The notes under the pieces: generated by a model
Seen by the model: the letters and a program-made list of their open reading frames with translations, nothing else
What the model was told of the DNA's origin: nothing
Database searches by the model: none
Translations under genes and position numbers: made by a program
In this document: piece by piece, positions 1 to 57,536 of the stretch
How positions within the stretch are numbered: position 1 is the first letter of the stretch
How the letters are laid out: each line of letters begins with the position of its first letter
Assembly (NCBI GenBank): GCA_023248215.1
Contig: JAHFEW010000014.1
Location: forward strand, 5,706-63,241
Length of the DNA: 57,536 bases
Source of the DNA: Nitrospira sp.
GTDB lineage: Bacteria > Nitrospirota > Nitrospiria > Nitrospirales > Nitrospiraceae
Direction: 5' to 3'

Positions 1-2
1 TG

Positions 3-230
3 AGCGCTGCCGATCCCGCCATGGCCCAACGACTGTTCGACAAGACGAAATGGCTCGCCTCCAACGTGGAGAATCTGCGGCATGAACCGGTCGCCGAGGA
101 TTTGCCCGGCATCCACAAGTATGCCGTGGGCGACTGGCGGATTTTCTATTCGATCGACCGGACGGAACAGCTCGTGGACATTCATCATATCCACCACATG
201 GCGTCGTCTATCCGCCCCCTGCATACCTAA
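3..230 (+). CDS. RelE/ParE-like toxin, C-terminal part (runs off left edge)
   Basis: The frame is open to the left edge and reads S-A-D-P-A before the first ATG at 21, so the gene almost certainly starts outside the window. The visible part has the RelE/ParE layout: a helix ending in LFDKTKWLA, then the strand pair KYAVGDWRIFYSID, then a hydrophobic strand followed by HHIHH. In this family the protein is a ribosome-dependent mRNA endonuclease or a gyrase poison, paired with a small antitoxin that would lie upstream. Here the usual GDYRVIYxI core is kept as GDWRIFYSI. A toxin role is inferred from the fold only. It ends 2 bases before the next gene, so the two may be co-transcribed. Confidence 0.6.
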   Translation, partial: SAADPAMAQRLFDKTKWLASNVENLRHEPVAEDLPGIHKYAVGDWRIFYSIDRTEQLVDIHHIHHMASSIRPLHT

Positions 231-232
231 CC

Positions 233-541
233 ATGCTGAACCTCACCTGGAGCGCTATCGAACGATTGCGGAAGCTCATTGAGGAACATCCGGAGGATCC
301 GTTCGTGCGGATTACGCTACGCGACCTTGATGAACAGCGCCTCTCCTTGTCGATCACTCTGGAACCGGCGGCCCAGGAGGAAGATGAAGTGGAACATATC
401 GAAGGATTGACGATTGCCCTGGATCGCGCGAGCGTGCACCGCACGAACGGGATGACGGTGGATTATCAGGAAGCGAAAGGCTTCACCTTCGTGCATCCGC
501 CGTCGGATGAGTTGGGGCTCATCATGCCCAGCAGCAACTAA
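233..541 (+). CDS. HesB/IscA-like protein lacking cluster-binding cysteines
   Basis: This 102-residue protein follows the A-type iron-sulfur carrier pattern: an N-terminal T-x-x-A-x-x-R-L helix, a strand with VRITLRD, a middle strand, a 'GLTIALDRAS' strand where carriers have G-hydrophobic-x-hydrophobic-D, a DYQEAKGFTFVHP stretch matching the D-Y-x-x-x-x-x-G-F-x-F-x-N-P signature, and a short tail. All three conserved cysteines of IscA/ErpA are absent and the tail has no C-G-C-G. It therefore probably does not carry an Fe-S cluster in the usual way. It starts 2 bases after the toxin-like gene. The family call rests on pattern similarity and the function is unknown. Confidence 0.6.
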   Translation: MLNLTWSAIERLRKLIEEHPEDPFVRITLRDLDEQRLSLSITLEPAAQEEDEVEHIEGLTIALDRASVHRTNGMTVDYQEAKGFTFVHPPSDELGLIMPSSN

Positions 542-567
542 AACCCTTGAAGCGCATCCCGATGTAA

Positions 568-639
568 ATGTTCAATTCTCAATGCTCAATTTTCAATTAG
601 GTTTATCTCAATTAAACATTGAACACTGAACATTGAGTG
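568..639. repeat. AT-rich imperfect palindrome, copy 1 (TTCAAT/ATTGAA hairpin)
   Basis: The arms atgttcaattctcaatgctc... (568-599) and ...cattgaacactgaacattg... (608-639) are inverted copies with roughly three quarters of positions matching. Each arm is built from a 7-8 base unit resembling TTCAATG. A shorter copy occurs at 6749-6800. This one lies in the convergent gap between the IscA-like gene and the Nudix gene, which fits a terminator-like or REP-like role. Confidence 0.6.
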
Positions 640-677
640 TTCCGATTGCTCACGCCTCACGAACGACGACCGGGGAG

Positions 678-717
678 GACGGCCTTTTTGACCATCCTGC
701 GAGATACGCTTCACGAT
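678..717 (-). repeat. Fragment A of the CAGGATGG dispersed element plus the CGTGAAGCGTATCTCG motif
   Basis: Bases 678-700 read gacggcctttttgaccatcc followed by tgc, matching one terminus of the dispersed element described at 16911-17037. Bases 699-715 are the reverse complement of CGTGAAGCGTATCTCGC, a second repeated motif also found at 6721-6738 and 34668-34685. Read on the minus strand, the order is Nudix stop codon, CGTGAAGCG motif, element end. The T-run after GGCC could terminate plus-strand transcription. Confidence 0.65.
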
Positions 718-731
718 TCACGGGATGCTGC

Positions 732-1274
732 TTACGATTTCATCCGGGGAAAGACACTGCCGAAGTGCATGGGGAATGTGCCGCGGGCCACATCCGCGAC
801 GTAGCGTTCGAGGGCTTCATGGATCACAGGAAAGGCCAGGTCATCCCACGGAATGTCGCTCAGGGCAAACAGTTGCACGTCGAGGCTCTCCGTGCCGGGT
901 TTGAATTCCGGCGTGCGCATCGTCCCGCGGAAGACCATATGGACCTGGCTGATGCGCGGCAGACTCAGCACCGCATACAGGGACGTGATCTCCACGTGGG
1001 CATGGGCCTCTTCGAAGGTTTCGCGGATCGCGGCCTCCTCGGTGCTTTCCCCGATTTCCATGAAGCCCGCGGGAAAGGTCCAATGGCCGGAGCGCGGTTC
1101 GATCGCCCGCCGGCAGAGCAGGATCTTGTCTTCCCACTCGGGAATGCAGCCGGCGACGATTTTGGGATTGATGTAGTGGATGGCCTGACAGGTATCGCAC
1201 ACGAACCGCGGCAGGTTATCGCCGGGTGGGATCTTTGATGATAACCCGGCCCCACATTCAGAGCAAAACTTCAT
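732..1274 (-). CDS. Nudix hydrolase with N-terminal zinc ribbon
   Basis: Nudix enzymes hydrolyse nucleoside diphosphates linked to another moiety, such as NADH, ADP-ribose or dinucleoside polyphosphates, using Mg2+. Residues 4-29 form a zinc ribbon (C4, C7, C26, C29), as in NudC-type NADH pyrophosphatases. The Nudix box is at about 70-92: G-x5-E-x7-R-E-x2-E-E is intact, but the glycine that normally closes the box is histidine (EEAHA). At 180 residues the protein lacks the extra N-terminal domain of full NudC. Its ATG overlaps the upstream region of the divergent methyltransferase gene, so the two probably share a promoter region. Substrate cannot be told from sequence. Confidence 0.88.
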   Translation of the reverse strand: MKFCSECGAGLSSKIPPGDNLPRFVCDTCQAIHYINPKIVAGCIPEWEDKILLCRRAIEPRSGHWTFPAGFMEIGESTEEAAIRETFEEAHAHVEITSLYAVLSLPRISQVHMVFRGTMRTPEFKPGTESLDVQLFALSDIPWDDLAFPVIHEALERYVADVARGTFPMHFGSVFPRMKS

Positions 1275-1302
1275 GACAGCTCCTGATCACACAGCGAAGA
1301 GA

Positions 1303-2487
1303 ATGGATAGCACAAACCACGCCTTCTTTGCACCTTGCCCTCGCGGGCTTGAAGCAGTCCTCGCCGATGAACTCAAGGATCTCGGCGCCTCCGATATCGA
1401 GGCGACGGCCGGGGGCGTCGCCTTCCGCGGCACGCTGGCCCTCTGCTATCGCCTAAACTTACAGTCCCGCATCGCCAGCCGCATTCTCCTGCGTATTGCC
1501 GAAGCTCCCTATCGCGACGAGCACGATGTGTATGACGCGGCCAAGGCGGTCCGCTGGCAGGATTGGTTTACACCGCAACAGACCATCAAGGTCAAGGTGA
1601 GCGCCCAGCACTGCCCGTTGAAGAGTTTGGATTTTGTCACCCTGCGGGTGAAGGATGCCGTCTGCGATCGGTTCCAATATGCCAGGGGCAAACGCCCGGT
1701 GGTCGATACCCATGCGCCGGACATGCTCATCGCCGTGTTTTTAGATCAGACGACCTGCACCCTGTACTTGGATACCTCCGGCGATCCCCTGTTCAAACGC
1801 GGCTGGCGGAAGTCGGCAGGCGAAGCCCCGATCCGGGAAAACCTCGCGGCCGGCATCCTGCGCCTTGCCAAGTGGACGCCCGGCACCGTGCTGTTCGATC
1901 CCATGTGCGGCAGCGGCACGTTCGTGATCGAGGCCGCCTTGATGGCCCGTCGGGTGGCGCCGGGATTCGGCCGCCAGTTTGCCTTCGAAAAGCTTCTCTC
2001 GTTCGAGGCGCGCTCGTTGAGCGACCTGCGGGCTGAACTCAAAGCCGCGGAAGTCCCGGCCGCGCCGGGCTTGATCCATGCGGCCGACCGCAGCGCGCAG
2101 GCGATCGCGTCGATCAGGGCGAACCTCACCATCGCCGGGAGCGTCGACGCCGTCACGCTCCATCAGGGAGACGTGCTGGAACTCCCCGCCCCGGCCGAAG
2201 CCGGTCTCCTGGTCACAAATCCTCCCTACGGCCATCGCATGGGGGACACCGAAGAGCTCCGAGCGTTCTATCCGCGGTTCGGCGATCAGTTAAAGAAGCA
2301 CTATTGCGGCTGGACCGTTCACATCTTTACCGCCGACCTGAAACTTCCCGGTCTGTTGCGCTTGGCCCCTTCCCGCCGCGTCCCGCTCTTCAACGGTGCG
2401 ATCGAATGCCGCCTCTTCGAGTTTCGCATGGTGGCGGGCAGTGCTCGAAAACCACGCCCCCAAGACCAATCCCCTCGCGACCACTGA
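1303..2487 (+). CDS. rlmL: THUMP-domain class I RNA methyltransferase (RlmL N-terminal type)
   Basis: Enzymes of this family use S-adenosylmethionine to methylate guanine N2 in 23S rRNA (m2G2445 in E. coli RlmL). The N-terminus (FFAPCPRGLEAVLADEL) is the usual ferredoxin-like/THUMP start. Numbering from an upstream ATG at 1273, the SAM motif FDPMCGSGTF is at about 208-217 and the catalytic T-N-P-P-Y-G at about 315-320. I chose the ATG at 1303 because MDSTNHAFFA matches family starts; the ATG at 1273 is also possible and overlaps the divergent Nudix start. It lacks the second methyltransferase domain (RlmK) of enterobacterial RlmL, as is common outside gammaproteobacteria. The exact target nucleotide is inferred. 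Confidence 0.85.
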   Translation: MDSTNHAFFAPCPRGLEAVLADELKDLGASDIEATAGGVAFRGTLALCYRLNLQSRIASRILLRIAEAPYRDEHDVYDAAKAVRWQDWFTPQQTIKVKVSAQHCPLKSLDFVTLRVKDAVCDRFQYARGKRPVVDTHAPDMLIAVFLDQTTCTLYLDTSGDPLFKRGWRKSAGEAPIRENLAAGILRLAKWTPGTVLFDPMCGSGTFVIEAALMARRVAPGFGRQFAFEKLLSFEARSLSDLRAELKAAEVPAAPGLIHAADRSAQAIASIRANLTIAGSVDAVTLHQGDVLELPAPAEAGLLVTNPPYGHRMGDTEELRAFYPRFGDQLKKHYCGWTVHIFTADLKLPGLLRLAPSRRVPLFNGAIECRLFEFRMVAGSARKPRPQDQSPRDH

Positions 2488-2605
2488 TCATTGTTCGTTC
2501 GTCGTTCGTGAAGCGTCGTTCGTCTCTCGTCGTTTGCGAAGGACGATTCACGAGACACGATGTTGCGCAATACATTTCAGGCGGCACAGCTGCCGGACAC
2601 GTCGC

Positions 2606-2635
2606 TTGACACCAAAGGTGAAAGGCTCCTATTTT
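2606..2635 (+). promoter_or_regulatory. Candidate sigma-70 promoter upstream of otsA
   Basis: TTGACA at 2606-2611 is followed by an 18-base spacer and TATTTT at 2630-2635. The start codon of otsA is about 370 bases downstream, with a copy of the dispersed element between them. The promoter may therefore serve otsA through a long leader, or may be decayed. Confidence 0.4.
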
Positions 2636-2718
2636 CAAACGAGCAGGCCATTTAAAAAACAATTTACGGACTCGAAATATACGAAGCCGTGTAACACTCG
2701 CAGGATCAGAAGCGCCCA

Positions 2719-2956
2719 CGGGATGTTCAAAAAGGCTGCCAGCGCGGCCGCAGCGAGGTCCACGGCGCGAAGAATAATGAGCGCCACGTTTGTGGACGCC
2801 GGTGAGACGGTGAGCTGGCCGTGTCTTCGGCGGAGGCGTCACGTTCTTACCCGCCCACCCCGAGCCTGCCGAGACAGGCTCTGTTCCCATGGGGGGTACG
2901 TTGAGGTTCTGAGCGATGCGAGAACAAAGCTGGCGGACTTTTTCAACATCCTGCTA
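2719..2956 (+). repeat. Dispersed CAGGATGG element, long copy B
   Basis: The left end (gggatgttcaaaaaggctgc, 2720-2739) and right end (ggcggactttttcaacatcc, 2932-2951) are inverted copies of each other. Internal landmarks shared with other copies are the gcggccgcagcgagg stretch (2745-2759), gcgccacgtttgtgga, the small hairpin gcctgccgagacaggc and gagcgatgcgagaacaaagc. It ends in CTAG like copies E and G. It fills most of the otsA upstream region. The rest of the 2488-3005 gap holds tandem CGTTCGT-like low-complexity sequence at 2493-2560 and no convincing gene. Confidence 0.75.
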
Positions 2957-3005
2957 GAGGTCTGATGCACCATTCAACCACTCACGCAAAGGAATCTGGA
3001 AGCGT

Positions 3006-4532
3006 ATGAACGCGTCTCACGCTCCCGTCGAACAACTAGAGCCGCAAGTTGGGCTGCCCCTGTCCCGCCTCATCGTCGTCTCGAATCGCGAACCCTACGA
3101 ACACCGACTCATAAAAAATAACCTGATCTGGGAAAAAACGTCCGGCGGCCTGGTTTCCGCGCTCGATCCGGTGATGCGGCGTCTTGGCGGCACCTGGATT
3201 GCCTGGGGTAGCGGCAAAGCGGATCGCGACGTGGTGGACCACAGCATGGCTGTCGATGTGCCTCCCGACGCCCCGACCTATCGTCTGCGCCGGGTGTGGC
3301 TGGACGCCAATGAGGTCAAGGGCGGCTACCAGGGTTATGCCAATCAAGTGCTCTGGCCCTTGTGTCACATCACATTGGACCGTGTCGCCTATCGAAAAGT
3401 CTTCTGGCACGCCTACCAGGCCATGAACGCGCGTTTCGCGGAAGCCGTGCTCGATGAGTTGCGTGAGAAACCCGGCTTCGTCTGGATCCATGACTTTCAC
3501 CTGGCCCTGCTACCCAGCATCATCAAGGCGTCGCTCCCGACTCAGCCGATCGCGACCTTCTGGCACACGCCTTGGCCCGGTCCCGATGCCTTTCGCATTT
3601 TGCCCGAACGTCGCGAACTGATCGAATCTCTGCTCGCCGGGGACCTCTTGATGTTCCAGACCAGGACCTTTCTCCATTGCTTTGCCGAATGCGCGAAGGA
3701 GTTCCTCGGATCCGACGTGCAAGTCAATGACCATCATATTGAGTACAAGGGCCATACCACCCGGCTCGTGGCCAGACCGATCAGCGTCGGCTTTCAAGCC
3801 TGGTCCGAACGGGCACAATCCGCACAAGTTGGACGAGCGATAGACGTCCTGCGCAACCTGCATGTGTTTCAACCCGAGATACGCATCGGCCTCGGCGTCG
3901 ACCGCCTCGACTACACCAAAGGGCTCCTGAAACGATTCTGGGCCATCGATGCGTTTTTTCAACAGTACCCCCATTATCGAGGAAAGTTTACCTTCATCCA
4001 GATCGCCGTGCCGACCCGAGGCGACGTCGAAACCTATCGACGCTATCGGGAACTCATCCGTGAGACCACCAACGACATCAACATGCGTTACGGCAGCATC
4101 ACCCACTCCGGCAGCCCGCAAGCCTCGCGCTGGCGACCGATTGAGTTCCGTGAGGGGCGTATCGGACTCGATACCCTGGCAGCCTATTACCGGATGGCGG
4201 ACTTGGCCTTCGTGAGTTCTGTCTATGATGGGATGAATCTGGTCGCGAAGGAATATGTCTCCAGTCAGGTCGAAGAAAAGGGCGTGTTGCTCGTGAGCCA
4301 CATGGCCGGCGTGGCTGAAGAGTTGACCGACGCCCTGGTCATCAATCCCTACGACCTCGAAGGCGTTGCCGATGCGATCCGTCAGGCCCTCGAGATGCCC
4401 TTGGAGGAACGCCGGAGCCGAATGCGACGCATGCGCGCCTATCTGGCCACCCACGACCTTCGGGCCTGGGCGGACGAGTGCCTGCGGGACGCGGGGCTCT
4501 TGCCACAGGATGACAGGCCCTCTATTGTGTAG
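3006..4532 (+). CDS. otsA: Alpha,alpha-trehalose-phosphate synthase (UDP-forming), GT20
   Basis: OtsA transfers glucose from a nucleotide sugar to glucose-6-phosphate, making trehalose-6-phosphate, the first step of osmoprotectant and desiccation-protectant synthesis in the cytoplasm. The 508-residue protein starts with LIVVSNREPY, has the GGLVSAL glycine-rich loop and the donor-site motif GVDRLDYTKGL near residue 300, and ends with the DGMNLVAKEYV signature. Length is typical for a single-domain OtsA without a fused phosphatase. No otsB phosphatase is in the window. The ATG at 3006 lacks a strong ribosome-binding site, though ggaatctggaagcgt lies just upstream. Confidence 0.93.
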   Translation: MNASHAPVEQLEPQVGLPLSRLIVVSNREPYEHRLIKNNLIWEKTSGGLVSALDPVMRRLGGTWIAWGSGKADRDVVDHSMAVDVPPDAPTYRLRRVWLDANEVKGGYQGYANQVLWPLCHITLDRVAYRKVFWHAYQAMNARFAEAVLDELREKPGFVWIHDFHLALLPSIIKASLPTQPIATFWHTPWPGPDAFRILPERRELIESLLAGDLLMFQTRTFLHCFAECAKEFLGSDVQVNDHHIEYKGHTTRLVARPISVGFQAWSERAQSAQVGRAIDVLRNLHVFQPEIRIGLGVDRLDYTKGLLKRFWAIDAFFQQYPHYRGKFTFIQIAVPTRGDVETYRRYRELIRETTNDINMRYGSITHSGSPQASRWRPIEFREGRIGLDTLAAYYRMADLAFVSSVYDGMNLVAKEYVSSQVEEKGVLLVSHMAGVAEELTDALVINPYDLEGVADAIRQALEMPLEERRSRMRRMRAYLATHDLRAWADECLRDAGLLPQDDRPSIV

Positions 4533-4644
4533 TCGTCGCCGCGACAACCGGCGTCGGGTGAGAGGGTCTGTGATCGGCACCGCATCGTCTTACATCTCCT
4601 TTCTATTTTCCTCCCACGGTCCACGTACTTCTCACAGGGGACCT

Positions 4645-6681
4645 GTGAGGCTTGACTCATGCTGCGTCACCGGCCGCCTGCTCTCGCTCGTGGCGATGGT
4701 GGGCCTCTTGCTCCTGCTTGGCGCTTGCACACAGACCTCGCACCTGTTTTCCGTCACCCGGCCGCCCGACCGGCTGGTGGATCGGCAACAACAGGCGATC
4801 GTGTCGCGGATGCGGGCCATCGCCGAACCAGACCTACGCGACAATCTCAACAGCGGTCTCCCGGCGGTTCGTGTGAGCCTGGCGGACCAGACCAACAAGA
4901 TCGCCAAATTCAAGCGTGGCCTGGTGCTGCGCACGCTCGCCGATCCCTGGGACGGACTTTCGACGATTGAGCGGGCCGGTCTGCTGGCCGCAGGAGCAGC
5001 GGAGTCAGGCGTCGAGGGACTTCCTGCCGTGATCGATATCCTTGAAGGAAGCATGGAGCGCACCGGTACGCCCTTTGCGCCGCTCACCTTCCCTGTCACC
5101 CTCGCACGCGAGGATCTCCTGGGTTTTCTCATGGAGGTCCTTGAGGATGCCTATCAAGACCGTGAACATGCGCTGCGCCATCTGTCTCCACAGGATCGAG
5201 AATGGTTGTTCACGCAGGCCCGCCCCCTCGTGGAACAATTCAGCCCTCAAATCACTCCGCCCGTCCAGTTCTCCGACGCCGAAGCCGCAGCCAAATACGC
5301 CACCCTGCTCATGCAACAGGTCGACTATGCCTCTCTGATCACCGCCGCACAACGATTGGCGCGGCTCGGCAATCGGAAATTTCTGCAGCAGTTGGACATT
5401 GTGTTCCACAACAGAACACCGATCGCCCATTCGATTCCCGGCATCACGGGCGATGTGCTCCTTGCTCAGCAGACCCCGTACGGATTGCTCCTCGTGGGCG
5501 GCCGCGGTCCGAATACCTACGACCTGGAGAAGGGCGCCGCGCTGATCATCGATCTCGGCGGCAACGACACCTACCGTGGATTCATCGGCGCGAGCGCGAA
5601 CAGTGATCTAGGCAACAGCATCGTCATCGACTTGAGCGGTAACGATACTTATCAGCCCGCCCCACTGGGGCTCGCCACGGGACGAGGAGGAATCGGCATC
5701 GTCATCGACCATGGCGGGAACGATACCTATCACTTGGCACCAGGCTCCGGCGGGGTCGGGCTGGCGGGGCTTGGCATCCTGTATGATGGAGAGGGGCAGG
5801 ATATTTACGAGGGCAGCCGTTTCACCCAAGGTGCGGCCTTCGGCGGATTCGGCTTGCTGGTGGATCGCGCCGGGGACGATCGGTATACGAGCTTCGGTTA
5901 TGCACTTGGATTCGGCGCCCCCTTGGGTGTGGGTGCGGTCATCGATGCGTCCGGAAACGATTCGTACGAATGTGGCGGGCGATATCCTAGCGCCTACAAT
6001 GCGGCCGACGCCCCGGAGGCGCAACCTCACGAAACCACCTATCAATACGATTGTTTCGGACTGGGCACGGGGTCAGGACTCCGCGTCTTCAGCAAGAATC
6101 CGGCGCAACGCGCACTCAGTCTGGCGGGCGGCTGGGGGTTGCTGATCGATCTGGATGGCAACGATCGCTACCGCAGCGCGAACTTTTCTCAAGGGCACGG
6201 ATATTTTTTCGGCCTCGGCGTGAAGCTGGATCTCAATGGTGACGACGATCATCAGGCAGCTCGTTATGGTCACGGCACGGCCGCCCACTTCGGCGTCGGC
6301 CTGATCGTCGATTACCAGGGGAAGGACCGGTATGGCTCAAAGGGACCGTTCTACAACGGCGGTGCGGCATGGGACGGAAGCGTCGCCCTCGCCATCGACG
6401 GCGGCATGACGAGTGACTTCTACGACCTGCCGGCCTCGACCGGCTTGGGCATGGGCGACCTCGGAGGATGGGGACTCTTCATTGAAGAAGGCGGCGCCGA
6501 TCAATATGCGGCCAGCCGGGGGCTGGGACATGGTGCGGATACCAGCATCGGCGCCTTTTTTGATCTCGACGGCAGAGACGACTATTCCTCCGTCCCCCCA
6601 GCGACCCAAGGCTCACATCCGGAACGACTCAATCGGAAAGTCTACATCGAGAACCCTGGCAGCCTCTTCATCGACCGGTAG
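4645..6681 (+). CDS. Lipoprotein with about eleven G-x-D-x-Y repeats
   Basis: I chose GTG 4645 because caggggacct gives a ribosome-binding site and the protein then begins with a signal peptide (arginine, hydrophobic stretch VAMVGLLLLL) ending in the lipobox LLGAC. Residues up to about 290 are helical. The second half repeats a unit of roughly 25-40 residues built as hydrophobic-I-D-x-x-G-x-D-x-Y, for example GGNDTY, SGNDTY, AGDDRY, SGNDSY and DGNDRY, eleven times between 5563 and 6580. The spacing of glycines and aspartates suggests a calcium-binding beta-roll or beta-helix on the outside of the cell. It is not the RTX nonapeptide (GGxGxDxUx). I do not recognise the family. The stop codon TAG is directly continued by a copy of the dispersed element. 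Confidence 0.8.
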   Translation: MRLDSCCVTGRLLSLVAMVGLLLLLGACTQTSHLFSVTRPPDRLVDRQQQAIVSRMRAIAEPDLRDNLNSGLPAVRVSLADQTNKIAKFKRGLVLRTLADPWDGLSTIERAGLLAAGAAESGVEGLPAVIDILEGSMERTGTPFAPLTFPVTLAREDLLGFLMEVLEDAYQDREHALRHLSPQDREWLFTQARPLVEQFSPQITPPVQFSDAEAAAKYATLLMQQVDYASLITAAQRLARLGNRKFLQQLDIVFHNRTPIAHSIPGITGDVLLAQQTPYGLLLVGGRGPNTYDLEKGAALIIDLGGNDTYRGFIGASANSDLGNSIVIDLSGNDTYQPAPLGLATGRGGIGIVIDHGGNDTYHLAPGSGGVGLAGLGILYDGEGQDIYEGSRFTQGAAFGGFGLLVDRAGDDRYTSFGYALGFGAPLGVGAVIDASGNDSYECGGRYPSAYNAADAPEAQPHETTYQYDCFGLGTGSGLRVFSKNPAQRALSLAGGWGLLIDLDGNDRYRSANFSQGHGYFFGLGVKLDLNGDDDHQAARYGHGTAAHFGVGLIVDYQGKDRYGSKGPFYNGGAAWDGSVALAIDGGMTSDFYDLPASTGLGMGDLGGWGLFIEEGGADQYAASRGLGHGADTSIGAFFDLDGRDDYSSVPPATQGSHPERLNRKVYIENPGSLFIDR

Positions 6682-6738
6682 CAGGATGGTGAAAATGTCC
6701 GCCGGCTGTGCGTTCGACCCCGTGAAGCGTATCTCGTC
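6679..6738 (+). repeat. Dispersed element fragment C plus CGTGAAGCGTATCTCGTC motif
   Basis: The stop codon TAG (6679-6681) runs directly into caggatggtgaaaatgtccg, the left end of the dispersed element. Only about 28 bases of the element remain. They are followed by CGTGAAGCGTATCTCGTC at 6721-6738, an exact 18-base match to the reverse strand at 34668-34685. Confidence 0.7.
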
Positions 6739-6748
6739 TTGCCGAAAC

Positions 6749-6800
6749 ATGTTCAATGCTCAATTCTCAATTAAACACTGAAAATTGAACACTGAGCATG
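6749..6800. repeat. AT-rich imperfect palindrome, copy 2
   Basis: The arm atgttcaatgctcaattctc (from 6749) is mirrored by attgaacactgagcat (6785-6800). It is the same family as 568-639. It lies between the lipoprotein gene end and the lon promoter, so a transcription-terminator or mRNA-end role is plausible. Confidence 0.6.
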
Positions 6801-6840
6801 ACGGCGGTCGGCCATTCGCCCTCCTCTCCAAAACCTGCGC

Positions 6841-6868
6841 TTGACTCACCCTCTCTTATGGCTATCTT
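6841..6868 (+). promoter_or_regulatory. Candidate sigma-70 promoter of lon
   Basis: TTGACT at 6841-6846, a 16-base spacer and TATCTT at 6863-6868, about 85 bases before the lon start. I see no CIRCE inverted repeat or obvious sigma-32 promoter, so heat control is not evident from the sequence. Confidence 0.5.
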
Positions 6869-6952
6869 AACAAACAATAACGAACGTGAGCGTTCCTTTA
6901 GTACCCGTCACGCAGCTTTCACCCGATGACCATCCGCACACCGGAGGATGAT

Positions 6953-9352
6953 ATGAACGACTTGGACGCCCCGATACTCACGAATCTGCCCGTGCTCCCC
7001 CTGAAGCGAACGGTGTTGTTCCCCGGCACGATGATGCCCTTGACCGTCGGACGGGATCGTTCCGTTGCGGCCGTGGAAGCGGCGTTGAAAACCGAAGATA
7101 AGACGTTGCTCGTGGTGGCCCAGCGAAATGCGCAAATCGACCAGCCGTCGCTGGAAGATCTCTATACCATCGGCACGAAGGCCGTCATCAAACAAACGGC
7201 TCGGGCCTCGGAAGGTCATTACAATATTTTGATCCAGGGCTTGGAGCGGTTCGTGCTGTTGAAGCTCGACCAAATCGATCCCTATCTGCAGGCGCGGGTG
7301 AAACAGTTGCCTCCTCCCAGTGAACAGAGCACGGAGGTCGAAGCGCTGCACCGGGCGATCCTGGACATCATCACTGAACTGCCGAAACTCATCCAAACGC
7401 CTGGCGTCCATGAAGCGGTGGCGGCGCTCGGGACGGAGCAAGATCCCGTTGTGCTGGCCTATCGGATCGCCTCGTTGCTGAATCTCACCCTGGATGGCGA
7501 GCAGCAGTTGCTCGAAGCCTCCACACGCGCGGACCTGTTACGCGGGCTCTACGCCGCGCTGTCGCGCGAGGTGCAAATCCTCCAGTTGCGGGACAAGATC
7601 GCGAGCGAAGCCAGGGAGAAGCTGGGCAAGACCCAGCGGGAGTATCTCCTGCGTGAGCAGCTGAAAACGATTCAGCAGGAGCTGGGCGACAGCAATGGCG
7701 AAGAAGACGAGATCGGTGCGCTGAGACAACAAATTCAAGAGGCCGATCTTCCCGAACTGGTGCGGAAGGAAACGGACCGTGAACTCGCGCGGCTCGCCAA
7801 AACGCCAAGCGCCTCTCCCGAGCATCAAGTGATCCGGAGCTATTTGGAATTGGTGCTCGAACTGCCGTGGAACAAGGCCTCGGAAGAACATCTGGATCTC
7901 TCGCATGTCCGGAAGGTGTTGAACGAGGATCACTACGGCATCCAGGAAGTGAAAGAGCGCATCGTGGAGCATTTGGCGGTGCTGAAGTTGAACCCAGCCG
8001 CCAAGGCGCCGATCCTCTGCTTGGTCGGTCCTCCGGGCGTGGGAAAAACCAGTTTGGGGCAGTCCATTGCCAAGGCCATGGGGCGCACCTTCGAGCGTTT
8101 CAGTCTCGGCGGACTCCATGACGAAGGCGAACTGCGCGGCCACCGCCGCACCTACGTCGGCGCCCTTCCCGGCCGCATCATTCAAGCGGTGCGGCGCGCC
8201 GGGGTCAATAATCCGGTCATCATGCTGGATGAAGTGGACAAGCTCGGACGCGATTTCCGCGGCGATCCCGCGGCGGCATTACTGGAGATTTTGGACCCCG
8301 CGCAGAACCATACGTTCCGCGACCATTATCTCGATTTGCCGTTCGATCTGTCTAAGGTGTTTTTCATCACGACCGCCAATACCCTGGAGACCCTATCGCA
8401 ACCGTTGCTGGATCGCATGGAGATCATCCGGCTGAACGGGTATAGCGAGCGGGAAAAACGCGAGATCGCCGTTCGTTATCTCTGGCCGAGACGTCTGAAG
8501 GAAGCCGGATTGCGGACTGAAGACGTGAATCTGCCCGAGGCGGTGCTCGACCACATTATCGGCCGCTACACCCGCGAGTCCGGGGTGCGGCAGCTGGAGC
8601 AAATGTTGGGACGTCTCACGAGAAAAATCGCCGTGACGTTGGCGGACCAGCCTTCTGGCTCCGCTCCGGCCACGGTAGATATCACCTCGTCTCTGCTGGA
8701 CGAGTGGCTCGGACAGGAACGGTTCCAACCGGAAGAGGCGCGGAAGGACTTGCCGGCCGGTGTCGCCACCGGTCTCGCCTGGACTCCGACCGGCGGTGAC
8801 GTGCTCTATATTGAAACGAGCTTGCTGCCGGGCAGCCATGACATGACGCTGACGGGTCAGCTGGGCGATGTGATGCAGGAATCGGCTCGCGCGGCGCGTA
8901 GCTACCTGTGGAGCCATGCCGAGGCGATGGGCCTCGACATCTCCCGATTCAAACGGAACGGCGTACACATCCACGTGCCCTCCGGCGCCATTCCTAAGGA
9001 CGGCCCTTCGGCCGGTATTACCATGGCGACCGCGCTGGCCTCTGCCTATGTCGGCAAGCCGGTGCGTAGCGATACGGCGATGACCGGCGAGATCAGTCTG
9101 ACCGGACTGGTGCTGCCCGTGGGCGGCATCAAGGAGAAGGTCCTGGCGGCCCATCGGGCCGGTCTCCGGCGCATCATTCTGCCGAAGGCGAATGAGAAGG
9201 ATCTGAAGGAGATCCCCGCGGAAGTGCGTCAAGATTTGCAGATCTTCCTGGTCCAACGATTGGACGAAGTCCTGCGGGCCGCGTTCCACGAGGAACCGGC
9301 CCCTCGGCCTCAGCCTGAAGTTGGGGCCGGCACCTCCGTAGCCGGAACGTAA
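6953..9352 (+). CDS. lon: ATP-dependent endopeptidase La (Lon protease)
   Basis: Lon unfolds and degrades misfolded and regulatory proteins in the cytoplasm as a homohexamer. From the N-terminus there is a LON substrate-binding domain ([15 protein letters not shown] onward), a coiled helical linker, an AAA+ module with Walker [10 protein letters not shown] near residue 359 and Walker [10 protein letters not shown], and a serine-lysine protease domain with Ser686 in KDGPSAGIT and Lys729 in GGIKEK. The length of 799 residues is typical. I chose ATG 6953 because ggagg lies 6-7 bases upstream; an earlier in-frame ATG at 6926 has no such site. The C-terminal tail, rich in proline and alanine, is dispensable-looking. 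Confidence 0.97.
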
Positions 9353-9394
9353 CAGTTGGTTCTATGGTTCCGGTCCTGTAAGAAGCCGTTGGTT

Positions 9395-9445
9395 GGTGAG
9401 ACACAGGCATGGTAACGTATCCCCATCAACCTGTGTCTCATCACC
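9395..9445 (+). other. Long-stem hairpin between lon and msrB
   Basis: gagacacagg (9398-9407) pairs perfectly with cctgtgtctc (9430-9439), and ggt/acc pairs lie just outside the stem. The loop is 22 bases and there is no T-run, so it is not a typical terminator. It sits 20 bases before the msrB ribosome-binding region, which suggests an RNA structure or operator controlling msrB. Confidence 0.45.
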
Positions 9446-9466
9446 CAAGTGGAATGAGGGGGAATT

Positions 9467-9892
9467 ATGGGCGACAAGATCGATATCGGCCCGATTGTAA
9501 AGCTAACCAAACCCGAGAGTGAGTGGCAGAAGCAGCTCACGCCCGAGCAATATCAAGTGCTGCGGCATGAGGGGACCGAGCCACCGTTCAAGAACGCCCT
9601 ACACGACAATAAAAAGCCCGGCATCTACCAATGCGCCGGATGCGAGCTGCCGCTTTTCTCATCCGTTCATAAGTTCGACAGTGGCACGGGCTGGCCGAGC
9701 TTTTGGCAGCCGTTGGCACCTGAAGTCGTCGGCACCAAGACGGATTACAAGATCATCTTTCCCCGCACGGAAGTCCATTGCGCCCGTTGCGACGGCCATC
9801 AAGGGCACATCTTCAAGGACGGCCCACCCCCAACCGGACTGCGCTACTGTATCAATTCGGCGGCGCTGAAATTTATTCCGGCCCAACATTAA
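9467..9892 (+). CDS. msrB: Peptide-methionine (R)-S-oxide reductase
   Basis: MsrB reduces methionine-R-sulfoxide in oxidised proteins, using thioredoxin. The 141-residue protein has the structural zinc cysteines C56/C59 (CAGC) and C105/C108 (CARC), the substrate region SGTGWPSFW, and the catalytic Cys128 in GLRYCINS. GHIFKDGPPPTG is the usual loop before the active site. It has no signal peptide, so it is cytoplasmic and not fused to MsrA. gaggggg lies 5 bases before the ATG. It lies downstream of lon, separated by a long-stem hairpin, and may have its own promoter. Confidence 0.96.
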   Translation: MGDKIDIGPIVKLTKPESEWQKQLTPEQYQVLRHEGTEPPFKNALHDNKKPGIYQCAGCELPLFSSVHKFDSGTGWPSFWQPLAPEVVGTKTDYKIIFPRTEVHCARCDGHQGHIFKDGPPPTGLRYCINSAALKFIPAQH

Positions 9893-9973
9893 TCGAGCAC
9901 GTCTGTCTGAACTAAGACGGCCGTTGCCCAAGGAGTCCGGCACGGCATCGTCCCCGGAATGTGACGCTGAAGC

Positions 9974-10002
9974 TTGCTATTTGCCGATGCCCCTCCTAGA
10001 CT
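9974..10002 (+). promoter_or_regulatory. Candidate promoter with near-leaderless start
   Basis: TTGCTA (9974-9979), 17-base spacer, TAGACT (9997-10002). The predicted transcript start falls only a few bases before the ATG at 10013, and there is no ribosome-binding site there. The same -10 hexamer and spacing occur at 11240-11268. Confidence 0.45.
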
Positions 10003-10012
10003 ACCCCATCCC

Positions 10013-11194
10013 ATGTCCATCTTCTCGTCGATACGACCGACTTTCTGCCTCTTGATTGCCTGGGCTGCGGTCCTCGGTTGCTCACAGTCCTCCGACGTGA
10101 TCTCGACGAATCTCAATGCTTGCTTGATCGTGACCGAAGCCGATGTCGAGTTGGCCATCGGAACCCCCGTCGCCACGGGCGTGCGTCAAAACGACCGGCA
10201 ATGCCTCTACCAGGCCAAACGCAATCCACAAGAGACGGTGACGGTGGAACTCAATCCCGGGCCGGACGGGAACAAGAAGAGCCTGTTCCACGACCAGCGA
10301 TCGAAAACCGGCCATCAACCGGTCCCAGGAATCGGTGACGGAGCCTTCACGCTCCGATCTCCTATCGGCGGCATTCAGCTGACCTTTTTGAAGGACGATG
10401 CGCTGGTGACCTTGTCGCTCTCCTCTCCCAAACAAGCCAATCCGCAGGCTGCTGTCACGAGCCTCGCCAAGGTTGCCGCGACCAGGCTCGCAAGCCCACT
10501 CCCCACTGTTGCCACTGCGTCGGCCACCACTGCGCCGACTGGATCGGGCCTGACAGGCGGACCGTCACAATGGGCCGGTGATTGGTATGGGTGCGTCCCC
10601 GTCGGATTGATGTATGGCAAGGGCCATCTCGCCCTGAGCGAGCGTGCCGACTGGACCCTGACGACTGCGGTGGTGATGCCGGGAACGGTGGTGGCAGACC
10701 GCGGACGTTGGCAAGCCGAATCGTACCAGGAAATTCTTCACGGAACCTATCAGGTCGCGGGGAACGATCGTTTCTCGACGACCGGCATCCTGAGTGTCAC
10801 CTGGAACAAGCTCCCGAAGAACCAAGGGCCGAATAAGTTCGATCCGCTCCTCTGGCAATCATTCGGGGCCATCCCACGCAAAATCGCCGTCAAGCGTCTG
10901 ACGCCGGTGGAACCGGCTCTCGTGGGCACCTGGGAAGGCTCGGCCAAGTTCGTCGATCGGCAGGAGGAGTTTGTCTGGACGATTACCTCAGCTAACGTGT
11001 CGGAGTTTTACAAGGCGACATCCCAGACAGGCCGGATCGAGCCGGAACAGGATCGGTTCAAGCTGGTCGCCTCTCAGAGCAAAAGGCCTCCCCTTTCGAT
11101 GCGTGTTCTGGCCCAAGACAAAATGGAGTTGACCGACAATAGCGGCACGGTCTCCCAATGGAACAGGAATGAAAAGCTGCTGTCTCGTTGTTAG
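10013..11194 (+). CDS. Putative lipoprotein of unknown function
   Basis: Starting at ATG 10013 the protein has a signal peptide and a lipobox-like AAVLGCSQ, so Cys23 is the likely lipidation site. Residues 35-150 contain an ACLIVTEADVELAIG start and a CLYQ strand, loosely like DUF3558-type domains of lipoproteins. A threonine- and alanine-rich linker (around 170-185) joins it to a C-terminal half rich in W and G strands (WAGDWYGC, GTWEGSAKF, WTITSANVSEFYKA) that looks like a lipocalin-type small barrel. I cannot assign a function. The start lacks a ribosome-binding site but lies just after a strong -10 element, so the mRNA may be nearly leaderless. Confidence 0.8.
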   Translation: MSIFSSIRPTFCLLIAWAAVLGCSQSSDVISTNLNACLIVTEADVELAIGTPVATGVRQNDRQCLYQAKRNPQETVTVELNPGPDGNKKSLFHDQRSKTGHQPVPGIGDGAFTLRSPIGGIQLTFLKDDALVTLSLSSPKQANPQAAVTSLAKVAATRLASPLPTVATASATTAPTGSGLTGGPSQWAGDWYGCVPVGLMYGKGHLALSERADWTLTTAVVMPGTVVADRGRWQAESYQEILHGTYQVAGNDRFSTTGILSVTWNKLPKNQGPNKFDPLLWQSFGAIPRKIAVKRLTPVEPALVGTWEGSAKFVDRQEEFVWTITSANVSEFYKATSQTGRIEPEQDRFKLVASQSKRPPLSMRVLAQDKMELTDNSGTVSQWNRNEKLLSRC

Positions 11195-11239
11195 CCCGCC
11201 TGGTTCATCACCCTCAACCGATATTCTCCGATCACGCGC

Positions 11240-11268
11240 TTGACTGCTTTTTCGCCGGTCGATAGACT
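11240..11268 (+). promoter_or_regulatory. Candidate promoter giving a leaderless mRNA
   Basis: TTGACT (11240-11245), 17-base spacer, TAGACT (11263-11268). The ATG at 11275 is 7 bases after the -10 box, exactly where transcription would begin. Confidence 0.5.
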
Positions 11269-11274
11269 GTTTCC

Positions 11275-11676
11275 ATGGTCGGTTTTTTCCTCACTGCCCT
11301 GCTCCTGACTGCCACGCCGCTGTCGGCGGCGAAAGATCATGCCATGCCGCTTGAAGACCTAGGCCGTCCCGTCGCGAATGAAGCGTTCGACAAGACCATG
11401 CCTGGAAGCCTCCTGCGCGGGTTGTTCGACCAGGCCTTGGCGACTCTACAGGAATACGTTGAGGTGGAAGGGACTCTGCCGTCTCATGAACCGCGGCGTG
11501 TAGGAGAATTCCGCCTGAAATTTTTCCCGCAAGGCAAATCGCTCTCGCAGGACCATCTGTCCGCCGAAGGATCGTTCCGCCTCACACCAGATGCCGACCA
11601 GCAGGAATTCACCCTTCGTTTCAAATCTTCCAAGAATCCACAGCGCCCAGTTCCGCCTCTCAGCGACGTGCTCTAA
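11275..11676 (+). CDS. Small secreted protein of unknown function
   Basis: The 133-residue product begins with a signal peptide (FFLTALLLTATPLSA, then AKDH). The mature part contains a helix (EAFDKTMPGSLLRGLFDQAL) and strands with VEVEGTL, GEFRLKFFPQGKS and AEGSFRLTPD that suggest a small beta-rich periplasmic domain. I recognise no family. The promoter places transcription initiation at or next to the ATG, and there is no ribosome-binding site, so translation may start on a leaderless message. It shares this arrangement with the preceding lipoprotein gene. Confidence 0.7.
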   Translation: MVGFFLTALLLTATPLSAAKDHAMPLEDLGRPVANEAFDKTMPGSLLRGLFDQALATLQEYVEVEGTLPSHEPRRVGEFRLKFFPQGKSLSQDHLSAEGSFRLTPDADQQEFTLRFKSSKNPQRPVPPLSDVL

Positions 11677-11707
11677 AATCTCTGAATAATTCCTCTCTGT
11701 TCTCTCT

Positions 11708-12225
11708 TCACGCCTCACTCCGATCCGGACTCCCCTCATCTACCCCGACGGGGGCATCTCGACCACGGGCCTTGGATGGACAACCGGTCCACCATGTCTT
11801 ACCCACTCGGTCGGGCGTGCCGGGCCGGAGCACCACAGAATTGCTCCCGTTGATCACATCACCCTTGCCGTTCTCGCTCTTGACGAGTGCATAACCGGGG
11901 CATAGAATAAACACTCGTTCACGATCCGCCTCATTCTGGAGGTGGTAGCTATGATCTTCCGTGGAGCGCAAATCCACCGGGATGGACATGGCAAGTGCGG
12001 CCTCCTCCCCAAACGAACTCTTTCCAGCAATAGCGCCGAGTTGTCTTCTTCGGGCGTGCTGGCGCCCAGTGGGGTGACCCTCCCCAACTTCTGGCCGCGC
12101 GTGATCGTCTCCAACCGCGAGGGGCAGCATGTGGCCGGCTGTCAGGGCCGGAATCCGTTCCATGTGCGCGAGCAAGATGTCTGGGGACACCTGCCGGAGG
12201 TGCCCATACGTTACGTAATTGCAAC
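11708..12225 (-). pseudogene. Degraded gene of unknown family with two frameshifts
   Basis: On the minus strand, protein-like sequence moves between two frames. It starts as YVTYGHLRQVSPDILLAHME and runs to about 12118, changes frame to continue ETITRGQKLGRVTPLGAS, and changes back near 12025 to give FGEEAALAMSIPVDLRST and a tail with VVLRPGTPDRVGKTWW. The two shifts compensate. An in-frame TAA closes the frame upstream near 12265. The TYGHL stretch resembles the end of some tyrosine recombinases, but this is weak. Either the gene is dead or the sequence has indel errors. The rest of the 11677-12397 gap shows nothing convincing. Confidence 0.4.
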
Positions 12226-12397
12226 CAGTCTCATGTCGACCGCACTGTTATTGGATGGGCTCTCGTTGAACGCTCGGAGCAGAGGAACCAACGCCCTCGC
12301 CACAATGCAGCACTACGCACCAGTGCGGCGTATGGCATAGTGGCGTGAAGGCGCGCGGAGAAAGGACTCGCGCGGTTCGCGCGCGAGGGAGTGGCTT

Positions 12398-12577
12398 ATG
12401 TCAGGGATATATTGGGGAATCGTGGCATGGCTCTTGGCGATGGTGGCAACCTTGTTCGTCTGCGTAGACATCATGTATTCCAAGACGAAGGGGTCGTCCA
12501 ATGCATCAAGCGGCAGAGTCGAGGAGCCGAATGAGGCAGTCAGGCAAGCCTCAGCCGGCTCCCGTCAGGCTGCATAG
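12398..12577 (+). CDS. 59-residue single-span membrane protein
   Basis: ATG at 12398 is preceded by gcgagggagtggctt, a good ribosome-binding site. The product starts MSGIYWGIVAWLLAMVATLF, a single membrane helix, followed by VCVDIMYSKTKG and a short polar tail rich in S, E and A ending in RQAA. It falls below usual gene-length cut-offs. It resembles in size and plan the gene at 12944, which lies just past a copy of the dispersed element. Function unknown. Confidence 0.55.
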   Translation: MSGIYWGIVAWLLAMVATLFVCVDIMYSKTKGSSNASSGRVEEPNEAVRQASAGSRQAA

Positions 12578-12670
12578 GTGCACCCGAAAGGCCTAAGCAG
12601 GCTGCGGAATCTATTTTGGTGCCCGCACGGCTCAGTGACCTGGAGGTCTGGGTCCAGGGGAGAGGACCAA

Positions 12671-12909
12671 GCGGGATACGCAAAAAGGCCGTCCAGCGCG
12701 ACCGCAGGGACGCGAGGGGGCGGGGCGTGTCCTTCTTACCCCCCGTCCGAGCCTGCCGAAACAGGCTCTGTTCCCATGGACGTACGTTGAGCCTCCGAGG
12801 TTCACGACGCGCTGAATAAAGCGCGTCACGTTTGTGAACGCCGTCGAGATAGTGAGGCGGCAGTGTCTTGTGAGAACAAAGCTGGAGGCCTTTTTTAGCA
12901 TTCCGCGAG
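12671..12909 (+). repeat. Dispersed CAGGATGG element, long copy D
   Basis: The left end is gcgggatacgcaaaaaggcc at 12671-12690 and the right end is ggaggccttttttagcattc, ending near 12904. Internal landmarks shared with copies B and F are gagcctgccgaaacaggctc (hairpin, 12749-12768), cacgtttgtgaacgc and gagaacaaagctgg. It is more diverged at both ends than copies E and G. It lies about 95 bases downstream of the 12398 gene. Confidence 0.7.
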
Positions 12910-12943
12910 ACGATTTTCGTTGTTCAGTCAACGGAGGTGCCCT

Positions 12944-13111
12944 ATGGTCGAGATCATTGGTCTCGGAACGATGATCGCGCTTGTGTGGCTGCTCGCCTGG
13001 TCGATGGCGGGTGAGAGTGAGTCTGAGAAGAGGCGGATTGGTGCGTCTCGTGAGGGCGGTCGCTCCGTCGGAAGCCTCGCACACGAAACACGAACCAGGC
13101 ACGCAGCCTAA
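12944..13111 (+). CDS. 55-residue single-span membrane protein
   Basis: ATG 12944 follows acggaggtgcccta, a clear ribosome-binding site; an earlier in-frame start at 12920 is less likely. The product has one membrane helix (MIALVWLLAWSMA) and then a basic, serine-rich tail with EKRRIGASREGGRS. Same plan as the 12398 gene. Function unknown; the strong ribosome-binding site is the main support. Confidence 0.55.
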   Translation: MVEIIGLGTMIALVWLLAWSMAGESESEKRRIGASREGGRSVGSLAHETRTRHAA

Positions 13112-13265
13112 TCTTGGATTTCTTCCGGGCACATGCACAACCCGGTGCGTCCTCTTGCTCCGGCAAGAGAGACGTGGAGGGAAGGTGTAGGTTTGTCCCG
13201 CGTGCCGCTCTACCAGAGGGAAGAGGCCTGCGGATGACGGAGGGTTTGTCTTGTGATGGGGAGTG

Positions 13266-14549
13266 TCAGGTAAGAATCTGCGGTTGCCCGATCCCGGCAA
13301 TGACCTCTTCCGTGATCACCACGGATTTCACCCCGCCCAGCGCCGGGACGTCATACATGAGGTCCAACATCACCTCTTCCAGGATCGTGCGTAGCGCCCG
13401 TGCCCCGGTTTTCATCACGGCCGCCCGGCGGGCGACGGCTTTGACCGCGGAATCGGTAAACTGGAGCTCGACCCCTTCGATCTCGAAGAGGGCCTGATAC
13501 TGCTTCACCAACGCGTTGCGTGGCTCCGTCAGGACGCGAATGAGCGCAGGCACATCGAGGTCTGACAGGGTGCTCAGGACAGGGAAGCGGCCCACAAACT
13601 CGGGAATGAGTCCGAATTTCAGCAGATCATCGGATTGCACGCGGCGCAGCACGTCGGTGTGGCCGTCGATCTCGACTGCGGGACTGATCGCTCCAAACCC
13701 CAGTCGCTTGGGCATCGTCCGTTGGGCAATGATCTGATCCAACCCGACGAACGCCCCGCCCGCGATGAACAGAATGTTCGTCGTGTCCACACGAATGTAG
13801 TCTTGTTCAGGATGCTTCCGTCCGCCTTTGGGCGGCACATTGCAGATCGTCCCTTCGACCAGCTTCAGGAGCGCCTGCTGCACACCCTCGCCTGACACAT
13901 CGCGTGTCAGGGACGGATTCTCCGACTTGCGACTGATCTTGTCGATTTCATCGATGTAGATGATGCCGGTCTCGGCGCGTGTGACGTCGTAATCGCAGCT
14001 CTGCAGCAGCTTGAGGACGACGTTCTCGACATCCTCGCCCACGTACCCGGCCTCCGTCAGGGCCGTGGCATCCGCAATGGTGAAGGGCACATGAAGGATG
14101 CGAGCCAGGGTCTGGGACAGGAGTGTCTTCCCCGTTCCGGTCGATCCAATCATCAGAATGTTGCCCTTTTGGAGGTCGACGTGTTTGAGCCGCTCCCGGT
14201 TCACAATACGTTTGTAATGATTGTGGACCGCAACGGAGAGGATTTTCTTGGCGCGATCCTGCCCAATCACATAGTCATCAAGCGTCGCTTTGATGTCGGT
14301 CGGCTTGGGGATCACGAGCGGCAGGGACGAGGACGAACCCTGCGTGCCATGATTCGTGTCTTTGCTCAGGGACAGGGCACAGCGCTGAATGCATTCCTCA
14401 CAGATCAACAGCGCAGACGTCGTCTGGCAGGAATGGCAGGTGTATGGTTCGGGACTGGTGATGAGGTGCTGAACCGCGTCCTGATGCTTGCCGCAGAATG
14501 AACAGAGACGCTCTGGTTTCTGCGAAGGATGCCGCGTGTCCCAGAACAC
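13266..14549 (-). CDS. clpX: ClpX-type AAA+ unfoldase with an expanded cysteine cluster
   Basis: ClpX unfolds tagged proteins and feeds them to ClpP. I chose GTG 14549, with cggagg 9 bases upstream, which gives 427 residues, the usual ClpX length. The N-terminal zinc domain has the standard C16/C19/C38/C41 spacing, but it is followed by three further cysteines (C50, C53, C57 in [11 protein letters not shown]), like a partial duplication of the second zinc knuckle. Walker A is GSTGTGKT near 136-142, the pore loop is GYVGEDVE and the docking loop reads LGFGA. No clpP or tig is adjacent, unlike the classical tig-clpP-clpX order, so this may be a second paralogue with its own adaptors. Confidence 0.9.
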
Positions 14550-14799
14550 AGCTTTTTCCTCCGTGCTGCCAGGTGAACGGGCGTGGCGATGCGTTATCTT
14601 ATGCCTCACCCACGCTGAACTGCAAGCGGGCGACGATCTGAGTTTGCTCCCGACCAGAGGTTTCCTCAATCTATCCGCACAGGAACAATCAGAGATGAAA
14701 GAGAGTGCGAAAGGACGCCGGGATGCCGGCCCAGGCAGATGGAAGGGTGTGGGAGGAATTCCCCGTGAACGGGGCAGAGGCGATGCGACTTGAGAGGAT

Positions 14800-15549
14800 T
14801 TAGAAGCGGAACCCGAGACCGCCCGAAATGATGTGCGTGCGATAATTCAGCGTGAACGAGGGGCCGTGTGATCCATTTGCGAGTTCACTTTCCCACTGAT
14901 AATTTGCGACGAAATATTTGTATTCCGTAAACAGAAACACACGGTCGCTCACGTTCGCGCGCACACCGCCGAGAAACTGATAGGCAAACGCGCCGTCGCC
15001 CGCGTTCTCACGGATGACACCGATCGTGCTCTGTTGGAGATTCAAATCCCGTGCGAACCCTCCGGACAACCCCGCCCCGACACCGATATAGGGCTGAATG
15101 ACCTCGCCAGGATAACGCAGCAACAGATTCGCCATGGCATTGATGGACTGGAGGCGGAAATTCGCGCTGCGCGTCACACCGCCAGTTGTGGCCATGGGCG
15201 CATTGACCTTTCCGTCGAGTCCGGAAAATTCGGCCTCCAGTCCCACGACACGCCCAGCGAACGCCGGGAACACACCGACTTTCAATCCGCCGCCCAGCCC
15301 TCCCTGCACGTCGGTGTTCGTGAAGGGGTCGTCCTGCAGTCTTACCGGACGATTAAGGGGAAAACTGCCCTGCATGAAGAGACTCACATAGAACTCGGTC
15401 TTCTCCTTTGCCTGTGAGGCATCGGGCACCGATGCCGGAGCCTTGCCGGCACTCGAAGCAGGATCGGCTGCCAGGGCAGCAGAGGGACTCCCCCCGAAGA
15501 GCAAACAACTAAACATCAACGCAGCCACCGACACTCTTGTTGATCGCAT
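14800..15549 (-). CDS. Outer-membrane beta-barrel protein
   Basis: The 249-residue precursor has a signal peptide ending near ALA and a mature part with alternating amphipathic strands: [82 protein letters not shown], and the closing strand [10 protein letters not shown] with the terminal phenylalanine typical of outer-membrane proteins. This is the eight-stranded OmpA-like/OMP_b-brl pattern. A role in outer-membrane structure or adhesion is possible, but none can be assigned. It stands alone between clpX and a decayed regulator gene. Confidence 0.82.
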
Positions 15550-15723
15550 TGATCTCTCCTTTGGGTGAGCAGCGCGGCAGGACCGAACCGGTCTGCATCA
15601 TGTCACTCATAACACGGGAGCTCTGCGTGACAAACAGATTCGGCGGTTTCCACGGAGATGTCGCACGCAGCAGGCTTCCGTAACGCCCGCGCCAGGAAAC
15701 CTTTCCGACAGTGAGAAGGAAGG

Positions 15724-16100
15724 CTATCGTGCAGGAATGGAATGGCCGTAGTAGGAGGCAAAAGGTTCGTGGATTTTTCCCGCCAGTAATCGCGGGGTGT
15801 AGGGCTTAGGAAGAAACCACCCGCCCATGACGCCATCGAAATTGGGCTCCGACACCAGGCCGGATAGAAAGAGAACGGGAAGATCATGATAAAAGGATCG
15901 AAGCCGTTGAGCCAGCGTCGGTCCGGACATGATTGGCATCACGATATCTGCTTCGAGATCCCGACCCGTTCCGGTCCCGCCTCGAAGATTCGTACGGCTT
16001 CGTCACCGCTGGTGGCTCACAGCACGCGAAAGCCTTGCATCTCCAACATGGTGCCGGTGAGATCGCACAGCGCCCTCTCGTTCTCCACGAGCAATACCAT
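15724..16100 (-). pseudogene. Response-regulator receiver domain, inactivated
   Basis: The minus strand reads GMVLLVENERALCDLTGTML and EMQGFRVL, then hits TGA at 16017-16019. The same frame continues with ATSGDEAVRIFEAGPERV. A frameshift near 15950 leads into a second frame, ADIVMPIMSGPTLAQRLRSF, followed by VLFLSGL and LPKPYTPRLL. Together these are a nearly complete CheY-like receiver with the phosphoacceptor D in ADIVMP and the K in PKPY. A stop plus a frameshift make a working product very unlikely. It could be the C-terminal receiver left from a hybrid kinase. The flanks 15550-15723 and 16101-16245 show nothing else. Confidence 0.75.
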
Positions 16101-16245
16101 GCCCTGAAGGGAATCTGTCGTGATAGAAGCCGGCTGCGGGTGCGTCATAGGTGCAGGTGATGATCTCGACAGTCACCCGTAGCATGCCGAATGCATTGCG
16201 TCAAAACGACCAGACCTCTAACGCATGGCTGGGTCCGTCCGCGTG

Positions 16246-16824
16246 CTACCCCTCGCTGAGAAATTTTTGGATCCACTGTACCGGCATGAGACCGGCCAAC
16301 ACAGCTCGATCCGGCCTTTCCAGAATTGGCACGCCTTGATGTTCCGTGTCGATCCATTGTTTCTCCCAGATGCGCAACAGAGGCTCGACCGCAATGGCAT
16401 CCACCCCGGCGATGAGCGCCGGAGCGAAACCCTGGCGTTCGGCTTCCTGCTGCAGTACGGCCTCATTGGAAAGGTCTTGGCCGTCCACCCAAAACAACCG
16501 GTACAACGATCGTGTCAAAGCCTGTGCTCGTGCGTGATCGAGCTGCAGGGCACGAGCTGCCGCGGCAATCGCGCGCCTGGTATTGGGTTTTCCACGCGGC
16601 ACTGTAATCGACAGCTCAGGCGCCAGCCGGCGGACCGCCTCAACTTCCAGCTTCAATTCGGCAGCCATATACCCCGACCATGTCGGCATCGGCAGTGGGA
16701 GATGGGACGCATGTTGGATGCCGCGCCAGGAGACTCGATCCATCACGCCAAGGGCATGGAGGCGCTCATGCATCGCATAGCAGAAGGGACAATTGAAATC
16801 GCTGTACAACCGGTAGGGGTTCAT
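16246..16824 (-). CDS. DsbA-family thioredoxin-fold oxidoreductase (FrnE/HCCA isomerase type)
   Basis: The 192-residue protein begins YRLYSDFNCPFCYAMHERLH, a thioredoxin-fold strand with C12-P-F-C15. Residues 40-160 are the all-helical insertion typical of DsbA, with a helix starting NTRRAIAAAARALQLD. The cis-proline region is GVPILERP. There is no signal peptide, so it acts in the cytoplasm, like FrnE-type disulfide oxidoreductases and 2-hydroxychromene-2-carboxylate isomerase relatives. The CPFC motif favours a redox role. It lies downstream of a dispersed-element copy and faces no clear partner. The physiological substrate is unknown. Confidence 0.8.
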   Translation of the reverse strand: MNPYRLYSDFNCPFCYAMHERLHALGVMDRVSWRGIQHASHLPLPMPTWSGYMAAELKLEVEAVRRLAPELSITVPRGKPNTRRAIAAAARALQLDHARAQALTRSLYRLFWVDGQDLSNEAVLQQEAERQGFAPALIAGVDAIAVEPLLRIWEKQWIDTEHQGVPILERPDRAVLAGLMPVQWIQKFLSEG

Positions 16825-16910
16825 CTCATTACCAGCAGCCTGCTAAAAACAAGTCGGTGCTTTCGAATACCGATAGAGCGCAGCCTATGCGACGACGAGG
16901 AACTAGCTCG

Positions 16911-17037
16911 CAGGATGGTCAAAAAGGCCGTCCAGCGAGGCCGCAGCGAGGCGAGGGGGCGAGGCGTACCCTTGCGGTACGTGGAGCCTCTGAGCGATGC
17001 GAGAACAAAGCTGACGGCCTTTTTCACCATCCTGCTA
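16911..17037 (+). repeat. Dispersed CAGGATGG element, short copy E (best preserved)
   Basis: Termini are CAGGATGGTCAAAAAGGCC (from 16911) and GGCCTTTTTCACCATCCTG (ending 17034), nearly perfect inverted repeats, extended by CCGTC/GACGG. Between them lie gcgaggccgcagcgaggcg, a gtacccttgcggtac hairpin (16967-16981) and gagcgatgcgagaacaaagc. The last bases CTAG hold the stop codon (17035-17037 on the minus strand) of the cyclase gene. The GC stem followed by TTTTT on both strands fits a bidirectional terminator. This copy lacks the extra internal block of copies B, D and F. Confidence 0.8.
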
Positions 17038-17847
17038 GGGTAGAATGGCGATGATACGCACGGGAGCTCCCGTGCCACCGGCGATCTTCATCGGCAAAGC
17101 CACGATCGTGGCGCCGGAGGGAGGGACTTCTTCGAGTCGCGCCACGTTTTCGAGACCATACAGACCGGCTACGCTGAGAATCCGGTGGACCACAAAATCC
17201 TGAGAGCCCCCATAGTCGATGCTGGGCGTATCAATCCCGACACCATGGATGTGTCGTTCGGCCACCAGAAACTCCGCGACTTCTTTTGAGAACCCAGGAA
17301 AATGGAGCGTCGCAGCAAGATTCGGCGTGGCCGTGCCGAAATACCGCTCGCGATCCTTCCAGTAGGCGCCCCACCCTGTCAGCATCATAACGACCGCGCC
17401 GCTCGGTATTGTGCCATGCTTGGCCTCCCAGCGCTGAATGTCTTCCAACGATAAACGGTAGTCGCGATCGCCGGCCACAGCAGCTCGTACATCAATCACC
17501 ACGGCAGGCCCCATCAGGCGCTCGACGGGGATACCCTCGATCCCCGCTTGTCCCTGCGCAAAATGAACGGGAGCATCCATGTGGGTTCCGGCATGTTCCG
17601 ATAGCGCTACTTGTCCCGTCGCGTACCAGGCTTCGGTCGTCGTCCCTCCCCGCACCGTTGAGTCCCGGTGAAATGGAAGATTGCTCGGCCAGACCTGCGT
17701 GGTCTCGTCAAACGTATAGGTGAGGTCAACGAGACGCTGTGCGGCCTTGGCGTCACACCACAAGCTCGTGGCGATCAGCAGGACGAACAACCCGACGGCC
17801 CGAGAAAGCGTCGCAGACCGATTGCCCTTTTGTTCTCTGTTCTCCAT
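17035..17847 (-). CDS. Secreted cyclase-family metal hydrolase (kynurenine formamidase-like)
   Basis: Members of the cyclase family are metal-dependent amidases or cyclases such as kynurenine formamidase and isatin hydrolase. The metal-binding signature H-x-G-T-H-x-D-x-P-x-H is intact at residues 85-95. I chose ATG 17847, with aaggag 5 bases upstream, which gives 270 residues with a signal peptide (AVGLFVLLIATSLWCDAKA). The enzyme is therefore probably periplasmic, which is less usual for kynurenine formamidase. It is divergent from the RuBisCO-like gene with 124 bases between the starts. Its TAG stop lies within the terminal CTAG of the dispersed element. The substrate cannot be told. Confidence 0.85.
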   Translation of the reverse strand: MENREQKGNRSATLSRAVGLFVLLIATSLWCDAKAAQRLVDLTYTFDETTQVWPSNLPFHRDSTVRGGTTTEAWYATGQVALSEHAGTHMDAPVHFAQGQAGIEGIPVERLMGPAVVIDVRAAVAGDRDYRLSLEDIQRWEAKHGTIPSGAVVMMLTGWGAYWKDRERYFGTATPNLAATLHFPGFSKEVAEFLVAERHIHGVGIDTPSIDYGGSQDFVVHRILSVAGLYGLENVARLEEVPPSGATIVALPMKIAGGTGAPVRIIAILP

Positions 17848-17971
17848 TGTTCTCCTTGTCGCGAAGCACAGGCCCATACCCACAGCGCTGCTGTGCGCCG
17901 AAGGACTACCGGCTTGGGCGGAAATACGGTACCCTCTCCCCCTCACAACTGCAACCTCGGAGGTGCCAGGC

Positions 17972-19138
17972 ATGCCGCAACGGTCAACCCAGGAAAGCGA
18001 CGTTCGGTTTTCTGGGCAGCGCTTTTCAGTGGAGTACCACATTCATGGATCTGCAGCAGAGGCACACGAGCGTGCGGATCTTCTCTGTATCGAACAGACC
18101 GTCGAGGCGGCCGATCACGTCATTCCGTCTGGAGCGATTCGGGACCAGCTGCTGGGCCGAGTGATTGAACTGGAATCCTTGAGCCCTGCGCTCCACCGTG
18201 CCGTGATAAGTTTTCCCACTGAACTCCTCGATGGATCCGTGAGTACCCTTCTTCACATGACATTCGGGATGGCCAGCTTACGAGGACAGGTCCGCGCCAC
18301 GGACCTGTCGCTCCCGGACGATATGGTCGCGCACATGGTCGGCCCTCGCTTCGGATCGCAGGGCCTTCGCGACCTGCTTCACGTGCCGCGGCGCCCGCTG
18401 ATCTGCGCCGTCTTGAAGCCGCTCGGGCTTTCTCCGCGACAGCTGGCCGCCCTGGCCCACCAATTTGCACTCGGTGAAGTCGATCTGATCAAGGACGACC
18501 AGAGCCTTGGCGACCACCCCTTCTGCCGATTCGAGGAGCGGATCGCACGATGCGCGGAAGCCATTGGCGAGGCTTCGCATCGAACAGGAAAAACTTGCCT
18601 GTATGCCCCCCATATTTCCAGTCCCTGGCCTATGCTCATGGAACGAGCCGGCCTGGCACAGAAAGCCGGCGCTGGCGCCCTTCTCGTCTGTCCGGGCCTC
18701 GTGGGCTTTGACGCCATGGCTTCCCTGGCAAGCCTCCCTTCGGTCTCGCTCCCCCTCATCTCGCACCCAGACTTTCTCGGGAGCCATTATGTATCGCCGG
18801 ACAGTGGCCTCGCCCCCTCAGTCATTTTTGGGCTCCTCCCCAGACTTGCCGGCGCCGACATCTCCATCTACCCCACTTTTGGACTGACGTACCCGATCTC
18901 ACAAGCAGACTGCCGGCAAATTGCGGCATCCTGTCGACGATCACTTGGCCTATGTCTACCGATCTTTCCAACCGCCGCAGGGAGAATGACCTCGTCGCGC
19001 ATCCATGAAATGGCAATGTTGTACGGCCAAGACCTGGTTTACGTTCTCGGCAGTGAGGTACGCCGGGAGCCACAGGAAACACACACCGCCTGCCTGGAGT
19101 TTCTCCGCCTGGTGGAGAAAGAGATGCCCAGCCCATAA
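17972..19138 (+). CDS. RuBisCO-like protein (form IV)
   Basis: RuBisCO-like proteins share the RuBisCO large-subunit fold but usually act as enolases or isomerases in sulfur metabolism, or have unknown roles. From ATG 17972 (ggaggtgccaggc upstream) the product has 388 residues. The loop LKPLGLS keeps the Lys149 equivalent of Lys175 but not Lys177. The carbamylation region reads LIKDDQSLGD, with Lys174 and Asp176 kept and Glu204 replaced by Gln177. The barrel continues with ISHPDFLGSH (His of strand 5), LPRLAGADISIYPTFG and a C-terminal FPTAAGRMTS. Loop 6 Lys334 is not recognisable, so CO2 fixation is excluded. It may be metabolically linked to the divergent cyclase. Confidence 0.85.
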   Translation: MPQRSTQESDVRFSGQRFSVEYHIHGSAAEAHERADLLCIEQTVEAADHVIPSGAIRDQLLGRVIELESLSPALHRAVISFPTELLDGSVSTLLHMTFGMASLRGQVRATDLSLPDDMVAHMVGPRFGSQGLRDLLHVPRRPLICAVLKPLGLSPRQLAALAHQFALGEVDLIKDDQSLGDHPFCRFEERIARCAEAIGEASHRTGKTCLYAPHISSPWPMLMERAGLAQKAGAGALLVCPGLVGFDAMASLASLPSVSLPLISHPDFLGSHYVSPDSGLAPSVIFGLLPRLAGADISIYPTFGLTYPISQADCRQIAASCRRSLGLCLPIFPTAAGRMTSSRIHEMAMLYGQDLVYVLGSEVRREPQETHTACLEFLRLVEKEMPSP

Positions 19139-19398
19139 CAAGCACATACTTAATGTTACTATTTATATCTATATTTCAACACACTGTTTTCCCACATTTA
19201 TATAGACATATTTAACATTCGGTACTGTGCGCGTCTTGGATCAGGGTCGAGCTCAAAAAGCGGCCTGGCCACATCTGAAATAAGCCCTCTCGCTTCCACC
19301 CGCTCACCTCCTTCCATCAAGATTCATGCTCTCTCAGCCGATACAGACCATGATTTATCATACTTAGGAAGGCCAGCGGTTCGAGCACACGAGAGAGA

Positions 19399-20751
19399 GT
19401 GACGTCTTTGCCTCGCAAGTCAGATGGACAACCTAAGATCCGCACACCGGAGACCATCACCGTCAGTCCGGAGTCTCTCCGAGTGGGCATGTATGTCGAC
19501 CTGAATTGTTCATGGTTCAAGCACCCGTTCCCGCGACGATCGTTCAGGATTGCCTCGCAGGGTCAGATCAGAACCATCTGCGGACTTGGGCTGGCCACGG
19601 TACTGGTGTATCCACGGGAATCAGACCCGGACACAACGACGGACACTCCCTCCACCTCACCCCCTTCGATATCGGAAACGACCACGAAAACGGGACCTGA
19701 CACCACCTTGGTCGACCAGGCATCGCCGTCGCGCAACGGATCCCTCCCGACCCCCAGCGACTACCATCAGGCGGGAGAACTGGCATCCGAGGCCTACCGA
19801 CAGGTAATCCAACGCAGTTCGGAGATGATGAGAGAACTCGCCACTGGATCCCCGGAAGGATTGCGTAACGCGAAAGTCATGATCAATGGGCTCAGCACGC
19901 TGCTGACCAATACCGAAGCTGCCGGCATGGTAGCCAGCGCATTCAATCCCGAAGACCTCGACAGCTTAAATATCCTGCATGCCCTCAATGTGGCGACCCT
20001 CTCCATGATGGTCGCGCAACATTTCGATATCGAGCAGGATTCGATACAGCTGATCGGCATGGCGGGACTCTTGCTTGATATCGGAGAGCAGCGTATCCCG
20101 AACCGTATCCTCAGAAATCGATCCAACCTCTCCCATCGGGAAACCAGGGAATACCATCTGCACCCCTATCACGCCATTGACATGCTCAGGCGATATCCGG
20201 GCTTCCCGGAGGAAGTCTTGGATATCATCCGCAGTCACCATGAGCGGCTGGATGGATCCGGCTATCCGGAGAAACTCAAGGGCGAGCAGATTCCCCTTCC
20301 CGTCAGAATCATTAGTGCCGTCGATCAGTACGACTCGCTCATCAACCACCCGAATCCGAAGCAGGCTGTCTCTCCGGCGGAAGCCTTGTCCAGAATGTAT
20401 AAGCATCAACAGCACCTGTTTGCACCCGATGTTGTCGTGGCAATGATTCAAACTTTCGGCGTCTATCCCCCGGGGACCGTGGTCACGCTTTCCGATGGCT
20501 CTCTCGGGCTCGTGCTCAATATCAATTTTGAAATCCGTCTCAAGCCGCTTGTTCTGATCTACGATCCAGCCGCCTCGAAAGACTCTCCCCCCACCATTGA
20601 CCTCTCCCTGCAATCCGAGCCCACCATCGTCCGCGCCATGTCTCGCGCCGAATTGCCCTGTGCAGTGGCCGAATATTTTCATCTCAAACGGTGGACAGGC
20701 TACTTCATTCAATCCTCCATGCGTACCGCTCGTGAAGAAACGGCCACGTGA
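19399..20751 (+). CDS. HD-GYP-like protein with a degenerate catalytic HD motif
   Basis: An N-terminal DUF3391-like segment (residues 20-75, VSPESLRVGMYVDLN) precedes a threonine/proline-rich linker and an HD-GYP domain (about 180-345). Working HD-GYP proteins hydrolyse cyclic di-GMP. Here the metal-binding L-L-H-D-I-G-K reads LLLDIGE at 224-230, so the HD histidine and the lysine are lost, whereas HHERLDGSGYP (280-290) is intact. Catalysis is probably lost or altered, leaving a possible c-di-GMP sensor or protein-binding role. The start GTG at 19399 has only a weak GAGAGA upstream. The 19139-19398 gap is AT-rich and promoter-like without a clear gene. Confidence 0.82.
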   Translation: MTSLPRKSDGQPKIRTPETITVSPESLRVGMYVDLNCSWFKHPFPRRSFRIASQGQIRTICGLGLATVLVYPRESDPDTTTDTPSTSPPSISETTTKTGPDTTLVDQASPSRNGSLPTPSDYHQAGELASEAYRQVIQRSSEMMRELATGSPEGLRNAKVMINGLSTLLTNTEAAGMVASAFNPEDLDSLNILHALNVATLSMMVAQHFDIEQDSIQLIGMAGLLLDIGEQRIPNRILRNRSNLSHRETREYHLHPYHAIDMLRRYPGFPEEVLDIIRSHHERLDGSGYPEKLKGEQIPLPVRIISAVDQYDSLINHPNPKQAVSPAEALSRMYKHQQHLFAPDVVVAMIQTFGVYPPGTVVTLSDGSLGLVLNINFEIRLKPLVLIYDPAASKDSPPTIDLSLQSEPTIVRAMSRAELPCAVAEYFHLKRWTGYFIQSSMRTAREETAT

Positions 20752-20802
20752 GCTCGACCGGACAGCTGGCAGCCATGCCGTGCGTTATGGTATTTCCCTC
20801 AC

Positions 20803-22995
20803 ATGGCCTTGCCGCGCGTGCTGCTGCTCATTCCTCCGTTGACACAACTGAATACGCCCTATCCCTCGACCGCCCATTTGACAGGATTCCTACGCTCCCG
20901 TGGCTATGAGGCCGCGCAGGCAGACCTCGGCCTTGAAATGATCCTGCGCCTCTTCTCCCGATCCGGGCTGGCGCAGGCGTTTCAACGCATCAAAAGCGCG
21001 GGCCGGTCATGGCGTGGAGAGGTCCAACAAATCCTGGCGCTTGAAGACGCCTATCTCGCAACGATCGAACCGGTGATCGCGTTTCTCCAAGGCCAGGATC
21101 CCATGCTCGCGCCGCACCTTGCCCGGCCTGGATTCCTTCCGGAAGGTCCCCGCTTTGCCGCCCAGAACCACCAGGGGAATGGCCGGGCCACGTCATCGCC
21201 GTCAGACCAGGCCCGTCATCGTGCCACCCTGTACATTGAGGATCTTACGGACCTGCTTCACGAGACCGTCGCGCCCCACTTATTTTTGAACCGCTATGCC
21301 GAACAGATCACGCAGGCCACCTCCTCGTTCGACCACATCGAGCAGGCGCTCGCTCAACCATTGAGCCTCACCGACGACCTGTTGCTGGAAACGCTCTGGC
21401 CGCATATCGACCGCTCCAGCCCCGACGTCGTCGGCCTGACTGTCCCTTTTCCTGGCAATCTCTTCGGCGCATTGCGGATTGCTCAAGCGCTCAAGACCCA
21501 ACGGCCAGATATCGCCTTGGTCCTCGGTGGCGGCTATGTGAATACCGAACTGAGACGGCTGGAAGACCCTCGCCTGTTCCAGTACGTCGACTATGTCGCG
21601 CTCGACGACGGCGAGCGCCCCCTCCTCTGTCTCCTCGATCACCTGGCCGGCGGGCGCCCGAATACCTTACTTCGCCGGACGTTTCTCCTCACGAACGGCA
21701 AGGTCGCATTTCGGGACGGCAGCACCGAACCCGACTTGTCGATGCAGGAGCTCGGTACGCCGACCTATGCGGGCCTGCGGTTGACCCACTACCTCTCTAT
21801 TCTCGATAGTCTGAACCCCATGCACCGGCTCTGGTCGGAAGGCCACTGGAACAAGCTGACCGTCGCGCACGGCTGCTACTGGAAACAGTGCACCTTCTGC
21901 GATGTGGGACTGAACTATATCGCGCGCTATGAACCGACTCCGACCGACCTGCTGGTGGAACGGATCGAAGCCCTCATTCAGGAAACAGGACAACGGGGCT
22001 TTCACTTCGTCGACGAAGCCGCCCCCCCGGCTGCGCTGAAAGCCCTTGCCCTTCGACTGCTGGAGAAGCGGCTGACCATCTCCTGGTGGGGCAACATTCG
22101 GTTCGAGGAAGCCTTTTCACCTGACCTGGCCCGGCTGCTGGCGGCATCCGGCTGCATTGCCCTCACTGCCGGACTCGAAGCGGCATCCGACCGTCAGCTC
22201 GAACGGATGAAGAAGGGCATTACCGTGGACCAGACGGCAAGGGTTGCGGCCGCCTTTCGCCAGGCCGGCATTCTGGTGCATGCCTATCTGATGTATGGTT
22301 GTCCCGGCGAGACGATTGCCGACACGGTGGATTCGCTGGAGCGCGTCCGGCAACTCTTTGTGAACGAACTGCTGCAGTCCGCTTTTTGGCACAAGTTCAC
22401 GGCCACGGCCCACAGTCCCATCGGGCTCAACCCCGCCGCGGAAGGAATCACCATTCTCGGACCGGCATTCGGAGGCTTTGCCGAAAACGATCTCCGGCAT
22501 GCCGATCCCACAGCTACCTGCCCGGCTTGGCTCGGCGAAGGGTTACGTGCGGCGCTGCTCAACTATATCGAACAAGCCGGGCTCGACCTGCCGGTACAAC
22601 GATGGTTCTCACATGCGGTCAAACCGCCCCGGGTAGCACGGACCTGGGTGAAAACGGTGCTGGCCGTTCCCTCAGCTACAACTCTCAGCGCCGAACGACG
22701 CTGCGTCTGGATCGGCAGTACTCCTCTGGTGACCCCGCTAGGAGCGACGCGAAGCCGAGTCATTCTGCCGACTCGTGTGGAGGATTTCTCCCTCACCCTC
22801 TCACCGCGTCACGCCACCTGGTTGATCTCGCTTCTTCATCAGTCAACTCCGGGACCTCACCGGACCACCCACGAATACCCACGCCTCGCCGAAGCACGGG
22901 AACACTTTCCCGTCGCCGGCACACGAGGCTTCGATCGATTCAGTAACACCCGCGCCTGGCACACAATCCGTCACGCGGGGCTTTTGCTGGTCTGA
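20803..22995 (+). CDS. B12-binding radical SAM protein
   Basis: The 730-residue protein has an N-terminal cobalamin-binding-type Rossmann region (LLLIPPLTQLNTPYPSTAHL, later VVGLTVPFPGNL and IALVLGGGYVNTEL) and a central radical SAM barrel. The iron-sulfur cysteines are C358, C363 and C366 in GCYWKQCTFC, a C-x4-C-x2-C spacing seen in a subset of B12-dependent radical SAM enzymes rather than the usual C-x3-C-x2-C. Typical of the barrel are FVDEAAPPAAL and AGLEAASDRQLERMKKG. Such enzymes methylate or rearrange unactivated carbons; the substrate here is unknown. It starts 51 bases after the HD-GYP-like gene, on the same strand. Confidence 0.85.
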   Translation: MALPRVLLLIPPLTQLNTPYPSTAHLTGFLRSRGYEAAQADLGLEMILRLFSRSGLAQAFQRIKSAGRSWRGEVQQILALEDAYLATIEPVIAFLQGQDPMLAPHLARPGFLPEGPRFAAQNHQGNGRATSSPSDQARHRATLYIEDLTDLLHETVAPHLFLNRYAEQITQATSSFDHIEQALAQPLSLTDDLLLETLWPHIDRSSPDVVGLTVPFPGNLFGALRIAQALKTQRPDIALVLGGGYVNTELRRLEDPRLFQYVDYVALDDGERPLLCLLDHLAGGRPNTLLRRTFLLTNGKVAFRDGSTEPDLSMQELGTPTYAGLRLTHYLSILDSLNPMHRLWSEGHWNKLTVAHGCYWKQCTFCDVGLNYIARYEPTPTDLLVERIEALIQETGQRGFHFVDEAAPPAALKALALRLLEKRLTISWWGNIRFEEAFSPDLARLLAASGCIALTAGLEAASDRQLERMKKGITVDQTARVAAAFRQAGILVHAYLMYGCPGETIADTVDSLERVRQLFVNELLQSAFWHKFTATAHSPIGLNPAAEGITILGPAFGGFAENDLRHADPTATCPAWLGEGLRAALLNYIEQAGLDLPVQRWFSHAVKPPRVARTWVKTVLAVPSATTLSAERRCVWIGSTPLVTPLGATRSRVILPTRVEDFSLTLSPRHATWLISLLHQSTPGPHRTTHEYPRLAEAREHFPVAGTRGFDRFSNTRAWHTIRHAGLLLV

Positions 22996-23278
22996 CCCGT
23001 CCGTCTTCTCTCGCTTCCTCAACGGTTGACGTACCGTACAGAGTTCCAGGAACGGCGCAGATCTGTGTCGCCATGCGATACCTGCCTATTTCTGCGTTAC
23101 TCATTATGCTCACTTGTAGTACTTATTAGTATTCTTATGTAATAGGTATAAGAATGGGCCAGAACGCGTTGACATGTCGACATGATTCTTATAGATCGAA
23201 AATTCCCGGTTCAAATACTTCAGTCAGGAAGGAGTCGCGATGATGAGACATTTTCTCAGTCTGTCACTCTGTTTACGA

Positions 23279-23829
23279 AAAATCGCATTTGAATGCCCCG
23301 CCCGGAAGGGCGGGGATGAAAAATGCGTGCTGCCGGAGGCAGCAGCGATCCGGTAGAGTAGTGGCATGGCCATCAGACGAGCCAGCCACTGTGTGTACGA
23401 CACCTGCTATCATCTGGTGTGGGCGCCCAAGTATCGGAAATGGGTGTTGCAAGGGGCGATTCGGCAGCGGGTCAGGGAACTGTTTTGCGAGATTGCGGGG
23501 CATCACGGATTTGAGATTGAGGCATTGGAGGTGGACAAGGATCATGTCCATCTGTTTCTCAGTTTTCCGCCGAAGTACTCGATCGGCGCGGTGGTGGGGC
23601 TGCTGAAGGCGGTCAGCGCCAAGGAGATTCGGGAGGAGTTTCCGGAGGTCCGGAAGCAGCTGTGGGGCGGAGAGTGTTGGGAAGATGGGTATGTTGTTCG
23701 GACGGTGGGTGACAAAGTGACAGCCGATGTGATCAAGAAGTACATTCGGTTTCATGAGGCGAAGAAGAGAGGGGCTGAACAATTGGACCTCTTCTAGAAA
23801 GCCCCGCCCGGAAGGGCGGGGTTCTTTAC
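23279..23829 (+). mobile_element. IS200/IS605-family element with hairpin ends
   Basis: The same hairpin CCCCGCCCGGAAGGGCGGGG stands at both ends (23296-23315 and 23802-23821) in direct orientation around a single Y1 transposase gene. The left stem is extended by cgcattt/aaatgcg (23284-23290 and 23320-23326), the right one by gaaa/ttct. Borders are approximate. As expected for this family there are no terminal inverted repeats or target duplications. There is no tnpB gene, so it is an IS200-like minimal element. It lies inside an exported-protein gene. Confidence 0.85.
23366..23797 (+). CDS. tnpA: IS200/IS605-family HUH transposase TnpA
   Basis: TnpA cuts and joins single-stranded DNA at hairpin ends through a tyrosine-DNA link. 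The 143-residue protein has the HUH metal site at H60-V-H62 in KDHVHLFLSFPP and the catalytic Tyr126 in VTADVIKKYIRFH, both intact, and WAPKYRKWVL at the N-terminus as in IS200-type enzymes. The length is typical. It is the only gene of the element. Both end hairpins are preserved, so the element may still be active. Confidence 0.93.
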   Translation: MAIRRASHCVYDTCYHLVWAPKYRKWVLQGAIRQRVRELFCEIAGHHGFEIEALEVDKDHVHLFLSFPPKYSIGAVVGLLKAVSAKEIREEFPEVRKQLWGGECWEDGYVVRTVGDKVTADVIKKYIRFHEAKKRGAEQLDLF

Positions 23830-23852
23830 TGATCATGGGTGCGGGATCAGTT

Positions 23853-23884
23853 CTTACGGCCTGGGAGGTCACCCAGGCCGTAAG
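23853..23884. other. Perfect 13-bp palindrome next to the IS element
   Basis: cttacggcctggg (23853-23865) and cccaggccgtaag (23872-23884) pair perfectly around the 6-base loop aggtca. It lies 24 bases beyond the IS end, within the interrupted gene. It has no T-run. It could be a leftover of another element, part of the true IS border, or a structure recognised during single-strand insertion. Confidence 0.5.
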
Positions 23885-24546
23885 CCGCACTCGTGACCTC
23901 CCAATTCAGCGGGAACGTCAGCGGAGTGCAGGGCACGCTCTTTACTCCCGGTGGACTCGGCGCGGATGGATTCAATTCCGGGCTGAAACTCTCGGGCACC
24001 TACACGGTCGATACGGCGACGGCCGGATTGCTGCCGTCCGGGTTGCCAATCCAGCTGTACAACGGATCGGTCGCCAATTCGAACCTCTCCATCGGGAATT
24101 ATGCAGCGATGCTGCAGGTGGGGGAACGAACCTGACGACCTTGAGCAGCGGCAATCCAGCGCTCTACTCCGTCAACCTAGGAGTGGCGGGAAATTTGGTG
24201 AAGGGCTTAGCGCCTTCGTTGTTCTCCATGAATCTTGCCGATGAGACAGGGATGGCGTTCAGCAGCGTGGCCTTACCGGGCAACCAGGCGCCGAGTCTCA
24301 ACTCGTTCAATGTGAACCGTTGGACGCTCGCCTTTACCAACGGAGAAACCTTGGTCGGCTCCCTCGACACCCTGAAGTCGGTGCCGTTGCCTGCCACGAT
24401 CCTTCTATTCGGAGTCGGACTCATCGTTCTCGTGGGCCTGGGCGCGCGCGGTTCAGTAACAATTCCACCGTCCACGGATAACATCCTCGCTCGCCGCCCC
24501 TCTTCTCGTGCACAATGTTGATCCCCTCATTTGCATCAAAACGAAA

Positions 24547-24582
24547 CGGGGAGCCGGCCTTCTGGCCGGCTCCCCGTTTTTT
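24547..24582. terminator. Strong bidirectional rho-independent terminator
   Basis: cggggagccggcc (24547-24559), loop ttct, ggccggctccccg (24564-24576), then TTTTTT. The minus strand also has a T-rich run after the stem. It separates the convergent sorted-protein remnant and the peroxiredoxin gene. Confidence 0.9.
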
Positions 24583-24601
24583 CCCCCACTTGCGAAGCGC
24601 G

Positions 24602-25237
24602 CTATTTGTTGGGTTGGGGGGTGAATCGTAGATAAGGCTTCACGGCTTTGAAGCCTTTGGGAAACAGGGTCTTGGCTTCAGCATCGTTGACCGCCGGGGT
24701 AATGATGCAATCCTGCCCATCCTTCCAATTCACCGGTGTCGCCACTTTGTATTTTGCCGTCAGTTGCAGGGAATCCACCACGCGCAGCAATTCGTCGAAG
24801 TTCCTCCCACAGGAGGCCGGATAGGTCAGCATCAACTTGATTTTCTTGTCCGGCCCGATCACAAACACGGACCGCACCGTCATATTATCCAGAGCATTCG
24901 GGTGGATCATGTCGTAGAGCGTGGCCACTTTTTTCTCAGGATCTGCAATGAGGGGGTAACTCACCGTGCAGTTCTGGGTTTCATTGATATCTTTCGTCCA
25001 GCCGCGATGCGAATCCAGCGGATCCACGCTGATGGCCAGAATCTTCACTCCACGTTTATCGAATTCCCCTTTGATTTTCGCCATGTAGCCCAACTCCGTC
25101 GTGCAAACCGGCGTAAAATCCTTAGGGTGTGAAAACAAAATGCCCCACCCGCTTCCCAACCACTCGTGAAAATTGACCGTCCCTTCGGTCGTCTCCGCCG
25201 TAAAGTTCGGGGCGTCGTCGCCAAGTCGTAGTCCCAT
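24602..25237 (-). CDS. 1-Cys peroxiredoxin (Prx6/AhpC-TSA family)
   Basis: The enzyme reduces hydrogen peroxide and organic hydroperoxides through the peroxidatic Cys45 in FTPVCTTELG. There is no resolving cysteine in the family position, and the long C-terminal domain (RVVDSLQLTAKYKVATPVNW, GFKAVKPYLRFTPQP) is the Prx6 type. At 211 residues the length is typical. I chose ATG 25237, preceded by gaaggagggaatc, rather than an upstream in-frame start. It is cytoplasmic with no signal peptide. It is the first gene left of a divergent pair with the pentapeptide protein and ends at a strong terminator. Confidence 0.93.
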   Translation of the reverse strand: MGLRLGDDAPNFTAETTEGTVNFHEWLGSGWGILFSHPKDFTPVCTTELGYMAKIKGEFDKRGVKILAISVDPLDSHRGWTKDINETQNCTVSYPLIADPEKKVATLYDMIHPNALDNMTVRSVFVIGPDKKIKLMLTYPASCGRNFDELLRVVDSLQLTAKYKVATPVNWKDGQDCIITPAVNDAEAKTLFPKGFKAVKPYLRFTPQPNK

Positions 25238-25454
25238 GATTCCCTCCTTCGCCATTCGGCCGGATGTGGTGATACGCAATATGCGATAAGGATGAATGCG
25301 CCCTTCAGAGTACCGTTTCTCAGGAGTCTGGTGCAAGCGGAAGATGCCCGCGAGGGGACCACTGGCGCCATGGCTCGCGCACCGACGACCGGTCCGGCAC
25401 GCTCAAGTTTTCCCTCATCCACCCGATAAGGAACTCAGAGACCAGAGGAGGCCT

Positions 25455-25823
25455 ATGGAGAACACAAAACCAACCCCCACCGGACTACGAATCTCCAACG
25501 ATCCGATGTATCGTTTGCTCCGCGAAGGGTGCATCAAGGAATTCAATGTGAAGCGGGCCGGAGGCGAACAGGTAAACCTGACTCGATGCGACTTACGAGG
25601 CCTTGACCTGCGCGGGCTCGAAGCCGATGGATTGGATTTCAGCGAGTCCTATTTTCGGCAGGCCGATCTTCGAGGGGTCGACTTCCGCCATGCCCGGCTC
25701 GAAGGAGCCAGCATCAATGCGGCCAAGATCTCTGGGGCCTACTTCCCCGTCGAGTTGAGTGCGAGCGAGATTGAGCTGTCGCTCCTGCACGGCACCCGGA
25801 TGCGGTACCAGTCCAAAACTTAG
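25455..25823 (+). CDS. Small pentapeptide-repeat protein
   Basis: From ATG 25455 (agaggagg just upstream) the 122-residue protein has a short helical start (DPMYRLLREGCIKEFNVKRA) and then a pentapeptide-repeat coil: VNLTR CDLRG LDLRG LEADG LDFSE SYFRQ ADLRG VDFRH ARLEG ASINA AKISG AYF, with A(D/N)LxX periodicity. Such quadrilateral beta-helices often mediate protein or DNA-mimic interactions. The first part, with LLREGCIKEFN and a coil of about 12 repeats, is commonly seen in free-standing pentapeptide proteins. The C-terminal end, LSASEIELSLLHGTRMRYQ, continues the coil loosely. Function unknown. It converges on the DUF748 gene with 17 bases between stops. Confidence 0.85.
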   Translation: MENTKPTPTGLRISNDPMYRLLREGCIKEFNVKRAGGEQVNLTRCDLRGLDLRGLEADGLDFSESYFRQADLRGVDFRHARLEGASINAAKISGAYFPVELSASEIELSLLHGTRMRYQSKT

Positions 25824-25840
25824 CCCACCCATCAGACCGT

Positions 25841-28783
25841 TCAATTCCCCGTCAAATTCAACCGGGCTCGGACCATTTCTCCTTCTGAACTGGTCAATTC
25901 CGCCTCGACGAGAAACACGCGCTCCTCCGGCAACCGACCTTGCGCAATCAGTTGCTCACGAATCGCTTTCGCGCGGCCTTGCGCCAGCGATCGTAATTCC
26001 GATTCCTCGACGGTCATCGCCGGAAGTAATTGCTGTCGCAGTTCGTCGACCGTCAGCACCCGCTCGACGACTTTTCCTCCCTGTGCCTCTTCCCGCTTCG
26101 TGGGTTGCTTCCCCAATTTCTCAGCATAGAGATCACTTAAGAATTCGAATTCGCGTTCCTGCGACAAGACCGATTGCAGATTTTTCGTACCACCTTTCGT
26201 AAAGCGTCGCTGCACCTCCGCGCTCATTTTCTGCAGGGCCAGGGCCTCCCGGTCTCGCTTGAGATCGGCTGCGCCGATGACTTCTACACGCAAGGCCGGG
26301 CGCTCCAGCAGCGCTTTGGCGATCAATTCGATTTTCTGCTGTCCAGCACTCTCCAGTGCTTCAGCGCCGACCTGAAACTCGATAAACTGCAGGTCTTCTC
26401 CGCCGCCCCCAACGAGCCCTCCAAGTGCTGCGAACGGAGACGTCGCCACCTTGGTGATCAAATTGACCAACGCATTGAGCACGACTCGGCCGTATCTGAA
26501 ATCCGGCTCGTTCAAGTCTCCTCGCACCGGCATATCGATATCGATCCGGCCATGCCGGTCTTTCAGCAAACCCACCGCCAGACGAACAGGCAGACCTGTT
26601 GCGTCCGGGCTATCGGACTTCTCTCCGAACGTGAATTGATCGAGCAGCACCTTGTTTTCCCCGGCCAGTTGTTTCTTCGAGACCTGATACTTGAGATCGA
26701 GTGAAAGCTTGCCCTTGGCGATGGGGAAACCGGCATACTTTCCCGCATAAGGCGAAACAGCAGTGAGATCGACGCCCTGAAAAATGAACTTGAGATTCGT
26801 AAAGGCGTCTTCGCTGAGCGGATTGATTTGTCCCTGGATTTTGAGCGGCGCGACATTGTCGACCTTCCCGGCCAGCATCACCTCCGCCTTGGCCACCTGT
26901 TTGGAAGACAAGCCCTTAATGGTCCCGCTGAGGTCTTGAATCCCGATCGTCACGGTCGGTTCAATGGACTCGTCCACAAACGTGGCAGACAGCTTCGACA
27001 GCGTCACGACATCGATGGTGATCGGAGTGGGCGTCGTCTCTTTCTTGGCAGCCGCTTTCCCGGCCGGCTTCGGCACGCTTGGCTGTACGGCACCGTGATC
27101 AGGCGCGTGCATGGCGCGGGCGATGTTCGTCGAGCCGTCTTTGGCGATCACGAACCGGGCCGACGGTTCGCGCAGCGCAATCTCTCCGATCTGGACCTTG
27201 GTGGGCACAACCTCCAGTGCCACCTTGTTCAGCCTCAGCGCCGTCCAGCCGAGAAATTCTTTCTGTGACGCACGATCGGCCAGATGCAAATTATTCACCC
27301 CGAGCTGCCCCCTATAACGCAGCATGGGCTCGGATTCGTGACGGCTTCGATAGCGCACTTCGCCGGCCAACTCGAGTTCGCCATTCTTCACGTCGACTTG
27401 CGCCGCTCGATCGAGGTAGGGCTGAAACGGGCGGAGACCGATGTGTGCCAAAGTCAACGCGAGGTCTGCCTGAAGTGGATCCAACTGCACCGTGCCGTTG
27501 ATATCAATCGTCCCCTGCGTATTGAGGCGTAGACTGGCCGTCACAGGGAGCGGGCCCTTGAACGGTACATGGATATCGCCGACCGTCGCCTGCAAATCGT
27601 CGATCGTCAATGCCGCAGGGGTCGTCAGGCTACGATCTTCGAACGCAATGTGTGTCTTCGCCACCTCGACCTTATGGACCTCAACGGCCCAGGGTTGTAC
27701 AGGTTTCGACGCGGGCGGCACGCCCACCGCCTCCTCCCCCACCGGTGCGAAGAGCGGTTTGAAATTTATCACCCCGTCTTGGGCCAACCAGGTTCGAATG
27801 TCCGCGCCTGTCATACGAATCGTCTGCACTCCCAGCTCTTGCTTGGGAAGATCCAGCCGAATGGCGTCCAGCGCCAATGATGGGATGGTAACTACCGGAT
27901 CTCTGTCTCCCACTGCAGCCAATCGAAAATCCGACAGCACAATCTTTCCATCGGATAGTTGCACGTTGATCGGCGCCACCGCCATATCGAAGCGATACCG
28001 CACATCGACCATCACCGCCCCGCTCAGGATATCGAAACGAAAACGATCGCGGATGCTTGGCCAAAAGGTGTTCAGTTTGACATTGGAGAGCGAGATCCGC
28101 CCGTTCGATTCCAATGGATCAAGGTGAAATTCCCCTTCCCAGTCCAGGATCTCTCCCTCTCCGAATTCAGCGGTAAAGGCGTAAGCATTTTCGCCTCCTC
28201 GTCTCGTGCTGAAGTTCTGAAGCGTGATTTCAATGGGTACGACATCGATCGAGACCGGTTTCCGTTTGGAATCGTCTCGAAACTCGATCACTCCCTGCCG
28301 GATGCTCAAGAGACGAATGTCCACCGGCGGTAGAGGTTTCCTCTCAGCATTCACGCCCGGCGCCGGCGCCTCTGCCGGCGGGTCATTTTGTCCGGTGGGC
28401 GGAGGGACAAGCCCCAGTAGATTCAGTTTGCCGTCCGCTTGAATGTGCACGAGGCCGAACGGAAGGGTGAGCCGGATTTCGTCGAACAGGAAGGCCGAAC
28501 GGACGAGTGAGGTCCCTTCGAAATTCACGAATAATTCTTGAAAGCCGAGCATCGGCCTCCCGTCCGCTTCCTGAATTTCGAAATCCGACAGGGTCAGCGC
28601 AAATGTGAACGGATTCAACGTGACATCACCCAGGAATACGGGGTGCCGCAGCCGCTCGGACAATGCTGGGATTCCATAGGTCTTGACTGCGTAGGGTGCG
28701 GCGACAAAGCCAAGCAGCGCATACAATGCGACGGCTCCACACACCAGGATCAGGGCTGTTCGATATCGCGAAAGGACCGGCAT
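25841..28783 (-). CDS. DUF748 / AsmA-like large envelope protein
   Basis: The 980-residue protein has one N-terminal membrane helix (TALILVCGAVALYALLGFVA) and a long periplasmic repeat region of beta-strands alternating with linkers, typical of AsmA-like and DUF748 proteins. These bridge the periplasm and are thought to carry phospholipids to the outer membrane. Visible blocks are a strand-rich start (HPVFLGDVTLNPFTFALTLS), repeated 'IxLxNxKLxxFWPS'-like units, and a C-terminal region (KIELIAKALLERPALRVEVI) of the OmpA-like type found at the end of DUF748 proteins. It is a single-gene unit; the start is 20 bases from a tRNA remnant. Confidence 0.85.
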   Translation of the reverse strand: MPVLSRYRTALILVCGAVALYALLGFVAAPYAVKTYGIPALSERLRHPVFLGDVTLNPFTFALTLSDFEIQEADGRPMLGFQELFVNFEGTSLVRSAFLFDEIRLTLPFGLVHIQADGKLNLLGLVPPPTGQNDPPAEAPAPGVNAERKPLPPVDIRLLSIRQGVIEFRDDSKRKPVSIDVVPIEITLQNFSTRRGGENAYAFTAEFGEGEILDWEGEFHLDPLESNGRISLSNVKLNTFWPSIRDRFRFDILSGAVMVDVRYRFDMAVAPINVQLSDGKIVLSDFRLAAVGDRDPVVTIPSLALDAIRLDLPKQELGVQTIRMTGADIRTWLAQDGVINFKPLFAPVGEEAVGVPPASKPVQPWAVEVHKVEVAKTHIAFEDRSLTTPAALTIDDLQATVGDIHVPFKGPLPVTASLRLNTQGTIDINGTVQLDPLQADLALTLAHIGLRPFQPYLDRAAQVDVKNGELELAGEVRYRSRHESEPMLRYRGQLGVNNLHLADRASQKEFLGWTALRLNKVALEVVPTKVQIGEIALREPSARFVIAKDGSTNIARAMHAPDHGAVQPSVPKPAGKAAAKKETTPTPITIDVVTLSKLSATFVDESIEPTVTIGIQDLSGTIKGLSSKQVAKAEVMLAGKVDNVAPLKIQGQINPLSEDAFTNLKFIFQGVDLTAVSPYAGKYAGFPIAKGKLSLDLKYQVSKKQLAGENKVLLDQFTFGEKSDSPDATGLPVRLAVGLLKDRHGRIDIDMPVRGDLNEPDFRYGRVVLNALVNLITKVATSPFAALGGLVGGGGEDLQFIEFQVGAEALESAGQQKIELIAKALLERPALRVEVIGAADLKRDREALALQKMSAEVQRRFTKGGTKNLQSVLSQEREFEFLSDLYAEKLGKQPTKREEAQGGKVVERVLTVDELRQQLLPAMTVEESELRSLAQGRAKAIREQLIAQGRLPEERVFLVEAELTSSEGEMVRARLNLTGN

Positions 28784-28802
28784 GGCAAGACAAGAATGGT
28801 CG

Positions 28803-28847
28803 TGGTGCGCCCGACAGGACTTAAACCTGTAGCCCCCAGATCCGTAG
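28803..28847 (-). pseudogene. 3' half of a tRNA-Arg (anticodon loop to CCA)
   Basis: On the minus strand the sequence is the anticodon loop CTACGGA (anticodon ACG), stem TCTGG, variable GGGCT, T-arm ACAGG-TTTAAGT-CCTGT, acceptor CGGGCGC, A, CCA. Each piece has the right length, but the 5' half and its pairing partner are absent. A 13-base direct repeat (cgtggtgcgcccg) links this 3' end to the intact tRNA-Arg at 30844-30856. This is what an integrated element leaves when it uses a tRNA gene as its attachment site. Confidence 0.75.
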
Positions 28848-29010
28848 TTTTATATGATGAGGAGGATACATTGCCATAGGCGCAAGGATACTGAGCGAAT
28901 GCAATGATCGCATGAGAGTGCTATAGCCAGGAAGGGACACGAACCGCACCCCGTACGCACCCTTTGACGAGCGTTGGTATGGATGTCGTTTTGCTTAGCG
29001 TGATCACCAC

Positions 29011-29562
29011 TCAAAGGGAGATCCACTCGGGCGTCCACCCTCCATTCGGCGCCGTCTGCCATTTATGCCAGATGCCCCGGTTCCCGCCGAGCACAAACAG
29101 TTCTAAGCGCCCATCATCATTCTGATTGACGGCCGGCGAGTCCAGTGTCTCACTGAGAGGAAGAGTTAGTCTTACCGTTGTAGTACTCGCATTATCATCA
29201 ATGTCAATAACGGACAAACGCGGCCCCATCGCCCCGTCCGGGGCAAAATTGTCCCCCGCGACAAGATCATACTGTCCTTTGGTTCCCTTCATAACATAAG
29301 AGTGAGTTTTCCCAAACTGTCCGATAGGACCTTCAAAGCGGTGCACCGAGACACAGGAACGCTGAATTCCATTATCCCAACTCTCTTTCTTTCGGTACTC
29401 CACTAAGCATCGAGGGAAGCCGCCTGTATCGTTCATCGGGGGTAATTCTGCAGCAAGAAATCCGGCGAAATCTTTCCGGTACAGGTTACTCATTATTCTT
29501 CGAAGCTCCGTTTCAAGTGATTCCACGTACCGCCCTAATCGGTTTCGAATACTGTGGTTCAT
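29011..29562 (-). CDS. Hypothetical protein with a PLL-lectin-like C-terminal repeat
   Basis: The 183-residue protein has no recognised N-terminal domain, but its end (DDGRLELFVLGGNRGIWHK, then WQTAPNGGW) matches one blade of the bacterial PLL/tectonin-like lectin repeat (D-G-R-L-E-V-F, then H-x-W-Q-T-A-P-N-G-G-W). Only about one blade is present, so it may be truncated. ATG 29562 has an AGGA five bases upstream and overlaps the previous gene by 50 bases; ATG 29493 is an alternative without overlap. Codon use is AT-richer than the flanking housekeeping genes. It lies in the patch between the half tRNA and the intact tRNA-Arg. Confidence 0.55.
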   Translation of the reverse strand: MNHSIRNRLGRYVESLETELRRIMSNLYRKDFAGFLAAELPPMNDTGGFPRCLVEYRKKESWDNGIQRSCVSVHRFEGPIGQFGKTHSYVMKGTKGQYDLVAGDNFAPDGAMGPRLSVIDIDDNASTTTVRLTLPLSETLDSPAVNQNDDGRLELFVLGGNRGIWHKWQTAPNGGWTPEWISL

Positions 29563-29860
29563 CGGTTCCTAAGTCCGCATGGCAAATTCGAGATTCTGCC
29601 GATGATTTGATCTTTTCCATAATCCCCTGCGACACGAGGAGTTTCTTCAGTTGGTCTGGAGTGGGATGGCTGTCCAGCACTATGGCGGGGCAGACCGATA
29701 GGGTGCGTTCAATTTGATTATTGAGAATAATTTTAAATTTAGTGTCGGCTAATGGATCTCTTCTCGGTAACACTGGCTCTACGGTATAAGGGGTTTTATA
29801 TTCCGCCTCAAGAAATTCTCGGATGACTTGTACTTTCCTTTGAGAATAATCGTCCGTCAT
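29513..29860 (-). CDS. Hypothetical protein of the tRNA-bounded patch
   Basis: The 115-residue product begins after aaggacgatcaacc. It has a helical start (QRKVQVIREFLEAEYKTPYT), a basic strand region and a helix with TPDQLKKLLVSQG. No family is recognised. The sequence is AT-richer than neighbours outside the patch. It overlaps the downstream gene by 50 bases if that gene starts at 29562. Confidence 0.5.
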   Translation of the reverse strand: MTDDYSQRKVQVIREFLEAEYKTPYTVEPVLPRRDPLADTKFKIILNNQIERTLSVCPAIVLDSHPTPDQLKKLLVSQGIMEKIKSSAESRICHADLGTDEPQYSKPIRAVRGIT

Positions 29861-29903
29861 GGTTGATCGTCCTTCTTCCTGCCCATTTATATCAGTATCG
29901 AAA

Positions 29904-30018
29904 TTATCCAGGAATCTTTTCTCTCAGCCGATCCCTCAGCGCCTGAATGGTGATCGGCGCATTGCCTTCCGTTCGATTGTTTACCAGCACCAACGACCGC
30001 CGTTCTGACTCATTCCGG
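29904..30018 (-). pseudogene. C-terminal fragment resembling a DUF72-family gene
   Basis: The minus strand reads ERRSLVLVNNRTEGNAPITI, then QALRDRLREKIPG and stop. This matches the ending of DUF72 proteins, where V-N-N-x-x-x-G-N-A-P is followed by a final helix. The rest of the gene is missing; upstream the frame merges with the 30010-30225 gene in another frame. It is probably debris at the edge of the mobile patch. Confidence 0.45.
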
Positions 30019-30225
30019 CACACTCACCGGCCCCCACCACAAGCCTGGACATTCATCCAACCGATGTGCCTCTCGAAACTGCAACAACTCATGCGGACCA
30101 TAACGACAGGCGTAAAGAATGGAGTTTCCGAATACCGATGCTGGCATAGGCAGGCCCACATTCTTCCCGGCCTCTTTGTACCAGTACCAGCCGGGAACGG
30201 TGGGCTTGGAGGTGGTCCAGGTCAT
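30010..30225 (-). CDS. Small hypothetical protein (PGWYWY motif)
   Basis: The 71-residue product has SKPTVPGWYWYKEAG near the start and CPGLWWGPVSVPE at the end, a pattern I associate with small proteins of phage and mobile regions that carry PGWYW and W-x-G-P motifs. It has a weak ribosome-binding site. It lies 18 bases after the preceding small gene and may be co-transcribed with it. No function can be assigned. Confidence 0.5.
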   Translation of the reverse strand: MTWTTSKPTVPGWYWYKEAGKNVGLPMPASVFGNSILYACRYGPHELLQFREAHRLDECPGLWWGPVSVPE

Positions 30226-30243
30226 GCCCGCTCTACATCTATT

Positions 30244-30444
30244 TCAGGATCTTGGCCCACCTTTTAGCGCGTTCGCAAAAATGTGGTGCGAAAGTGCCCG
30301 GTACTCCTCTGAATCATTCTTGAAGGTGAGGTTATGATCTCGCGAACCACTTCCGAAATAAACAGTACAATGTGTCATATGATCCTCAACGTAGTGCACA
30401 TAGTCAATATTGACATAATGATTAGTAAGCTTGATAAAAGTCAT
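30244..30444 (-). CDS. Small hypothetical protein
   Basis: The 66-residue product begins MTFIKLTNHYVNIDYVHYVE and continues with a strand (CTVYFGSGSRDHNLTF) and a helix (DSEEYRALSHHIF). The first part resembles small proteins with an I-K-L-T-x-x-x-x-V-N-x-x-x-I core, of unknown role. AT-rich, like the rest of this patch. Followed by the 30225 gene. Confidence 0.45.
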   Translation of the reverse strand: MTFIKLTNHYVNIDYVHYVEDHMTHCTVYFGSGSRDHNLTFKNDSEEYRALSHHIFANALKGGPRS

Positions 30445-30741
30445 GGATTGTCCCTCCGTTTTCTACCGTTTGCTTTCGGAGTAATCGGCATGGACCGAAT
30501 GATGCACGGGCATCTTTCCGACGACCGTGCAAAACTGTTCAACAATTTCGGCCCCGATCCTACGCCCATCGATGGATGCCGGCAAGGTAGAGGAAAGCAT
30601 ACGTAGACACCCTGTCGTGAAAAGCGTTGTGAAATGAGTGGGGAAAGCAACGGTCGAGGAAAGTTGATCGAGGAATGATGCTGGGGCTGGCGTCGAATCG
30701 GAGGATCGTGTAAAGGAATTTGCAGAGAAGAGCAGCCGAGG
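30445..30741. other. Intergenic stretch without a convincing gene
   Basis: Overlapping open frames here have no ribosome-binding sites or recognisable motifs. The sequence is the probable promoter region of the minus-strand 30444 gene and a run-up to the terminator at 30742. Confidence 0.4.
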
Positions 30742-30775
30742 GAGGCGAGGCCGAAAACCTCGCCTCTTCTTTTCG
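30742..30775 (+). terminator. Rho-independent terminator (plus strand)
   Basis: gaggcgagg (30742-30750), 7-base loop ccgaaaa, cctcgcctc (30758-30766), then ttcttttc. No clear plus-strand gene precedes it within 300 bases, so its source transcript is unknown and could be a small RNA. Confidence 0.7.
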
Positions 30776-30845
30776 ACCTTCCTTCTACACTGCTTCTAGA
30801 GGGGTGTTTTTCGACTTCGCATGCTTTCTTAAGTCGTTGATTTCG

Positions 30846-30922
<77 letters not shown>

Positions 30923-30935
30923 GTTGTTGGAAACT

Positions 30936-31017
30936 CGTGAGGGGTCAGGCGTCAAGGGTAAGGGGTGAACGATGAGGCAAGAAACAATCGACTATCCCCT
31001 ACGTTTCACGCCTCACG
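30936..31017. repeat. CGTGAGGCGTGAAACG-type imperfect palindrome between tRNA genes
   Basis: cgtgaggggtcaggcgtcaa (from 30936) is mirrored by acgtttcacgcctcacg (31001-31017), with gggta-agggg facing cccct at the inner ends. Similar CGCCTCACG pieces occur at about 649-662. It resembles REP-like sequence and separates the two tRNA genes. Confidence 0.5.
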
Positions 31018-31025
31018 TCGATTGA

Positions 31026-31094
<69 letters not shown>

Positions 31095-31104
<10 letters not shown>

Positions 31105-31709
31105 ACTGAATTCCGTTCCACCATCATGTGCTGCAGCAGGTTCTTGGCCTGTGCAAAGGCCCGGGCACGGTGGCTGATCCGGTTTTTCACGTCCGGTGAC
31201 AGCTGAGCCAAGGTCTGATGATACTCCGGCACGAAGAACACCGGATCATATCCAAACCCATGGGAACCCGTGGCTTCTTCTGCGATCAATCCTTCCAACA
31301 CGCCTCGTACCGACATAGTCTCGCCGGCAGGGAATGCGATAGCCGCAACCGTCACAAACCTGGCCCGTCGTTTTTCCGGCGGGACACCACGAAGCTCGTG
31401 CAACAGTTTCCGGCAATTGTCCTCATAACTGGCATGTTCCCCAGCGTAACGCGCCGCAAAGGCCCCCGGACGTCCGCCGAGTGCGTCGACTTCCAACCCC
31501 GTGTCATCCGAGACGGCCGGCAATCCGGTGTAGCGCGCGATCTCCACTGCCTTTTTCATGGCATTCGCTTCGCAGGTTTCGCCGTCTTCCACGACGTCCG
31601 GCGCATCGGGAAAATCATCCAACGTCCGAACGGAGATGTTCAAATCCTGAAGCAGGGCGACAAGCTCCTCCTGCTTGTGTCGATTCCTGGTCGCCAGCAC
31701 AACCTGCAT
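31095..31709 (-). CDS. rdgB: RdgB/HAM1 XTP/dITP pyrophosphatase
   Basis: RdgB hydrolyses non-canonical purine triphosphates (dITP, XTP) to monophosphates, keeping them out of DNA. The protein has LATRNRHKQEELVALL (the T-x-N-x-x-K motif), SDDTGLEVDALGG, GVYSAR-like GAFAARYAGEH, and SHGFGYDPVFFVPE with SHRARA near the end, all standard. I placed the start at ATG 31709, giving 204 residues; translation could begin slightly upstream. It begins 2 bases after the rph stop, so the two form an operon. The TAG stop lies in the 5' part of tRNA-Pro, so RNase P cleavage of a joint transcript would remove the stop codon. Confidence 0.94.
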
Positions 31710-31711
31710 GA

Positions 31712-32455
31712 TCAGCCAAGCGAGCCAATCAATGATTTCTGCATCTCCACCAGCTCGCGGATCGCCCCCCACCCGAGGTCAAGAAACTCGTCCATGTCTT
31801 TCTTATCAAATGGGGTCCGTTCGGCCGTACCTTGGACTTCGACATAGCGGCCGGTTCCCGTCATGACCAGATTCAGATCCACCTCCGCTTGCGAATCCTC
31901 CTCATAGGCCAAGTCCACCAACACCTGGCCGCCGACCTTTCCAACACTGATCGCCGCCAGATAGTCCGTGAGAGGATTTTTCTTCAGCAATTCTTTCTGT
32001 TTCAAGACGACCAACGCGTCCGAGAGGGCGATAAAGGCGCCGGTTATCGCCGCCGTGCGGGTCCCGCCGTCGGCCTGAATGACGTCACAATCGATCCAGA
32101 TGGTCCGCTCACCCAAACGCGTGGTATCGATCACCGCGCGCAGAGCACGTCCAACCAGGCGTTGAATCTCCAGCGTGCGTCCACCCTGCTTGCCCTTGAC
32201 CGATTCTCGCGGAGACCGATCGTGAGTCGCCCGTGGGAGCATGGCATATTCTGCAGTGACCCATCCTCGTCCTTTATCTCTCAAAAAGGGCGGAACTTTT
32301 TCCTCCACCGAGGCAGTACAAATTACTTTGGTATCACCCATTTCGATCAAGACCGACCCTTCAGCATGTTTGATGAAGTTTCGCGTAACCTTGACCGGAC
32401 GGATCTGATCCCGCCGTCGTCCATCGATCCGCCCCAACCCTGCGCCGCTTCCCAT
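31712..32455 (-). CDS. rph: Ribonuclease PH
   Basis: RNase PH trims the 3' ends of tRNA precursors using phosphate. The 247-residue protein has [33 protein letters not shown], the basic loop [14 protein letters not shown] followed by [13 protein letters not shown], and [18 protein letters not shown] with the catalytic D-G-G-T-R-T. The length is typical. A perfect TATAAT promoter lies upstream. The operon order rph-rdgB followed by tRNA genes is sensible: its tRNA-processing product acts on the neighbours. Confidence 0.97.
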
Positions 32456-32496
32456 TGACTCGCACTCCTTCCCGCAAACTAAATCTAAAGGAGCGA

Positions 32497-32525
32497 ATTA
32501 TAGAGAACGAGGCATGAAAGAGCAA
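32497..32525 (-). promoter_or_regulatory. Sigma-70 promoter of rph-rdgB
   Basis: On the minus strand: TTGCTC (32525-32520), 17-base spacer, perfect TATAAT (32502-32497). The start codon at 32455 follows an aaggag box. This transcript may run into tRNA-Pro and tRNA-Arg. Confidence 0.7.
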
Positions 32526-32931
32526 ATCAATCGGCCGCGCGGAGCGAGGGTTTTCCAAACTGCGTTTCGACTGGCATTCACCGACGACCGATGTATAATC
32601 CATCCTCGAGGTGCGCACCGGCTTTCCGTGGGGAACCCATCCTGCACCACGACCAATGGACCAGCGTCAGAGTTGACGACCCAACCGAAACGTCACACGC
32701 AACGCCCGCATCCGTTGCCGACAGGATCTTGTCATAATATCAAAGCAGTTCTAGCATCCATGGGGCGACGTACGGTAGACCCACAGAGGCCCTCAATGCG
32801 ACAATAGAATGGCACAAAAGGTGCATTTCTCGTAGGCTCCATCGCGTGCTTCAGACTTGTACCCATGCGACCGATACTGATTCTAGCCCTGCGGTAACAG
32901 CGTGAGCAATTTAACCTAGCGAGCCAGCTAT
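32526..32931. other. Intergenic region, no gene seen
   Basis: About 400 bases between divergent rph and the REC/HD-GYP gene. Open frames present have no ribosome-binding site or family pattern. It probably holds the promoter of the 32932 gene, but I do not see a convincing -35/-10 pair. Confidence 0.4.
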
Positions 32932-34107
32932 ATGAGCATCCAGACCGTCATCGAACAGAGCAGCCAACCTTCACTCCTCGAAAATCGAAACATCTTGATC
33001 GTGGACGATGAAGAGCCCATTCGCCGGCTGTTGGGTTATCTCCTCGAACCCCATGGGTACCAGGTCACCTTGGCCGGAGAATCCCGTGAGGCTCGTCAAC
33101 GGTTGGAGAAAGGGTCGTATGCCCTGGTGCTGTGCGATGTGAACATGCCGGGCGAGTCCGGTATGGACCTCGTGCGCCACATTCTCGCCCAATATGCCAC
33201 CACGGCCGTCATTATGATTACGGGCCTCGATAGCCCTGTCCTCGCAAACGCGGCGCTGGACATGGGGGCCTTCGGATATGTGATCAAGCCGTTCGAAGCC
33301 AATGAGGTGCTGATCAATGTGGCCAATGCGTTGCGACGACGCAAGTTGGAAATTGAAAACGCCATGCACCGGGAGAATCTTGAAGAAGTCGTCCGGACGC
33401 GGACAATTGCACTACAGCAGGCCCTCGAATGGCTGGAGCGTAGCGAAAAGGAATTGCGCCTCTCTCGCGAAGAAACCATTCAGCGGCTCGCCATCGCCGC
33501 CGAATTTCGCGACAGTTCGACGGCGCAGCATATTCAACGGATGAGCCACTACTGTGAACTGTTGGCTCACCGCTACGGATTGTCCCCCGATCGATGCGAT
33601 CTGATCCGTACCGCCAGCCCCATGCACGACATCGGCAAAATCGGCACCCCAGATCATGTGCTGCTCAAGCCCGGCAAGTTCACCCCGGAAGAGTTCAAGG
33701 TCATTACCCAACATACGGAAATCGGGTACCGCATTTTAGCCGGTTCCGACTCGGAACTGTTGAAGGTCGCCGCGCTCATCGCATGGACTCACCACGAACG
33801 TTACGATGGAACAGGCTACCCGCGCGGACTCGCGGGAGAGGGGATCCCATTAGAAGGACGGATTACCGCCATTGCTGACAACTTCGATGCCCTCACCACT
33901 CAGCGTGTGTACAAACCGGCGTATGACTTTGACCATGCCAAAGACCTCATGCTGAGAGAGCGCGGAAAGCATTTCGACCCCGACCTTCTTGATATCTTCT
34001 TCAACTCCATGGACGATATCAAACGTATCTACGATCAATTTGCAGACCCGAAATGGTTCTCCGCCTCTCGGCACCGTGCTTCCACTCAGGAGCAGGATGA
34101 GGCATGA
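32932..34107 (+). CDS. Response regulator with HD-GYP c-di-GMP phosphodiesterase output (RpfG type)
   Basis: The receiver domain (20-135) has D25/D26, phosphoacceptor Asp69 in CDVNMPGESG and Lys119 in IKPF. A short coiled segment (137-180) links it to an HD-GYP domain whose motifs are complete: HDIGK at 232-236, then HHERYDGTGYP, and ADNFDALTT. It therefore probably degrades cyclic di-GMP when phosphorylated, in contrast to the degenerate HD-GYP-like protein at 19399. No cognate kinase is adjacent. The stop overlaps the start of the next gene (ATGA). Confidence 0.93.
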   Translation: MSIQTVIEQSSQPSLLENRNILIVDDEEPIRRLLGYLLEPHGYQVTLAGESREARQRLEKGSYALVLCDVNMPGESGMDLVRHILAQYATTAVIMITGLDSPVLANAALDMGAFGYVIKPFEANEVLINVANALRRRKLEIENAMHRENLEEVVRTRTIALQQALEWLERSEKELRLSREETIQRLAIAAEFRDSSTAQHIQRMSHYCELLAHRYGLSPDRCDLIRTASPMHDIGKIGTPDHVLLKPGKFTPEEFKVITQHTEIGYRILAGSDSELLKVAALIAWTHHERYDGTGYPRGLAGEGIPLEGRITAIADNFDALTTQRVYKPAYDFDHAKDLMLRERGKHFDPDLLDIFFNSMDDIKRIYDQFADPKWFSASRHRASTQEQDEA

Positions 34108-34601
34108 TGGCAAGTCGCCCACGTAATTGGATCGCCTATCTCTGCGAGCATCTCGCCTCATCCGGCATGATGCCGACATGGGAAGCGGCGACCTATCTGA
34201 CCGACAATTTATTCGGCGACAAGCCCAATCCCCGGCTCCTACGAACCGCCAGCCCATACGAAGACACCACGCAGCTGCTTCACCGTCTGTACCAACCGCT
34301 CGTCGGGGCAGCCACGCGCGACGTACCGCTTCCCGCGGCGTCCATGATTCACGTCTTTACGGATGTCAGCCTTACCGGCAACTCCGCCGTGCTCGTGGTG
34401 TATTTCCCCGAACAGAATCGACCACACCAACTCTTGCTGCTGGATGCGGCCAAGGCGTGGGAATTGGTGTTTGAAAACTCGGACAGGTTCAATGCCTGGG
34501 CGGAGGAACGTTACCGCTGGATCAAGACTTCGCTCGCGAGCGTCACGTCAGGAGCCGCCTCCCCTGCCCTCCCCTCGGCCCTCGAAGTCGTCAAGACCTA
34601 A
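34104..34601 (+). CDS. Conserved-looking hypothetical protein coupled to the HD-GYP regulator
   Basis: The 165-residue product starts in an ATGA overlap with the preceding gene, so translation is coupled. Helical N-terminal part (RNWIAYLCEHLASSGMMPTW, EAATYLTDNLF), then strands with MIHVFTDVSLTGNSAVLVVY and QLLLLDAAKAWELVF, ending in an alanine/serine/proline tail. No cysteine motif, signal peptide or family recognised. Coupling to the regulator suggests a partner in the same signalling path. Confidence 0.75.
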   Translation: MMASRPRNWIAYLCEHLASSGMMPTWEAATYLTDNLFGDKPNPRLLRTASPYEDTTQLLHRLYQPLVGAATRDVPLPAASMIHVFTDVSLTGNSAVLVVYFPEQNRPHQLLLLDAAKAWELVFENSDRFNAWAEERYRWIKTSLASVTSGAASPALPSALEVVKT

Positions 34602-34667
34602 CCGCAACCTCAAAGTCGCGGTCCTCGTTGATCACCCTTCGTATTTCATCGGGACCAGCCGCGTAAG

Positions 34668-34685
34668 GACGAGATACGCTTCACG
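34668..34685 (-). repeat. CGTGAAGCGTATCTCGTC motif at the metH stop codon
   Basis: On the minus strand the metH stop codon TGA (34683-34681) is part of CGTGAAGCGTATCTCGTC, an exact 18-base copy of 6721-6738; 16 of these bases recur at 699-715. All three lie at gene 3' ends. Confidence 0.65.
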
Positions 34686-37600
34686 AAGAGGTGTCGTAGT
34701 TCAGATTCGGCGCAAGCCACCGCTCGACTTCGCTCACGGGTAGTTTCTTACGAGAGGCGTAGTCATCCACCTGGTCGCGGTTGATCTTTCCCACCGCAAA
34801 ATATTTGGCCTGCGGATGTGCGAAATAAAGCCCGCTCACCGATGCCGCCGGCAACATCGCAAATGATTCCGTCAGGGTAACCCCGCATCGGGCCTCGGCG
34901 CCCAGCAAGTCGAACAACGTCCGCTTCTCGGTGTGGTCCGGACAAGCAGGATAGCCGGGAGCCGGACGGATACCGCGATACCGCTCGCGGATCATGTCCT
35001 CGTGCGTGAGGTCCTCCGCCTTTCCATATCCCCACTCAAGTCGGACTTTTTTATGCAGCCATTCGGCGAAGGCTTCCGCCAGCCGGTCCGCCAGCGCCTT
35101 CGTCATGATGGAGTTGTAATCGTCGTGATCCTTTTCGTACTTCGCGCAAAGCGCCTCAACACCGATGCCGGCGGTGACCGCAAACGCCCCCACGTGGTCG
35201 GCTCGTCGAGATTCTTTTGTGGCGATAAAGTCTGCCAATGCCAGGTTGAACTGGTCGGCGGGCTTGTCCATCTGCTGTCGGAGGGTATGAAAGGTGGCCT
35301 GGACGTCCCGGCGCTCCTGATCTCTGTACAGCTCGATATCGTCGCCCACGCTATGAGCAGGAAAGAATCCGTACACGCCTCGGGCGGTCAACAATTCACC
35401 GCGGATGATTTCCTCTAGCAACGCCTGCGCGTCCTCGAAAAGTTCCTTGGCCTTTGGACCCACCGTGGCGTCTTCAAAAATGCCGGGGTAGCGTCCCCGT
35501 AATTCCCACGTGTGAAAGAACGGCGACCAATCGATGAAGGGCACTAACTCGCGCAATGGTAAGCGATCGATGCTGCGCACGCCGGTAAAAGAGGGGGTGG
35601 GAATATCGATGGTCCCCCAGTCGGTCGGCAGCCGATGCTTCCTTGCTTCTGTCAGGCTGCGGAGGACTTTCGGACCACGGTCCTGATGTGCCTGCCGCAC
35701 CCGATCGTAATCGGCACGAACGGTATCGGCGAAGCTCTCCCGTTGCTGCTCATTGATCAGGCTGCCCACGACACCGACCGCACGCGACGCATCGAGCACA
35801 TGCACGGTTGCGTGGCGATACGCGGGGGCAATTTTGACGGCGGTGTGGGCCTTGCTGGTCGTCGCTCCGCCGATCAGCAGGGGGAGCTCAAACCCCTGAC
35901 GCGTCATCTCCTTGGCCACATGCACCATTTCATCCAACGACGGGGTAATCAGCCCGCTCAGTCCGACGATATCGGCCTGCTGCTCACGGGCCGTCGCCAG
36001 AATTTTTTCGCAAGACACCATCACGCCAAGATCAATCACATCATAATTATTACATCCCAATACGACACCCACGATGTTCTTGCCGATATCATGCACATCG
36101 CCCTTGACGGTCGCGAGCAGAACCTTCCCGTTGGCGCGAGAGGTGCCCAATCGTTGCTTTTCAGCTTCCATAAACGGCATGAGATAGGCTACCGCCTTCT
36201 TCATTACGCGGGCGCTCTTCACCACTTGAGGCAAAAACATTTTCCCCGACCCGAAAAGATCGCCGACCACATTCATACCCGCCATCAACGGTCCCTCGAT
36301 GACGTCGAGCGGCCTGGTGGTCTTCTGCCTCGCCTCCTCCACATCCTGATCGATGTAGTCCGTTAACCCCTTCACCAGCGCATGCGCCAACCGCTCCTCG
36401 ACAGGCCGGGTGCGCCACTCGTCGTCCTTGACGACCGCCTTCCCCTTCTGCTTGACCGTTTCGGCAAAGGTGACCAGCCGTTCCGTCGCATCCGGTCGGC
36501 GGTTCAACAGCACATCCTCCACCAGCGCCAGCAGATCCTTGGGGATTTCCTCGTACACGGCCAACTGCCCCGCATTGACGATCCCCATGTCGAGGCCCGC
36601 CTGAATCGCATGATAGAGAAACGCGGCATGCATCGCTTCACGCACGACGTTGTTGCCGCGGAACGAGAAAGAGATATTACTGACTCCGCCGCTGACCTTG
36701 GCCAGCGGCAGATGCTGTTTGATCCACCGGGTCGCCTCAATGAAGTCGACCGCGTAATTATTGTGCTCCTCGAGTCCCGTCGCGACGGTCAGGATGTTCG
36801 GATCGAAAATAATGTCCTGCGGCGGCACCCCGACCTGGTCCGTGAGCAGCCGGTACGAGCGTTCGCAGATCTCGATGCGTCGCGCCACGGAGTCGGCCTG
36901 ACCACGTTCATCGAACGCCATGACCACCATGGCCGCGCCATAGCGGCGAATGAGCCGCGCCTGATCGAGAAACTTCGCCTCACCTTCCTTCAGGCTGATC
37001 GAGTTGACGATCCCCTTGCCTTGCATATTCTGGAGGCCGGTTTCGATGACTTCCCACTTCGAACTGTCCACCATGATCGGCACGCGGGCAATGTCCGACT
37101 CCGCCGCCAGGAGGCGCAGGAACTTTTCCATGGCCGCCTTGGAATCAAGCAACCCCTCATCCATGTTGATGTCGATGATTTGTGCGCCGCCTTCGGCCTG
37201 CTGGCGCGCCACGGTCAAGGCCTTGTCATAGTCGCCGGCTAGAATCAGCTTGGAAAACGCCGGTGACCCGGTAATGTTCGTCCGTTCGCCGATGTTGACG
37301 AAATTCGACTCGGGCCGCACGGTCAGCGCTTCGAGACCGCTGAGTCGCAGGAACGGCTCGACCTTGGAGGACTGCCGGGGAGGCAGTCCCCGCACCGCCG
37401 CGGCAATCGCACGGATATGGTCTGGTGTCGTCCCGCAACAGCCGCCCACGATGTTCAGCCAACCGTTGTCGGCCCACTCCCGCAACTGCGGCGCCAGCGA
37501 CTCTGGGGTTTCAGGAAATCCTGTCGGGAGCAAAGGATTGGGCAACCCTGCATTGGGATGACTGCTCACGGCGATCGGCGCAATTTGCGACAGTTCTTCG

Positions 37601-38370
37601 ATCAGCGGCCGCATCTCCTTCGGCCCCAACGCACAGTTCATTCCCACACTGAGCAATGGAACATGCGAAATGGAATTCCAGAACCCTTCGACCGTCTGCC
37701 CTGAAAACCCGCGATTGCTTCCAGCCTGAATGAAGGTCACGGAGGCCATGATAGGCACCTGTCGCGCTCCTTCCGCGAACAGTTGCTGGATCGCAAAAAA
37801 TGCCGCCTTGGCGTTCAGGGTGTCGAAGATGGTCTCGACCAGCAGCACATCCACTCCGCCGTCCAGCAAGCCCCGCACCTGATCGCCGTAGGCTCGCACC
37901 AATTCTTGATAGGTGATACCGCGAGCCGCCGCGTCATTGGAATCCGTGGAGACTGAAGATGTCTTGGTCGTCGGGCCGATCGCACCGGCGACAAAACAGC
38001 GGCGTGCCGGCTGGGCTGCCATGACTTGCACCACGGCCCGCCGGGCGCATTCGGCGCCGGCTTTCGACAGCTCATACCCCAGGTTGTCCATGCCGTAGTC
38101 AGCGAGCGACACGGATTGAGAGTTAAAGGTATTCGTCTCGACAATATCCGCCCCGGCCTCGAGATACTGCCGATGGATCTCCTCGATGACGGCCGGTTGG
38201 GTAACGTTCAGGAGATCGTTGTGGCCCTTGAGATCTTTATTCCAATTTTTAAAGCGTTCCCCGCGAAACGCGGCTTCGTCCAGCTTATAACGCTGGATCA
38301 TCGTGCCCATGGCACCATCCAAAATCAGGAGGCGCTCTCGCAACAGGTCGCGAATTTCTGGCTCCGGCAT
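34681..38370 (-). CDS. metH: Cobalamin-dependent methionine synthase
   Basis: MetH transfers a methyl group from 5-methyltetrahydrofolate to homocysteine through methylcobalamin. All four modules are present in 1229 residues: homocysteine-binding (zinc cysteines C246, C311, C312 in MNCALG and GGCCGTT), pterin-binding (from about 350, [13 protein letters not shown]), cobalamin-binding with the axial-ligand motif [11 protein letters not shown] near 757-767, and the SAM-dependent reactivation domain ending with [15 protein letters not shown]. The length is normal. I see no clear cobalamin or SAM riboswitch in the short 38371-38494 leader. It ends at the repeated 18-base motif. Confidence 0.97.
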
Positions 38371-38494
38371 GACTACCTATGTCTTTCTGTCACCGAGTGC
38401 CAGGCGTACAGTCGACTGCCTCGATGACTCGCAATGGAGCGGTCATCATATCGGGAACGGACTTTTTACGGCAAGTCATTGCTGGTTCCGTACC

Positions 38495-38523
38495 TTGACA
38501 TTGACTACCCTGGCCGATACGAT
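38495..38523 (+). promoter_or_regulatory. Sigma-70 promoter for the 38560 gene
   Basis: Consensus TTGACA (38495-38500), 17-base spacer, TACGAT (38518-38523), about 30 bases before the ATG at 38560. Confidence 0.65.
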
Positions 38524-38559
38524 GCCGCACATTGTCTGGCTCGAGCCTGAGTCACCCCT

Positions 38560-39339
38560 ATGGCGCATCAGACAGTCACCCGCCTGTTCATCGTGATTCT
38601 CTTCTGCGTGAGCTTCGTCCGGCAGGGACTCGCTCCCACCTGGGCCGGTCCCTATTTTGACGATGGGTACCTCGGGCTCACACAAACCGAACTGCACGCG
38701 AAACTCGGTCTGCCGCAGGCCGTGCGGGACCGCAAGTCCGCTTTGCGTGTCTTCACCTACTATCCGATCGGGGATTGGGATCAGTACTTCAAGAAGGTGG
38801 TGTCGCCCGAAAACGGAGAAGACGTCTATACCTTCAAACGTGACGGCGTCGACGTTCGTTACTCGTTCAGCTACACTTTTGATCCGAATGACCACAACGA
38901 GCAGCGGCCGCTCTTCGTTCGTCTCGTGGATATCGAATTCACGCCTCCGGTACCGCTGAACAAGATTCCCGAGTTCGTCCCGGAATTCAAGCCGTCTGAT
39001 GACACAACCGCGCCGGTCTTCCGATCCAACATCATGTTGTTATTCTTTACCGGGACTCCCTCGGCAGACGCACGCTTTATTGTGAAGGAAAAGGGAAAGG
39101 ACTCACTCGACTGGTCGCTCGCGTTTCAGATGTTCGCTCTGCAGGGATTACCCGATCCGCTGACGTCGAAGGCCCCCATCGATCGTATGGAGATCAGCGC
39201 CCAGAGCCTGCCGCTGGTCAAGATGCGCCTGCGAAACACGCATGACCCTGTCCTCAATCCCTATTCCAAAGCCTTTGCGCAACAGCCGCCACCCGCACCG
39301 GCGGTAAGGAAGATCCCGGTTCCCAAATATGCGGACTAG
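38560..39339 (+). CDS. Secreted protein of unknown function
   Basis: The 259-residue precursor has a signal peptide (LFIVILFCVSFVRQG) with likely cleavage near AWA-GPYFD. The mature part begins GYLGLTQTELHAKLGLPQAV, recalling the SmpA/BamE-type G-x-T-x-x-E-(hydrophobic)-x-x-x-L-G-x-P start, and contains FTYYPIGDWDQYFKKV and a long linker EFVPEFKPSDDTTAPVF. A PPPAP segment precedes the end. No family can be named with confidence. It has a consensus promoter but no ribosome-binding site. It converges with the next gene with 6 bases between stops. Confidence 0.75.
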   Translation: MAHQTVTRLFIVILFCVSFVRQGLAPTWAGPYFDDGYLGLTQTELHAKLGLPQAVRDRKSALRVFTYYPIGDWDQYFKKVVSPENGEDVYTFKRDGVDVRYSFSYTFDPNDHNEQRPLFVRLVDIEFTPPVPLNKIPEFVPEFKPSDDTTAPVFRSNIMLLFFTGTPSADARFIVKEKGKDSLDWSLAFQMFALQGLPDPLTSKAPIDRMEISAQSLPLVKMRLRNTHDPVLNPYSKAFAQQPPPAPAVRKIPVPKYAD

Positions 39340-39345
39340 CAAGCT

Positions 39346-40002
39346 TTACCGGGTGGATTGTTCGGCTTGATCCAGCTGGCGAGTTGTTCGTTCGTCCTGC
39401 AAGCGATAACTCTGCTCGGTCTTGGTTTTCATCTGCCCCATGATGTTCCCCGTTGCCGGCTCCGATACCTGCTGTGAAGAACCGGCCATACCACCAGCCG
39501 ACGGCACGTTCCTAACATACATCTGGTACACCGCGGCCACGCAGACCAACACCAGCAGGAATTTGCACAGGAGGCGCACGGCAGGATTGGAGCTGAGTAC
39601 CATCAAGACCAGCAGCATCACCCCGCAGGCACCCGCCACGATGACGACCGCAGTTTGATGGGGCGTAAGTCCCTTGATCGGATGCGATGAAACCTTTTGC
39701 GCGACCGCCGCCAGAATATCTTCCAACACTCCTGAGGAAGCCGAGGACCTACGCACCATCGTGTCCGTCCCTGACGTGGTCGCCCCGGATGCCGGGGACT
39801 CCCCGCTGGCGACCGTCCGTACGCGCCCGCGATACTCAGCCGGCACCTGCTCCAGGTTATCAGTCAACACGGCTTGCCCCTGCGCATCGGTGTAGACATA
39901 GAGACCACCCGCCTCCACGCAAGTCCCGGCCTGCCAGATCAGACAGAACCCTGCCATGAGCCACGCCGCACGTCGAGTCTTAGCCCGGAACGATTGTCCC
40001 AT
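39346..40002 (-). CDS. DUF4124-domain membrane protein
   Basis: I chose ATG 40002, with ggaggag upstream, over an upstream in-frame GTG. The 218-residue protein has a signal peptide or anchor (AWLMAGFCLIWQAGTCVEA), then a DUF4124 segment GLYVYTDAQGQAVLTDNLEQ, where secreted proteins commonly have Y-x-Y-x-D-x-x-G-x-x-x-x-T-D. Two membrane helices follow at about 120-165 (AVVIVAGACGVMLLVLMVL; LLCKFLLVLVCVAAVYQMYV), and the end is a glutamine-rich helix. Function unknown; an envelope role is likely. Confidence 0.8.
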   Translation of the reverse strand: MGQSFRAKTRRAAWLMAGFCLIWQAGTCVEAGGLYVYTDAQGQAVLTDNLEQVPAEYRGRVRTVASGESPASGATTSGTDTMVRRSSASSGVLEDILAAVAQKVSSHPIKGLTPHQTAVVIVAGACGVMLLVLMVLSSNPAVRLLCKFLLVLVCVAAVYQMYVRNVPSAGGMAGSSQQVSEPATGNIMGQMKTKTEQSYRLQDERTTRQLDQAEQSTR

Positions 40003-40174
40003 AGTCGGCTCCTCCACCAGTCTTCACTCAAGCATAGCAGGTCGGAGTCCGGCCCAGAGTCGGGAAGTGCTCGCGCCATGGGCCTTTCCGATCCCTTGAC
40101 GGACTGAAAAACGATTGTTTAGCATGCGGACGTGCCTGTGGTCTTCTCGACGGTTCGATGACGGAAGGATATTT

Positions 40175-40627
40175 GTGACTGATCAGACAGCCTCTGCCAC
40201 TCCCGTTTCCCCCATACCTCCGAAGGCGGAACCCACGCCCTTCATCCGCCAACGGCCGGTCCGGATCATTATCCATACGTTCCTGGCACTCTTCGTCGTC
40301 AGCCTGATCGCCTTTCGCTTCGTACCCGGCTGGCTGGATCCCGACTTTTCCAAGCACATCGAAGGCCATCGTGTGATGGTGGGCATGGACCGCCAACAGG
40401 TCCTCAAGGCCTGGGGTTCACCGAATACGATGAACGTGTCGCACACCAGCGACGGTCTGCGGCGTGAAGAATGGGTTTTTGAGGATTGGGAAAGCCCAGC
40501 AGTGGTCAAACACCGCTATCTCTATTTCGAAGAAGGGAAGTTAATCGGCGGGCATTTTTCGGGATCGGATGTGCGCCTGCCACTCCCCTCTGCTCCCGAG
40601 ATGGTCAAGCCTAAGGGTCACCCCTAA
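40175..40627 (+). CDS. Membrane-anchored SmpA/OmlA-like small domain protein
   Basis: GTG 40175 follows ggaagga, so the product is 150 residues; the frame is open further upstream. A proline-rich start leads to one membrane helix (IIIHTFLALFVVSLIAF). The outer domain contains VMVGMDRQQVLKAWGSPNTM, then REEWVFEDW and YLYFEEGKLIG: the G-M-x-x-x-x-V-x-x-x-x-G-x-P pattern of SmpA/BamE-like domains. These help outer-membrane assembly in other proteins. The stop codon TAA abuts copy F of the dispersed element. A TTGACG box lies at 40096. Confidence 0.75.
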   Translation: MTDQTASATPVSPIPPKAEPTPFIRQRPVRIIIHTFLALFVVSLIAFRFVPGWLDPDFSKHIEGHRVMVGMDRQQVLKAWGSPNTMNVSHTSDGLRREEWVFEDWESPAVVKHRYLYFEEGKLIGGHFSGSDVRLPLPSAPEMVKPKGHP

Positions 40628-40799
40628 CAGGGCGTTGAAAAGGACCGCCAGCATCGTTCTCGCATCATTCAGACCCTCAACGTACCGCGCATGGGAAGGA
40701 GCCTGTCTCGGCAGGCGCGGGTGGGGCGGGTAAGAATATGACGCCTCGGCCCTTCATTCGCTGCGGCCTTGCTGGACGGCCTTTTTGAACACCCTGCGG
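40625..40799 (-). repeat. Dispersed CAGGATGG element, long copy F, reversed
   Basis: Starts directly at the stop codon: taa, then cagggcgttgaaaaggaccg. The other end is gacggcctttttgaacaccc at 40776-40795. The inside, read in reverse, shows gttctcgcatcattcagacc (the gagcgatgcgagaac block), gcctgtctcggcaggc and gctgcggcc. Orientation is opposite to copies B, D, E and G. Confidence 0.75.
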
Positions 40800-40881
40800 A
40801 CACTTCGATAGACACCGCAGCCAGGTGCTACCTTTCCTATCAAGTTGGCTCACAGATAGTTCTTCAGCAACCTCCTAGCGG

Positions 40882-41151
40882 TCATTCCGTCTCCTCAGTC
40901 GCTTCACGAATCTGAAGAGCGAGGCGGCTTAAGAGAATCTCGGCCCGCTCCTTCTCACCCTCTGCCACCATCACCCGGCTGCACAACAAGGATACCCCGG
41001 GATACAGCGCCCCGATGTGCTCGTGATGCACGACATAGAGAATGCCGTTGCCGTCAAGCAGGCTCTTGATGAGTGCCAGTTCGCCGACATCCCCCGGCTC
41101 GCACAAAGTCACCAGCTTCGCAGAACTCGAACGGGTGTTTCGCTGCATCAC
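40882..41151 (-). CDS. DUF2007-family small protein (putative signal-transducing)
   Basis: The 89-residue product carries the DUF2007 pattern: VTLCEPGDVGELALIKSLLD, then GNGILYVVHHEHIGALYPG and VMVAEGEKERAEILLSRL. DUF2007 proteins have a single small alpha/beta domain, possibly metal- or ligand-binding, with no proven function. It stands alone. The following gap (41152-41412) shows no gene. Confidence 0.8.
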   Translation of the reverse strand: MMQRNTRSSSAKLVTLCEPGDVGELALIKSLLDGNGILYVVHHEHIGALYPGVSLLCSRVMVAEGEKERAEILLSRLALQIREATEETE

Positions 41152-41412
41152 TGTCGACCTCCCGGTGAGCGGTTCATCGCGCCTGATGGGCCAGGCTTGC
41201 CAGGAACCGGTCTGTCAGCTGGTGGACAGTGCGCGATTCATTGCAATTATGTCGGATGGTTAATACACTGCCCTATGGGAACACCACGGCCGCCCGCGGA
41301 GACGTTTATTGCGACACCCATCACTTCGGATGCGAACGGCCGGTCGTGAGCGAGGGGCGATCGGGTGAGAGTCTACGCTCCTCGGCGTCGTCGAGAGCCT
41401 GATCTCTACGGG

Positions 41413-41697
41413 CTAGGGGGTCTCGGTAATCTGCACGCGCCGGTCCTTCCCGGCGCCCCCGGACACGGTCAAGACTCGCTTCCACTCGCGCACTTGATAG
41501 ATCGCCCAGGCCTGGGGCTGGTCTTTGTAGAACGCATCCGGATCCTCACCCGAGGCATTGAGATAGATCGGTTCCGTAAATCCTTCGTCCAAGACATAGT
41601 CCAACAGGCAGTCGGTCGTAAACCCCTTGCCACGCAACGCCACTTCGGCAAGGAAGTTGAGAATCTGGTCGGAGTCTTGAATGGTAATGGGTTTCAT
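41413..41697 (-). CDS. Small conserved-looking hypothetical protein
   Basis: Starting at ATG 41697 the product has 94 residues: MKPITIQDSDQILNFLAEVA, a strand with FTTDCLLDYVLDEGF and YLNASGEDPDAFYK, and a C-terminal strand REWKRVLTVSGG. The gene starts 47 bases from the divergent CADD-like gene, with no obvious ribosome-binding site. No family recognised; the compact acidic helix-strand layout looks like a real globular domain. Confidence 0.65.
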   Translation of the reverse strand: MKPITIQDSDQILNFLAEVALRGKGFTTDCLLDYVLDEGFTEPIYLNASGEDPDAFYKDQPQAWAIYQVREWKRVLTVSGGAGKDRRVQITETP

Positions 41698-41744
41698 ATG
41701 ATCGGTGGCTGATTGTAGCCAGTGAGAAAGAAGGAAGGCAAGGC

Positions 41745-42497
41745 ATGGCACAGAACAGATTGATCCGAACCCAATTTCTGGAGCGCCTGTTGGCCGTCAT
41801 GGACCGCAAGCACCACTGGGCTTGGCCGGTCATCATGGGGCCTGGAATCACGAAAGCCCAACTGAAGCTTCACTACCAGCAGGAATTTCTCGTCTATGTT
41901 CGGGACTTTCCCGTGTTCTTGGCCCGCGTACATGGCCAGAACCCGCCGTCCGACGTCCGACGGATGTTGGCGGAAAATATTTACGAGGAAGATACCGGCG
42001 GCCTTTCCTTCGGCCGGTCCCACCCTGAATTGTTCAATGAGATGATGCGTGGGCTGGGCTTCGACAGCGAAGCGTTTCAGGCTGCCAAACTTCTTCCTGC
42101 GAGCGCACGGTACCGCACGTGGCTGGAGAAGGTCACGGCCAGCCGCGATTGGGTCGTCGGTGCAGCCGCCCTGGCAGTGTTTGTCGAGGGCAGTATCAAA
42201 GATCGCCAGGAGATTCAGGAACCATCCAAGCCAAAAACCGACGCAGAGATTGAGGCCTATGTCGACGCCCATCCCCTCATTCGTCACCATGGCATCGATA
42301 GGCGGAACATGGATTTGATTCGCGCGCATCAAAAGGTCGAAGCCGGGCACCGCCAAGACGCCTACACCATGGTGGTCAACTATGCCGAAACCAAGAGCCG
42401 GCAAAATGCGGTCTTGGCTTGTGTCGCGCAGGGACTCACGTTGTGGATGAAATACCGTGACAGCGTCGCCAAAGCCTGCAACCTGAAAAAGCCATGA
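41745..42497 (+). CDS. CADD/PqqC-like heme-oxygenase-fold diiron protein
   Basis: The 250-residue helical protein has the pattern of PqqC/TenA/CADD relatives: AWPVIMGPGITKAQLKLHYQ, then FPVFLARVHGQ, NIYEEDTGGLSFGRSHPELF (metal-ligand-type E and H) and RHHGIDRRNMDLIRAHQ (H and D ligands). Members of this group include CADD-like proteins, which make p-aminobenzoate by self-sacrificing a tyrosine using a dimetal site and O2, and PqqC. A pABA role in this organism is inferred. The stop overlaps the ATG of the FGE-like gene (ATGA), so the pair is translationally coupled. Confidence 0.8.
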   Translation: MAQNRLIRTQFLERLLAVMDRKHHWAWPVIMGPGITKAQLKLHYQQEFLVYVRDFPVFLARVHGQNPPSDVRRMLAENIYEEDTGGLSFGRSHPELFNEMMRGLGFDSEAFQAAKLLPASARYRTWLEKVTASRDWVVGAAALAVFVEGSIKDRQEIQEPSKPKTDAEIEAYVDAHPLIRHHGIDRRNMDLIRAHQKVEAGHRQDAYTMVVNYAETKSRQNAVLACVAQGLTLWMKYRDSVAKACNLKKP

Positions 42498-43393
42498 TCT
42501 TGGCGGGATCGATGCGTCTGCTTCTTGTTGCACTCTGCCTCCTTCTGACCATCGGCCATCAGCCATCGGCTCTCGGCACCCCTCTTCTTGACGACATGGT
42601 GCTGGTCCCGGCAGGCGAATTTATGATGGGAACTGCGGCCGACAGCGACGGCCTTCCGGACGAGCATCCCCTCCGCCTGGTCTACGTGAGTGCATTCTGG
42701 ATCGATCGGTACGAAGTCACGAATGCCGCCTATCAACAGTTCGTGCAAGCAACCGGCTCCCAAGCTCCCGCCAACGCCGCCCCGGCCTCGACATTGTGGG
42801 ACCACAATGCGCCGTTGCCCGGCATCGAACGGCACCCCGTCGTGAATGTGAGCTGGCTCGATGCCGTCGCGTTCTGCCGCTGGGCCGAGAAACGATTGCC
42901 GACGGAAGCGGAATGGGAAAAGGCGGCGCGAGGGACCGACGGGCGAACGTACCCCTGGGGCAACGAATGGGACTTCGAGAAAGGCAATAGCGCGAGCTAT
43001 TGGGCCAAACGGACCGTGCAGATTACCGACAGTACGGAATGGGAGGCCTTCTGGATCAAAGGAGTTGGAGCAGCCATCTCCAAAGAGAAGGGCCTCAAGG
43101 GCGAGATACTGACCTTGCCGATCGGCAGCTTTCCTGCCGGCGCCAGCCCCTATGGGGCCTTGGACATGGCCGGGAATGCCGCCGAATGGGTACAGGATTG
43201 GTACAACCCCAACTACTACCGCACGGCGCCGGTCAGCGACCCGCAAGGTCCTGAGCGCGGCGCCATTAAGGCCATGCGAGGCGGGTCCTGGCTGAAGCCA
43301 GCCATCAGCCTGCGTACCACCGATCGCGACTGGGGGACGATGGATAGCCGCCCTTCGGGAACCGGCTTTCGTTGTGCGCGGGACGCCTATTAA
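42494..43393 (+). CDS. Secreted formylglycine-generating-enzyme-like (SUMF1) protein
   Basis: The 299-residue product has a signal peptide (LLLVALCLLLTIG) and the FGE-sulfatase domain: VLVPAGEFMMGT, DEHPLRLVYVSAFWIDRYEV, NVSWLDAVAFCRWAEKRLPT, EWEKAARGTDGRTYPWGNEW, GNAAEWVQDWYN and MRGGSW. True FGE converts a cysteine in sulfatases to formylglycine using a Cys pair near the C-terminus. Here the RGGSW region continues LKPAISLRTTDRDW with only one late cysteine (RCARDAY), so this is probably a non-catalytic or differently acting member. It is coupled to the CADD-like gene upstream. Confidence 0.85.
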   Translation: MILAGSMRLLLVALCLLLTIGHQPSALGTPLLDDMVLVPAGEFMMGTAADSDGLPDEHPLRLVYVSAFWIDRYEVTNAAYQQFVQATGSQAPANAAPASTLWDHNAPLPGIERHPVVNVSWLDAVAFCRWAEKRLPTEAEWEKAARGTDGRTYPWGNEWDFEKGNSASYWAKRTVQITDSTEWEAFWIKGVGAAISKEKGLKGEILTLPIGSFPAGASPYGALDMAGNAAEWVQDWYNPNYYRTAPVSDPQGPERGAIKAMRGGSWLKPAISLRTTDRDWGTMDSRPSGTGFRCARDAY

Positions 43394-43585
43394 GCACTGA
43401 CCTAGGTTGCCCGGCTGGTCGCCACAGTCGATCTGACCGCTCCCTTCGTGACATCTCCATTCCCCCGCCCCGTTCTGTCCTGCTCAAATTTCAAGAGATG
43501 CTAGGGGCCCTGCACACTCGCCGTTATACTCCAAGTGAGCCCGGCCCATCGCTTCAGTCGCACGACACAGCATCATCCGAACGCT

Positions 43586-45829
43586 ATGCCGAGGGAAAGA
43601 CAACCCGCCCGTTCTACCACGACCGTCATCCTCGTCATCCTGACGGGACTCATCTTCTTTGCGGACCTTCAATTTGAATTCGGTTTCGCCACGTGGCTGC
43701 CGTACTTTCTGCTCGCCATCCCTGTTTCGGGCCTTTATTCCAGGCGCGTCTTCCTGTTCTCCGTCGGGGGATGGACCGTGCTGATTACGGCCAAACTCGC
43801 GATCCATCTTCCGACCGACGACCTGACGACCGACCTCTTCAATCGTACCCTCGGTATCGTCGGTTTATGGATCACTGCCTATCTCCTCTATCAGCATCGA
43901 CAACTGGGGCGTCTCCGTAGCGAAGACGAGCAACGTGTGCGTACCATGCTCGACGGCGCGTTGGATGCAGTCATCACCATCGACGCTCACAGCATCATTA
44001 CGACGTGGAACCCGCAAGCCGAAAAGACCTTCGGATTCCCGCGTGAAGAAGCGTTGGGCGCCCTCCTCTCCGACCTCATCATTCCACCAGCATTTCGTGA
44101 AGCCCATCTCAAGGGCCTGCAACGTTTCTTGACGAAGGGGGACGGACCGATTCTCAACCGTCGCATCGAGGTCACGGCCGTCCACAAGGACGGCCGTGAA
44201 TTCCCCATTGAACTGACCGTCATGCCGCTCCGAATGGAAGGATCCATCAGTTTTTGCGCCTTCGCTCGGGACATCACTGAGCGGAAAGCGCTCGAGTCCA
44301 CGCTCCGCCAGGCGCAGGAATCTGCGGAAGGAGCCAGTCAGGCCAAGAGCGATTTCCTTGCGAACATCAGTCACGAAATCAGGACGCCCTTGAACGCGAT
44401 TTGCGGCACGACCGATCTGCTGCTCACCACCACCCTCACCGCGCCCCAGCGCCGCTATGCGGAAATGTGCGCCAAGGCCAGCCACACCCTGCTGTGCCTC
44501 GTCACGGATCTGTTGGACTTTTCACGCATCGAAGCCGGACAGACGCAACTCGAACAGGCCCCGTTCGACGTGCGCCAAGTCATCGACCGCACCGTTCAAC
44601 TCCTGACCCACCGCGCGGAGGAAAAGGGCCTGACCCTCACGTTTCATCTCGACCCGGATGTCCCTCAATACATTGAAGGCGACGCGTTTCGCTTGCACCA
44701 GGTTCTGCTGAATCTGATTGTCAATGCACTCAAATTCACCAAGCAGGGGCATGTCACCGTGCGTGCAACCCTGGCGCATCCAAGCAAAGAGTCGTCCCGT
44801 ATCCGGTTTTCCGTCATCGACAGCGGCATCGGCATCCCTGCCGACCAGCTCGAACGTATTTTCGACCGCTTCACCCAGGTGGACAGTGCCTCCAGCCGCC
44901 ATCACGGAGGAGTCGGTCTCGGTCTGGCCATCTGCAAACGTCTGGTGGGCCTCATGGGCGGACGCATCTGGGCCGAGAGTCTCGCGCAAAGCGGCAGCAC
45001 GTTCATCGTCGACCTCCCGCTCACGGCCGCTGCCATACCGGAACGCCCCCATGGACAGGAGAATGCGAGTCGGCTCCTGCAGACAGCCTTGCCCCTGGTG
45101 CCTTCAACGCCGGCAGAACAGAGGCTGCATGTGTTGCTGGCCGAAGACTCCCTTGAGTCGCAGGAATTGATGCAGTTTTATTTCAGGGACACGCCGTATC
45201 AGGTCGAGATCGTCTCGGATGGAGAACGGGCCGTCGCGGCGTTCCAGGCCAACCGATTCGACATCGTCCTCATCGACTTGCAGATGCCTGGGATGGACGG
45301 CTTCACCGCCACCCGCTCGATCCGCGCCTGGGAATCGGCGCACCAACGTTCCCCTACTCCCATCCTGGCCCTGACAGCCAACGCTTTTCGTGAAGCGGAA
45401 GAACAAAGTCTGGCGGTGGGATGCACGGGATTTCTGACCAAACCCATCACCAGACCGCAGCTGCTCGACGCCTTGAACAAATATACCCTGTCGGCTCCGG
45501 CAATCGATTCGCAGCCCCAGAAAGTCGGAGCGTCACTCGACGTTGCGGCTCGCATCGAACAAGAGATTCAGCAACGTCGCCCCCAGTTTCTCGAGCATCG
45601 CCGCAAGGATCTTGGCGCGATGCGGCAGGCCGCCGCTCAACAGGACTACGAGGCGATCCGGACCATGGGGCATCGCATCAAAGGCGTGGCGGGATCGTAC
45701 GGGTTCCCAGACATCGGCGCAGTCGGACAACGCCTTGAGCAGTCGGCGCGGGCCCGCGATCTTGCAGCGATTCACCGAGAGATCGAACAACTGGCTGCGA
45801 TCCTCGTCCAATTGGACCAGGCCGCCTGA
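43586..45829 (+). CDS. Hybrid sensor histidine kinase (membrane, PAS, HK, REC, Hpt)
   Basis: From ATG 43586 the protein has 747 residues; an upstream in-frame GTG at 43535 is too close to the TATACT box at 43525. Order: membrane segments (TTTVILVILTGLIFFADL; a second pair up to about 105), a PAS domain (120-235, TIDAHSIITTWNPQAEKTFG), a kinase core with phosphoacceptor His near 262 in SHEIRTPLNAI, an ATPase part (VGLGLAICKRLVGLMGGR), a receiver with Asp near 562 in LIDLQMPGMDG, and an Hpt domain with His near 694 in MGHRIKGVAGSYG. A multistep phosphorelay in one chain. The next gene, 41 bases downstream, is its likely partner. Confidence 0.9.
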   Translation: MPRERQPARSTTTVILVILTGLIFFADLQFEFGFATWLPYFLLAIPVSGLYSRRVFLFSVGGWTVLITAKLAIHLPTDDLTTDLFNRTLGIVGLWITAYLLYQHRQLGRLRSEDEQRVRTMLDGALDAVITIDAHSIITTWNPQAEKTFGFPREEALGALLSDLIIPPAFREAHLKGLQRFLTKGDGPILNRRIEVTAVHKDGREFPIELTVMPLRMEGSISFCAFARDITERKALESTLRQAQESAEGASQAKSDFLANISHEIRTPLNAICGTTDLLLTTTLTAPQRRYAEMCAKASHTLLCLVTDLLDFSRIEAGQTQLEQAPFDVRQVIDRTVQLLTHRAEEKGLTLTFHLDPDVPQYIEGDAFRLHQVLLNLIVNALKFTKQGHVTVRATLAHPSKESSRIRFSVIDSGIGIPADQLERIFDRFTQVDSASSRHHGGVGLGLAICKRLVGLMGGRIWAESLAQSGSTFIVDLPLTAAAIPERPHGQENASRLLQTALPLVPSTPAEQRLHVLLAEDSLESQELMQFYFRDTPYQVEIVSDGERAVAAFQANRFDIVLIDLQMPGMDGFTATRSIRAWESAHQRSPTPILALTANAFREAEEQSLAVGCTGFLTKPITRPQLLDALNKYTLSAPAIDSQPQKVGASLDVAARIEQEIQQRRPQFLEHRRKDLGAMRQAAAQQDYEAIRTMGHRIKGVAGSYGFPDIGAVGQRLEQSARARDLAAIHREIEQLAAILVQLDQAA

Positions 45830-45870
45830 GTCCACGACTTCATGAGACGCTTGGAAGGAGCAAGACGGAC

Positions 45871-46515
45871 ATGAGCATACTGATCATCGACGACTTTCAA
45901 GAACAACGGGATCTCCTCCATACGATTCTCCACAGCGCCGGCTTCGGTCCCCTCTTGCCGGTCGCCACGGCTCAGGAGGGGCTTCAGCACTTGGGTGTTG
46001 GAAAAAAAGGCAAGGTGACGAGCGTTGTGGATTTGGTCCTGATGGACCTCGAAATGCCGGAGATCGACGGGTTGGAAGCCTGCCGGCGGATCAGGGGAGA
46101 GGATCGGCTCCAAGGGCTTCCCATCATTGTCATTACAGCGCACACGGCGGCGGAAGACATTCAATCCGCCTATACCGCCGGCGCGACGGACTACATTCGT
46201 AAGCCCGTAATCCCCGCCGAGTTGATCGCGCGGACGGCAAACGCCCTCAGTCTGAAGCAGGAAATCGATGCCAGGAAGATTCGCGAACAGGAATTGTTGG
46301 AACGCACCAATGAACTCGACCATGCGTTCGAGCAAATCACCGCGCTCCATGGGACGGTCCACATTTGCGCCAAGTGCAAACGCGTCAAGGCCGACGGACC
46401 CCATTGGCAACGCATTGAGGACTATCTGCGCCGGCAGGCCCGCTCGCGGGTCACCGAAGCCGTCTGCGACTCCTGCCTGGATCAGGCCTATCCCCACCTG
46501 AAGCAGGCCCGGTAA
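45871..46515 (+). CDS. Response regulator with C-terminal CxxC segment
   Basis: The 214-residue protein follows ttggaaggagcaagacggac. The receiver has DDF near residue 7, Asp near 56 in VLMDLEMPEIDG and Lys in YIRKPV. The C-terminus carries a coiled segment and then HICAKCKRVKADGPHWQRIE followed by AVCDSCLDQAYPHL. This is the small 'C-x2-C...W-x-x-I-E-x-Y-x...C-x2-C' module that ends many stand-alone regulators, possibly a zinc-binding dimerisation part. Transcribed right after the hybrid kinase; likely its output. No DNA-binding domain is seen. Confidence 0.88.
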   Translation: MSILIIDDFQEQRDLLHTILHSAGFGPLLPVATAQEGLQHLGVGKKGKVTSVVDLVLMDLEMPEIDGLEACRRIRGEDRLQGLPIIVITAHTAAEDIQSAYTAGATDYIRKPVIPAELIARTANALSLKQEIDARKIREQELLERTNELDHAFEQITALHGTVHICAKCKRVKADGPHWQRIEDYLRRQARSRVTEAVCDSCLDQAYPHLKQAR

Positions 46516-46546
46516 CAACCCCGGCCCTCCCTTGAACGATGGGCGA

Positions 46547-47221
46547 TCAGTCGCTCCCGCCCCGCCTGCCCTTCAGCACAAACTCCACCGCTTCGATGCG
46601 TACCACCGGCATGATGAGTCCCCGCCCCTCTTCTTCATGCGAAAAGTCATAGACCAGGGACTCCTCTGGGATGAGCCGACCGGTCATGAGCACGTCGACA
46701 TCGACTCGTTCCCCCTTGTGCAGTCGTTCTTTGAGACGCGCTGTATCGTCGCCTGCTAAGGCGACGAGGGTCGCAGGCAGGTCTTCGTGCTTAAAGCGCA
46801 CCTCGCCCCATCGGGTCTGGTTGAACTTCGGCCCTAGGGCCACGCGAAATCCTCCCTCCTGTTCGTCGAACCCCGATAGCTCGCCGAGCCAAACAAACCC
46901 AATCAGCCACTGCAACGGGGCCTTTCCCTCGCGTTGCGCGTCACGCCCGCGGTTCAGCGCAAACAGTCGTGCATCATGGTCGGGATCGTGGTGCCCCTGA
47001 CCATAGACTTTGGGCCAGTCCGGCGGCATACCGTCCAATTGCACGAGAAACTGTTCAATCGCCGCCTGATCGAGAAGAAGATGAGTGTGAGAAGGAAGGG
47101 TGGCCCGCGCGGCCTCAAACCCCCTGTGCAGGAGCCGGACACCAAGCGAGGCTTCTGCCAGGATCGTCGCCGGCCCCCAGCAGACTAGCAACGCAAGGAC
47201 CAAGCCGATCCGCAGCCGCAT
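46547..47221 (-). CDS. Secreted hypothetical protein
   Basis: The 224-residue precursor starts with a signal peptide (IGLVLALLVCWGPATILAEA). The mature region has a helix (LLLDQAAIEQFLVQLDG), acidic stretches (HHDPDHDARLF), LQWLIGFVWLGELSGF and FRVALGPKFNQTRWGEVRF with strands, ending VVRIEAVEFVLKGRRGG. I do not recognise the family; it looks like a periplasmic protein. It starts 16 bases after the end of the 47558 gene, so the two form a unit. Confidence 0.75.
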   Translation of the reverse strand: MRLRIGLVLALLVCWGPATILAEASLGVRLLHRGFEAARATLPSHTHLLLDQAAIEQFLVQLDGMPPDWPKVYGQGHHDPDHDARLFALNRGRDAQREGKAPLQWLIGFVWLGELSGFDEQEGGFRVALGPKFNQTRWGEVRFKHEDLPATLVALAGDDTARLKERLHKGERVDVDVLMTGRLIPEESLVYDFSHEEEGRGLIMPVVRIEAVEFVLKGRRGGSD

Positions 47222-47237
47222 GTCGACGCGCGTCCTG

Positions 47238-47558
47238 TTATTGAGCGGCGGAAACCATCAACCGTTGAAACAACTCGCGGAGGTCTCTGGTACCCGGATG
47301 GTCCCATGACAACACTCCTGTCTCGACGAGTACCTCAAGGCGAGGCACAGGGTCCAGTCGAGCCAAGACCGTGGGATGAAACGATTGGGACTTCAAGACC
47401 TGGGTATAGACCCCCACCCAGGATTCAGTGACGGCACGCAACCCGGGGTCCGTGGGCTTCATCCTTCCCAGCCTGACCTCTTGCAGCAGCTTGATCAACG
47501 GATCTGACTGCAGGAGAGTCCCGATCGCACGGCGTGCCTGTTCTTCGTGATCATCCAT
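47238..47558 (-). CDS. Hypothetical cytoplasmic protein
   Basis: The 106-residue product is helical: HEEQARRAIGTLLQSDPLIK, LLQEVRLGRMKPTDPGL, TESWVGVYTQVLKSQSF, and LRELFQRLMVSAAQ at the end. No motif, signal peptide or family recognised. It is followed by the secreted 47221 gene and preceded by the FmdB gene on the same strand, 18 bases away, suggesting one operon. Confidence 0.7.
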   Translation of the reverse strand: MDDHEEQARRAIGTLLQSDPLIKLLQEVRLGRMKPTDPGLRAVTESWVGVYTQVLKSQSFHPTVLARLDPVPRLEVLVETGVLSWDHPGTRDLRELFQRLMVSAAQ

Positions 47559-47576
47559 CGTGGTCCTGTAGAGCGG

Positions 47577-47804
47577 TTAATTCATAGAACAGGAGCCAGG
47601 ACCGCGTGGATCTCCGCAGGAGCCACAAGCGCCGCCGGACCCGGACGAACCGGCCCAGCCCGCGTTCGCCCCGACCCCGAAGGCGGAAAATTGTTTATCT
47701 AACGTCGTCGCCTTGCAGGCCGAACAGGCCGGCACCGCGTTTCCCTGCACGATGAGTTCAAAGCGATGGTTGCATTTCTGGCAGACGTACTCGAAGATGG
47801 GCAT
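47577..47804 (-). CDS. FmdB-type zinc ribbon protein
   Basis: From ATG 47804 (aaggag upstream) the 75-residue protein begins MPIFEYVCQKCNHRFELIVQ with CxxC, then VPACSACKATTLDKQFS with a second CxxC, the CxxC...CxxC ribbon of FmdB/regulatory proteins. The tail is glycine- and serine-rich with further CGSCGD and SCSMN cysteines, characteristic of the family. The role is unknown; the zinc ribbon is thought to bind nucleic acid or protein. Confidence 0.9.
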   Translation of the reverse strand: MPIFEYVCQKCNHRFELIVQGNAVPACSACKATTLDKQFSAFGVGANAGWAGSSGSGGACGSCGDPRGPGSCSMN

Positions 47805-47885
47805 GGGGCTATACTCCTTGGAATTTGAAATATTATAAGTAAGGTCGGTTCCACTTCGCAATCATCAGCCCATGGGAGTTCGCAC

Positions 47886-48149
47886 ATGTGGTCAGAAGAT
47901 AAATCCTTCCTGTTTCGAATCAGTCTCGAAGCTCAATTCCCCGATGACTATGAGGGGCCTCATGACGAGTATACGTGGCTCCGCGAGTGGGAAATGCAGA
48001 TCAAACCGGTCATGATCAAACATCTATTCGAGACCCTGCGGGAATATCCTGCGTGGAAAGCCCACGTTCGCAACCGCGGAATAGCTGCTGCGGATGAAAT
48101 TGAAGTCGCCATGGTGCGCGACTTTTCCCCTTCGTCACAACCAGACTAA
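47886..48149 (+). CDS. Small hypothetical protein upstream of hemW
   Basis: The 87-residue product begins MWSEDKSFLFRISLEAQFPD, continues DYEGPHDEYTWLREWEMQIK and ends with a helix and DEIEVAMVRDFSPS. This layout matches small uncharacterised proteins, but I cannot name a family. It ends 6 bases before hemW, which has no strong ribosome-binding site, so the two are probably coupled. Confidence 0.7.
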   Translation: MWSEDKSFLFRISLEAQFPDDYEGPHDEYTWLREWEMQIKPVMIKHLFETLREYPAWKAHVRNRGIAAADEIEVAMVRDFSPSSQPD

Positions 48150-48155
48150 GCGCGC

Positions 48156-49331
48156 ATGATCCAGACAACCGGCCAAGGCCTCTATCTGCATATCCCCTTC
48201 TGTCACCAGCGTTGTCACTTCTGCGCCTTCTACCTCGAAATCCACCAGGCTCGCGCAGCGGACGCCTTTCTCTCGTCGCTGCTGGCCGAAATGCGTCTCT
48301 ACGGTGAACGACGTCCCTTTGGGGATCAGCCGTTAGATTCGATCTACTTCGGTGGGGGAACGCCTACGACGCTCACGCCCCAGCAATTGAGCACCGTGCT
48401 ATCGGCGGCCAGGGATACGTTTGGGACAGCCCAAGATGCTGAGATTACGGTCGAAGCCCATCCTGAATCGGTAACGTCCGAGGGACTGTCACAACTGCGC
48501 GACGCCGGCTTCACAAGGATCAGCTTTGGAGCAGAATCCATGGATCAAGACGAGTTGAATCGGGTCGGCCGCCCGGGTTCTGTCCTGAACACCATGCAGG
48601 TCGTCACCGCCGCGCGTGAGGCCGGCTTCACCGATATCAACCTCGACCTCATGTATGGTCTGCCCGGACAGACGATCGAGAGTTGGGCTGCGTCGCTCCA
48701 GCACACGATTGCCCTCACCCCGACGCACCTCTCCTGCTATGCCTTAACCATTGAAGAGGGCACACAACTCCGGGCGGCCATTCAAAGGGGCACCGTACCA
48801 GCCCCTGACGACGCACTCCAGAACGAGATGGAAGACCTGGCCGAAGACATGCTGAACCCGGCCGGCTATAGAAGATACGAGATTTCAAACTACAGCCGGC
48901 CTGGATTTGCCAGCCGACATAACCGCCTCCACTGGACCGGTGGCCAATACCTGGGCTTGGGCCCGAGTGCCCAATCGTATGTCGGAGGCAGGCGCTTTGG
49001 GAATGTGAGCAATCTGGCAGCCTACAACGAGGCCCTCCATAGCGGCTCGCTTCCGGTGACGGAATCTGAACAGCTCACGCCGGCTGACGACACCTGCGAA
49101 CGGCTGGTGTTCGGACTCCGCATGACCGACGGCATCTCGATGGAGGAAACGGGGGCCCTGGCATTCTCAGGGCTCATCCGGAAGGTGGACGAGTTGATTG
49201 CGGAAGAGATCCTTGAACGCCGCGGCGAACGGGTCCGGCTGACCGCTCGAGGCCGACGCTATGCGGACAGCGTCGCGGTCGCCCTGCTGGCGAGCCTGGG
49301 AGAACCGGCCGCACAGGGCTCATCCCATTGA
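48156..49331 (+). CDS. hemW: HemW-type radical SAM protein (coproporphyrinogen oxidase-like)
   Basis: HemW is a heme chaperone that delivers heme to respiratory proteins; it was long annotated as oxygen-independent coproporphyrinogen III oxidase. The 391-residue protein has C16-x3-C20-x2-C23 (FCHQRCHFCAFY), YFGGGTPTTLTPQQL, EAHPESVT, RISFGAES and NLDLMYGLPGQT, then LSCYALTIEEGT and a small C-terminal domain. A fourth cysteine right after the cluster (C-x2-C-x-F-Y) is absent as in HemW rather than HemN. No strong ribosome-binding site, probably coupled to the gene before it. Confidence 0.9.
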   Translation: MIQTTGQGLYLHIPFCHQRCHFCAFYLEIHQARAADAFLSSLLAEMRLYGERRPFGDQPLDSIYFGGGTPTTLTPQQLSTVLSAARDTFGTAQDAEITVEAHPESVTSEGLSQLRDAGFTRISFGAESMDQDELNRVGRPGSVLNTMQVVTAAREAGFTDINLDLMYGLPGQTIESWAASLQHTIALTPTHLSCYALTIEEGTQLRAAIQRGTVPAPDDALQNEMEDLAEDMLNPAGYRRYEISNYSRPGFASRHNRLHWTGGQYLGLGPSAQSYVGGRRFGNVSNLAAYNEALHSGSLPVTESEQLTPADDTCERLVFGLRMTDGISMEETGALAFSGLIRKVDELIAEEILERRGERVRLTARGRRYADSVAVALLASLGEPAAQGSSH

Positions 49332-49382
49332 CTTCCAGCCCCGGCAGAGGGGAGACTGAGCACCTGAAAGGAGGACCATCCG

Positions 49383-49583
49383 ATGCCAGTCAATATGGAT
49401 CCCAGCAAACGTCGCCGACGGCAACCGGTCGAACAACCCGCCGCCTCGGAAAGTGAACAGGATTCCGTTCGGACGAAAAAATTTGGAGAAGACACTGACG
49501 CGGATCGCGAGAAAGCCATTGCGGACGCGGAGCTGAAGAATCTTTGGGATGCGACCGAAGTCATCGATATGGACAATTGGTAG
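49383..49583 (+). CDS. 66-residue acidic-basic small protein
   Basis: It starts after gaaaggaggaccatccg. The product begins MPVNMDPSKRRRRQPVEQPA with a basic patch, then a charged region SEQDSVRTKKFGEDTDADRE and ends ELKNLWDATEVIDMDNW. It looks mostly disordered. The good ribosome-binding site supports translation. No family recognised. The downstream gap 49584-49686 is plain. Confidence 0.6.
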   Translation: MPVNMDPSKRRRRQPVEQPAASESEQDSVRTKKFGEDTDADREKAIADAELKNLWDATEVIDMDNW

Positions 49584-49686
49584 GATGATACCTTGGCAAA
49601 CGAGGACCGCTGCAGCCACGTCTCGTTGAGCCCACTATTGAAGTGCAGGCACCCAGCCTCACGCTCGCCTGACCATCGTACAGTCA

Positions 49687-50403
49687 ATGAACCCCACGCT
49701 CTCACGCAACGCCTTATTTTATCCGTTTCATCTTTGCGCCCCCCGAACCCTGGAGACGTTGCTGACGCACTATCGCTCGATTCATTTTCGTGACTATATG
49801 GCGCTCCGTCTCACCCCGTTGATGGGCACCATGGCATATCAGGACCGCATGGGGGACGATCACCCGACCCTCGTGACAGCCGGCCGTCTGGTGCAAGGCT
49901 ACCACGTCAGCGGTCCGCTGGACTCGGCCGCCACGGCTGCCATCGACCGGGATCTTGACGATCCCAGTTGGCGCGCTCTTTTCCATGAGGCCTTGCGAAG
50001 CGATCGGCGATTTCAACGCGGCCTCTTCGACCTCGCGCACGCCATGCGCATAGGCCAGGCGCTCATGCCAGGCCCGGCGGTATTGCTGCGCCTACTGGAA
50101 CCGAACCGCGCCGACAGCCCCTGCACCGTTGCCCTCGTGCAGAGCCTCGCCGGGCCAACTCTCACGCTGGACGAGGTCTATGGGTTCGAATACGGCCTGG
50201 CACTGCTGAAAACCGCCGCCGCGCAGGTCTATACCATTCGCCTTGCCCAAGAACACGACCTTCTGGCGGTAACCGATTCCCACAGCCACTTTGCACTATT
50301 GAGCCACACCCTGGCGCGCGAAGGCCTAGACCTCGCCAACGAATATGTCGGCATGGCAACCGGGCACCAGGCTCCGCATCACACACTCGGATCACATGGT
50401 TGA
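49687..50403 (+). CDS. Hypothetical protein
   Basis: The 238-residue product is helix-rich: TLETLLTHYRSIHFRDYMAL, ALFHEALRSDRRFQRGLFDL, AHAMRIGQALMPGPAVLLRL, LDEVYGFEYGLALLKTAAAQ and a C-terminal helix with LAREGLDLANEYV. No signal peptide and no known motif. The start at ATG 49687 has no strong ribosome-binding site. It stands alone, followed by a ClpS-like gene. Confidence 0.7.
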   Translation: MNPTLSRNALFYPFHLCAPRTLETLLTHYRSIHFRDYMALRLTPLMGTMAYQDRMGDDHPTLVTAGRLVQGYHVSGPLDSAATAAIDRDLDDPSWRALFHEALRSDRRFQRGLFDLAHAMRIGQALMPGPAVLLRLLEPNRADSPCTVALVQSLAGPTLTLDEVYGFEYGLALLKTAAAQVYTIRLAQEHDLLAVTDSHSHFALLSHTLAREGLDLANEYVGMATGHQAPHHTLGSHG

Positions 50404-50515
50404 CTGGCAATGTAGATATCGACTGTCGGAGCGCAAGCCTTCAGCCGACAAGACCGGTCCCATTGCACTCGGCCCTCTGTCACCTGGTACACTCTCAATC
50501 TGACGAGACGACCGT

Positions 50516-50809
50516 ATGAGCACACTCACTCCTGTCAGCACCCCCGAAGCCCTCGACACAACCGACATGGGAACCGGCGACGACCTGGAAGCCCGGGTCA
50601 TCGTATTTAATTGCGACTGCCATACGTACCAGCAGGTCATCGCCCTGTTGTGCAAGAGCATCCCGGGCATGAACTCATCCCGAGCCTTCGAACTGGCATG
50701 GCGCATCGACCATGAAGGCCAGGCCACGGTGTATACGGGAGAACGAAAGCTGGCAGAGGAGATAGGAAAGAAACTGGCGGGCGGAGGATTACGCGTCGGC
50801 GTCCAGTAG
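50516..50809 (+). CDS. clpS: ClpS-like adaptor protein
   Basis: ClpS binds N-degron proteins and hands them to ClpA/ClpC. The C-terminal 75 residues of this 97-residue protein follow the ClpS plan: RVIVFNCDCHTYQQVIALLC where classical ClpS has V-I-L-x-N-D-D-x-T-x-x-x-x-V, then AFELAWRIDHEGQATVYTGE (ClpS: H-x-x-G-x-A-x-V) and the end EIGKKLAGGGLRVGV. The binding-pocket N-D-D is here N-C-D and the flexible N-terminal tail is present. A second ClpS class of this form is common in bacteria. N-end rule activity is inferred. Confidence 0.75.
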   Translation: MSTLTPVSTPEALDTTDMGTGDDLEARVIVFNCDCHTYQQVIALLCKSIPGMNSSRAFELAWRIDHEGQATVYTGERKLAEEIGKKLAGGGLRVGVQ

Positions 50810-50829
50810 TCCCGGAGCAACAGAGCACG

Positions 50830-50864
50830 CAGGGTCTGCGTCGCTCGTATCGACGCAGACCCTG
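50830..50864. terminator. 14-bp hairpin between convergent genes
   Basis: cagggtctgcgtcg (50830-50843), loop ctcgtat, cgacgcagaccctg (50851-50864): a perfect stem between the convergent ClpS-like gene and the 51213 gene, whose stop begins 2 bases past the stem. There is no strong T-run. Confidence 0.7.
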
Positions 50865-50865
50865 T

Positions 50866-51213
50866 TCACTTCGCTCGTTTCCTCTGAGTCGCCGACTTTC
50901 CGCTTTTCGGTTTGTCGGCCGGCGCGGCTGGAGTCCTGGAGGGTTTCTGGCTGCCCTTCGGCCCGCCGTGGGCGGATTTTTGCGGTTTCGACGCCTTGGT
51001 ACTGGCGTGAGCCCCTTTGTGTTCTTGCGCTGCTGCCGCCTTGTAGTAGGACTTGTTGAGCTTGCTGAGCATGTCGCCATCCAAGACACGCACTTGATAC
51101 AACTCGAACAGCTTGCTGATGGCTTTGGGATCACCCTTACGGGCCAAGCCCAGAAGCCGCCGCCGCTGATTCATTTCTTCTTCTTCTGTATGAGACGCCG
51201 CTCGCCGCTCCAT
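50866..51213 (-). CDS. Small protein with basic lysine/alanine/proline tail
   Basis: From ATG 51213 (aaaggag 6 bases upstream) the product has 115 residues. The first half is helical and acidic-basic (ERRAASHTEEEEMNQRRRLL, LARKGDPKAISKLFELYQVR). The second half is a histone H1-like low-complexity tail with KASKPQKSAHGGPKGSQKPS and AAPADKPKSGKSAT, ending in QRKRAK. Such tails usually bind DNA or RNA. No family recognised in the first half. Disorder is likely. Confidence 0.7.
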   Translation of the reverse strand: MERRAASHTEEEEMNQRRRLLGLARKGDPKAISKLFELYQVRVLDGDMLSKLNKSYYKAAAAQEHKGAHASTKASKPQKSAHGGPKGSQKPSRTPAAPADKPKSGKSATQRKRAK

Positions 51214-51461
51214 AGCGCTCCTTTCAAGGGATGCCCGATACTCACTGTACTGACAGGTCAAATTGCCGGATGAAATGCCCCGCAGTTTAACAGATTCGGC
51301 CTACCAGTACTACACAAACATAGGCCGTCAGAAAGAAAATTCTGTCGGGACAGGCGCTCCTGAACGAACCGCTCAAGCCTCCACTCGTTCCCGTTGTAGA
51401 AGTGCGTCCAAGATCTCTATAATCCCTTTGAGATTCATCACGAGTAAAAGGAGTGACCCCT

Positions 51462-52139
51462 ATGCAAACCCCTACGCCAACCAACACAGACAACGCCGTC
51501 GCCGACGATCCACAAGCTCGTGCACTCCTCCAGCGGGCCTTTGAAAGCACCGCCCGATGGCAGCCTGATTTTCGGGGATTTTCAGCCGACCTCACGGTCA
51601 ACACCAATGGCCACCAGCTGAGCGGGACGGTCGTGGTGAAGGGACCACGAGACGTGACGGTACAGCTGCCGGATGAAGCCATCCAGAAATGGGCGCAAGA
51701 GCAGATCGGCATGATCGCCGTTCACCGCGCTCCGCGCAAGTTCGAGGAGTCGGATGGCAAACACCGCCTTACGCTGGAAGCTGATACCGACCACCCCCTG
51801 GGCCAACGACTGGACCTTCACGGCGACGGCATGCAGTCCTTCTATCGGATCAAGGACGATCGCATCACGCAGATCAATCGCAAGATGCCCCATGTCGCCT
51901 TCACGATCAACGTGGAAGAGAGCAGCACCACGCAGGACCACAAACACCTGACCACCAAGTACACCGTGTATTATTTCGCCCCGCAGGACGCGAAACTCCG
52001 CAACGTCGAAAGCTTTACCGATACCCATGTGCGAGTCGGCACATCGGATCTGCCGGCGACACGCCGCATCATTTCCTACGAAAACGGCGAGGTCATGGTC
52101 CGAACCATGACGTTCCAAAATCACAAGTTGCTGGCCTAA
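51462..52139 (+). CDS. DUF3386-like protein
   Basis: From ATG 51462 (aaaaggag 8 bases upstream) the 225-residue product has ARALLQRAFESTARWQPDFR, GFSADLTVNTNGHQLSGTV, VKGPRDVTVQLPDEAIQKW, then a beta-rich region DGMQSFYRIKDDRITQINRK and ISYENGEVMVRTMTFQNHKL. The F-x-A-D-(L/V)-T-V and RIT-Q-I-N-R patterns fit DUF3386 proteins. No signal peptide is seen. Function unknown. The stop and the next start overlap by one base, so the two are coupled. Confidence 0.7.
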   Translation: MQTPTPTNTDNAVADDPQARALLQRAFESTARWQPDFRGFSADLTVNTNGHQLSGTVVVKGPRDVTVQLPDEAIQKWAQEQIGMIAVHRAPRKFEESDGKHRLTLEADTDHPLGQRLDLHGDGMQSFYRIKDDRITQINRKMPHVAFTINVEESSTTQDHKHLTTKYTVYYFAPQDAKLRNVESFTDTHVRVGTSDLPATRRIISYENGEVMVRTMTFQNHKLLA

Positions 52140-52570
52140 TGGACTTACGCAAGGGGTTTCCGCGCAGCATGCGCGTGACATTGGAAGGTTACGCGCACCT
52201 CGCGCGGATGATCGACAAATGCCGCGCCGTGCTGGCGGGAACCGAGGGCGAATATATCTATCCCTGTCCGATGGATGAACGGCTCATGGAGTTCGCCGGT
52301 ATTGCAGCCGAGCAATTCACCGCGGCGGTGAAGGGCAACCAGACCGACGAAGGTGTCGCGCAGTGGTTCCGTCGAACCGCCAAGCCCCACCACCCGGCTG
52401 ACTTAGCAGAGTGGAACCGGATGATGCTGAATCGCGGACCGAACACGCCGGAGAAACAGGCCTCCTTCAACAAATACCGGGACGCCGTCGATCCCTCACG
52501 AACCGACCTCACCAGTTGGGCCGATCTCCAAGACCTGGAAGAAGGACGGACCGTGCCGCGCAGAGGTTAA
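52139..52570 (+). CDS. DUF5069-family protein
   Basis: The 143-residue product follows the DUF5069 pattern: LRKGFPRSMRVTLEGYAHLA, RMIDKCRAVLAGTEGEY, and a WFRRTAKPHHPADLAEWNRM region, ending in a short acidic stretch with TSWADLQDLEEGR. DUF5069 proteins have no known function and often sit near small stress or metabolic genes. It overlaps the DUF3386-like gene by one base. No signal peptide. Confidence 0.8.
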   Translation: MDLRKGFPRSMRVTLEGYAHLARMIDKCRAVLAGTEGEYIYPCPMDERLMEFAGIAAEQFTAAVKGNQTDEGVAQWFRRTAKPHHPADLAEWNRMMLNRGPNTPEKQASFNKYRDAVDPSRTDLTSWADLQDLEEGRTVPRRG

Positions 52571-52598
52571 CTCTCCGGCCAGGTCTCCTCCCCGAGCA

Positions 52599-52627
52599 TT
52601 GACTTGGTATTCGTGCAGGCATAGGCT
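52599..52627 (+). promoter_or_regulatory. Candidate sigma-70 promoter
   Basis: TTGACT (52599-52604), 17-base spacer, TAGGCT (52622-52627). It would drive the mini-ORF at 52724 and possibly the Usp gene. Confidence 0.45.
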
Positions 52628-52723
52628 ACAGGCTGCTCCATCGCCACTGATCGTAGAGCGTGACGCGGCAAGATCAGCCAGGCCTGTCACCGCCTACGAT
52701 CTCTCCAACCAGGAGGGGTCAGT

Positions 52724-52768
52724 ATGGAAGACCTCGGTCCCCCAGACCACGATGGCCCGCCGCTGTGA
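52724..52768 (+). CDS. Possible 14-residue mini-ORF or leader peptide
   Basis: ATG 52724 is preceded by aggaggggtcagt, one of the best ribosome-binding sites in the window, and encodes MEDLGPPDHDGPPL before TGA. It could be a leader peptide for the downstream Usp gene or a chance frame. It has several D, G and P residues, including GPP and DGPP. Only the ribosome-binding site and upstream promoter support it. Confidence 0.3.
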   Translation: MEDLGPPDHDGPPL

Positions 52769-52986
52769 CGGTGGGCTCCTGACGTAAGAGCCTTCCCGAG
52801 TGAGGATGCCTGACGACATCTGAGAGCTCGAGCAGTTCTCCTACGATCAAAAGTCCATTCAACCGCCCACAGACGGGAACGCTTCCCAACACAATGTCGT
52901 ACTGAGGGCCTCGCCTAACCTGCTTGATGGGTTATTGATGCAGGGGTAACGCACCTGTGGAAACAGAGCGAGAGAAGGTGGCACCA

Positions 52987-53544
52987 ATGACAACCTTAAC
53001 CAAGAGCGACAACCCCCACTCCAAAATAGAACAGACCTCCGGAAGTAGGACGTCCGCGAAGAAAATCCTCATTGCGGTGGATGACTCGGAGCAGTCGATC
53101 CGCGCCGTGCAATATGTGGGATCGCTGCTGCGGGAAACCCACGATGTGAGCGTCACGCTGTTTCATGCTCTGAGCCCCATGCCTCGTGAACTGATGGAGC
53201 ATGGCGGTTCGGAAGATCCGGAGGTTGAAGACCATCTCGGAGAACAGTTGCGTAAAGAGCAGGAGGAGTGGGTGCGGGCTGAAGGCGCTATTGAATATCC
53301 GATCCTGGTGAAGGCGCTGGAACGCCTCGGGCAGACCGGTTTTCCGATCGATCGCGTCACACTCAAGTTCGGGCATGAACGCGATATCGCCGACACCATT
53401 GTGGATGAAGTCCGGGCAGGAGGGTATGGCACCATCGTGGTGACTCGTCACCGGTCCTCAGGGAGCAAGTGGCTCTTTAACAGCGGGATCACTGACCGCC
53501 TGGTGCGGGACCTGTCCGGAGTCGCCCTGTGGATCTTAGGATAA
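52987..53544 (+). CDS. Universal stress protein (Usp family)
   Basis: The 185-residue product from ATG 52987 (gagaaggtggcacca upstream) begins with a polar linker and then KKILIAVDDSEQSIRAVQYV, the Usp start. HDVSVTLFHALSPMPRELME and TIVVTRHRSSGSKWLF follow. The ATP-binding loop is degenerate compared with G-x2-G-x9-G-S: it reads RHRSSGSKWLFNSG, so nucleotide binding may be lost. Usp proteins help survival in starvation and hypoxia. It opens a cluster of Usp, CBS and zinc-ribbon genes at 52.9-56 kb. Confidence 0.88.
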   Translation: MTTLTKSDNPHSKIEQTSGSRTSAKKILIAVDDSEQSIRAVQYVGSLLRETHDVSVTLFHALSPMPRELMEHGGSEDPEVEDHLGEQLRKEQEEWVRAEGAIEYPILVKALERLGQTGFPIDRVTLKFGHERDIADTIVDEVRAGGYGTIVVTRHRSSGSKWLFNSGITDRLVRDLSGVALWILG

Positions 53545-53668
53545 TCCGTCATCCGAGCGACGGACTCCGACCTCATTTGCCACGAGTCCGCACCACGCTC
53601 GGTACGACAGAACTTCGTGAGAGACCCGGGGTGAAGATTCGCTCGTCTCGCGCTGGAAGGAGATCGCC

Positions 53669-54415
53669 ATGGACTGCACAGGTTGTTATGCTGCCCTGCC
53701 GGTGCGCGCCCGCTTTTGTCCCACCTGCGGCGCTCAGGTGAAATTATTGGAAGATCCGCCATTCGAGGAATCCCTTGGCCAGAAAGCCGACGGCGGACAT
53801 GGGCTGGATTCACGAACCCCTCCGGCTCCCCGGGACCATGAAGCCTTGAAGGCCAAGCTGATCGACTGTTATGTGAATTTTTCCATGTCCAAGGAGCTCT
53901 CCGAATGGCTGCAAGAACTCGAACTCCCTTCTACAGGAACCATGCAGGAGAAATTCGCCCGTCTGCGGCAACATGCGAGTTCGCTGGTGCTGCCGGCCGA
54001 AAGTCTTCCCCGCCAGACCATCTGGTACTTGAACCAGTACGACGAGAACATTCTTGCAGAGATTTCCCAGGAGCTCGGCATCGACAATACCGGAACCAAG
54101 GATAGGCTGGTCACGCGGATCTACCATGTAGTGGGCATGCGCGAGGGTTGGCTCCCGCCTCTGTCGGATGATGCGCGGCAAGTCATCACAGAAACGTTCC
54201 TGCCCATCCTGAGGTCGATTGATCACAAGAACGACTATGATCTTGACCAGTGGGGCGAACTCGGAGATATCCTCGGTAAGGAGCATGCGCATCTGCCTGG
54301 CACCCAAGCTTACGGAAGCGCCTTCATGGCGGTCTTAATTCCCGGCTTTCTCCAAGATGCCCATCGGGATCTGCTTCAACATGAACTCGATGCAAGAGCC
54401 GGGAAACGCTCCTGA
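53669..54415 (+). CDS. Zinc-ribbon protein with SAP-like helical domain
   Basis: The 248-residue product starts MDCTGCYAALPVRARFCPTC, a CxxC...CxxC ribbon that folds near the N-terminus, then a helical region. SMSKELSEWLQELELPSTGT, MQEKFARLRQH, and ENILAEISQELGIDNTGTKD, RLVTRIYHVVGMREGW resemble two copies of a SAP-like L-x-x-(L/I)-x-(L/I)-x-x-x-G-x-K-x-x-L helix-turn-helix. SAP motifs bind DNA or RNA. Function unknown; placed in a stress cluster. ggaaggagatcgcc is before the ATG. Confidence 0.75.
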   Translation: MDCTGCYAALPVRARFCPTCGAQVKLLEDPPFEESLGQKADGGHGLDSRTPPAPRDHEALKAKLIDCYVNFSMSKELSEWLQELELPSTGTMQEKFARLRQHASSLVLPAESLPRQTIWYLNQYDENILAEISQELGIDNTGTKDRLVTRIYHVVGMREGWLPPLSDDARQVITETFLPILRSIDHKNDYDLDQWGELGDILGKEHAHLPGTQAYGSAFMAVLIPGFLQDAHRDLLQHELDARAGKRS

Positions 54416-54437
54416 CGACACAGGGCCTGTCTCTCAT

Positions 54438-54461
54438 CGGGCCTCTGACAGCAGAGGCCCG
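54438..54461. terminator. 10-bp GC hairpin between convergent genes
   Basis: cgggcctctg (54438-54447), loop acag, cagaggcccg (54452-54461). Lies between the zinc-ribbon gene and the convergent CBS gene. No long T-run follows, so efficiency is uncertain. Confidence 0.55.
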
Positions 54462-54495
54462 GAAACTCTCCCTGCTGAACCGACCATTGCAGTCT

Positions 54496-54918
54496 TCATG
54501 AACTGATGTATTGGTTGAGATAGGCGATCAGCTCCTCCTTTTCCTCCATCAGCAGCGCAACCATATCCCGAAGCGAGACAATCCCGATAAATTCATCGCC
54601 GTCGAAGACCAAGAGATGGCGACAGCGATGTTCCTTCATCAGATTCAAACAATAGTTCGCAGTGTCCTTCGGACTCACGGTGACCATGTCTTTGGTCATC
54701 ACATCCTTGATCTTCGCCCTCTCAGGATCTCGCTTCTTACCGACGACACGCATCATCAAGTCCCGCTCGGTGAAGATGCCGGTGATTTTGGAGGAACTGG
54801 TGATGAGCGCTGATCCAACGAACTCCTCGGCCATCAGCGTCGCGGCATCGAGCACGGAGTGATTCTCGTCGATCGTCACCACTCTGTGAACAATTTTCGA
54901 GGCAATATTCCACGCCAT
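54496..54918 (-). CDS. Two-CBS-domain protein
   Basis: From ATG 54918 (aaggaggcggcg upstream) the 140-residue product consists of two CBS motifs: KIVHRVVTIDENHSVLDAAT, ALITSSSKITGIFTERDLMM, RVVGKKR, then IKDVMTKDMVTVSPKDTANY and HLLVFDGDEFIGIVSLRDMV. CBS pairs bind adenine nucleotides and act as energy sensors. It ends with EEKEELIAYLNQYISS. It is transcribed toward the zinc-ribbon gene and lies after the two-domain Usp gene (163-base gap). Confidence 0.92.
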   Translation of the reverse strand: MAWNIASKIVHRVVTIDENHSVLDAATLMAEEFVGSALITSSSKITGIFTERDLMMRVVGKKRDPERAKIKDVMTKDMVTVSPKDTANYCLNLMKEHRCRHLLVFDGDEFIGIVSLRDMVALLMEEKEELIAYLNQYISS

Positions 54919-55081
54919 CGCCGCCTCCTTTCTATTGGATGCATGTGGATGGAGTCTGTCCTTTCGCCAAATGCAGGGGCGCGAGACAACCATCGCTCAT
55001 CGGACGGCCAAGGCTCACCTCCGTCCAGGCCGACCGCTTCTGCCTCTACTATTGAATCGGCACAGGTGCCAGGCCCCCCTC

Positions 55082-55939
55082 TCACCGAATGACCAGGACG
55101 GGACAGGTCACTTTGTGCAAGACCGCATGTGACACGCTGCCGAGTAGGAAATGCTCGAGGCCTCTCCAACCATGCGACCCCACAATCACAAGATCGGCTT
55201 GGCCTGCCGCTTTGGTAATGCAATGAGCCGGATCACCATGCTCGATCTGCGCGGTGACGGCAGGATAGATGGTTCGCAAGGCTGCAGCAGTTTCGTCCAC
55301 GAGCTGCCGAGCATACTGCTCCATTTCAGCCGTCCATTTGTCGTATCGGAATTCCATCGTCGAATCGCCGATAGGAATAGTCGGCACTACGGTCACAAGG
55401 GACAGCTCGATCGGCTGACTGAACCGATGGGTGCTCAACCACCTGCGCAGCCGGAACGAATCCTCGTGCCCTTCAACCCCCAGCAAGACACGTCGAATGT
55501 TCCCCGGGTCGTCTCTGACCAGTAGCGCCGCGCAGGGGGCATGCAGCACCACCCGGTGGGAAACGCTGCCTAAGACTAACTCTGCGAGTCGTCCACGCCC
55601 CTGTGACCCGACCGCAACCAGGTCGGCATGAGACGAACGGGTCGCCTCCAATACAACCGGAGCCGGGTTTCCAATCCGACAGATGCGTTTGATGGAGGGG
55701 ACCGTTGAAGGTACCAATGCGACGGTTTGATCAAGCAGGCGCTCTCCTGCTGCAACCATCCCCTGTCGCAGTGCTTCAGCGCTTTTGCGGCCGAGCGGTT
55801 GCGCAAAGAGCGGGTTTTCGAATGGGCGGAGGTCCACCGCATGGATGAGCGTCAACTCTTCGTGCGTGAAGAGGCGGCAGACGACCTTGACGGCGCTGAA
55901 AGACTGCTCGGACCAGTCAACAGCAACGACGGCGCGCAT
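55082..55939 (-). CDS. Two-domain universal stress protein (UspE type)
   Basis: From ATG 55939 (aggagg 6 bases upstream) the 285-residue product has two Usp domains. The first contains MRAVVAVDWSEQSFSAVKVV and LVAVGSQGRGRLAELVLGSV, the second LVIVGSHGWRGLEHFLLGSV, both fully matching the G-x2-G-x9-G-S nucleotide-binding loop, unlike the single-domain Usp at 52987. UspE-type proteins respond to energy limitation. The cluster with the CBS gene suggests a common hypoxia or starvation programme, though no FNR-like box is evident. Confidence 0.93.
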   Translation of the reverse strand: MRAVVAVDWSEQSFSAVKVVCRLFTHEELTLIHAVDLRPFENPLFAQPLGRKSAEALRQGMVAAGERLLDQTVALVPSTVPSIKRICRIGNPAPVVLEATRSSHADLVAVGSQGRGRLAELVLGSVSHRVVLHAPCAALLVRDDPGNIRRVLLGVEGHEDSFRLRRWLSTHRFSQPIELSLVTVVPTIPIGDSTMEFRYDKWTAEMEQYARQLVDETAAALRTIYPAVTAQIEHGDPAHCITKAAGQADLVIVGSHGWRGLEHFLLGSVSHAVLHKVTCPVLVIR

Positions 55940-56031
55940 ACCAGCCTCCTGAAGGGAAGGCATGTCAGCAGTCGCTCTCCGAAGCAGGCAGAGAAACCAG
56001 GCCTAGTGGAGCGACATCCGCAGGTCGTAGG

Positions 56032-56247
56032 ATGAGTCATCATACTCCCGATCTGACAATGGAGGTCAAGCGCAGAGAAAACAATTGGCTGCTAGGGCTC
56101 GGGGCGGAGCTTGTCGATCGAGAGAAAATGGAATTCCGACAGAGCTTGAAAGAGCCCACCGTAAACCCGGACACGCAGGTTACAGTTCTTCCTTACCCAT
56201 ACATACGGACGCAACAGAGCACTGAGCAGAGCTACCCTCTCAGCTGA
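56032..56247 (+). CDS. Doubtful 71-residue open frame in a gene-poor gap
   Basis: Between the divergent-side end of the Usp gene and the 56487 gene (gap 55940-56292). The translation has TMEVKRRENNWLLGLGAELV and a proline-containing end VLPYPYIRT. An internal ATG follows ctgaca, without a good ribosome-binding site. It might be real, but nothing else in the gap supports it. Confidence 0.25.
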   Translation: MSHHTPDLTMEVKRRENNWLLGLGAELVDREKMEFRQSLKEPTVNPDTQVTVLPYPYIRTQQSTEQSYPLS

Positions 56248-56292
56248 GAACAGCCTCGCCAACGCGCACCGTCAGATGCTCAAGACATCCGA

Positions 56293-56487
56293 TCACGCAG
56301 CTTTGCGGGTCGAAGATTCCTTCACGCTTCCGCTCGTGCGAGGCGTGACAGTAGCGTCAGGCTCTTCTCCCCAGATCCGAGACATCAGCGCATTCACCAC
56401 GGCGCCCAAGCCCGTAAGGAGAGTGACCATGAACAGGACGACCCCAACACTGGCGATCCAACTGTTGAAATCCCATGCAGAGAACAT
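56293..56487 (-). CDS. 64-residue single-span membrane protein
   Basis: ATG 56487 follows ggaggtgcgttt, a strong ribosome-binding site, so the short start is preferred over longer frames that would extend to 56685. The product has a membrane helix (WIASVGVVLFMVTLLTGLGA) after a short aromatic start and a soluble tail with MSRIWGEEPDATVTPRTSG. Function unknown. The stretch 56488-56841 upstream has no further gene. Confidence 0.6.
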   Translation of the reverse strand: MFSAWDFNSWIASVGVVLFMVTLLTGLGAVVNALMSRIWGEEPDATVTPRTSGSVKESSTRKAA

Positions 56488-56841
56488 AAACGCACCTCCG
56501 AAAAGCAGGTGGTTGTCGCGTGGCAGGTTTTTATCCATCAACCATGGAGGCGTTCTTCTTCCATTGTACGCCCGAGTTGTGAATGGGAACAGGGTCCCCT
56601 CCCCACGTCCGGATGCGGACGATCCCTCACCAACCGGCCTCACCGGGGGGATGGATCTGCAGGTTTTGGGAGAGGGGCCGACCATGCCGTGAAGAAACCC
56701 TGCGTCTCAGTGCGCCGCCGAGTCCGTTTCACAAAAACTCCCGACTTCGTGAGCGAGAGCGCCAGTAGGATGCTGAAAAACCATTGCGAGCCTTCGGAAA
56801 CACAGCAAGCGCGGAGTCGGAGACGGCATGGAGAGAGCCCA

Positions 56842-56986
56842 CAGGATGGTCAAAAAGGCCGTCCAGCCAGGCCGCAGCGAGGTGCACGGCGCGATGAATA
56901 AAGAGCGCCACGTTTGCGCACGGGCGCGAGTCGGTGAGCGCCCAGTGTCCCCACAAAGCTGGCGGACTGTTTCACCATCCTGCTAG
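56842..56986 (+). repeat. Dispersed CAGGATGG element, copy G
   Basis: Left end caggatggtcaaaaaggccg (56842-56861), right end gcggactgtttcaccatcct (56962-56981) followed by gctag. The middle holds ccaggccgcagcgagg, gcgccacgtttgcgca and cacaaagctgg. Its terminal CTAG carries the stop of the minus-strand gene at 56983-57339. It is intermediate in length between copies E and B. Confidence 0.78.
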
Positions 56987-57339
56987 TCGGCGTAGCGCAG
57001 ATCGCGGGCATCGGCGAGGGAGAGGTACGCTTCGCCCCATTGATGCGGACTCGCGAGGCTCCAAGGTTCATCGAGATGGACCGGCCTGAACCGCAGACCG
57101 TAGAGACCTCCATAGACCAGATGGGCCAATCCCGACCCCGAATCCTCCACTAACTGACCATAGGCTGAGCAGGTAGGCGTCTGCTCGTTGTCGCTCCAGC
57201 CAGTCACCCAGCACCACTCGCCGGCAGGATTTCGGTCATAGAGCCGAACCTGTACCACCGGTCGAGCTGGGCCAACTTCCTTGAACCTCGCAAAGAAACT
57301 GGCATCGCAATTTTCGTTCGATTCAACTTCCACAATCAC
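56983..57339 (-). CDS. Hypothetical protein ended by a dispersed-element stop codon
   Basis: The 118-residue product has a beta-rich plan: VEVESNENCDASFFARFKEV, RPVVQVRLYDRNPAGEWCWV, and SAYGQLVEDSGSGLAHLVYG with a GLRFRPVHLDEPWSLASPHQ segment. No family recognised. The start overlaps the stop of the gene to its right in ATGA. The TAG stop codon is the CTAG of the dispersed element at the element's right end, so the last residues may be altered by the insertion. Confidence 0.7.
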   Translation of the reverse strand: MIVEVESNENCDASFFARFKEVGPARPVVQVRLYDRNPAGEWCWVTGWSDNEQTPTCSAYGQLVEDSGSGLAHLVYGGLYGLRFRPVHLDEPWSLASPHQWGEAYLSLADARDLRYAD

Positions 57340-57536
57340 GGGACGTCCTCTTGGCTGATCACAGATCTATTGACGAACGTGGCCTTGCTGAACCGCCGGT
57401 CGTCGCCGAAGGTGAGCGCCATCGATTCTAGCGTAGCCTGATTGGTCGCCCTGCCTGCGTCGCTTCTATGGGCTGACTCGGATTCTAGCGCAAGAAGGGA
57501 TGGAGAAACACAGGGACATCGCGACACAGCACTAGT
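57336..57536 (-). CDS. Hypothetical protein, possibly continuing past the right edge
   Basis: The frame is open from 57336 to the right edge and overlaps the next gene start (ATGA). A GTG at 57527 would give 63 residues ending TFGDDRRFSKATFVNRSVIS, then QEDVP. The true start could be an internal ATG at the MALTFGDDRR segment or beyond the window. Coupling to the 57339 gene is the best evidence that it is translated. Confidence 0.4.
   Translation of the reverse strand, partial: TSAVSRCPCVSPSLLALESESAHRSDAGRATNQATLESMALTFGDDRRFSKATFVNRSVISQEDVP

What the first reader, a model, noticed from the sequence alone, without database searches (positions are those of the whole stretch)
16911..17037. 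A family of dispersed palindromic elements with terminal inverted repeats, seven copies in 57 kb
Seen directly: copies at 678-700 (fragment), 2719-2956, 6679-6706 (fragment), 12671-12909, 16911-17037, 40625-40799 (reversed) and 56842-56986. Ends read CAGGATGGTCAAAAAGGCC and GGCCTTTTTCACCATCCTG. The interiors share gcggccgcagcgagg, gagcgatgcgagaacaaagc and, in long copies, a gcctgccgagacaggc hairpin. No ORF is conserved. This density and the mixed full and partial copies look like a MITE or REP-like family whose autonomous partner lies elsewhere.
Basis: partly seen in the sequence, partly recalled or inferred. Interest (0 to 1): 0.85.

Follow-up and report, generated by a model that had tools for sequence, protein, structure and literature searches.

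The report
Mobile hairpin repeats at gene ends
The repeats are copies of a small non-coding transposon of nitrite-oxidising Nitrospira-type bacteria that borrows the ends and target site of a known kind of insertion sequence, carries a long conserved hairpin, and often lands exactly on the stop codon of a gene without changing the protein.

Summary
The repeat family is real: 177 end matches genome-wide against 2 for a control pattern. Its boundaries were misread. The complete element is about 200 bp (up to 374 bp with extra modules), starts CAGG[AC]TGnnGAAAAA, ends in its inverted copy, and sits between 4-bp YTAR duplications: identical in 33 of 53 elements, shuffle mean 20.8, maximum 30. Relatives show empty sites at 7 of 12 young copies queried. 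The missing autonomous partner exists in sister species: 1.31-1.38 kb IS5-family elements with the same 16-18 bp ends and YTAR duplications; in the window's genome only a decayed relative was found. So it is a MITE, not a REP. Two unusual features: the ~120 bp core is a long hairpin with compensatory changes, invariant internal-loop motifs and a strand bias; and, because YTAR contains a stop triplet, about a third of copies sit exactly on a gene's stop codon, which the duplication restores. A terminator or RNA role is inferred, not shown.

The parts
652..703 (-). partial element: inner left arm (681-697) joined to a 'D' interior (CGTTCGTCGTTCGTGAGGCGT type)
2644..2953 (+). element e1, with flanking 4-mers CGAG (2640-2643) and CTAG (2954-2957); B module about 2758-2827, C hairpin 2860-2892; lies between the promoter-like site 2606-2635 and ORF 3006-4532
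   Evidence: absent from G016 and G012
6678..6810 (-). decayed element e2; right end CAGGATGGTGAAAATG starts at 6682; GTAG at 6678-6681 includes the TAG stop of ORF 4366-6681
   Evidence: G001 and G007 lack 6683-6810; full elements at this place in G016, G018, G019
12598..12905 (+). element e3; C hairpin 12747-12779, B module about 12800-12869
   Evidence: absent from G028 and other relatives
16836..17034 (+). element e4 (the cited copy), flanks CCAG 16832-16835 and CTAG 17035-17038; the CTAG holds the stop codon of the minus-strand ORF 17035-18042
   Evidence: same place, different modules, in relatives
16913..17032 (+). hairpin core of e4 (GGATGGTCAAAAAGGCC ... GGCCTTTTTCACCATCC)
   Evidence: family alignment A1
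40628..40874 (-). element e6, flanks CTAA 40624-40627 (holds the TAA stop of ORF 40115-40627) and CTAG 40875-40878
56766..56982 (+). element e7, flanks CCAG 56762-56765 and CTAG 56983-56986; B module about 56882-56949

Best explanation
These are copies of a non-autonomous DNA transposon (MITE) of Nitrospira and close relatives. An IS5-family DDE transposase encoded by 1.3-kb insertion sequences recognises the shared end CAGGCTGCGGAAAAAC and inserts the MITE at a YTAR tetranucleotide, which is duplicated (ends, duplications, empty sites and partner elements are shown; movement in trans is inferred). YTAR contains TAG or TAA, so insertion exactly at a gene's stop codon leaves the protein unchanged, and about a third of copies sit there (shown). 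The cargo is a conserved hairpin of about 120 bp with A/T tracts at its base that would behave as a two-way transcription terminator or 3'-end RNA structure (inferred). Smaller repeats (modules B, C, D) have entered the hairpin at fixed points, giving the long forms (anatomy shown; mechanism unknown).
For: Copies: 177 arm matches in the genome against 2 control; 46 of 61 genomes searched have the arm, no control hits in any. Ends and target: 33 of 53 elements have identical 4-mers on both sides (25 CTAG, 6 TTAG, 2 CTAA), 0 of 5000 shuffles reach 33. Young subfamily: 12 of 16 copies at 0.98 or more similarity to the reference copy, the reference included. Empty sites: 7 of 12 queried joined-flank sites are crossed by an uninterrupted alignment in at least one of 11 relatives, with a single CTAG or TTAG at the junction in three of them. 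Partner: 12 of 29 genomes match the transposase; ten copies have both ends 1.31-1.38 kb apart with TIR CAG[GT][CG]TG..GA[AC]AAAC, nine of ten with identical 4-bp flanks (TTAG, CTAG, CTAA, ATAG). Family: NF033581 IS5 family, 278.9 and 285.7 bits against cut-off 140. E. coli IS5 duplicates Py-T-A-Pu, mostly CTAG, then CTAA and TTAG (PMC5493358, passages). Stop codons: 17 of 50 own-genome elements (with one element entered twice removed) against 25 of 163 non-coding YTAR sites, p = 0.001; 11 of 33 in named relatives; at L050 the element-free relatives G019, G008 and G022 end the same protein at the same codon.
Against: No intact partner in the window's genome: one PF01609 match, a degenerate IS5 without these ends, and one broken relative at 62% identity. 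Similarity between MITE and IS stops after about 18 bp (subterminal score 7-9, shuffled mean 8.5). 20 of 53 elements do not have identical flanks. Copies with only the inner core show no evident duplication (by eye). Copy number does not track the partner: G007, G012 and G016 have many arms but no transposase match at 1e-20. The terminator scan of window 1-18000 is not above shuffled expectation (15 found, 15.6 expected). The own-genome orientation bias at stop codons (14 right, 3 left) did not recur in named relatives (7 right, 5 left).
Confidence: 0.9

Rival explanations
1. A REP/REPIN-type palindrome family moved as single-stranded DNA by a RAYT (Y1) transposase.
For: Hairpin structure and strand asymmetry; five Y1 transposase genes in the genome, three of RAYT-like size.
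Against: None of the five genes is bounded by the arms; one element arm lies about 0.5 kb from an IS200-like gene in L203. The elements are 195-374 bp with 4-bp duplications, which this mechanism does not make (established knowledge), and share ends with a DDE element.
Confidence: 0.03
2. Vertically inherited structured RNA genes or terminators, amplified by recombination and not by transposition.
For: Some copies are at orthologous places across the genus; strong compensatory change.
Against: Near-identical copies at unrelated sites with duplications and empty sites.
Confidence: 0.05
3. A MITE as described, but its hairpin is kept only because the two arms repair each other or because the transposase needs it, with no effect on host RNA.
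For: Arms covary at the variable base (185 of 210 Watson-Crick, 100 expected); the right arm doubles as the transposon end.
Against: Nearly invariant unpaired motifs (GGCCGCAG, CGAGAAC) and a G-U over A-C bias on one strand (118 against 23) are not expected from arm-to-arm repair. Related sequences are not independent, so this is suggestive only.
Confidence: 0.45

Closest known systems
RUP of Streptococcus pneumoniae with IS630-Spn1 (PMC2229807, passages read)
   Same: Short, non-coding, about 100 copies per genome, intergenic, ends shared with an insertion sequence thought to move it in trans.
   Different: RUP uses IS630 and a TA target; here IS5 family, YTAR, plus a conserved hairpin core and modules.
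BOX, RUP and SPRITE elements of S. pneumoniae (PMC10969869, passages read)
   Same: Elements insert into one another; SPRITE is terminator-like.
   Different: Different host; sequence relation not tested; here the nesting points of module B are two fixed symmetric sites in one hairpin.
IS5 of E. coli (PMC5493358, passages read)
   Same: DDE transposase family and Py-T-A-Pu target with CTAG, CTAA, TTAG commonest.
   Different: The Nitrospira partner scores for NCBIfam IS5_4; here a passenger without transposase dominates in number.
Correia/NEMIS and ERIC/IRU elements (PMC2229807, passages read)
   Same: About 100-150 bp mobile repeats with inverted ends and TA at the termini.
   Different: Ends and target differ; sequence relation not tested.

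Membership tests
MITE | terminal inverted repeats | tested here: met
   CAGG[AC]TGnnGAAAAA at both ends
MITE | target site duplication | tested here: met
   33 of 53 identical 4-mers, YTAR; 0 of 5000 shuffles
MITE | short, too small to encode a transposase | tested here: met
   195-374 bp
MITE | many dispersed copies, some recent | tested here: met
MITE | autonomous partner with the same ends | tested here: met
   IS5-family elements in sister species
MITE | movement in trans by the partner's transposase | not testable with these tools
   needs an assay
IS5 family (the partner) | IS5-type DDE transposase | tested here: met
   NF033581, 278.9 and 285.7 bits, cut-off 140; Pfam DUF772 and DDE_Tnp_1. 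The more distant copies (L324, L325) stay below every NCBIfam cut-off
IS5 family (the partner) | YTAR 4-bp duplication as in IS5 | tested here: met
   nine of ten complete copies with identical flanks, eight YTAR and one ATAG
REP/REPIN | 20-40 bp palindrome with a terminal tetranucleotide tag | tested here: not met
   size 195-374 bp, ends CAGG; REP definition from the abstract of PMC3733652 in the listing
REP/REPIN | association with a RAYT gene | tested here: not met
   none of five Y1 genes bounded by the arms
Known Rfam RNA family | match above gathering score | tested here: not met
   only two tRNAs in the window; no match at E<=1 for e4, one far below its gathering score for e3

The most novel reading that the evidence does not exclude
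The MITE is a self-spreading 3'-end cassette: its IS5-type target lets it land exactly on stop codons without changing the protein, and its cargo is a conserved RNA structure, selected on one strand, that gives the gene a terminator or a 3' regulatory hairpin. Over time it has supplied Nitrospira with a notable share of its gene ends.
Probability: 0.25. Interest if true: 0.72.

Novelty: new variant of a known kind. Interest (0 to 1): 0.52.

Why it matters
It gives a clear IS partner for an abundant repeat family in an ecologically central group of nitrifiers, and shows how a transposon's target motif can coincide with stop codons so that insertion is harmless. If the hairpin works as a terminator or RNA element, it is a testable case of a mobile element distributing gene ends across a genus.

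Tried and rejected
Y1/RAYT partner: five loci examined, rejected. IS701-type transposase (PF13546): no match in the own genome. The single own-genome PF01609 gene (L305): a degenerate IS5 without the ends. A 1.3 kb pair of arms on G000:C46 looked autonomous but holds no transposase. Plasmids and viral contigs: no match. Rfam: nothing. Solved structures: no match to the partner transposase. My first orientation filter used a wrong offset and kept only 20 elements; corrected. The core selection counted both strands and was replaced. Literature: the searches returned no listing that names this family; only PubMed Central open papers are held. Papers: PMC5767232, PMC12306157, PMC5493358, PMC10969869 and PMC2229807 were seen as passages only; PMC3733652 held none of the sought terms, and its REP definition is from the start of the abstract in the listing.

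The gene positions rest on a simple codon-usage ORF caller that I wrote, not on annotation.

Full report
What is there. The window is G000:C133:5706-63241 of a 4.69 Mb draft in 199 contigs. The arm motif occurs 177 times in the genome at up to two mismatches, against 2 for the reversed control, and in 46 of 61 genomes searched, densest in its own genus and family.

True boundaries. Reading 81 arm pairs with their flanks showed that the right end stops sharply after CATCCTGCTAG, while on the left conserved sequence runs on for about 80 bp to a second inverted repeat, CTAGCAGG[AC]TGnnGAAAAAC. Complete elements are mostly 198-202 bp; longer ones (up to 374 bp) hold extra modules. Some copies consist of the core alone.

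Transposition signature. Of 53 complete own-genome elements (54 rows, one entered twice), 33 have the same 4-mer on both sides: 25 CTAG, 6 TTAG, 2 CTAA; shuffling gave a mean of 20.8 and never more than 30 in 5000. In 33 elements of named genomes 16 are identical. A young subfamily has 16 copies among those fetched; 12 have a similarity of 0.98 or more to the reference copy, the reference included. Flanks of 12 of these 16, joined at the target, were searched in 11 relatives: for 7 of 12 an alignment crosses the junction in at least one relative, and at three (L042, L050, L057) a relative shows a single intact CTAG or TTAG. The other five gave no crossing alignment in the loci read and say nothing. 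In the window, e3 is missing from G028 and others, e1 from G016 and G012, e2 from G001 and G007, while the 6679 and 16911 places hold elements in several other species. At the 16911 place the module content differs between species: core only (window, G018), core plus B (G001, G022), core plus C and B (G028), arms only (G010).

Partner. The window's genome has one PF01609 gene, degenerate and without these ends, no PF13546, and one broken relative of the partner. In the genus, 22 of 29 genomes have PF01609 genes. Scanning 29 of those loci for the outer ends gave three bounded elements. A search with the G023 transposase found relatives in 12 of 29 genomes. The loci with a complete pair of ends at 1.31-1.38 kb number ten (L335, L336, L337, L340, L341, L342, L343, L347, L351, L352); nine have identical 4-bp flanks and L351 has CTAA/CTAG. 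A further pair at 1288 bp (L345/L348, CTAG/CTGG) holds a transposase split into two pieces and is not counted. The transposase is IS5 family by NCBIfam (278.9 and 285.7 bits, cut-off 140) with DUF772 and DDE_Tnp_1. Likeness to the MITE ends after about 18 bp. E. coli IS5 has the same target preference (PMC5493358, passages). Against a simple picture: G007, G012 and G016 have many arms and no transposase match; and the draft could lack a multi-copy IS.

Hairpin core. 43 diverse cores of 118-123 bp were aligned, chosen from 128 of that size. The consensus has 35 pairs, 22 with changes on both sides; 94.9% of cells pair against 87.6% shuffled and at most 43% slid, all five measures beyond 500 shuffles. 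The base at position 6 of the arm is Watson-Crick with its partner in 185 of 210 elements, 100 expected. Yet GGCCGCAG and CGAGAAC, which face each other largely unpaired, hardly vary. Folded as RNA, the left-to-right strand is more stable than its complement in 41 of 43, and G-U cells outnumber A-C cells 118 to 23, 62 of the 118 coming from two pairs. The rows are related, so the p-value there overstates the case. This suggests, but does not show, selection on an RNA (or one DNA strand).

Stop codons. YTAR holds TAG or TAA. With a simple ORF caller, 17 of 50 own-genome elements have an adjacent gene whose stop codon lies in the flanking 4-mer (18 of 51 rows, one duplicate removed), against 25 of 163 non-coding YTAR sites, p = 0.001. 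In named genomes it is 11 of 33 elements, 12 ends. At L050 the element-free relatives G019, G008 and G022 end the same protein at the same codon; a fourth, G001, did not align there. The 6679 and 16911 sites also keep the stop in place in element-free G001/G007 and G007. Divergent gene pairs are rare here (2 of 42 against 8 of 39 element-free gaps, p = 0.04) but not in named relatives (6 of 31). The right end faces the stop in 14 of 17 own cases but only 7 of 12 elsewhere, and the more stable RNA strand is not the one those genes transcribe, so a plain 'terminator for the abutting gene' does not explain everything.

Nested modules. The B module motif occurs 78 times in the genome against 4 control. 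Of 56 places read with context, 55 had an element-like arm within 260 bp, but some of these look by eye not to be in an element (L252, L019, L364) and one (L371) is solo. It sits at two symmetric GAG points of the core, and its stems vary in step (by eye). IS110-family transposase genes were found inside the MITE core in L177 and inside a B hairpin in G012.

Verdict. A MITE of the IS5 family: a known kind, with a clear partner. The stop-codon landing and the structured cargo make it a variant worth experiments.

Noticed in passing
window 23291-23821: IS200-like Y1 transposase (146 aa, about 23390-23749) between near-identical hairpins GAATGCCCCGCCCGGAAGGGCGGGG; a second copy at G000:C137:23929, differing at one residue.
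   Followed up: partly
L371, L252, L019, L364 and most long elements: B module: a dispersed repeat of about 70 nt with two stems that vary in step, also found outside the MITE; what moves it is unknown.
   Followed up: partly
L177:2582-3884 and L263:8846-10168: IS110-family transposase genes inserted inside the MITE core and inside a B hairpin.
   Followed up: partly
L266, L267, L268, L263, L269 beside the 16911 site: Another palindromic repeat, CCCGGATTATTCATGAAT ... ATTCATGAATAGTCCGGGCTAA, next to the element in five relatives.
   Followed up: no
window 579-637 and 6753-6796: A/T-rich repeat TCAATGCTCAATT..TTAAACATTGAACACTGA, two copies.
   Followed up: no
L204 (G000:C97): RAYT-like gene flanked by a perfect 21-bp inverted repeat GAAAAGGGGTCGGGAGTCTTT, probably its own REP-like sequence.
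   Followed up: no

What the first reader, a model, noticed from the sequence alone, without database searches (positions are those of the whole stretch)
17972..19138. RuBisCO-like protein with altered carbamylation loop, divergent from a secreted cyclase
LIKDDQSLGD keeps Lys201 and Asp203 equivalents but has Gln for Glu204; the Lys177 equivalent is missing in LKPLGLS. This pattern excludes CO2 fixation and may define a RuBisCO-like subgroup. The 124-base divergent promoter region with a metal-dependent hydrolase suggests shared regulation.
Basis: partly seen in the sequence, partly recalled or inferred. Interest (0 to 1): 0.65.

Follow-up and report, generated by a model that had tools for sequence, protein, structure and literature searches.

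The report
Partnerless RuBisCO-like enzyme in Nitrospira
This Nitrospira gene makes a RuBisCO look-alike that cannot fix CO2; it descends from sugar-phosphate isomerases that recycle by-products of S-adenosylmethionine, but its active site has been rebuilt and its usual partner genes are missing, so its reaction is an open and testable question.

Summary
In detail: 17972-19138(+) encodes a 388-residue RuBisCO-like protein with Lys175, Lys201 and Asp203 kept, Gln at 204 and Lys177 deleted. The class was missed. Lys177 is deleted in 61 of 61 sequences of one clade and 0 of 40 other RuBisCO-family rows. The clade contains the R. palustris structure 3qfw, almost certainly RLP1 of the DeepYkr class, which converts 5-methylthioribulose-1-phosphate to 1-methylthioxylulose-5-phosphate for a cupin partner. 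What is unusual is a branch inside it. In Nitrospiraceae, five site positions that DeepYkr relatives keep (Asn123, His204, Arg334, Gly381, Gly403) have become mostly Met/Thr, Gln, variable, Arg and Ser. The branch is under purifying selection; the gene is in 22 of 25 genomes of the genus. His-type relatives carry a cupin or a transketolase-like pair at 18 of 21 loci, Gln-type at 0 of 34. MtnP and MtnA, which make the substrate, are present; MtnB and MtnD over cut-off are not. Best reading: an enolising isomerase of 5-modified ribulose-1-phosphates with altered phosphate binding. Boldest: it turns 5-deoxyribulose-1-phosphate straight into DXP. The hydrolase neighbour is conserved in the genus; shared regulation is unproven.

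The parts
17972..19138 (+). RuBisCO-like protein, 388 aa, Gln-type branch of the DeepYkr clade
   Evidence: PF00016 78.6 bits; tree; AlphaFold model pLDDT 91.6, best match 3qfw
17959..17963 (+). GGAGG ribosome-binding-like site before the RLP start
   Evidence: sequence read directly
18269..18271 (+). codon of Met100 (Asn123 position; Asn in 23 of 23 His-type rows)
18416..18418 (+). codon of Lys149 (Lys175); the Lys177 codon is deleted just after it
18491..18502 (+). codons of Lys174-Asp175-Asp176-Gln177 (Lys201, 202, Asp203, Glu204 positions)
18764..18769 (+). codons of His265-Pro266 (His294, Arg295 positions)
18887..18889 (+). codon of Thr306 (Lys334 position; Arg in 23 of 23 His-type rows)
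18983..18985 (+). codon of Arg338 (Gly381 position; Arg in 36 of 37 Gln-type rows)
19052..19054 (+). codon of Ser361 (Gly403 position; Ser in 37 of 37 Gln-type rows)
17848..17971 (.). 124-base divergent intergenic region
   Evidence: no promoter-like site by consensus scan
17035..17847 (-). putative cyclase / metal-dependent hydrolase (PF04199) with a signal-peptide-like start (by eye), divergent from the RLP
   Evidence: divergent neighbour in 19 of 21 genus loci, and present at 2 of 13 other Gln-type loci
16246..16824 (-). DsbA-like thioredoxin-fold protein (PF01323)
   Evidence: conserved nearby in 20 of 21 genus loci
19399..20751 (+). HD-GYP-type HD-domain protein (PF13487, DUF3391)
   Evidence: conserved downstream in 21 of 21 genus loci
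20803..22995 (+). B12-binding-type radical SAM protein
   Evidence: PF04055 54 bits; PF02310 31.2 bits, just under its cut-off of 32.1; downstream of RLP in 21 of 21 genus loci and 5 of 13 other Gln-type loci

Best explanation
It is a divergent, Gln204-type member of the DeepYkr clade of RuBisCO-like proteins. Most likely it still works by the superfamily's enolisation chemistry: a metal held by Lys174 (perhaps carbamylated), Asp176 and Gln177 activates a keto-sugar phosphate, a proton is moved, and the carbonyl shifts between C2 and C4 (a 1,3-isomerisation). The likely substrate is a 5-modified ribulose-1-phosphate made by MtnP and MtnA from spent S-adenosylmethionine: 5-methylthioribulose-1-phosphate (from MTA) or 5-deoxyribulose-1-phosphate (from 5'-deoxyadenosine). 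The site binding the single phosphate has been rebuilt: the arginine of loop 6 (position 334) is gone, an arginine has appeared at 381 and a serine at 403. Shown: clade, residue changes, purifying selection, presence of mtnP and mtnA, absence of the usual partners. Inferred: metal binding, isomerase activity, substrate.
For: Tree: the 52-row clade with 3qfw has SH-aLRT 100, and 30 Gln-type rows form a branch (97) next to transketolase-linked His-type rows. Nearest structure 3qfw from R. palustris (its Z of 46.4 is tied with 2zvi, 2oem and 2oek). R. palustris RLP1 is a DeepYkr RLP with shown 5-methylthioribulose-1-P 1,3-isomerase activity, RLP2 lacks it (PMC5893883, passages). His-type relatives sit with mtnK-mtnA-tkN-tkC (6 of 6 fetched rhizobial loci) or with a fused/adjacent cupin (7 loci). 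Lys175, Lys201, Asp203, His294 and Gly380 are kept in 37 of 37 Gln-type rows; dN/dS 0.16-0.27 over six Gln-type pairs. mtnP is over cut-off in 25 of 25 genus genomes; mtnA is in the own genome and in all 17 genus genomes (own included).
Against: No CupA-like cupin: own genome 0 matches; in the genus 10 of 25 with weak matches at 25-27% identity. No RLP-type tkC: only 34% and 31% matches. So if the product is methylthioxylulose-5-phosphate, no known enzyme is seen to use it. Five site positions changed together, so the substrate may be quite different. No Gln-type gene was found beside mtn genes (mtnA). mtnA is nearly universal in the phylum (281 of 295), so its co-presence says little. A class II aldolase could dispose of the same substrates without the RLP.
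Confidence: 0.5

Rival explanations
1. The Gln-type enzyme has left SAM by-product salvage: it uses the same enolisation on a different sugar- or keto-acid phosphate, perhaps connected with its conserved neighbours (cyclase-type hydrolase, DsbA-like protein, B12-type radical SAM protein).
For: Five co-changed active-site positions; both partner types absent at 34 of 34 Gln-type loci; radical SAM gene downstream in 21 of 21 genus loci and 5 of 13 others, cyclase divergent in 19 of 21.
Against: Neighbours are not kept in the other Gln-type loci: six loci of one other genus sit among housekeeping genes, so no neighbour is obligatory.
Confidence: 0.33
2. It is no longer an enzyme and acts as a scaffold or stress protein.
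For: dN/dS is higher in Gln-type pairs (0.16-0.27) than in the two His-type pairs (0.07, 0.11); Gln at a metal-ligand position.
Against: Lys175, Lys201, Asp203, His294, Pro295 and Gly380 are invariant in 37 of 37 rows, and the new Arg381 and Ser403 are themselves nearly invariant.
Confidence: 0.1
3. It is MtnW, the 2,3-diketo-5-methylthiopentyl-1-phosphate enolase of the Bacillus-type methionine salvage pathway.
For: NF007095 (enolase) is the best NCBIfam match, at 187.6 bits.
Against: Far below that family's cut-off of 409; the tree puts YkrW rows in a separate branch; no mtnD or mtnB over cut-off in any of the 16 genus genomes searched.
Confidence: 0.04
4. It is a CO2-fixing RuBisCO, as one metagenome paper counts the Nitrospira protein among carbon-fixation genes (PMC6212598, passages).
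For: Fold and Lys201/Asp203.
Against: Lys177, Glu204, Arg295, His298, His327, Lys334, Asn123, Gly381 and Gly403 are all lost.
Confidence: 0.01

Closest known systems
DeepYkr RLP of Rhodospirillum rubrum / Rhodopseudomonas palustris (RLP1), 5-methylthioribulose-1-phosphate 1,3-isomerase of the MTA-isoprenoid shunt
   Same: Same clade as 3qfw, same fold, same Lys177 deletion, Lys175/Lys201/Asp203/His294/Pro295 kept
   Different: 34% identity to 3qfw; Gln not His at 204, Asn123, Arg334, Gly381 and Gly403 changed; no cupin partner found
RLPs in mtnK-mtnA-tkN-tkC-RLP operons of rhizobial plasmids
   Same: 39% identity to the R. rosettiformans protein (40% by tblastn); neighbouring branch in the tree
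   Different: His-type site, with a dedicated transketolase-like pair
MtnW / YkrW enolase
   Same: Superfamily fold, 25-28% identity
   Different: Other branch; keeps a residue at the 177 column and Glu204
Photo RLP (2qyg, 1ykw) and OiaX 3-oxo-isoapionate-4-phosphate decarboxylase
   Same: Fold (Photo); sequence similarity only (OiaX)
   Different: Separate branches; OiaX score 88.8 against a cut-off of 700

Membership tests
DeepYkr clade of form IV RLPs | Groups with R. palustris RLP1 (taken to be 3qfw) to the exclusion of YkrW, Photo, OiaX and true RuBisCO | tested here: met
   52-row clade, SH-aLRT 100. That 3qfw is RLP1 is an inference: it is an R. palustris RLP other than the entry titled rlp2, and R. 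palustris is reported to have two RLPs (PMC5893883)
DeepYkr clade of form IV RLPs | One-residue deletion at Lys177 (a mark found here, not taken from print) | tested here: met
   61 of 61 clade rows, 0 of 40 other rows
DeepYkr clade of form IV RLPs | His-type site of its other members (Asn123, His204, Arg334, Gly381, Gly403); a norm seen here, not a published criterion | tested here: not met
   Met, Gln, Thr, Arg, Ser in the window. It is therefore filed as a divergent branch of the clade, not as a proven isomerase
MTA-isoprenoid shunt (pathway) | Cupin-type methylthioxylulose-5-P methylsulfurylase encoded | tested here: not met
   0 matches in the own genome to a fused Nitrospirota cupin domain; only 25-27% matches in 10 of 25 genus genomes
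MTA-isoprenoid shunt (pathway) | MtnP and MtnA encoded | tested here: met
   own genome: MtnP 337.0 bits against 274.85, MtnA 459.9 against 279
MTA-isoprenoid shunt (pathway) | RLP has 5-methylthioribulose-1-P 1,3-isomerase activity | not testable with these tools
   needs protein and substrate
MtnW / YkrW enolase | Placement with YkrW; score over the family cut-off | tested here: not met
   separate branch; 187.6 against 409 and 137.3 against 513.6 bits
RuBisCO (forms I-III) | Catalytic Lys177, Glu204, Arg295, His327, Lys334 | tested here: not met
   all five absent
OiaX decarboxylase | Score over NF042437 cut-off | tested here: not met
   88.8 against 700 bits

The most novel reading that the evidence does not exclude
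The Gln-type enzyme is a 5-deoxyribulose-1-phosphate 1,3-isomerase that makes 1-deoxyxylulose-5-phosphate (DXP) directly. The shift that turns methylthioribulose-1-phosphate into methylthioxylulose-5-phosphate would turn 5-deoxyribulose-1-phosphate into DXP itself, so no cupin or transketolase partner would be needed, which is what the Gln-type loci show. Carbon from 5'-deoxyadenosine, the waste of radical SAM enzymes such as the one encoded next door, would then feed isoprenoid synthesis in nitrite-oxidising and comammox bacteria.
Probability: 0.2. Interest if true: 0.8.

Novelty: new variant of a known kind. Interest (0 to 1): 0.5.

Why it matters
Nitrospira are major nitrite oxidisers, and their RuBisCO-like gene has been counted among carbon-fixation genes (PMC6212598). 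Placing it in the isomerase clade removes that reading and replaces it with a sharp biochemical question. The Gln-type branch is a natural experiment: one clade, one rebuilt site, no known partner gene beside it. Its substrate can be settled with one enzyme and two substrates. If it makes DXP directly, it is a new entry into isoprenoid biosynthesis and a new fate for 5'-deoxyadenosine.

Tried and rejected
Rejected: true RuBisCO (five or more catalytic residues absent); MtnW; OiaX; pseudogene (dN/dS; no internal stops in the 22 matches). The idea that the odd loop is private to this protein was dropped once the relatives were aligned.

Led nowhere: a CupA-like cupin or RLP-type transketolase in the genus; a conserved partner gene next to the other Gln-type loci; a sigma-70-type promoter in the divergent region (a weak test); papers joining 5-deoxyribulose-1-phosphate with 1-deoxyxylulose (0 papers), RLPs with transketolase and methylthio terms (2 papers, listings only, neither on this subject by title and abstract), Nitrospira with methylthioadenosine (listing only). 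The original papers on the clade (Tabita 2007, Erb 2012) are not held, so class names rest on PMC5893883 and PMC4958253 passages and on recall. Atomic distances in the AlphaFold model could not be measured; the phosphate-site reading rests on RuBisCO residue roles recalled from general knowledge.

Limits: the Gln/His split and the loss of partners lie on one branch, so their association is one evolutionary event, not 34 independent ones. Rhizobial loci were picked by similarity. Of 101 distinct rows, 13 (L002-L007, L030, L036, L037, L052, L055-L057) were left out of the tree of 88 to avoid near-copies; six of these are Gln-type and three His-type. Row counts may include a few genes fetched twice with different start codons. 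L081, a Gln-type row with Gln at 381, has a long branch and an unsure place: the Gln204 group including L081 has support of only 79, the branch of 30 rows without it 97. L078 (Ser204, Thr123) is a third, intermediate type and is counted in neither group. The tree is the 'quick' kind, without bootstrap.

Full report
What is there. The gene at 17972-19138(+) starts with ATG behind a GGAGG and encodes 388 residues. It matches the RuBisCO large-chain catalytic domain at 78.6 bits. It passes no NCBIfam family cut-off; the best match is an MtnW model at 187.6 of 409 bits, and an OiaX model scores 88.8 of 700. The window lies in a genome (G000) whose closest relatives in the named collection are mostly labelled Nitrospira. 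The gene is found in 22 of the 25 genomes of the genus that were searched, own genome included, and in 0 of 16 genomes of other genera of the order. The wider PF00016 family is in 102 of 295 genomes of the phylum.

I aligned 101 distinct RuBisCO-family sequences (115 before removing identical ones) and read the catalytic columns from a form I protein (the residue roles and numbering are general knowledge). The window keeps Glu60, Lys175, Lys201, Asp203, His294 and Gly380. It has Gln at 204 and a one-residue gap at Lys177. Other losses are Thr65>Ala, Asn123>Met, Arg295>Pro, His298>Leu, His327>Ile, Lys334>Thr, Gly381>Arg and Gly403>Ser. Carbon fixation by the known RuBisCO mechanism is excluded. 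Lys201 is intact, so 'altered carbamylation loop' applies only to its neighbour.

Which class. The Lys177 deletion is in 61 of 61 rows of one clade and in 0 of the other 40 rows. A maximum-likelihood tree of 88 rows, with five trait columns left out, puts the window in a 52-row clade (SH-aLRT 100) that contains 3qfw, and separates it from YkrW (4nas, 3fk4), Photo (1ykw, 2qyg), OiaX and true RuBisCO. An AlphaFold model (mean pLDDT 91.6) has 3qfw as its best Foldseek match (E 3.7e-36) and best Z (46.4, rmsd 1.6 over 351 residues); MtnW structures score within one Z unit, so the fold alone does not choose. 3qfw is an R. palustris RLP and is not the entry titled rlp2. PMC5893883 (outline and passages) says that R. 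palustris RLP1 is a DeepYkr RLP and shows its 5-methylthioribulose-1-phosphate 1,3-isomerase activity, while RLP2 (Photo) lacks it. I therefore take 3qfw to be RLP1 and the clade to be DeepYkr; that identification is an inference.

What is unusual. Inside the clade, 23 His-type rows have Asn123, Arg334 and Gly381 in 23 of 23, and Gly403 in 22 of 23. The 37 Gln-type rows have Met, Thr, Ile or Ala at 123, no Arg at 334 (Asn, Asp, Gly, Thr, Gln or Glu), Arg381 in 36 of 37 and Ser403 in 37 of 37. L078 is a third type with Ser204. A positively charged residue has left loop 6 and another has appeared at 381, both next to what is the P1 phosphate site in RuBisCO (recalled). That looks like rebuilding rather than decay. 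Six Gln-type pairs give dN/dS 0.16-0.27; two His-type pairs give 0.07 and 0.11.

Gene context. I searched the fetched surroundings of 67 RLP loci for tkN, tkC, cupin, mtnA and the window's neighbours. Of 21 His-type loci, 10 have a transketolase-like pair directly upstream, 7 have a cupin domain fused or just downstream, 1 has the pair about 7 kb away, and 3 (L096, L097, L117) have neither within the fetched stretch. Of 34 Gln-type loci, 0 have either. In six rhizobial plasmids the order is mtnK-mtnA-tkN-tkC-RLP (annotated; by similarity in L119). In three genomes of one Nitrospirota family the RLP and cupin are a single protein of about 527 residues, which is what the R. rubrum pathway would lead one to expect of two consecutive enzymes (PMC4958253, passages). 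The Gln-type split lies on one branch, so this contrast is a single evolutionary event.

Is the pathway there? MtnP is over cut-off in 25 of 25 genus genomes. MtnA is in the own genome and the other 16 genus members in the phylum sample, but also in 281 of 295 genomes of the phylum, so it is not informative by itself. MtnD (ARD) and MtnB over cut-off are in 0 of 16 genus genomes; 10 of these 16 have a sub-threshold MtnB match, a class II aldolase in the own genome. A dedicated tkC (61% identity or more) occurs in 14 of 295 phylum genomes, 13 of which also have a RuBisCO-family gene; none is of the window's genus. The own genome has only 34% and 31% matches above 100 bits. No CupA-like cupin is found in the own genome, and only weak 25-27% matches in 10 of 25 genus genomes.

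How it most likely works. Lys174, Asp176 and perhaps Gln177 hold a metal; the keto-sugar phosphate is enolised and the carbonyl moves from C2 to C4. The natural substrates to test are the two MtnA products. PMC10986504 (passages) names MtnA as acting on both methylthioribose-1-P and 5-deoxyribose-1-P. From methylthioribulose-1-P the product would be methylthioxylulose-5-P, which needs a partner that Nitrospira does not visibly have. From 5-deoxyribulose-1-P the same shift gives DXP, which needs no partner. This is my inference from structures and numbering, not a result; a search for papers joining the two compounds returned none.

Neighbours. In the genus the RLP sits between a divergent cyclase-type hydrolase (19 of 21 loci; missing in L061 and L063) and an HD-domain protein (21 of 21) followed by a B12-type radical SAM protein (21 of 21). 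Outside the genus the radical SAM gene is kept in 5 of 13 Gln-type loci and the cyclase in 2 of 13. Six loci of another genus of the family sit among other, apparently housekeeping, genes. The cyclase link is therefore conserved within the genus but not required, and shared regulation is not shown.

What is known. Nitrospira RLPs have been noticed: one metagenome paper lists RuBisCO-like protein among Nitrospira CO2-fixation genes (PMC6212598, passages). In the searches I made I saw no paper on a Gln-type branch, but I read listings only for most hits, and subscription papers are not held. I rate it a new variant of a known kind.

Noticed in passing
L098:7576-9159(-), L099, L100:7990-9570(+): RuBisCO-like protein and cupin fused into one ~527-residue protein in three genomes of one Nitrospirota family; cupin just downstream in L101-L103 and in Terrarubrum L171.
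   Followed up: partly
L118-L120, L172-L174 (rhizobial plasmids); L079, L093-L095 (Nitrospirota): RLP next to a two-gene transketolase/DXS-like enzyme, with mtnK-mtnA in the rhizobia. Possibly a thiamine-dependent enzyme that cleaves methylthioxylulose-5-phosphate and expels methanethiol, as phosphoketolase expels water; my inference, no such paper.
   Followed up: partly
window 16912-17033, 682-698, 56843-56859: Repeat AGGATGGTCAAAAAGGC: 6 matches with up to 2 mismatches against 0.01 expected, two of them in opposite orientation in the DsbA-cyclase intergenic region.
   Followed up: no
L005, L006: Record titles name 'Candidatus Parvibacillus calidus' and 'uncultured Nitrosospira', but they hold Nitrospira-type RLPs at 67% identity; the labels may be wrong.
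   Followed up: no
L039-L054, L107, L108: Another Nitrospirota family (f21) has up to 4 matched stretches of the RuBisCO family per genome, including a Photo-like type with Lys-Ser-Asp-Glu in place of Lys-Asp-Asp-Glu and a YkrW-related one (L106, L109).
   Followed up: no
L081 (G288), L078 (G169): Intermediate sites: L081 has Gln204 with Gln381 and Ser403; L078 has Ser204 and Thr123 but Arg334, Gly381 and Gly403. Useful for ordering the changes.
   Followed up: no
window 23366-23797 (+): ORF resembling an IS200/REP-type Y1 transposase (recognised by eye, no search made).
   Followed up: no
G000:C156:19567-20142 (L175): Class II aldolase of 214 aa with a sub-threshold MtnB match (56 against 137 bits); could be a DHAP-shunt aldolase competing for the same substrates.
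   Followed up: partly

Follow-up and report, generated by a model that had tools for sequence, protein, structure and literature searches.

Copies of an IS5-derived MITE at stop codons in Nitrospira: target duplication, orientation and age of the insertions

Element copies and gene ends in the window

The window analysed here is a whole stretch of 57,536 nucleotides from Nitrospira sp. (contig C133:5706-63241 of a genome of 4,690,508 bp, 4.69 Mb, designated G000), which carries several copies of a repeated element whose ends are named A, B and C. Genes were predicted with our own caller, trained on the codon usage of the fetched stretches. Four of the copies abut the end of a gene. Copy 3 (6678..6710, plus strand) is a 32-nt remnant of the A arm that has lost its B arm, and its boundary GTAG (6678-6681) holds the stop of a plus-strand gene at 4690..6681, described as a lipoprotein gene in the sequence-only reading and without a Pfam match; the TAG at 6679-6681 is the element boundary and is followed immediately by CAGGATGGTG. 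Copy 5 (16832..17038, minus strand) has its A edge, CTAG, at 17035-17038, its B end at 16910 and a decayed C end at about 16832, and a putative cyclase gene (PF04199; 17035..17847, minus strand) has its TAG stop within this target duplication. Copy 6 (40624..40878, plus strand) extends from an A edge CTAA (40624-40627) through B at about 40798 to a C edge CTAG (40875-40878); the TAA (40625-40627) of the gene at 40175..40627, on the plus strand, lies in the A-edge duplication and is followed by CAGGGCGTTG. At copy 7 (56762..56986, minus strand; A edge CTAG at 56983-56986, B at 56841, C at about 56762), the A-edge duplication likewise provides the TAG of the minus-strand gene at 56983..57339.

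The sequence-only reading had reported four gene ends at an element boundary, and all four are present in the window; it missed, however, that every one of these stops falls in the tetranucleotide at the A end of the element. The boundary is CTAG at 17035-17038 and 56983-56986, CTAA at 40624-40627 and GTAG at 6678-6681, and the motif is better written as YTAR than as CTAG alone. Two further copies have no stop at their edges, namely copy 2 (2640..2957, minus strand; A end CTAG at 2954-2957, B at about 2718 and a weak C at about 2640) and copy 4 (12594..12909, minus strand; A edge CTCG at 12906-12909, B at 12671, C at about 12594). The repeat search and TIR scan also recovered a fragment at 677..703 (plus strand) that consists of a B end only, with no A end found.

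Other repeats occur in the same stretch. An AT-rich repeat (TTCAATGCTCAATTCTCAATTA...) is found in two intergenic regions (565-640 and 6753-6796), the second of which occupies the place of the lost remainder of copy 3, and a GC-rich hairpin, GCCCCGCCCGGAAGGGCGGGG, is present as two 25-nt direct copies at 23291-23315 and 23797-23821, 506 bp apart.

Structure of the element, its target and its parent transposon

Its sequence places the element among the non-autonomous IS5-family transposons, as a MITE belonging to the genus Nitrospira. It was present in all 29 Nitrospira genomes compared, and in G000 its terminal motif gave 290 matches, as against 6 for a reversed control pattern; our literature search found no paper describing this family. 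The element was also seen in two contigs filed under other taxa (JAHBXU010000001.1, L151, filed as Planctomycetaceae, and CAADGJ010000027.1, L199, filed as Nitrosospira), which are probably misbinned Nitrospira DNA and possibly the result of transfer.

Comparison of near-identical copies gives the layout YTAR, CAGGATGNNGAAAAAGTCCGCCAGC (A end), palindrome, B copy, 75-nt arm, C end, YTAR. The element is non-coding and about 200-330 bp long, and the palindrome formed by A and its inverted copy B (GCTGGACGGCCTTTTTGNNCATCCTGC) closes at about 126 nt, or at about 190 or 240 nt in other copies, its loop holding optional palindromic modules. The B arm was considered as the element end and rejected, since young copies place the real outer end, C (GAGTTTTTCCGCAGCCTG), about 75 nt further out, where it is followed by YTAR. 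The two bases NN of the A and B ends co-vary by subfamily (CG/CG, CT/AG, TT/AA and GT/AC), and compensatory double changes numbered 20 in the CT subfamily and 13 in the TT subfamily, compared with 3.5 and 2.4, respectively, in shuffled pairings. The CGG subfamily is the youngest, with a nearest-neighbour identity of about 1.0 among its copies. A nested palindromic module of the CCGAGCCTGTCTCGACAGGCTCGGGG... type lies in the loops of several copies (window 2829-2892, 12747-12779 and 40699-40751). Within the TT-type copies of G000, the reading frame running on from the boundary TAG (CAG GAT GTT GAA AAA GTC CGC CAG ...) meets no stop across the entire A-B palindrome, so that read-through would add about 42 residues. 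For annotators, open frames that cross these elements are probably not genes.

In young copies the tetranucleotides on the two sides vary in step (CTAG/CTAG, CTAA/CTAA, TTAG/TTAG), and this joint change among near-identical sequences indicates a 4-bp target duplication of the form YTAR. Among the listed copies of G000, the two edges matched exactly in 37 of the 62 in which both were recognised, compared with 23.5 expected by shuffling and a maximum of 33 over 2000 shuffles. An IS630-type TA duplication was rejected because the co-varying bases are four and not two. YTAR is the documented target of IS5 (PMC10359306). The preference for a TAG/CTAG target that the sequence-only reading had proposed is borne out in a stronger form, as an IS5-type YTAR that is duplicated on insertion. 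Elsewhere in G000 (C188:23232, C188:26863 and C21:246), older relatives that end in CAGGCTGTTG or TAGGATGTTGAACATG lie against both TGA and TAG stops, sometimes one base off the boundary.

Candidate parent elements of 1314-1317 bp, with a perfect 16-bp TIR (CAGGCTGCGGAAAAAC) and TTAG or CTAG duplications, were found in three other genomes (G001, G018 and G020). Their transposase, of about 340-450 codons, is of the IS5_4 type (NCBIfam NF033581, transpos_IS5_4, E 4.5e-83) and matches the Pfam families DUF772 and DDE_Tnp_1. The C end of the MITE agrees with the ends of these insertion sequences over 18 bp, and the A end over 15 bp with 1 mismatch. The MITE has no transposase gene of its own and occurs in many copies, the recent ones near-identical, and in G000 the parent survives only as a decayed, broken remnant. 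An IS701 transposase (PF13546) was rejected as the parent, being present in 1 of 29 genomes only and not adjacent to the TIR of the MITE, as was the sole PF01609 match of G000 itself (L124), which lacks a matching TIR.

Stop codons, orientation and age of the insertions

At least 114 copies were located in G000, as a sample drawn from pattern searches and fetched stretches and not as a census. When these listed copies were tabulated against stop codons, as the sequence-only reading had suggested, an excess appeared: a stop lay exactly in the A-edge tetranucleotide of 43 of the 114, and in the C-edge tetranucleotide of 4 of the 62 recognised C edges, whereas no other distance from an element edge was shared by more than 5 stops. 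Among YTAR sites outside elements where insertion would interrupt no called gene, and with both ends summed, stops account for 16-22%, depending on the variant of the calculation, and for 24-25% when promoter-side DNA is excluded. The copies lay between divergent genes in 5 cases and between convergent genes in 28; such a rarity of divergent contexts is expected if promoter insertions are lost.

The orthologues show which came first, the stop or the element. The sequence-only reading had suggested that the copies add a stop; its proposed comparison with orthologues lacking the element contradicts this, as these end at the same stop codon. For the gene at 40175-40627, 27 of 28 orthologues stop at the same codon, nearly all with no recognisable element, and for the gene at 4690-6681 all 29 orthologues in the genus do so. 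Many cyclase orthologues free of the element also share the stop codon, as in ATTCTTCCT|TAG, where the site is TTAG. Since the stop is shared by element-free orthologues and retained by the duplication, it preceded the insertion and served as its target.

Two at least of the window insertions, those at the stops of the 4690-6681 and cyclase genes, predate speciation, as read from the sequences of the species that share them. An element or a short A-end remnant follows the 4690-6681 stop in about two thirds of the 29 species, including some in which the protein is only 78-79% identical, and the cyclase stop carries the element in at least four other species (G002, G018, G020 and G028). Weaker evidence comes from the gene at 40175-40627, with decayed element-like sequence after the stop in two genomes (G015 and G019). 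From the cyclase stop, B lies at a distance of 128 nt in G000, 241 in G002, 191 in G020 and 194 in G018 (orthologues L351, L352, L356 and L358); the insertion is the same, but its internal palindromic modules differ by species, which suggests that loop modules are swapped or inserted in place.

The copies were also compared by orientation and age. Of the young (CGG) copies listed in G000, 5 of 21 are at stops, 4 facing the gene with A and 1 with C, which does not differ from the 25% expectation (p 1.0). The older listed copies are at stops in 44 of 93 cases, 39 A-facing and about 5 C-facing, with p about 2e-6 against the same expectation in total and about 1e-12 for the A-facing copies. In N. 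defluvii, 10 of 29 young copies are at stops (4 A and 6 C; p 0.28), as are 6 A and 1 C of its 13 other copies. Across the 29 genomes, copies with the exact young A end are at stops in 27 of 66 two-edged cases (16 A and 11 C), which exceeds 25% (p 0.004), although orthologous copies in different species are not independent and inflate such genus-wide counts; stop enrichment may partly begin early. Young and older copies differ in orientation with a Fisher p of 0.006 to 0.012, a comparison in which age and subfamily are confounded, since almost all of the young copies, which show no bias, are CGG and the older, biased ones are CT/TT. Preferential detection of the A end was rejected as the cause: copies of all ages found by their B end alone, among those listed in G000, are still 39 A-facing to 6 C-facing at stops, and an A end accompanies all but 7 of the 110 B ends.

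Hairpin, survival at gene ends and known systems

The A-B hairpin has a GC stem with flanking A and T runs, T5 being present, and resembles a bidirectional terminator; a role as terminator may be proposed from these features. Folding was strong in copy 5 (-65.3 kcal/mol, z -6.6) and in copy 7 (z -4.2). Copy 6 folds no better than shuffled sequence (z +1.3), and copy 3, with no B arm, cannot form the hairpin; given its loss in some ancient copies at gene ends, these two among them, such a function would not be universal. Compensation in the stem was also rejected as proof of a gene-end role, since pairing is equally good away from stops (0.923 at stops, 0.909 elsewhere, p 0.18), and the compensatory changes could possibly come from DNA-level correction between the arms.

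Our findings suggest that target choice, followed by survival that depends on orientation, probably explains the coincidence with stop codons. IS5-family transposases of Nitrospira would mobilise the MITE and insert it at YTAR, with duplication of the four bases. Any TAG or TAA that has C or T before it is itself a YTAR, so gene ends offer many targets, and the duplication restores the stop on both sides and leaves the protein unchanged. Copies in promoters and coding regions would be lost after insertion, and those that coincide with a stop and point their A end at the gene would survive longest. There the long hairpin begins immediately after the stop codon and could terminate transcription, protect the end of the mRNA or take part in its processing, or slow the terminating ribosome, as REPs near stops do in E. 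coli. The suggestion of the sequence-only reading that selection keeps the gene-end copies is supported by the excess among older copies, their one-way orientation and the insertions shared across species; selective survival of A-facing copies is the best reading of these data and a probable one.

Several other explanations were weighed against this reading. The supply of targets together with purifying selection against coding and promoter insertions would suffice for the youngest copies of G000 and N. defluvii and for the avoidance of divergent regions, but among the older copies it can account neither for the 39 that face the gene with A, as opposed to 5 with C, nor for the 44 of 93 at stops, and we regard it as rather unlikely as the whole explanation. 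The orientation could instead have arisen at insertion, with no selection, if the older CT/TT subfamilies entered gene ends preferentially A-facing, perhaps through a related transposase with the TIR CAGGCTGTTGACAAAC. The genus does contain related insertion sequences that end in CAGGCTGTTGACAAAC or CAGTGTGTTGACAAAC and have mostly YTAR duplications, a tendency to face the gene with A is already visible among CT/TT copies whose duplications are intact, and CT/TT copies in other species are at stops in 14 A to 5 C cases. YTAR is, however, identical on both strands, a stop has no DNA signature beyond YTAR on which a transposase could orient itself, and an extended target motif or GC asymmetry was rejected as the cause after none was seen beside older copies away from stops; this alternative, the main one to the favoured reading, seems to us unlikely, if still worth serious attention.

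The reduction of several ancient gene-end copies to their first 12-32 nt beside the stop would also fit a process in which contact with a gene protects a copy from deletion on that side, making gene-end copies commoner whatever their function. Such shielding predicts no preference of orientation, and the bias persists when the search uses the B end, the one closer to the C edge; we therefore hold it to be improbable. That the element itself provided the stop, by insertion inside or beyond genes with truncation or ending of the proteins at a new TAG, is hardly credible: reading into the A end does meet TAG in one frame, but in CT/TT copies the second frame has a TGA 11 nt inside that is used in 1 copy against 43 boundary stops, and for the genes tested it is refuted by the orthologous proteins, whose last residue is the same whether or not the element is present.

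On the reading favoured here, of target choice and then orientation-dependent survival, the family would show clearly how a transposon can be rendered harmless by nothing more than its target specificity, since the stop that is hit is duplicated, and a genus-wide natural experiment that separates the site of insertion from the site of survival. If the A-facing copies are functional, dozens of genes in these nitrifiers would have in common a 3' regulatory end derived from a mobile element. A stronger proposal is put forward tentatively and appears to us possible, if doubtful: time and again within the genus, the MITE would have been domesticated to supply an mRNA 3' end ready-made, with retention confined to insertions that place the hairpin directly after the stop. 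Were it true, dozens of Nitrospira genes would share an element-derived terminator or attenuator of translation termination.

By its sequence, the element is one of the IS5-derived MITEs. Its TIR is identical over 16 bp to that of the IS5_4-type insertion sequences of Nitrospira (IS5 group), and the YTAR duplication is common to both; unlike IS5-family insertion sequences, it is non-coding and has an A-B palindrome with a 75-nt arm to the C end. The enterobacterial 127-bp repeats ERIC/IRU, whose target duplication is TA, appear unrelated to it in sequence and differ from its 4-bp YTAR duplication. They are similar in being MITE-like, with a palindrome of about 126 nt, and in lying often downstream of genes, and ERIC acts on the mRNA upstream of it in an orientation-dependent way (PMC2229807). 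REPs are likewise hairpins close to gene ends, and within 15 nt of a stop they lower translation (PMC12306157), but they are 20-40 nt long with a GTAG-type foot, have no target duplication and are associated with RAYT transposases, in contrast to the YTAR duplication and IS5 TIR of the Nitrospira MITE. Intergenic stem-loops and bidirectional terminators share with it an A run, a GC stem and a T run beside stops, and stem-loops are enriched behind stops at the 3' ends of many bacteria (PMC1590033); the Nitrospira hairpin differs from these in that it is mobile and inserts at a defined site.
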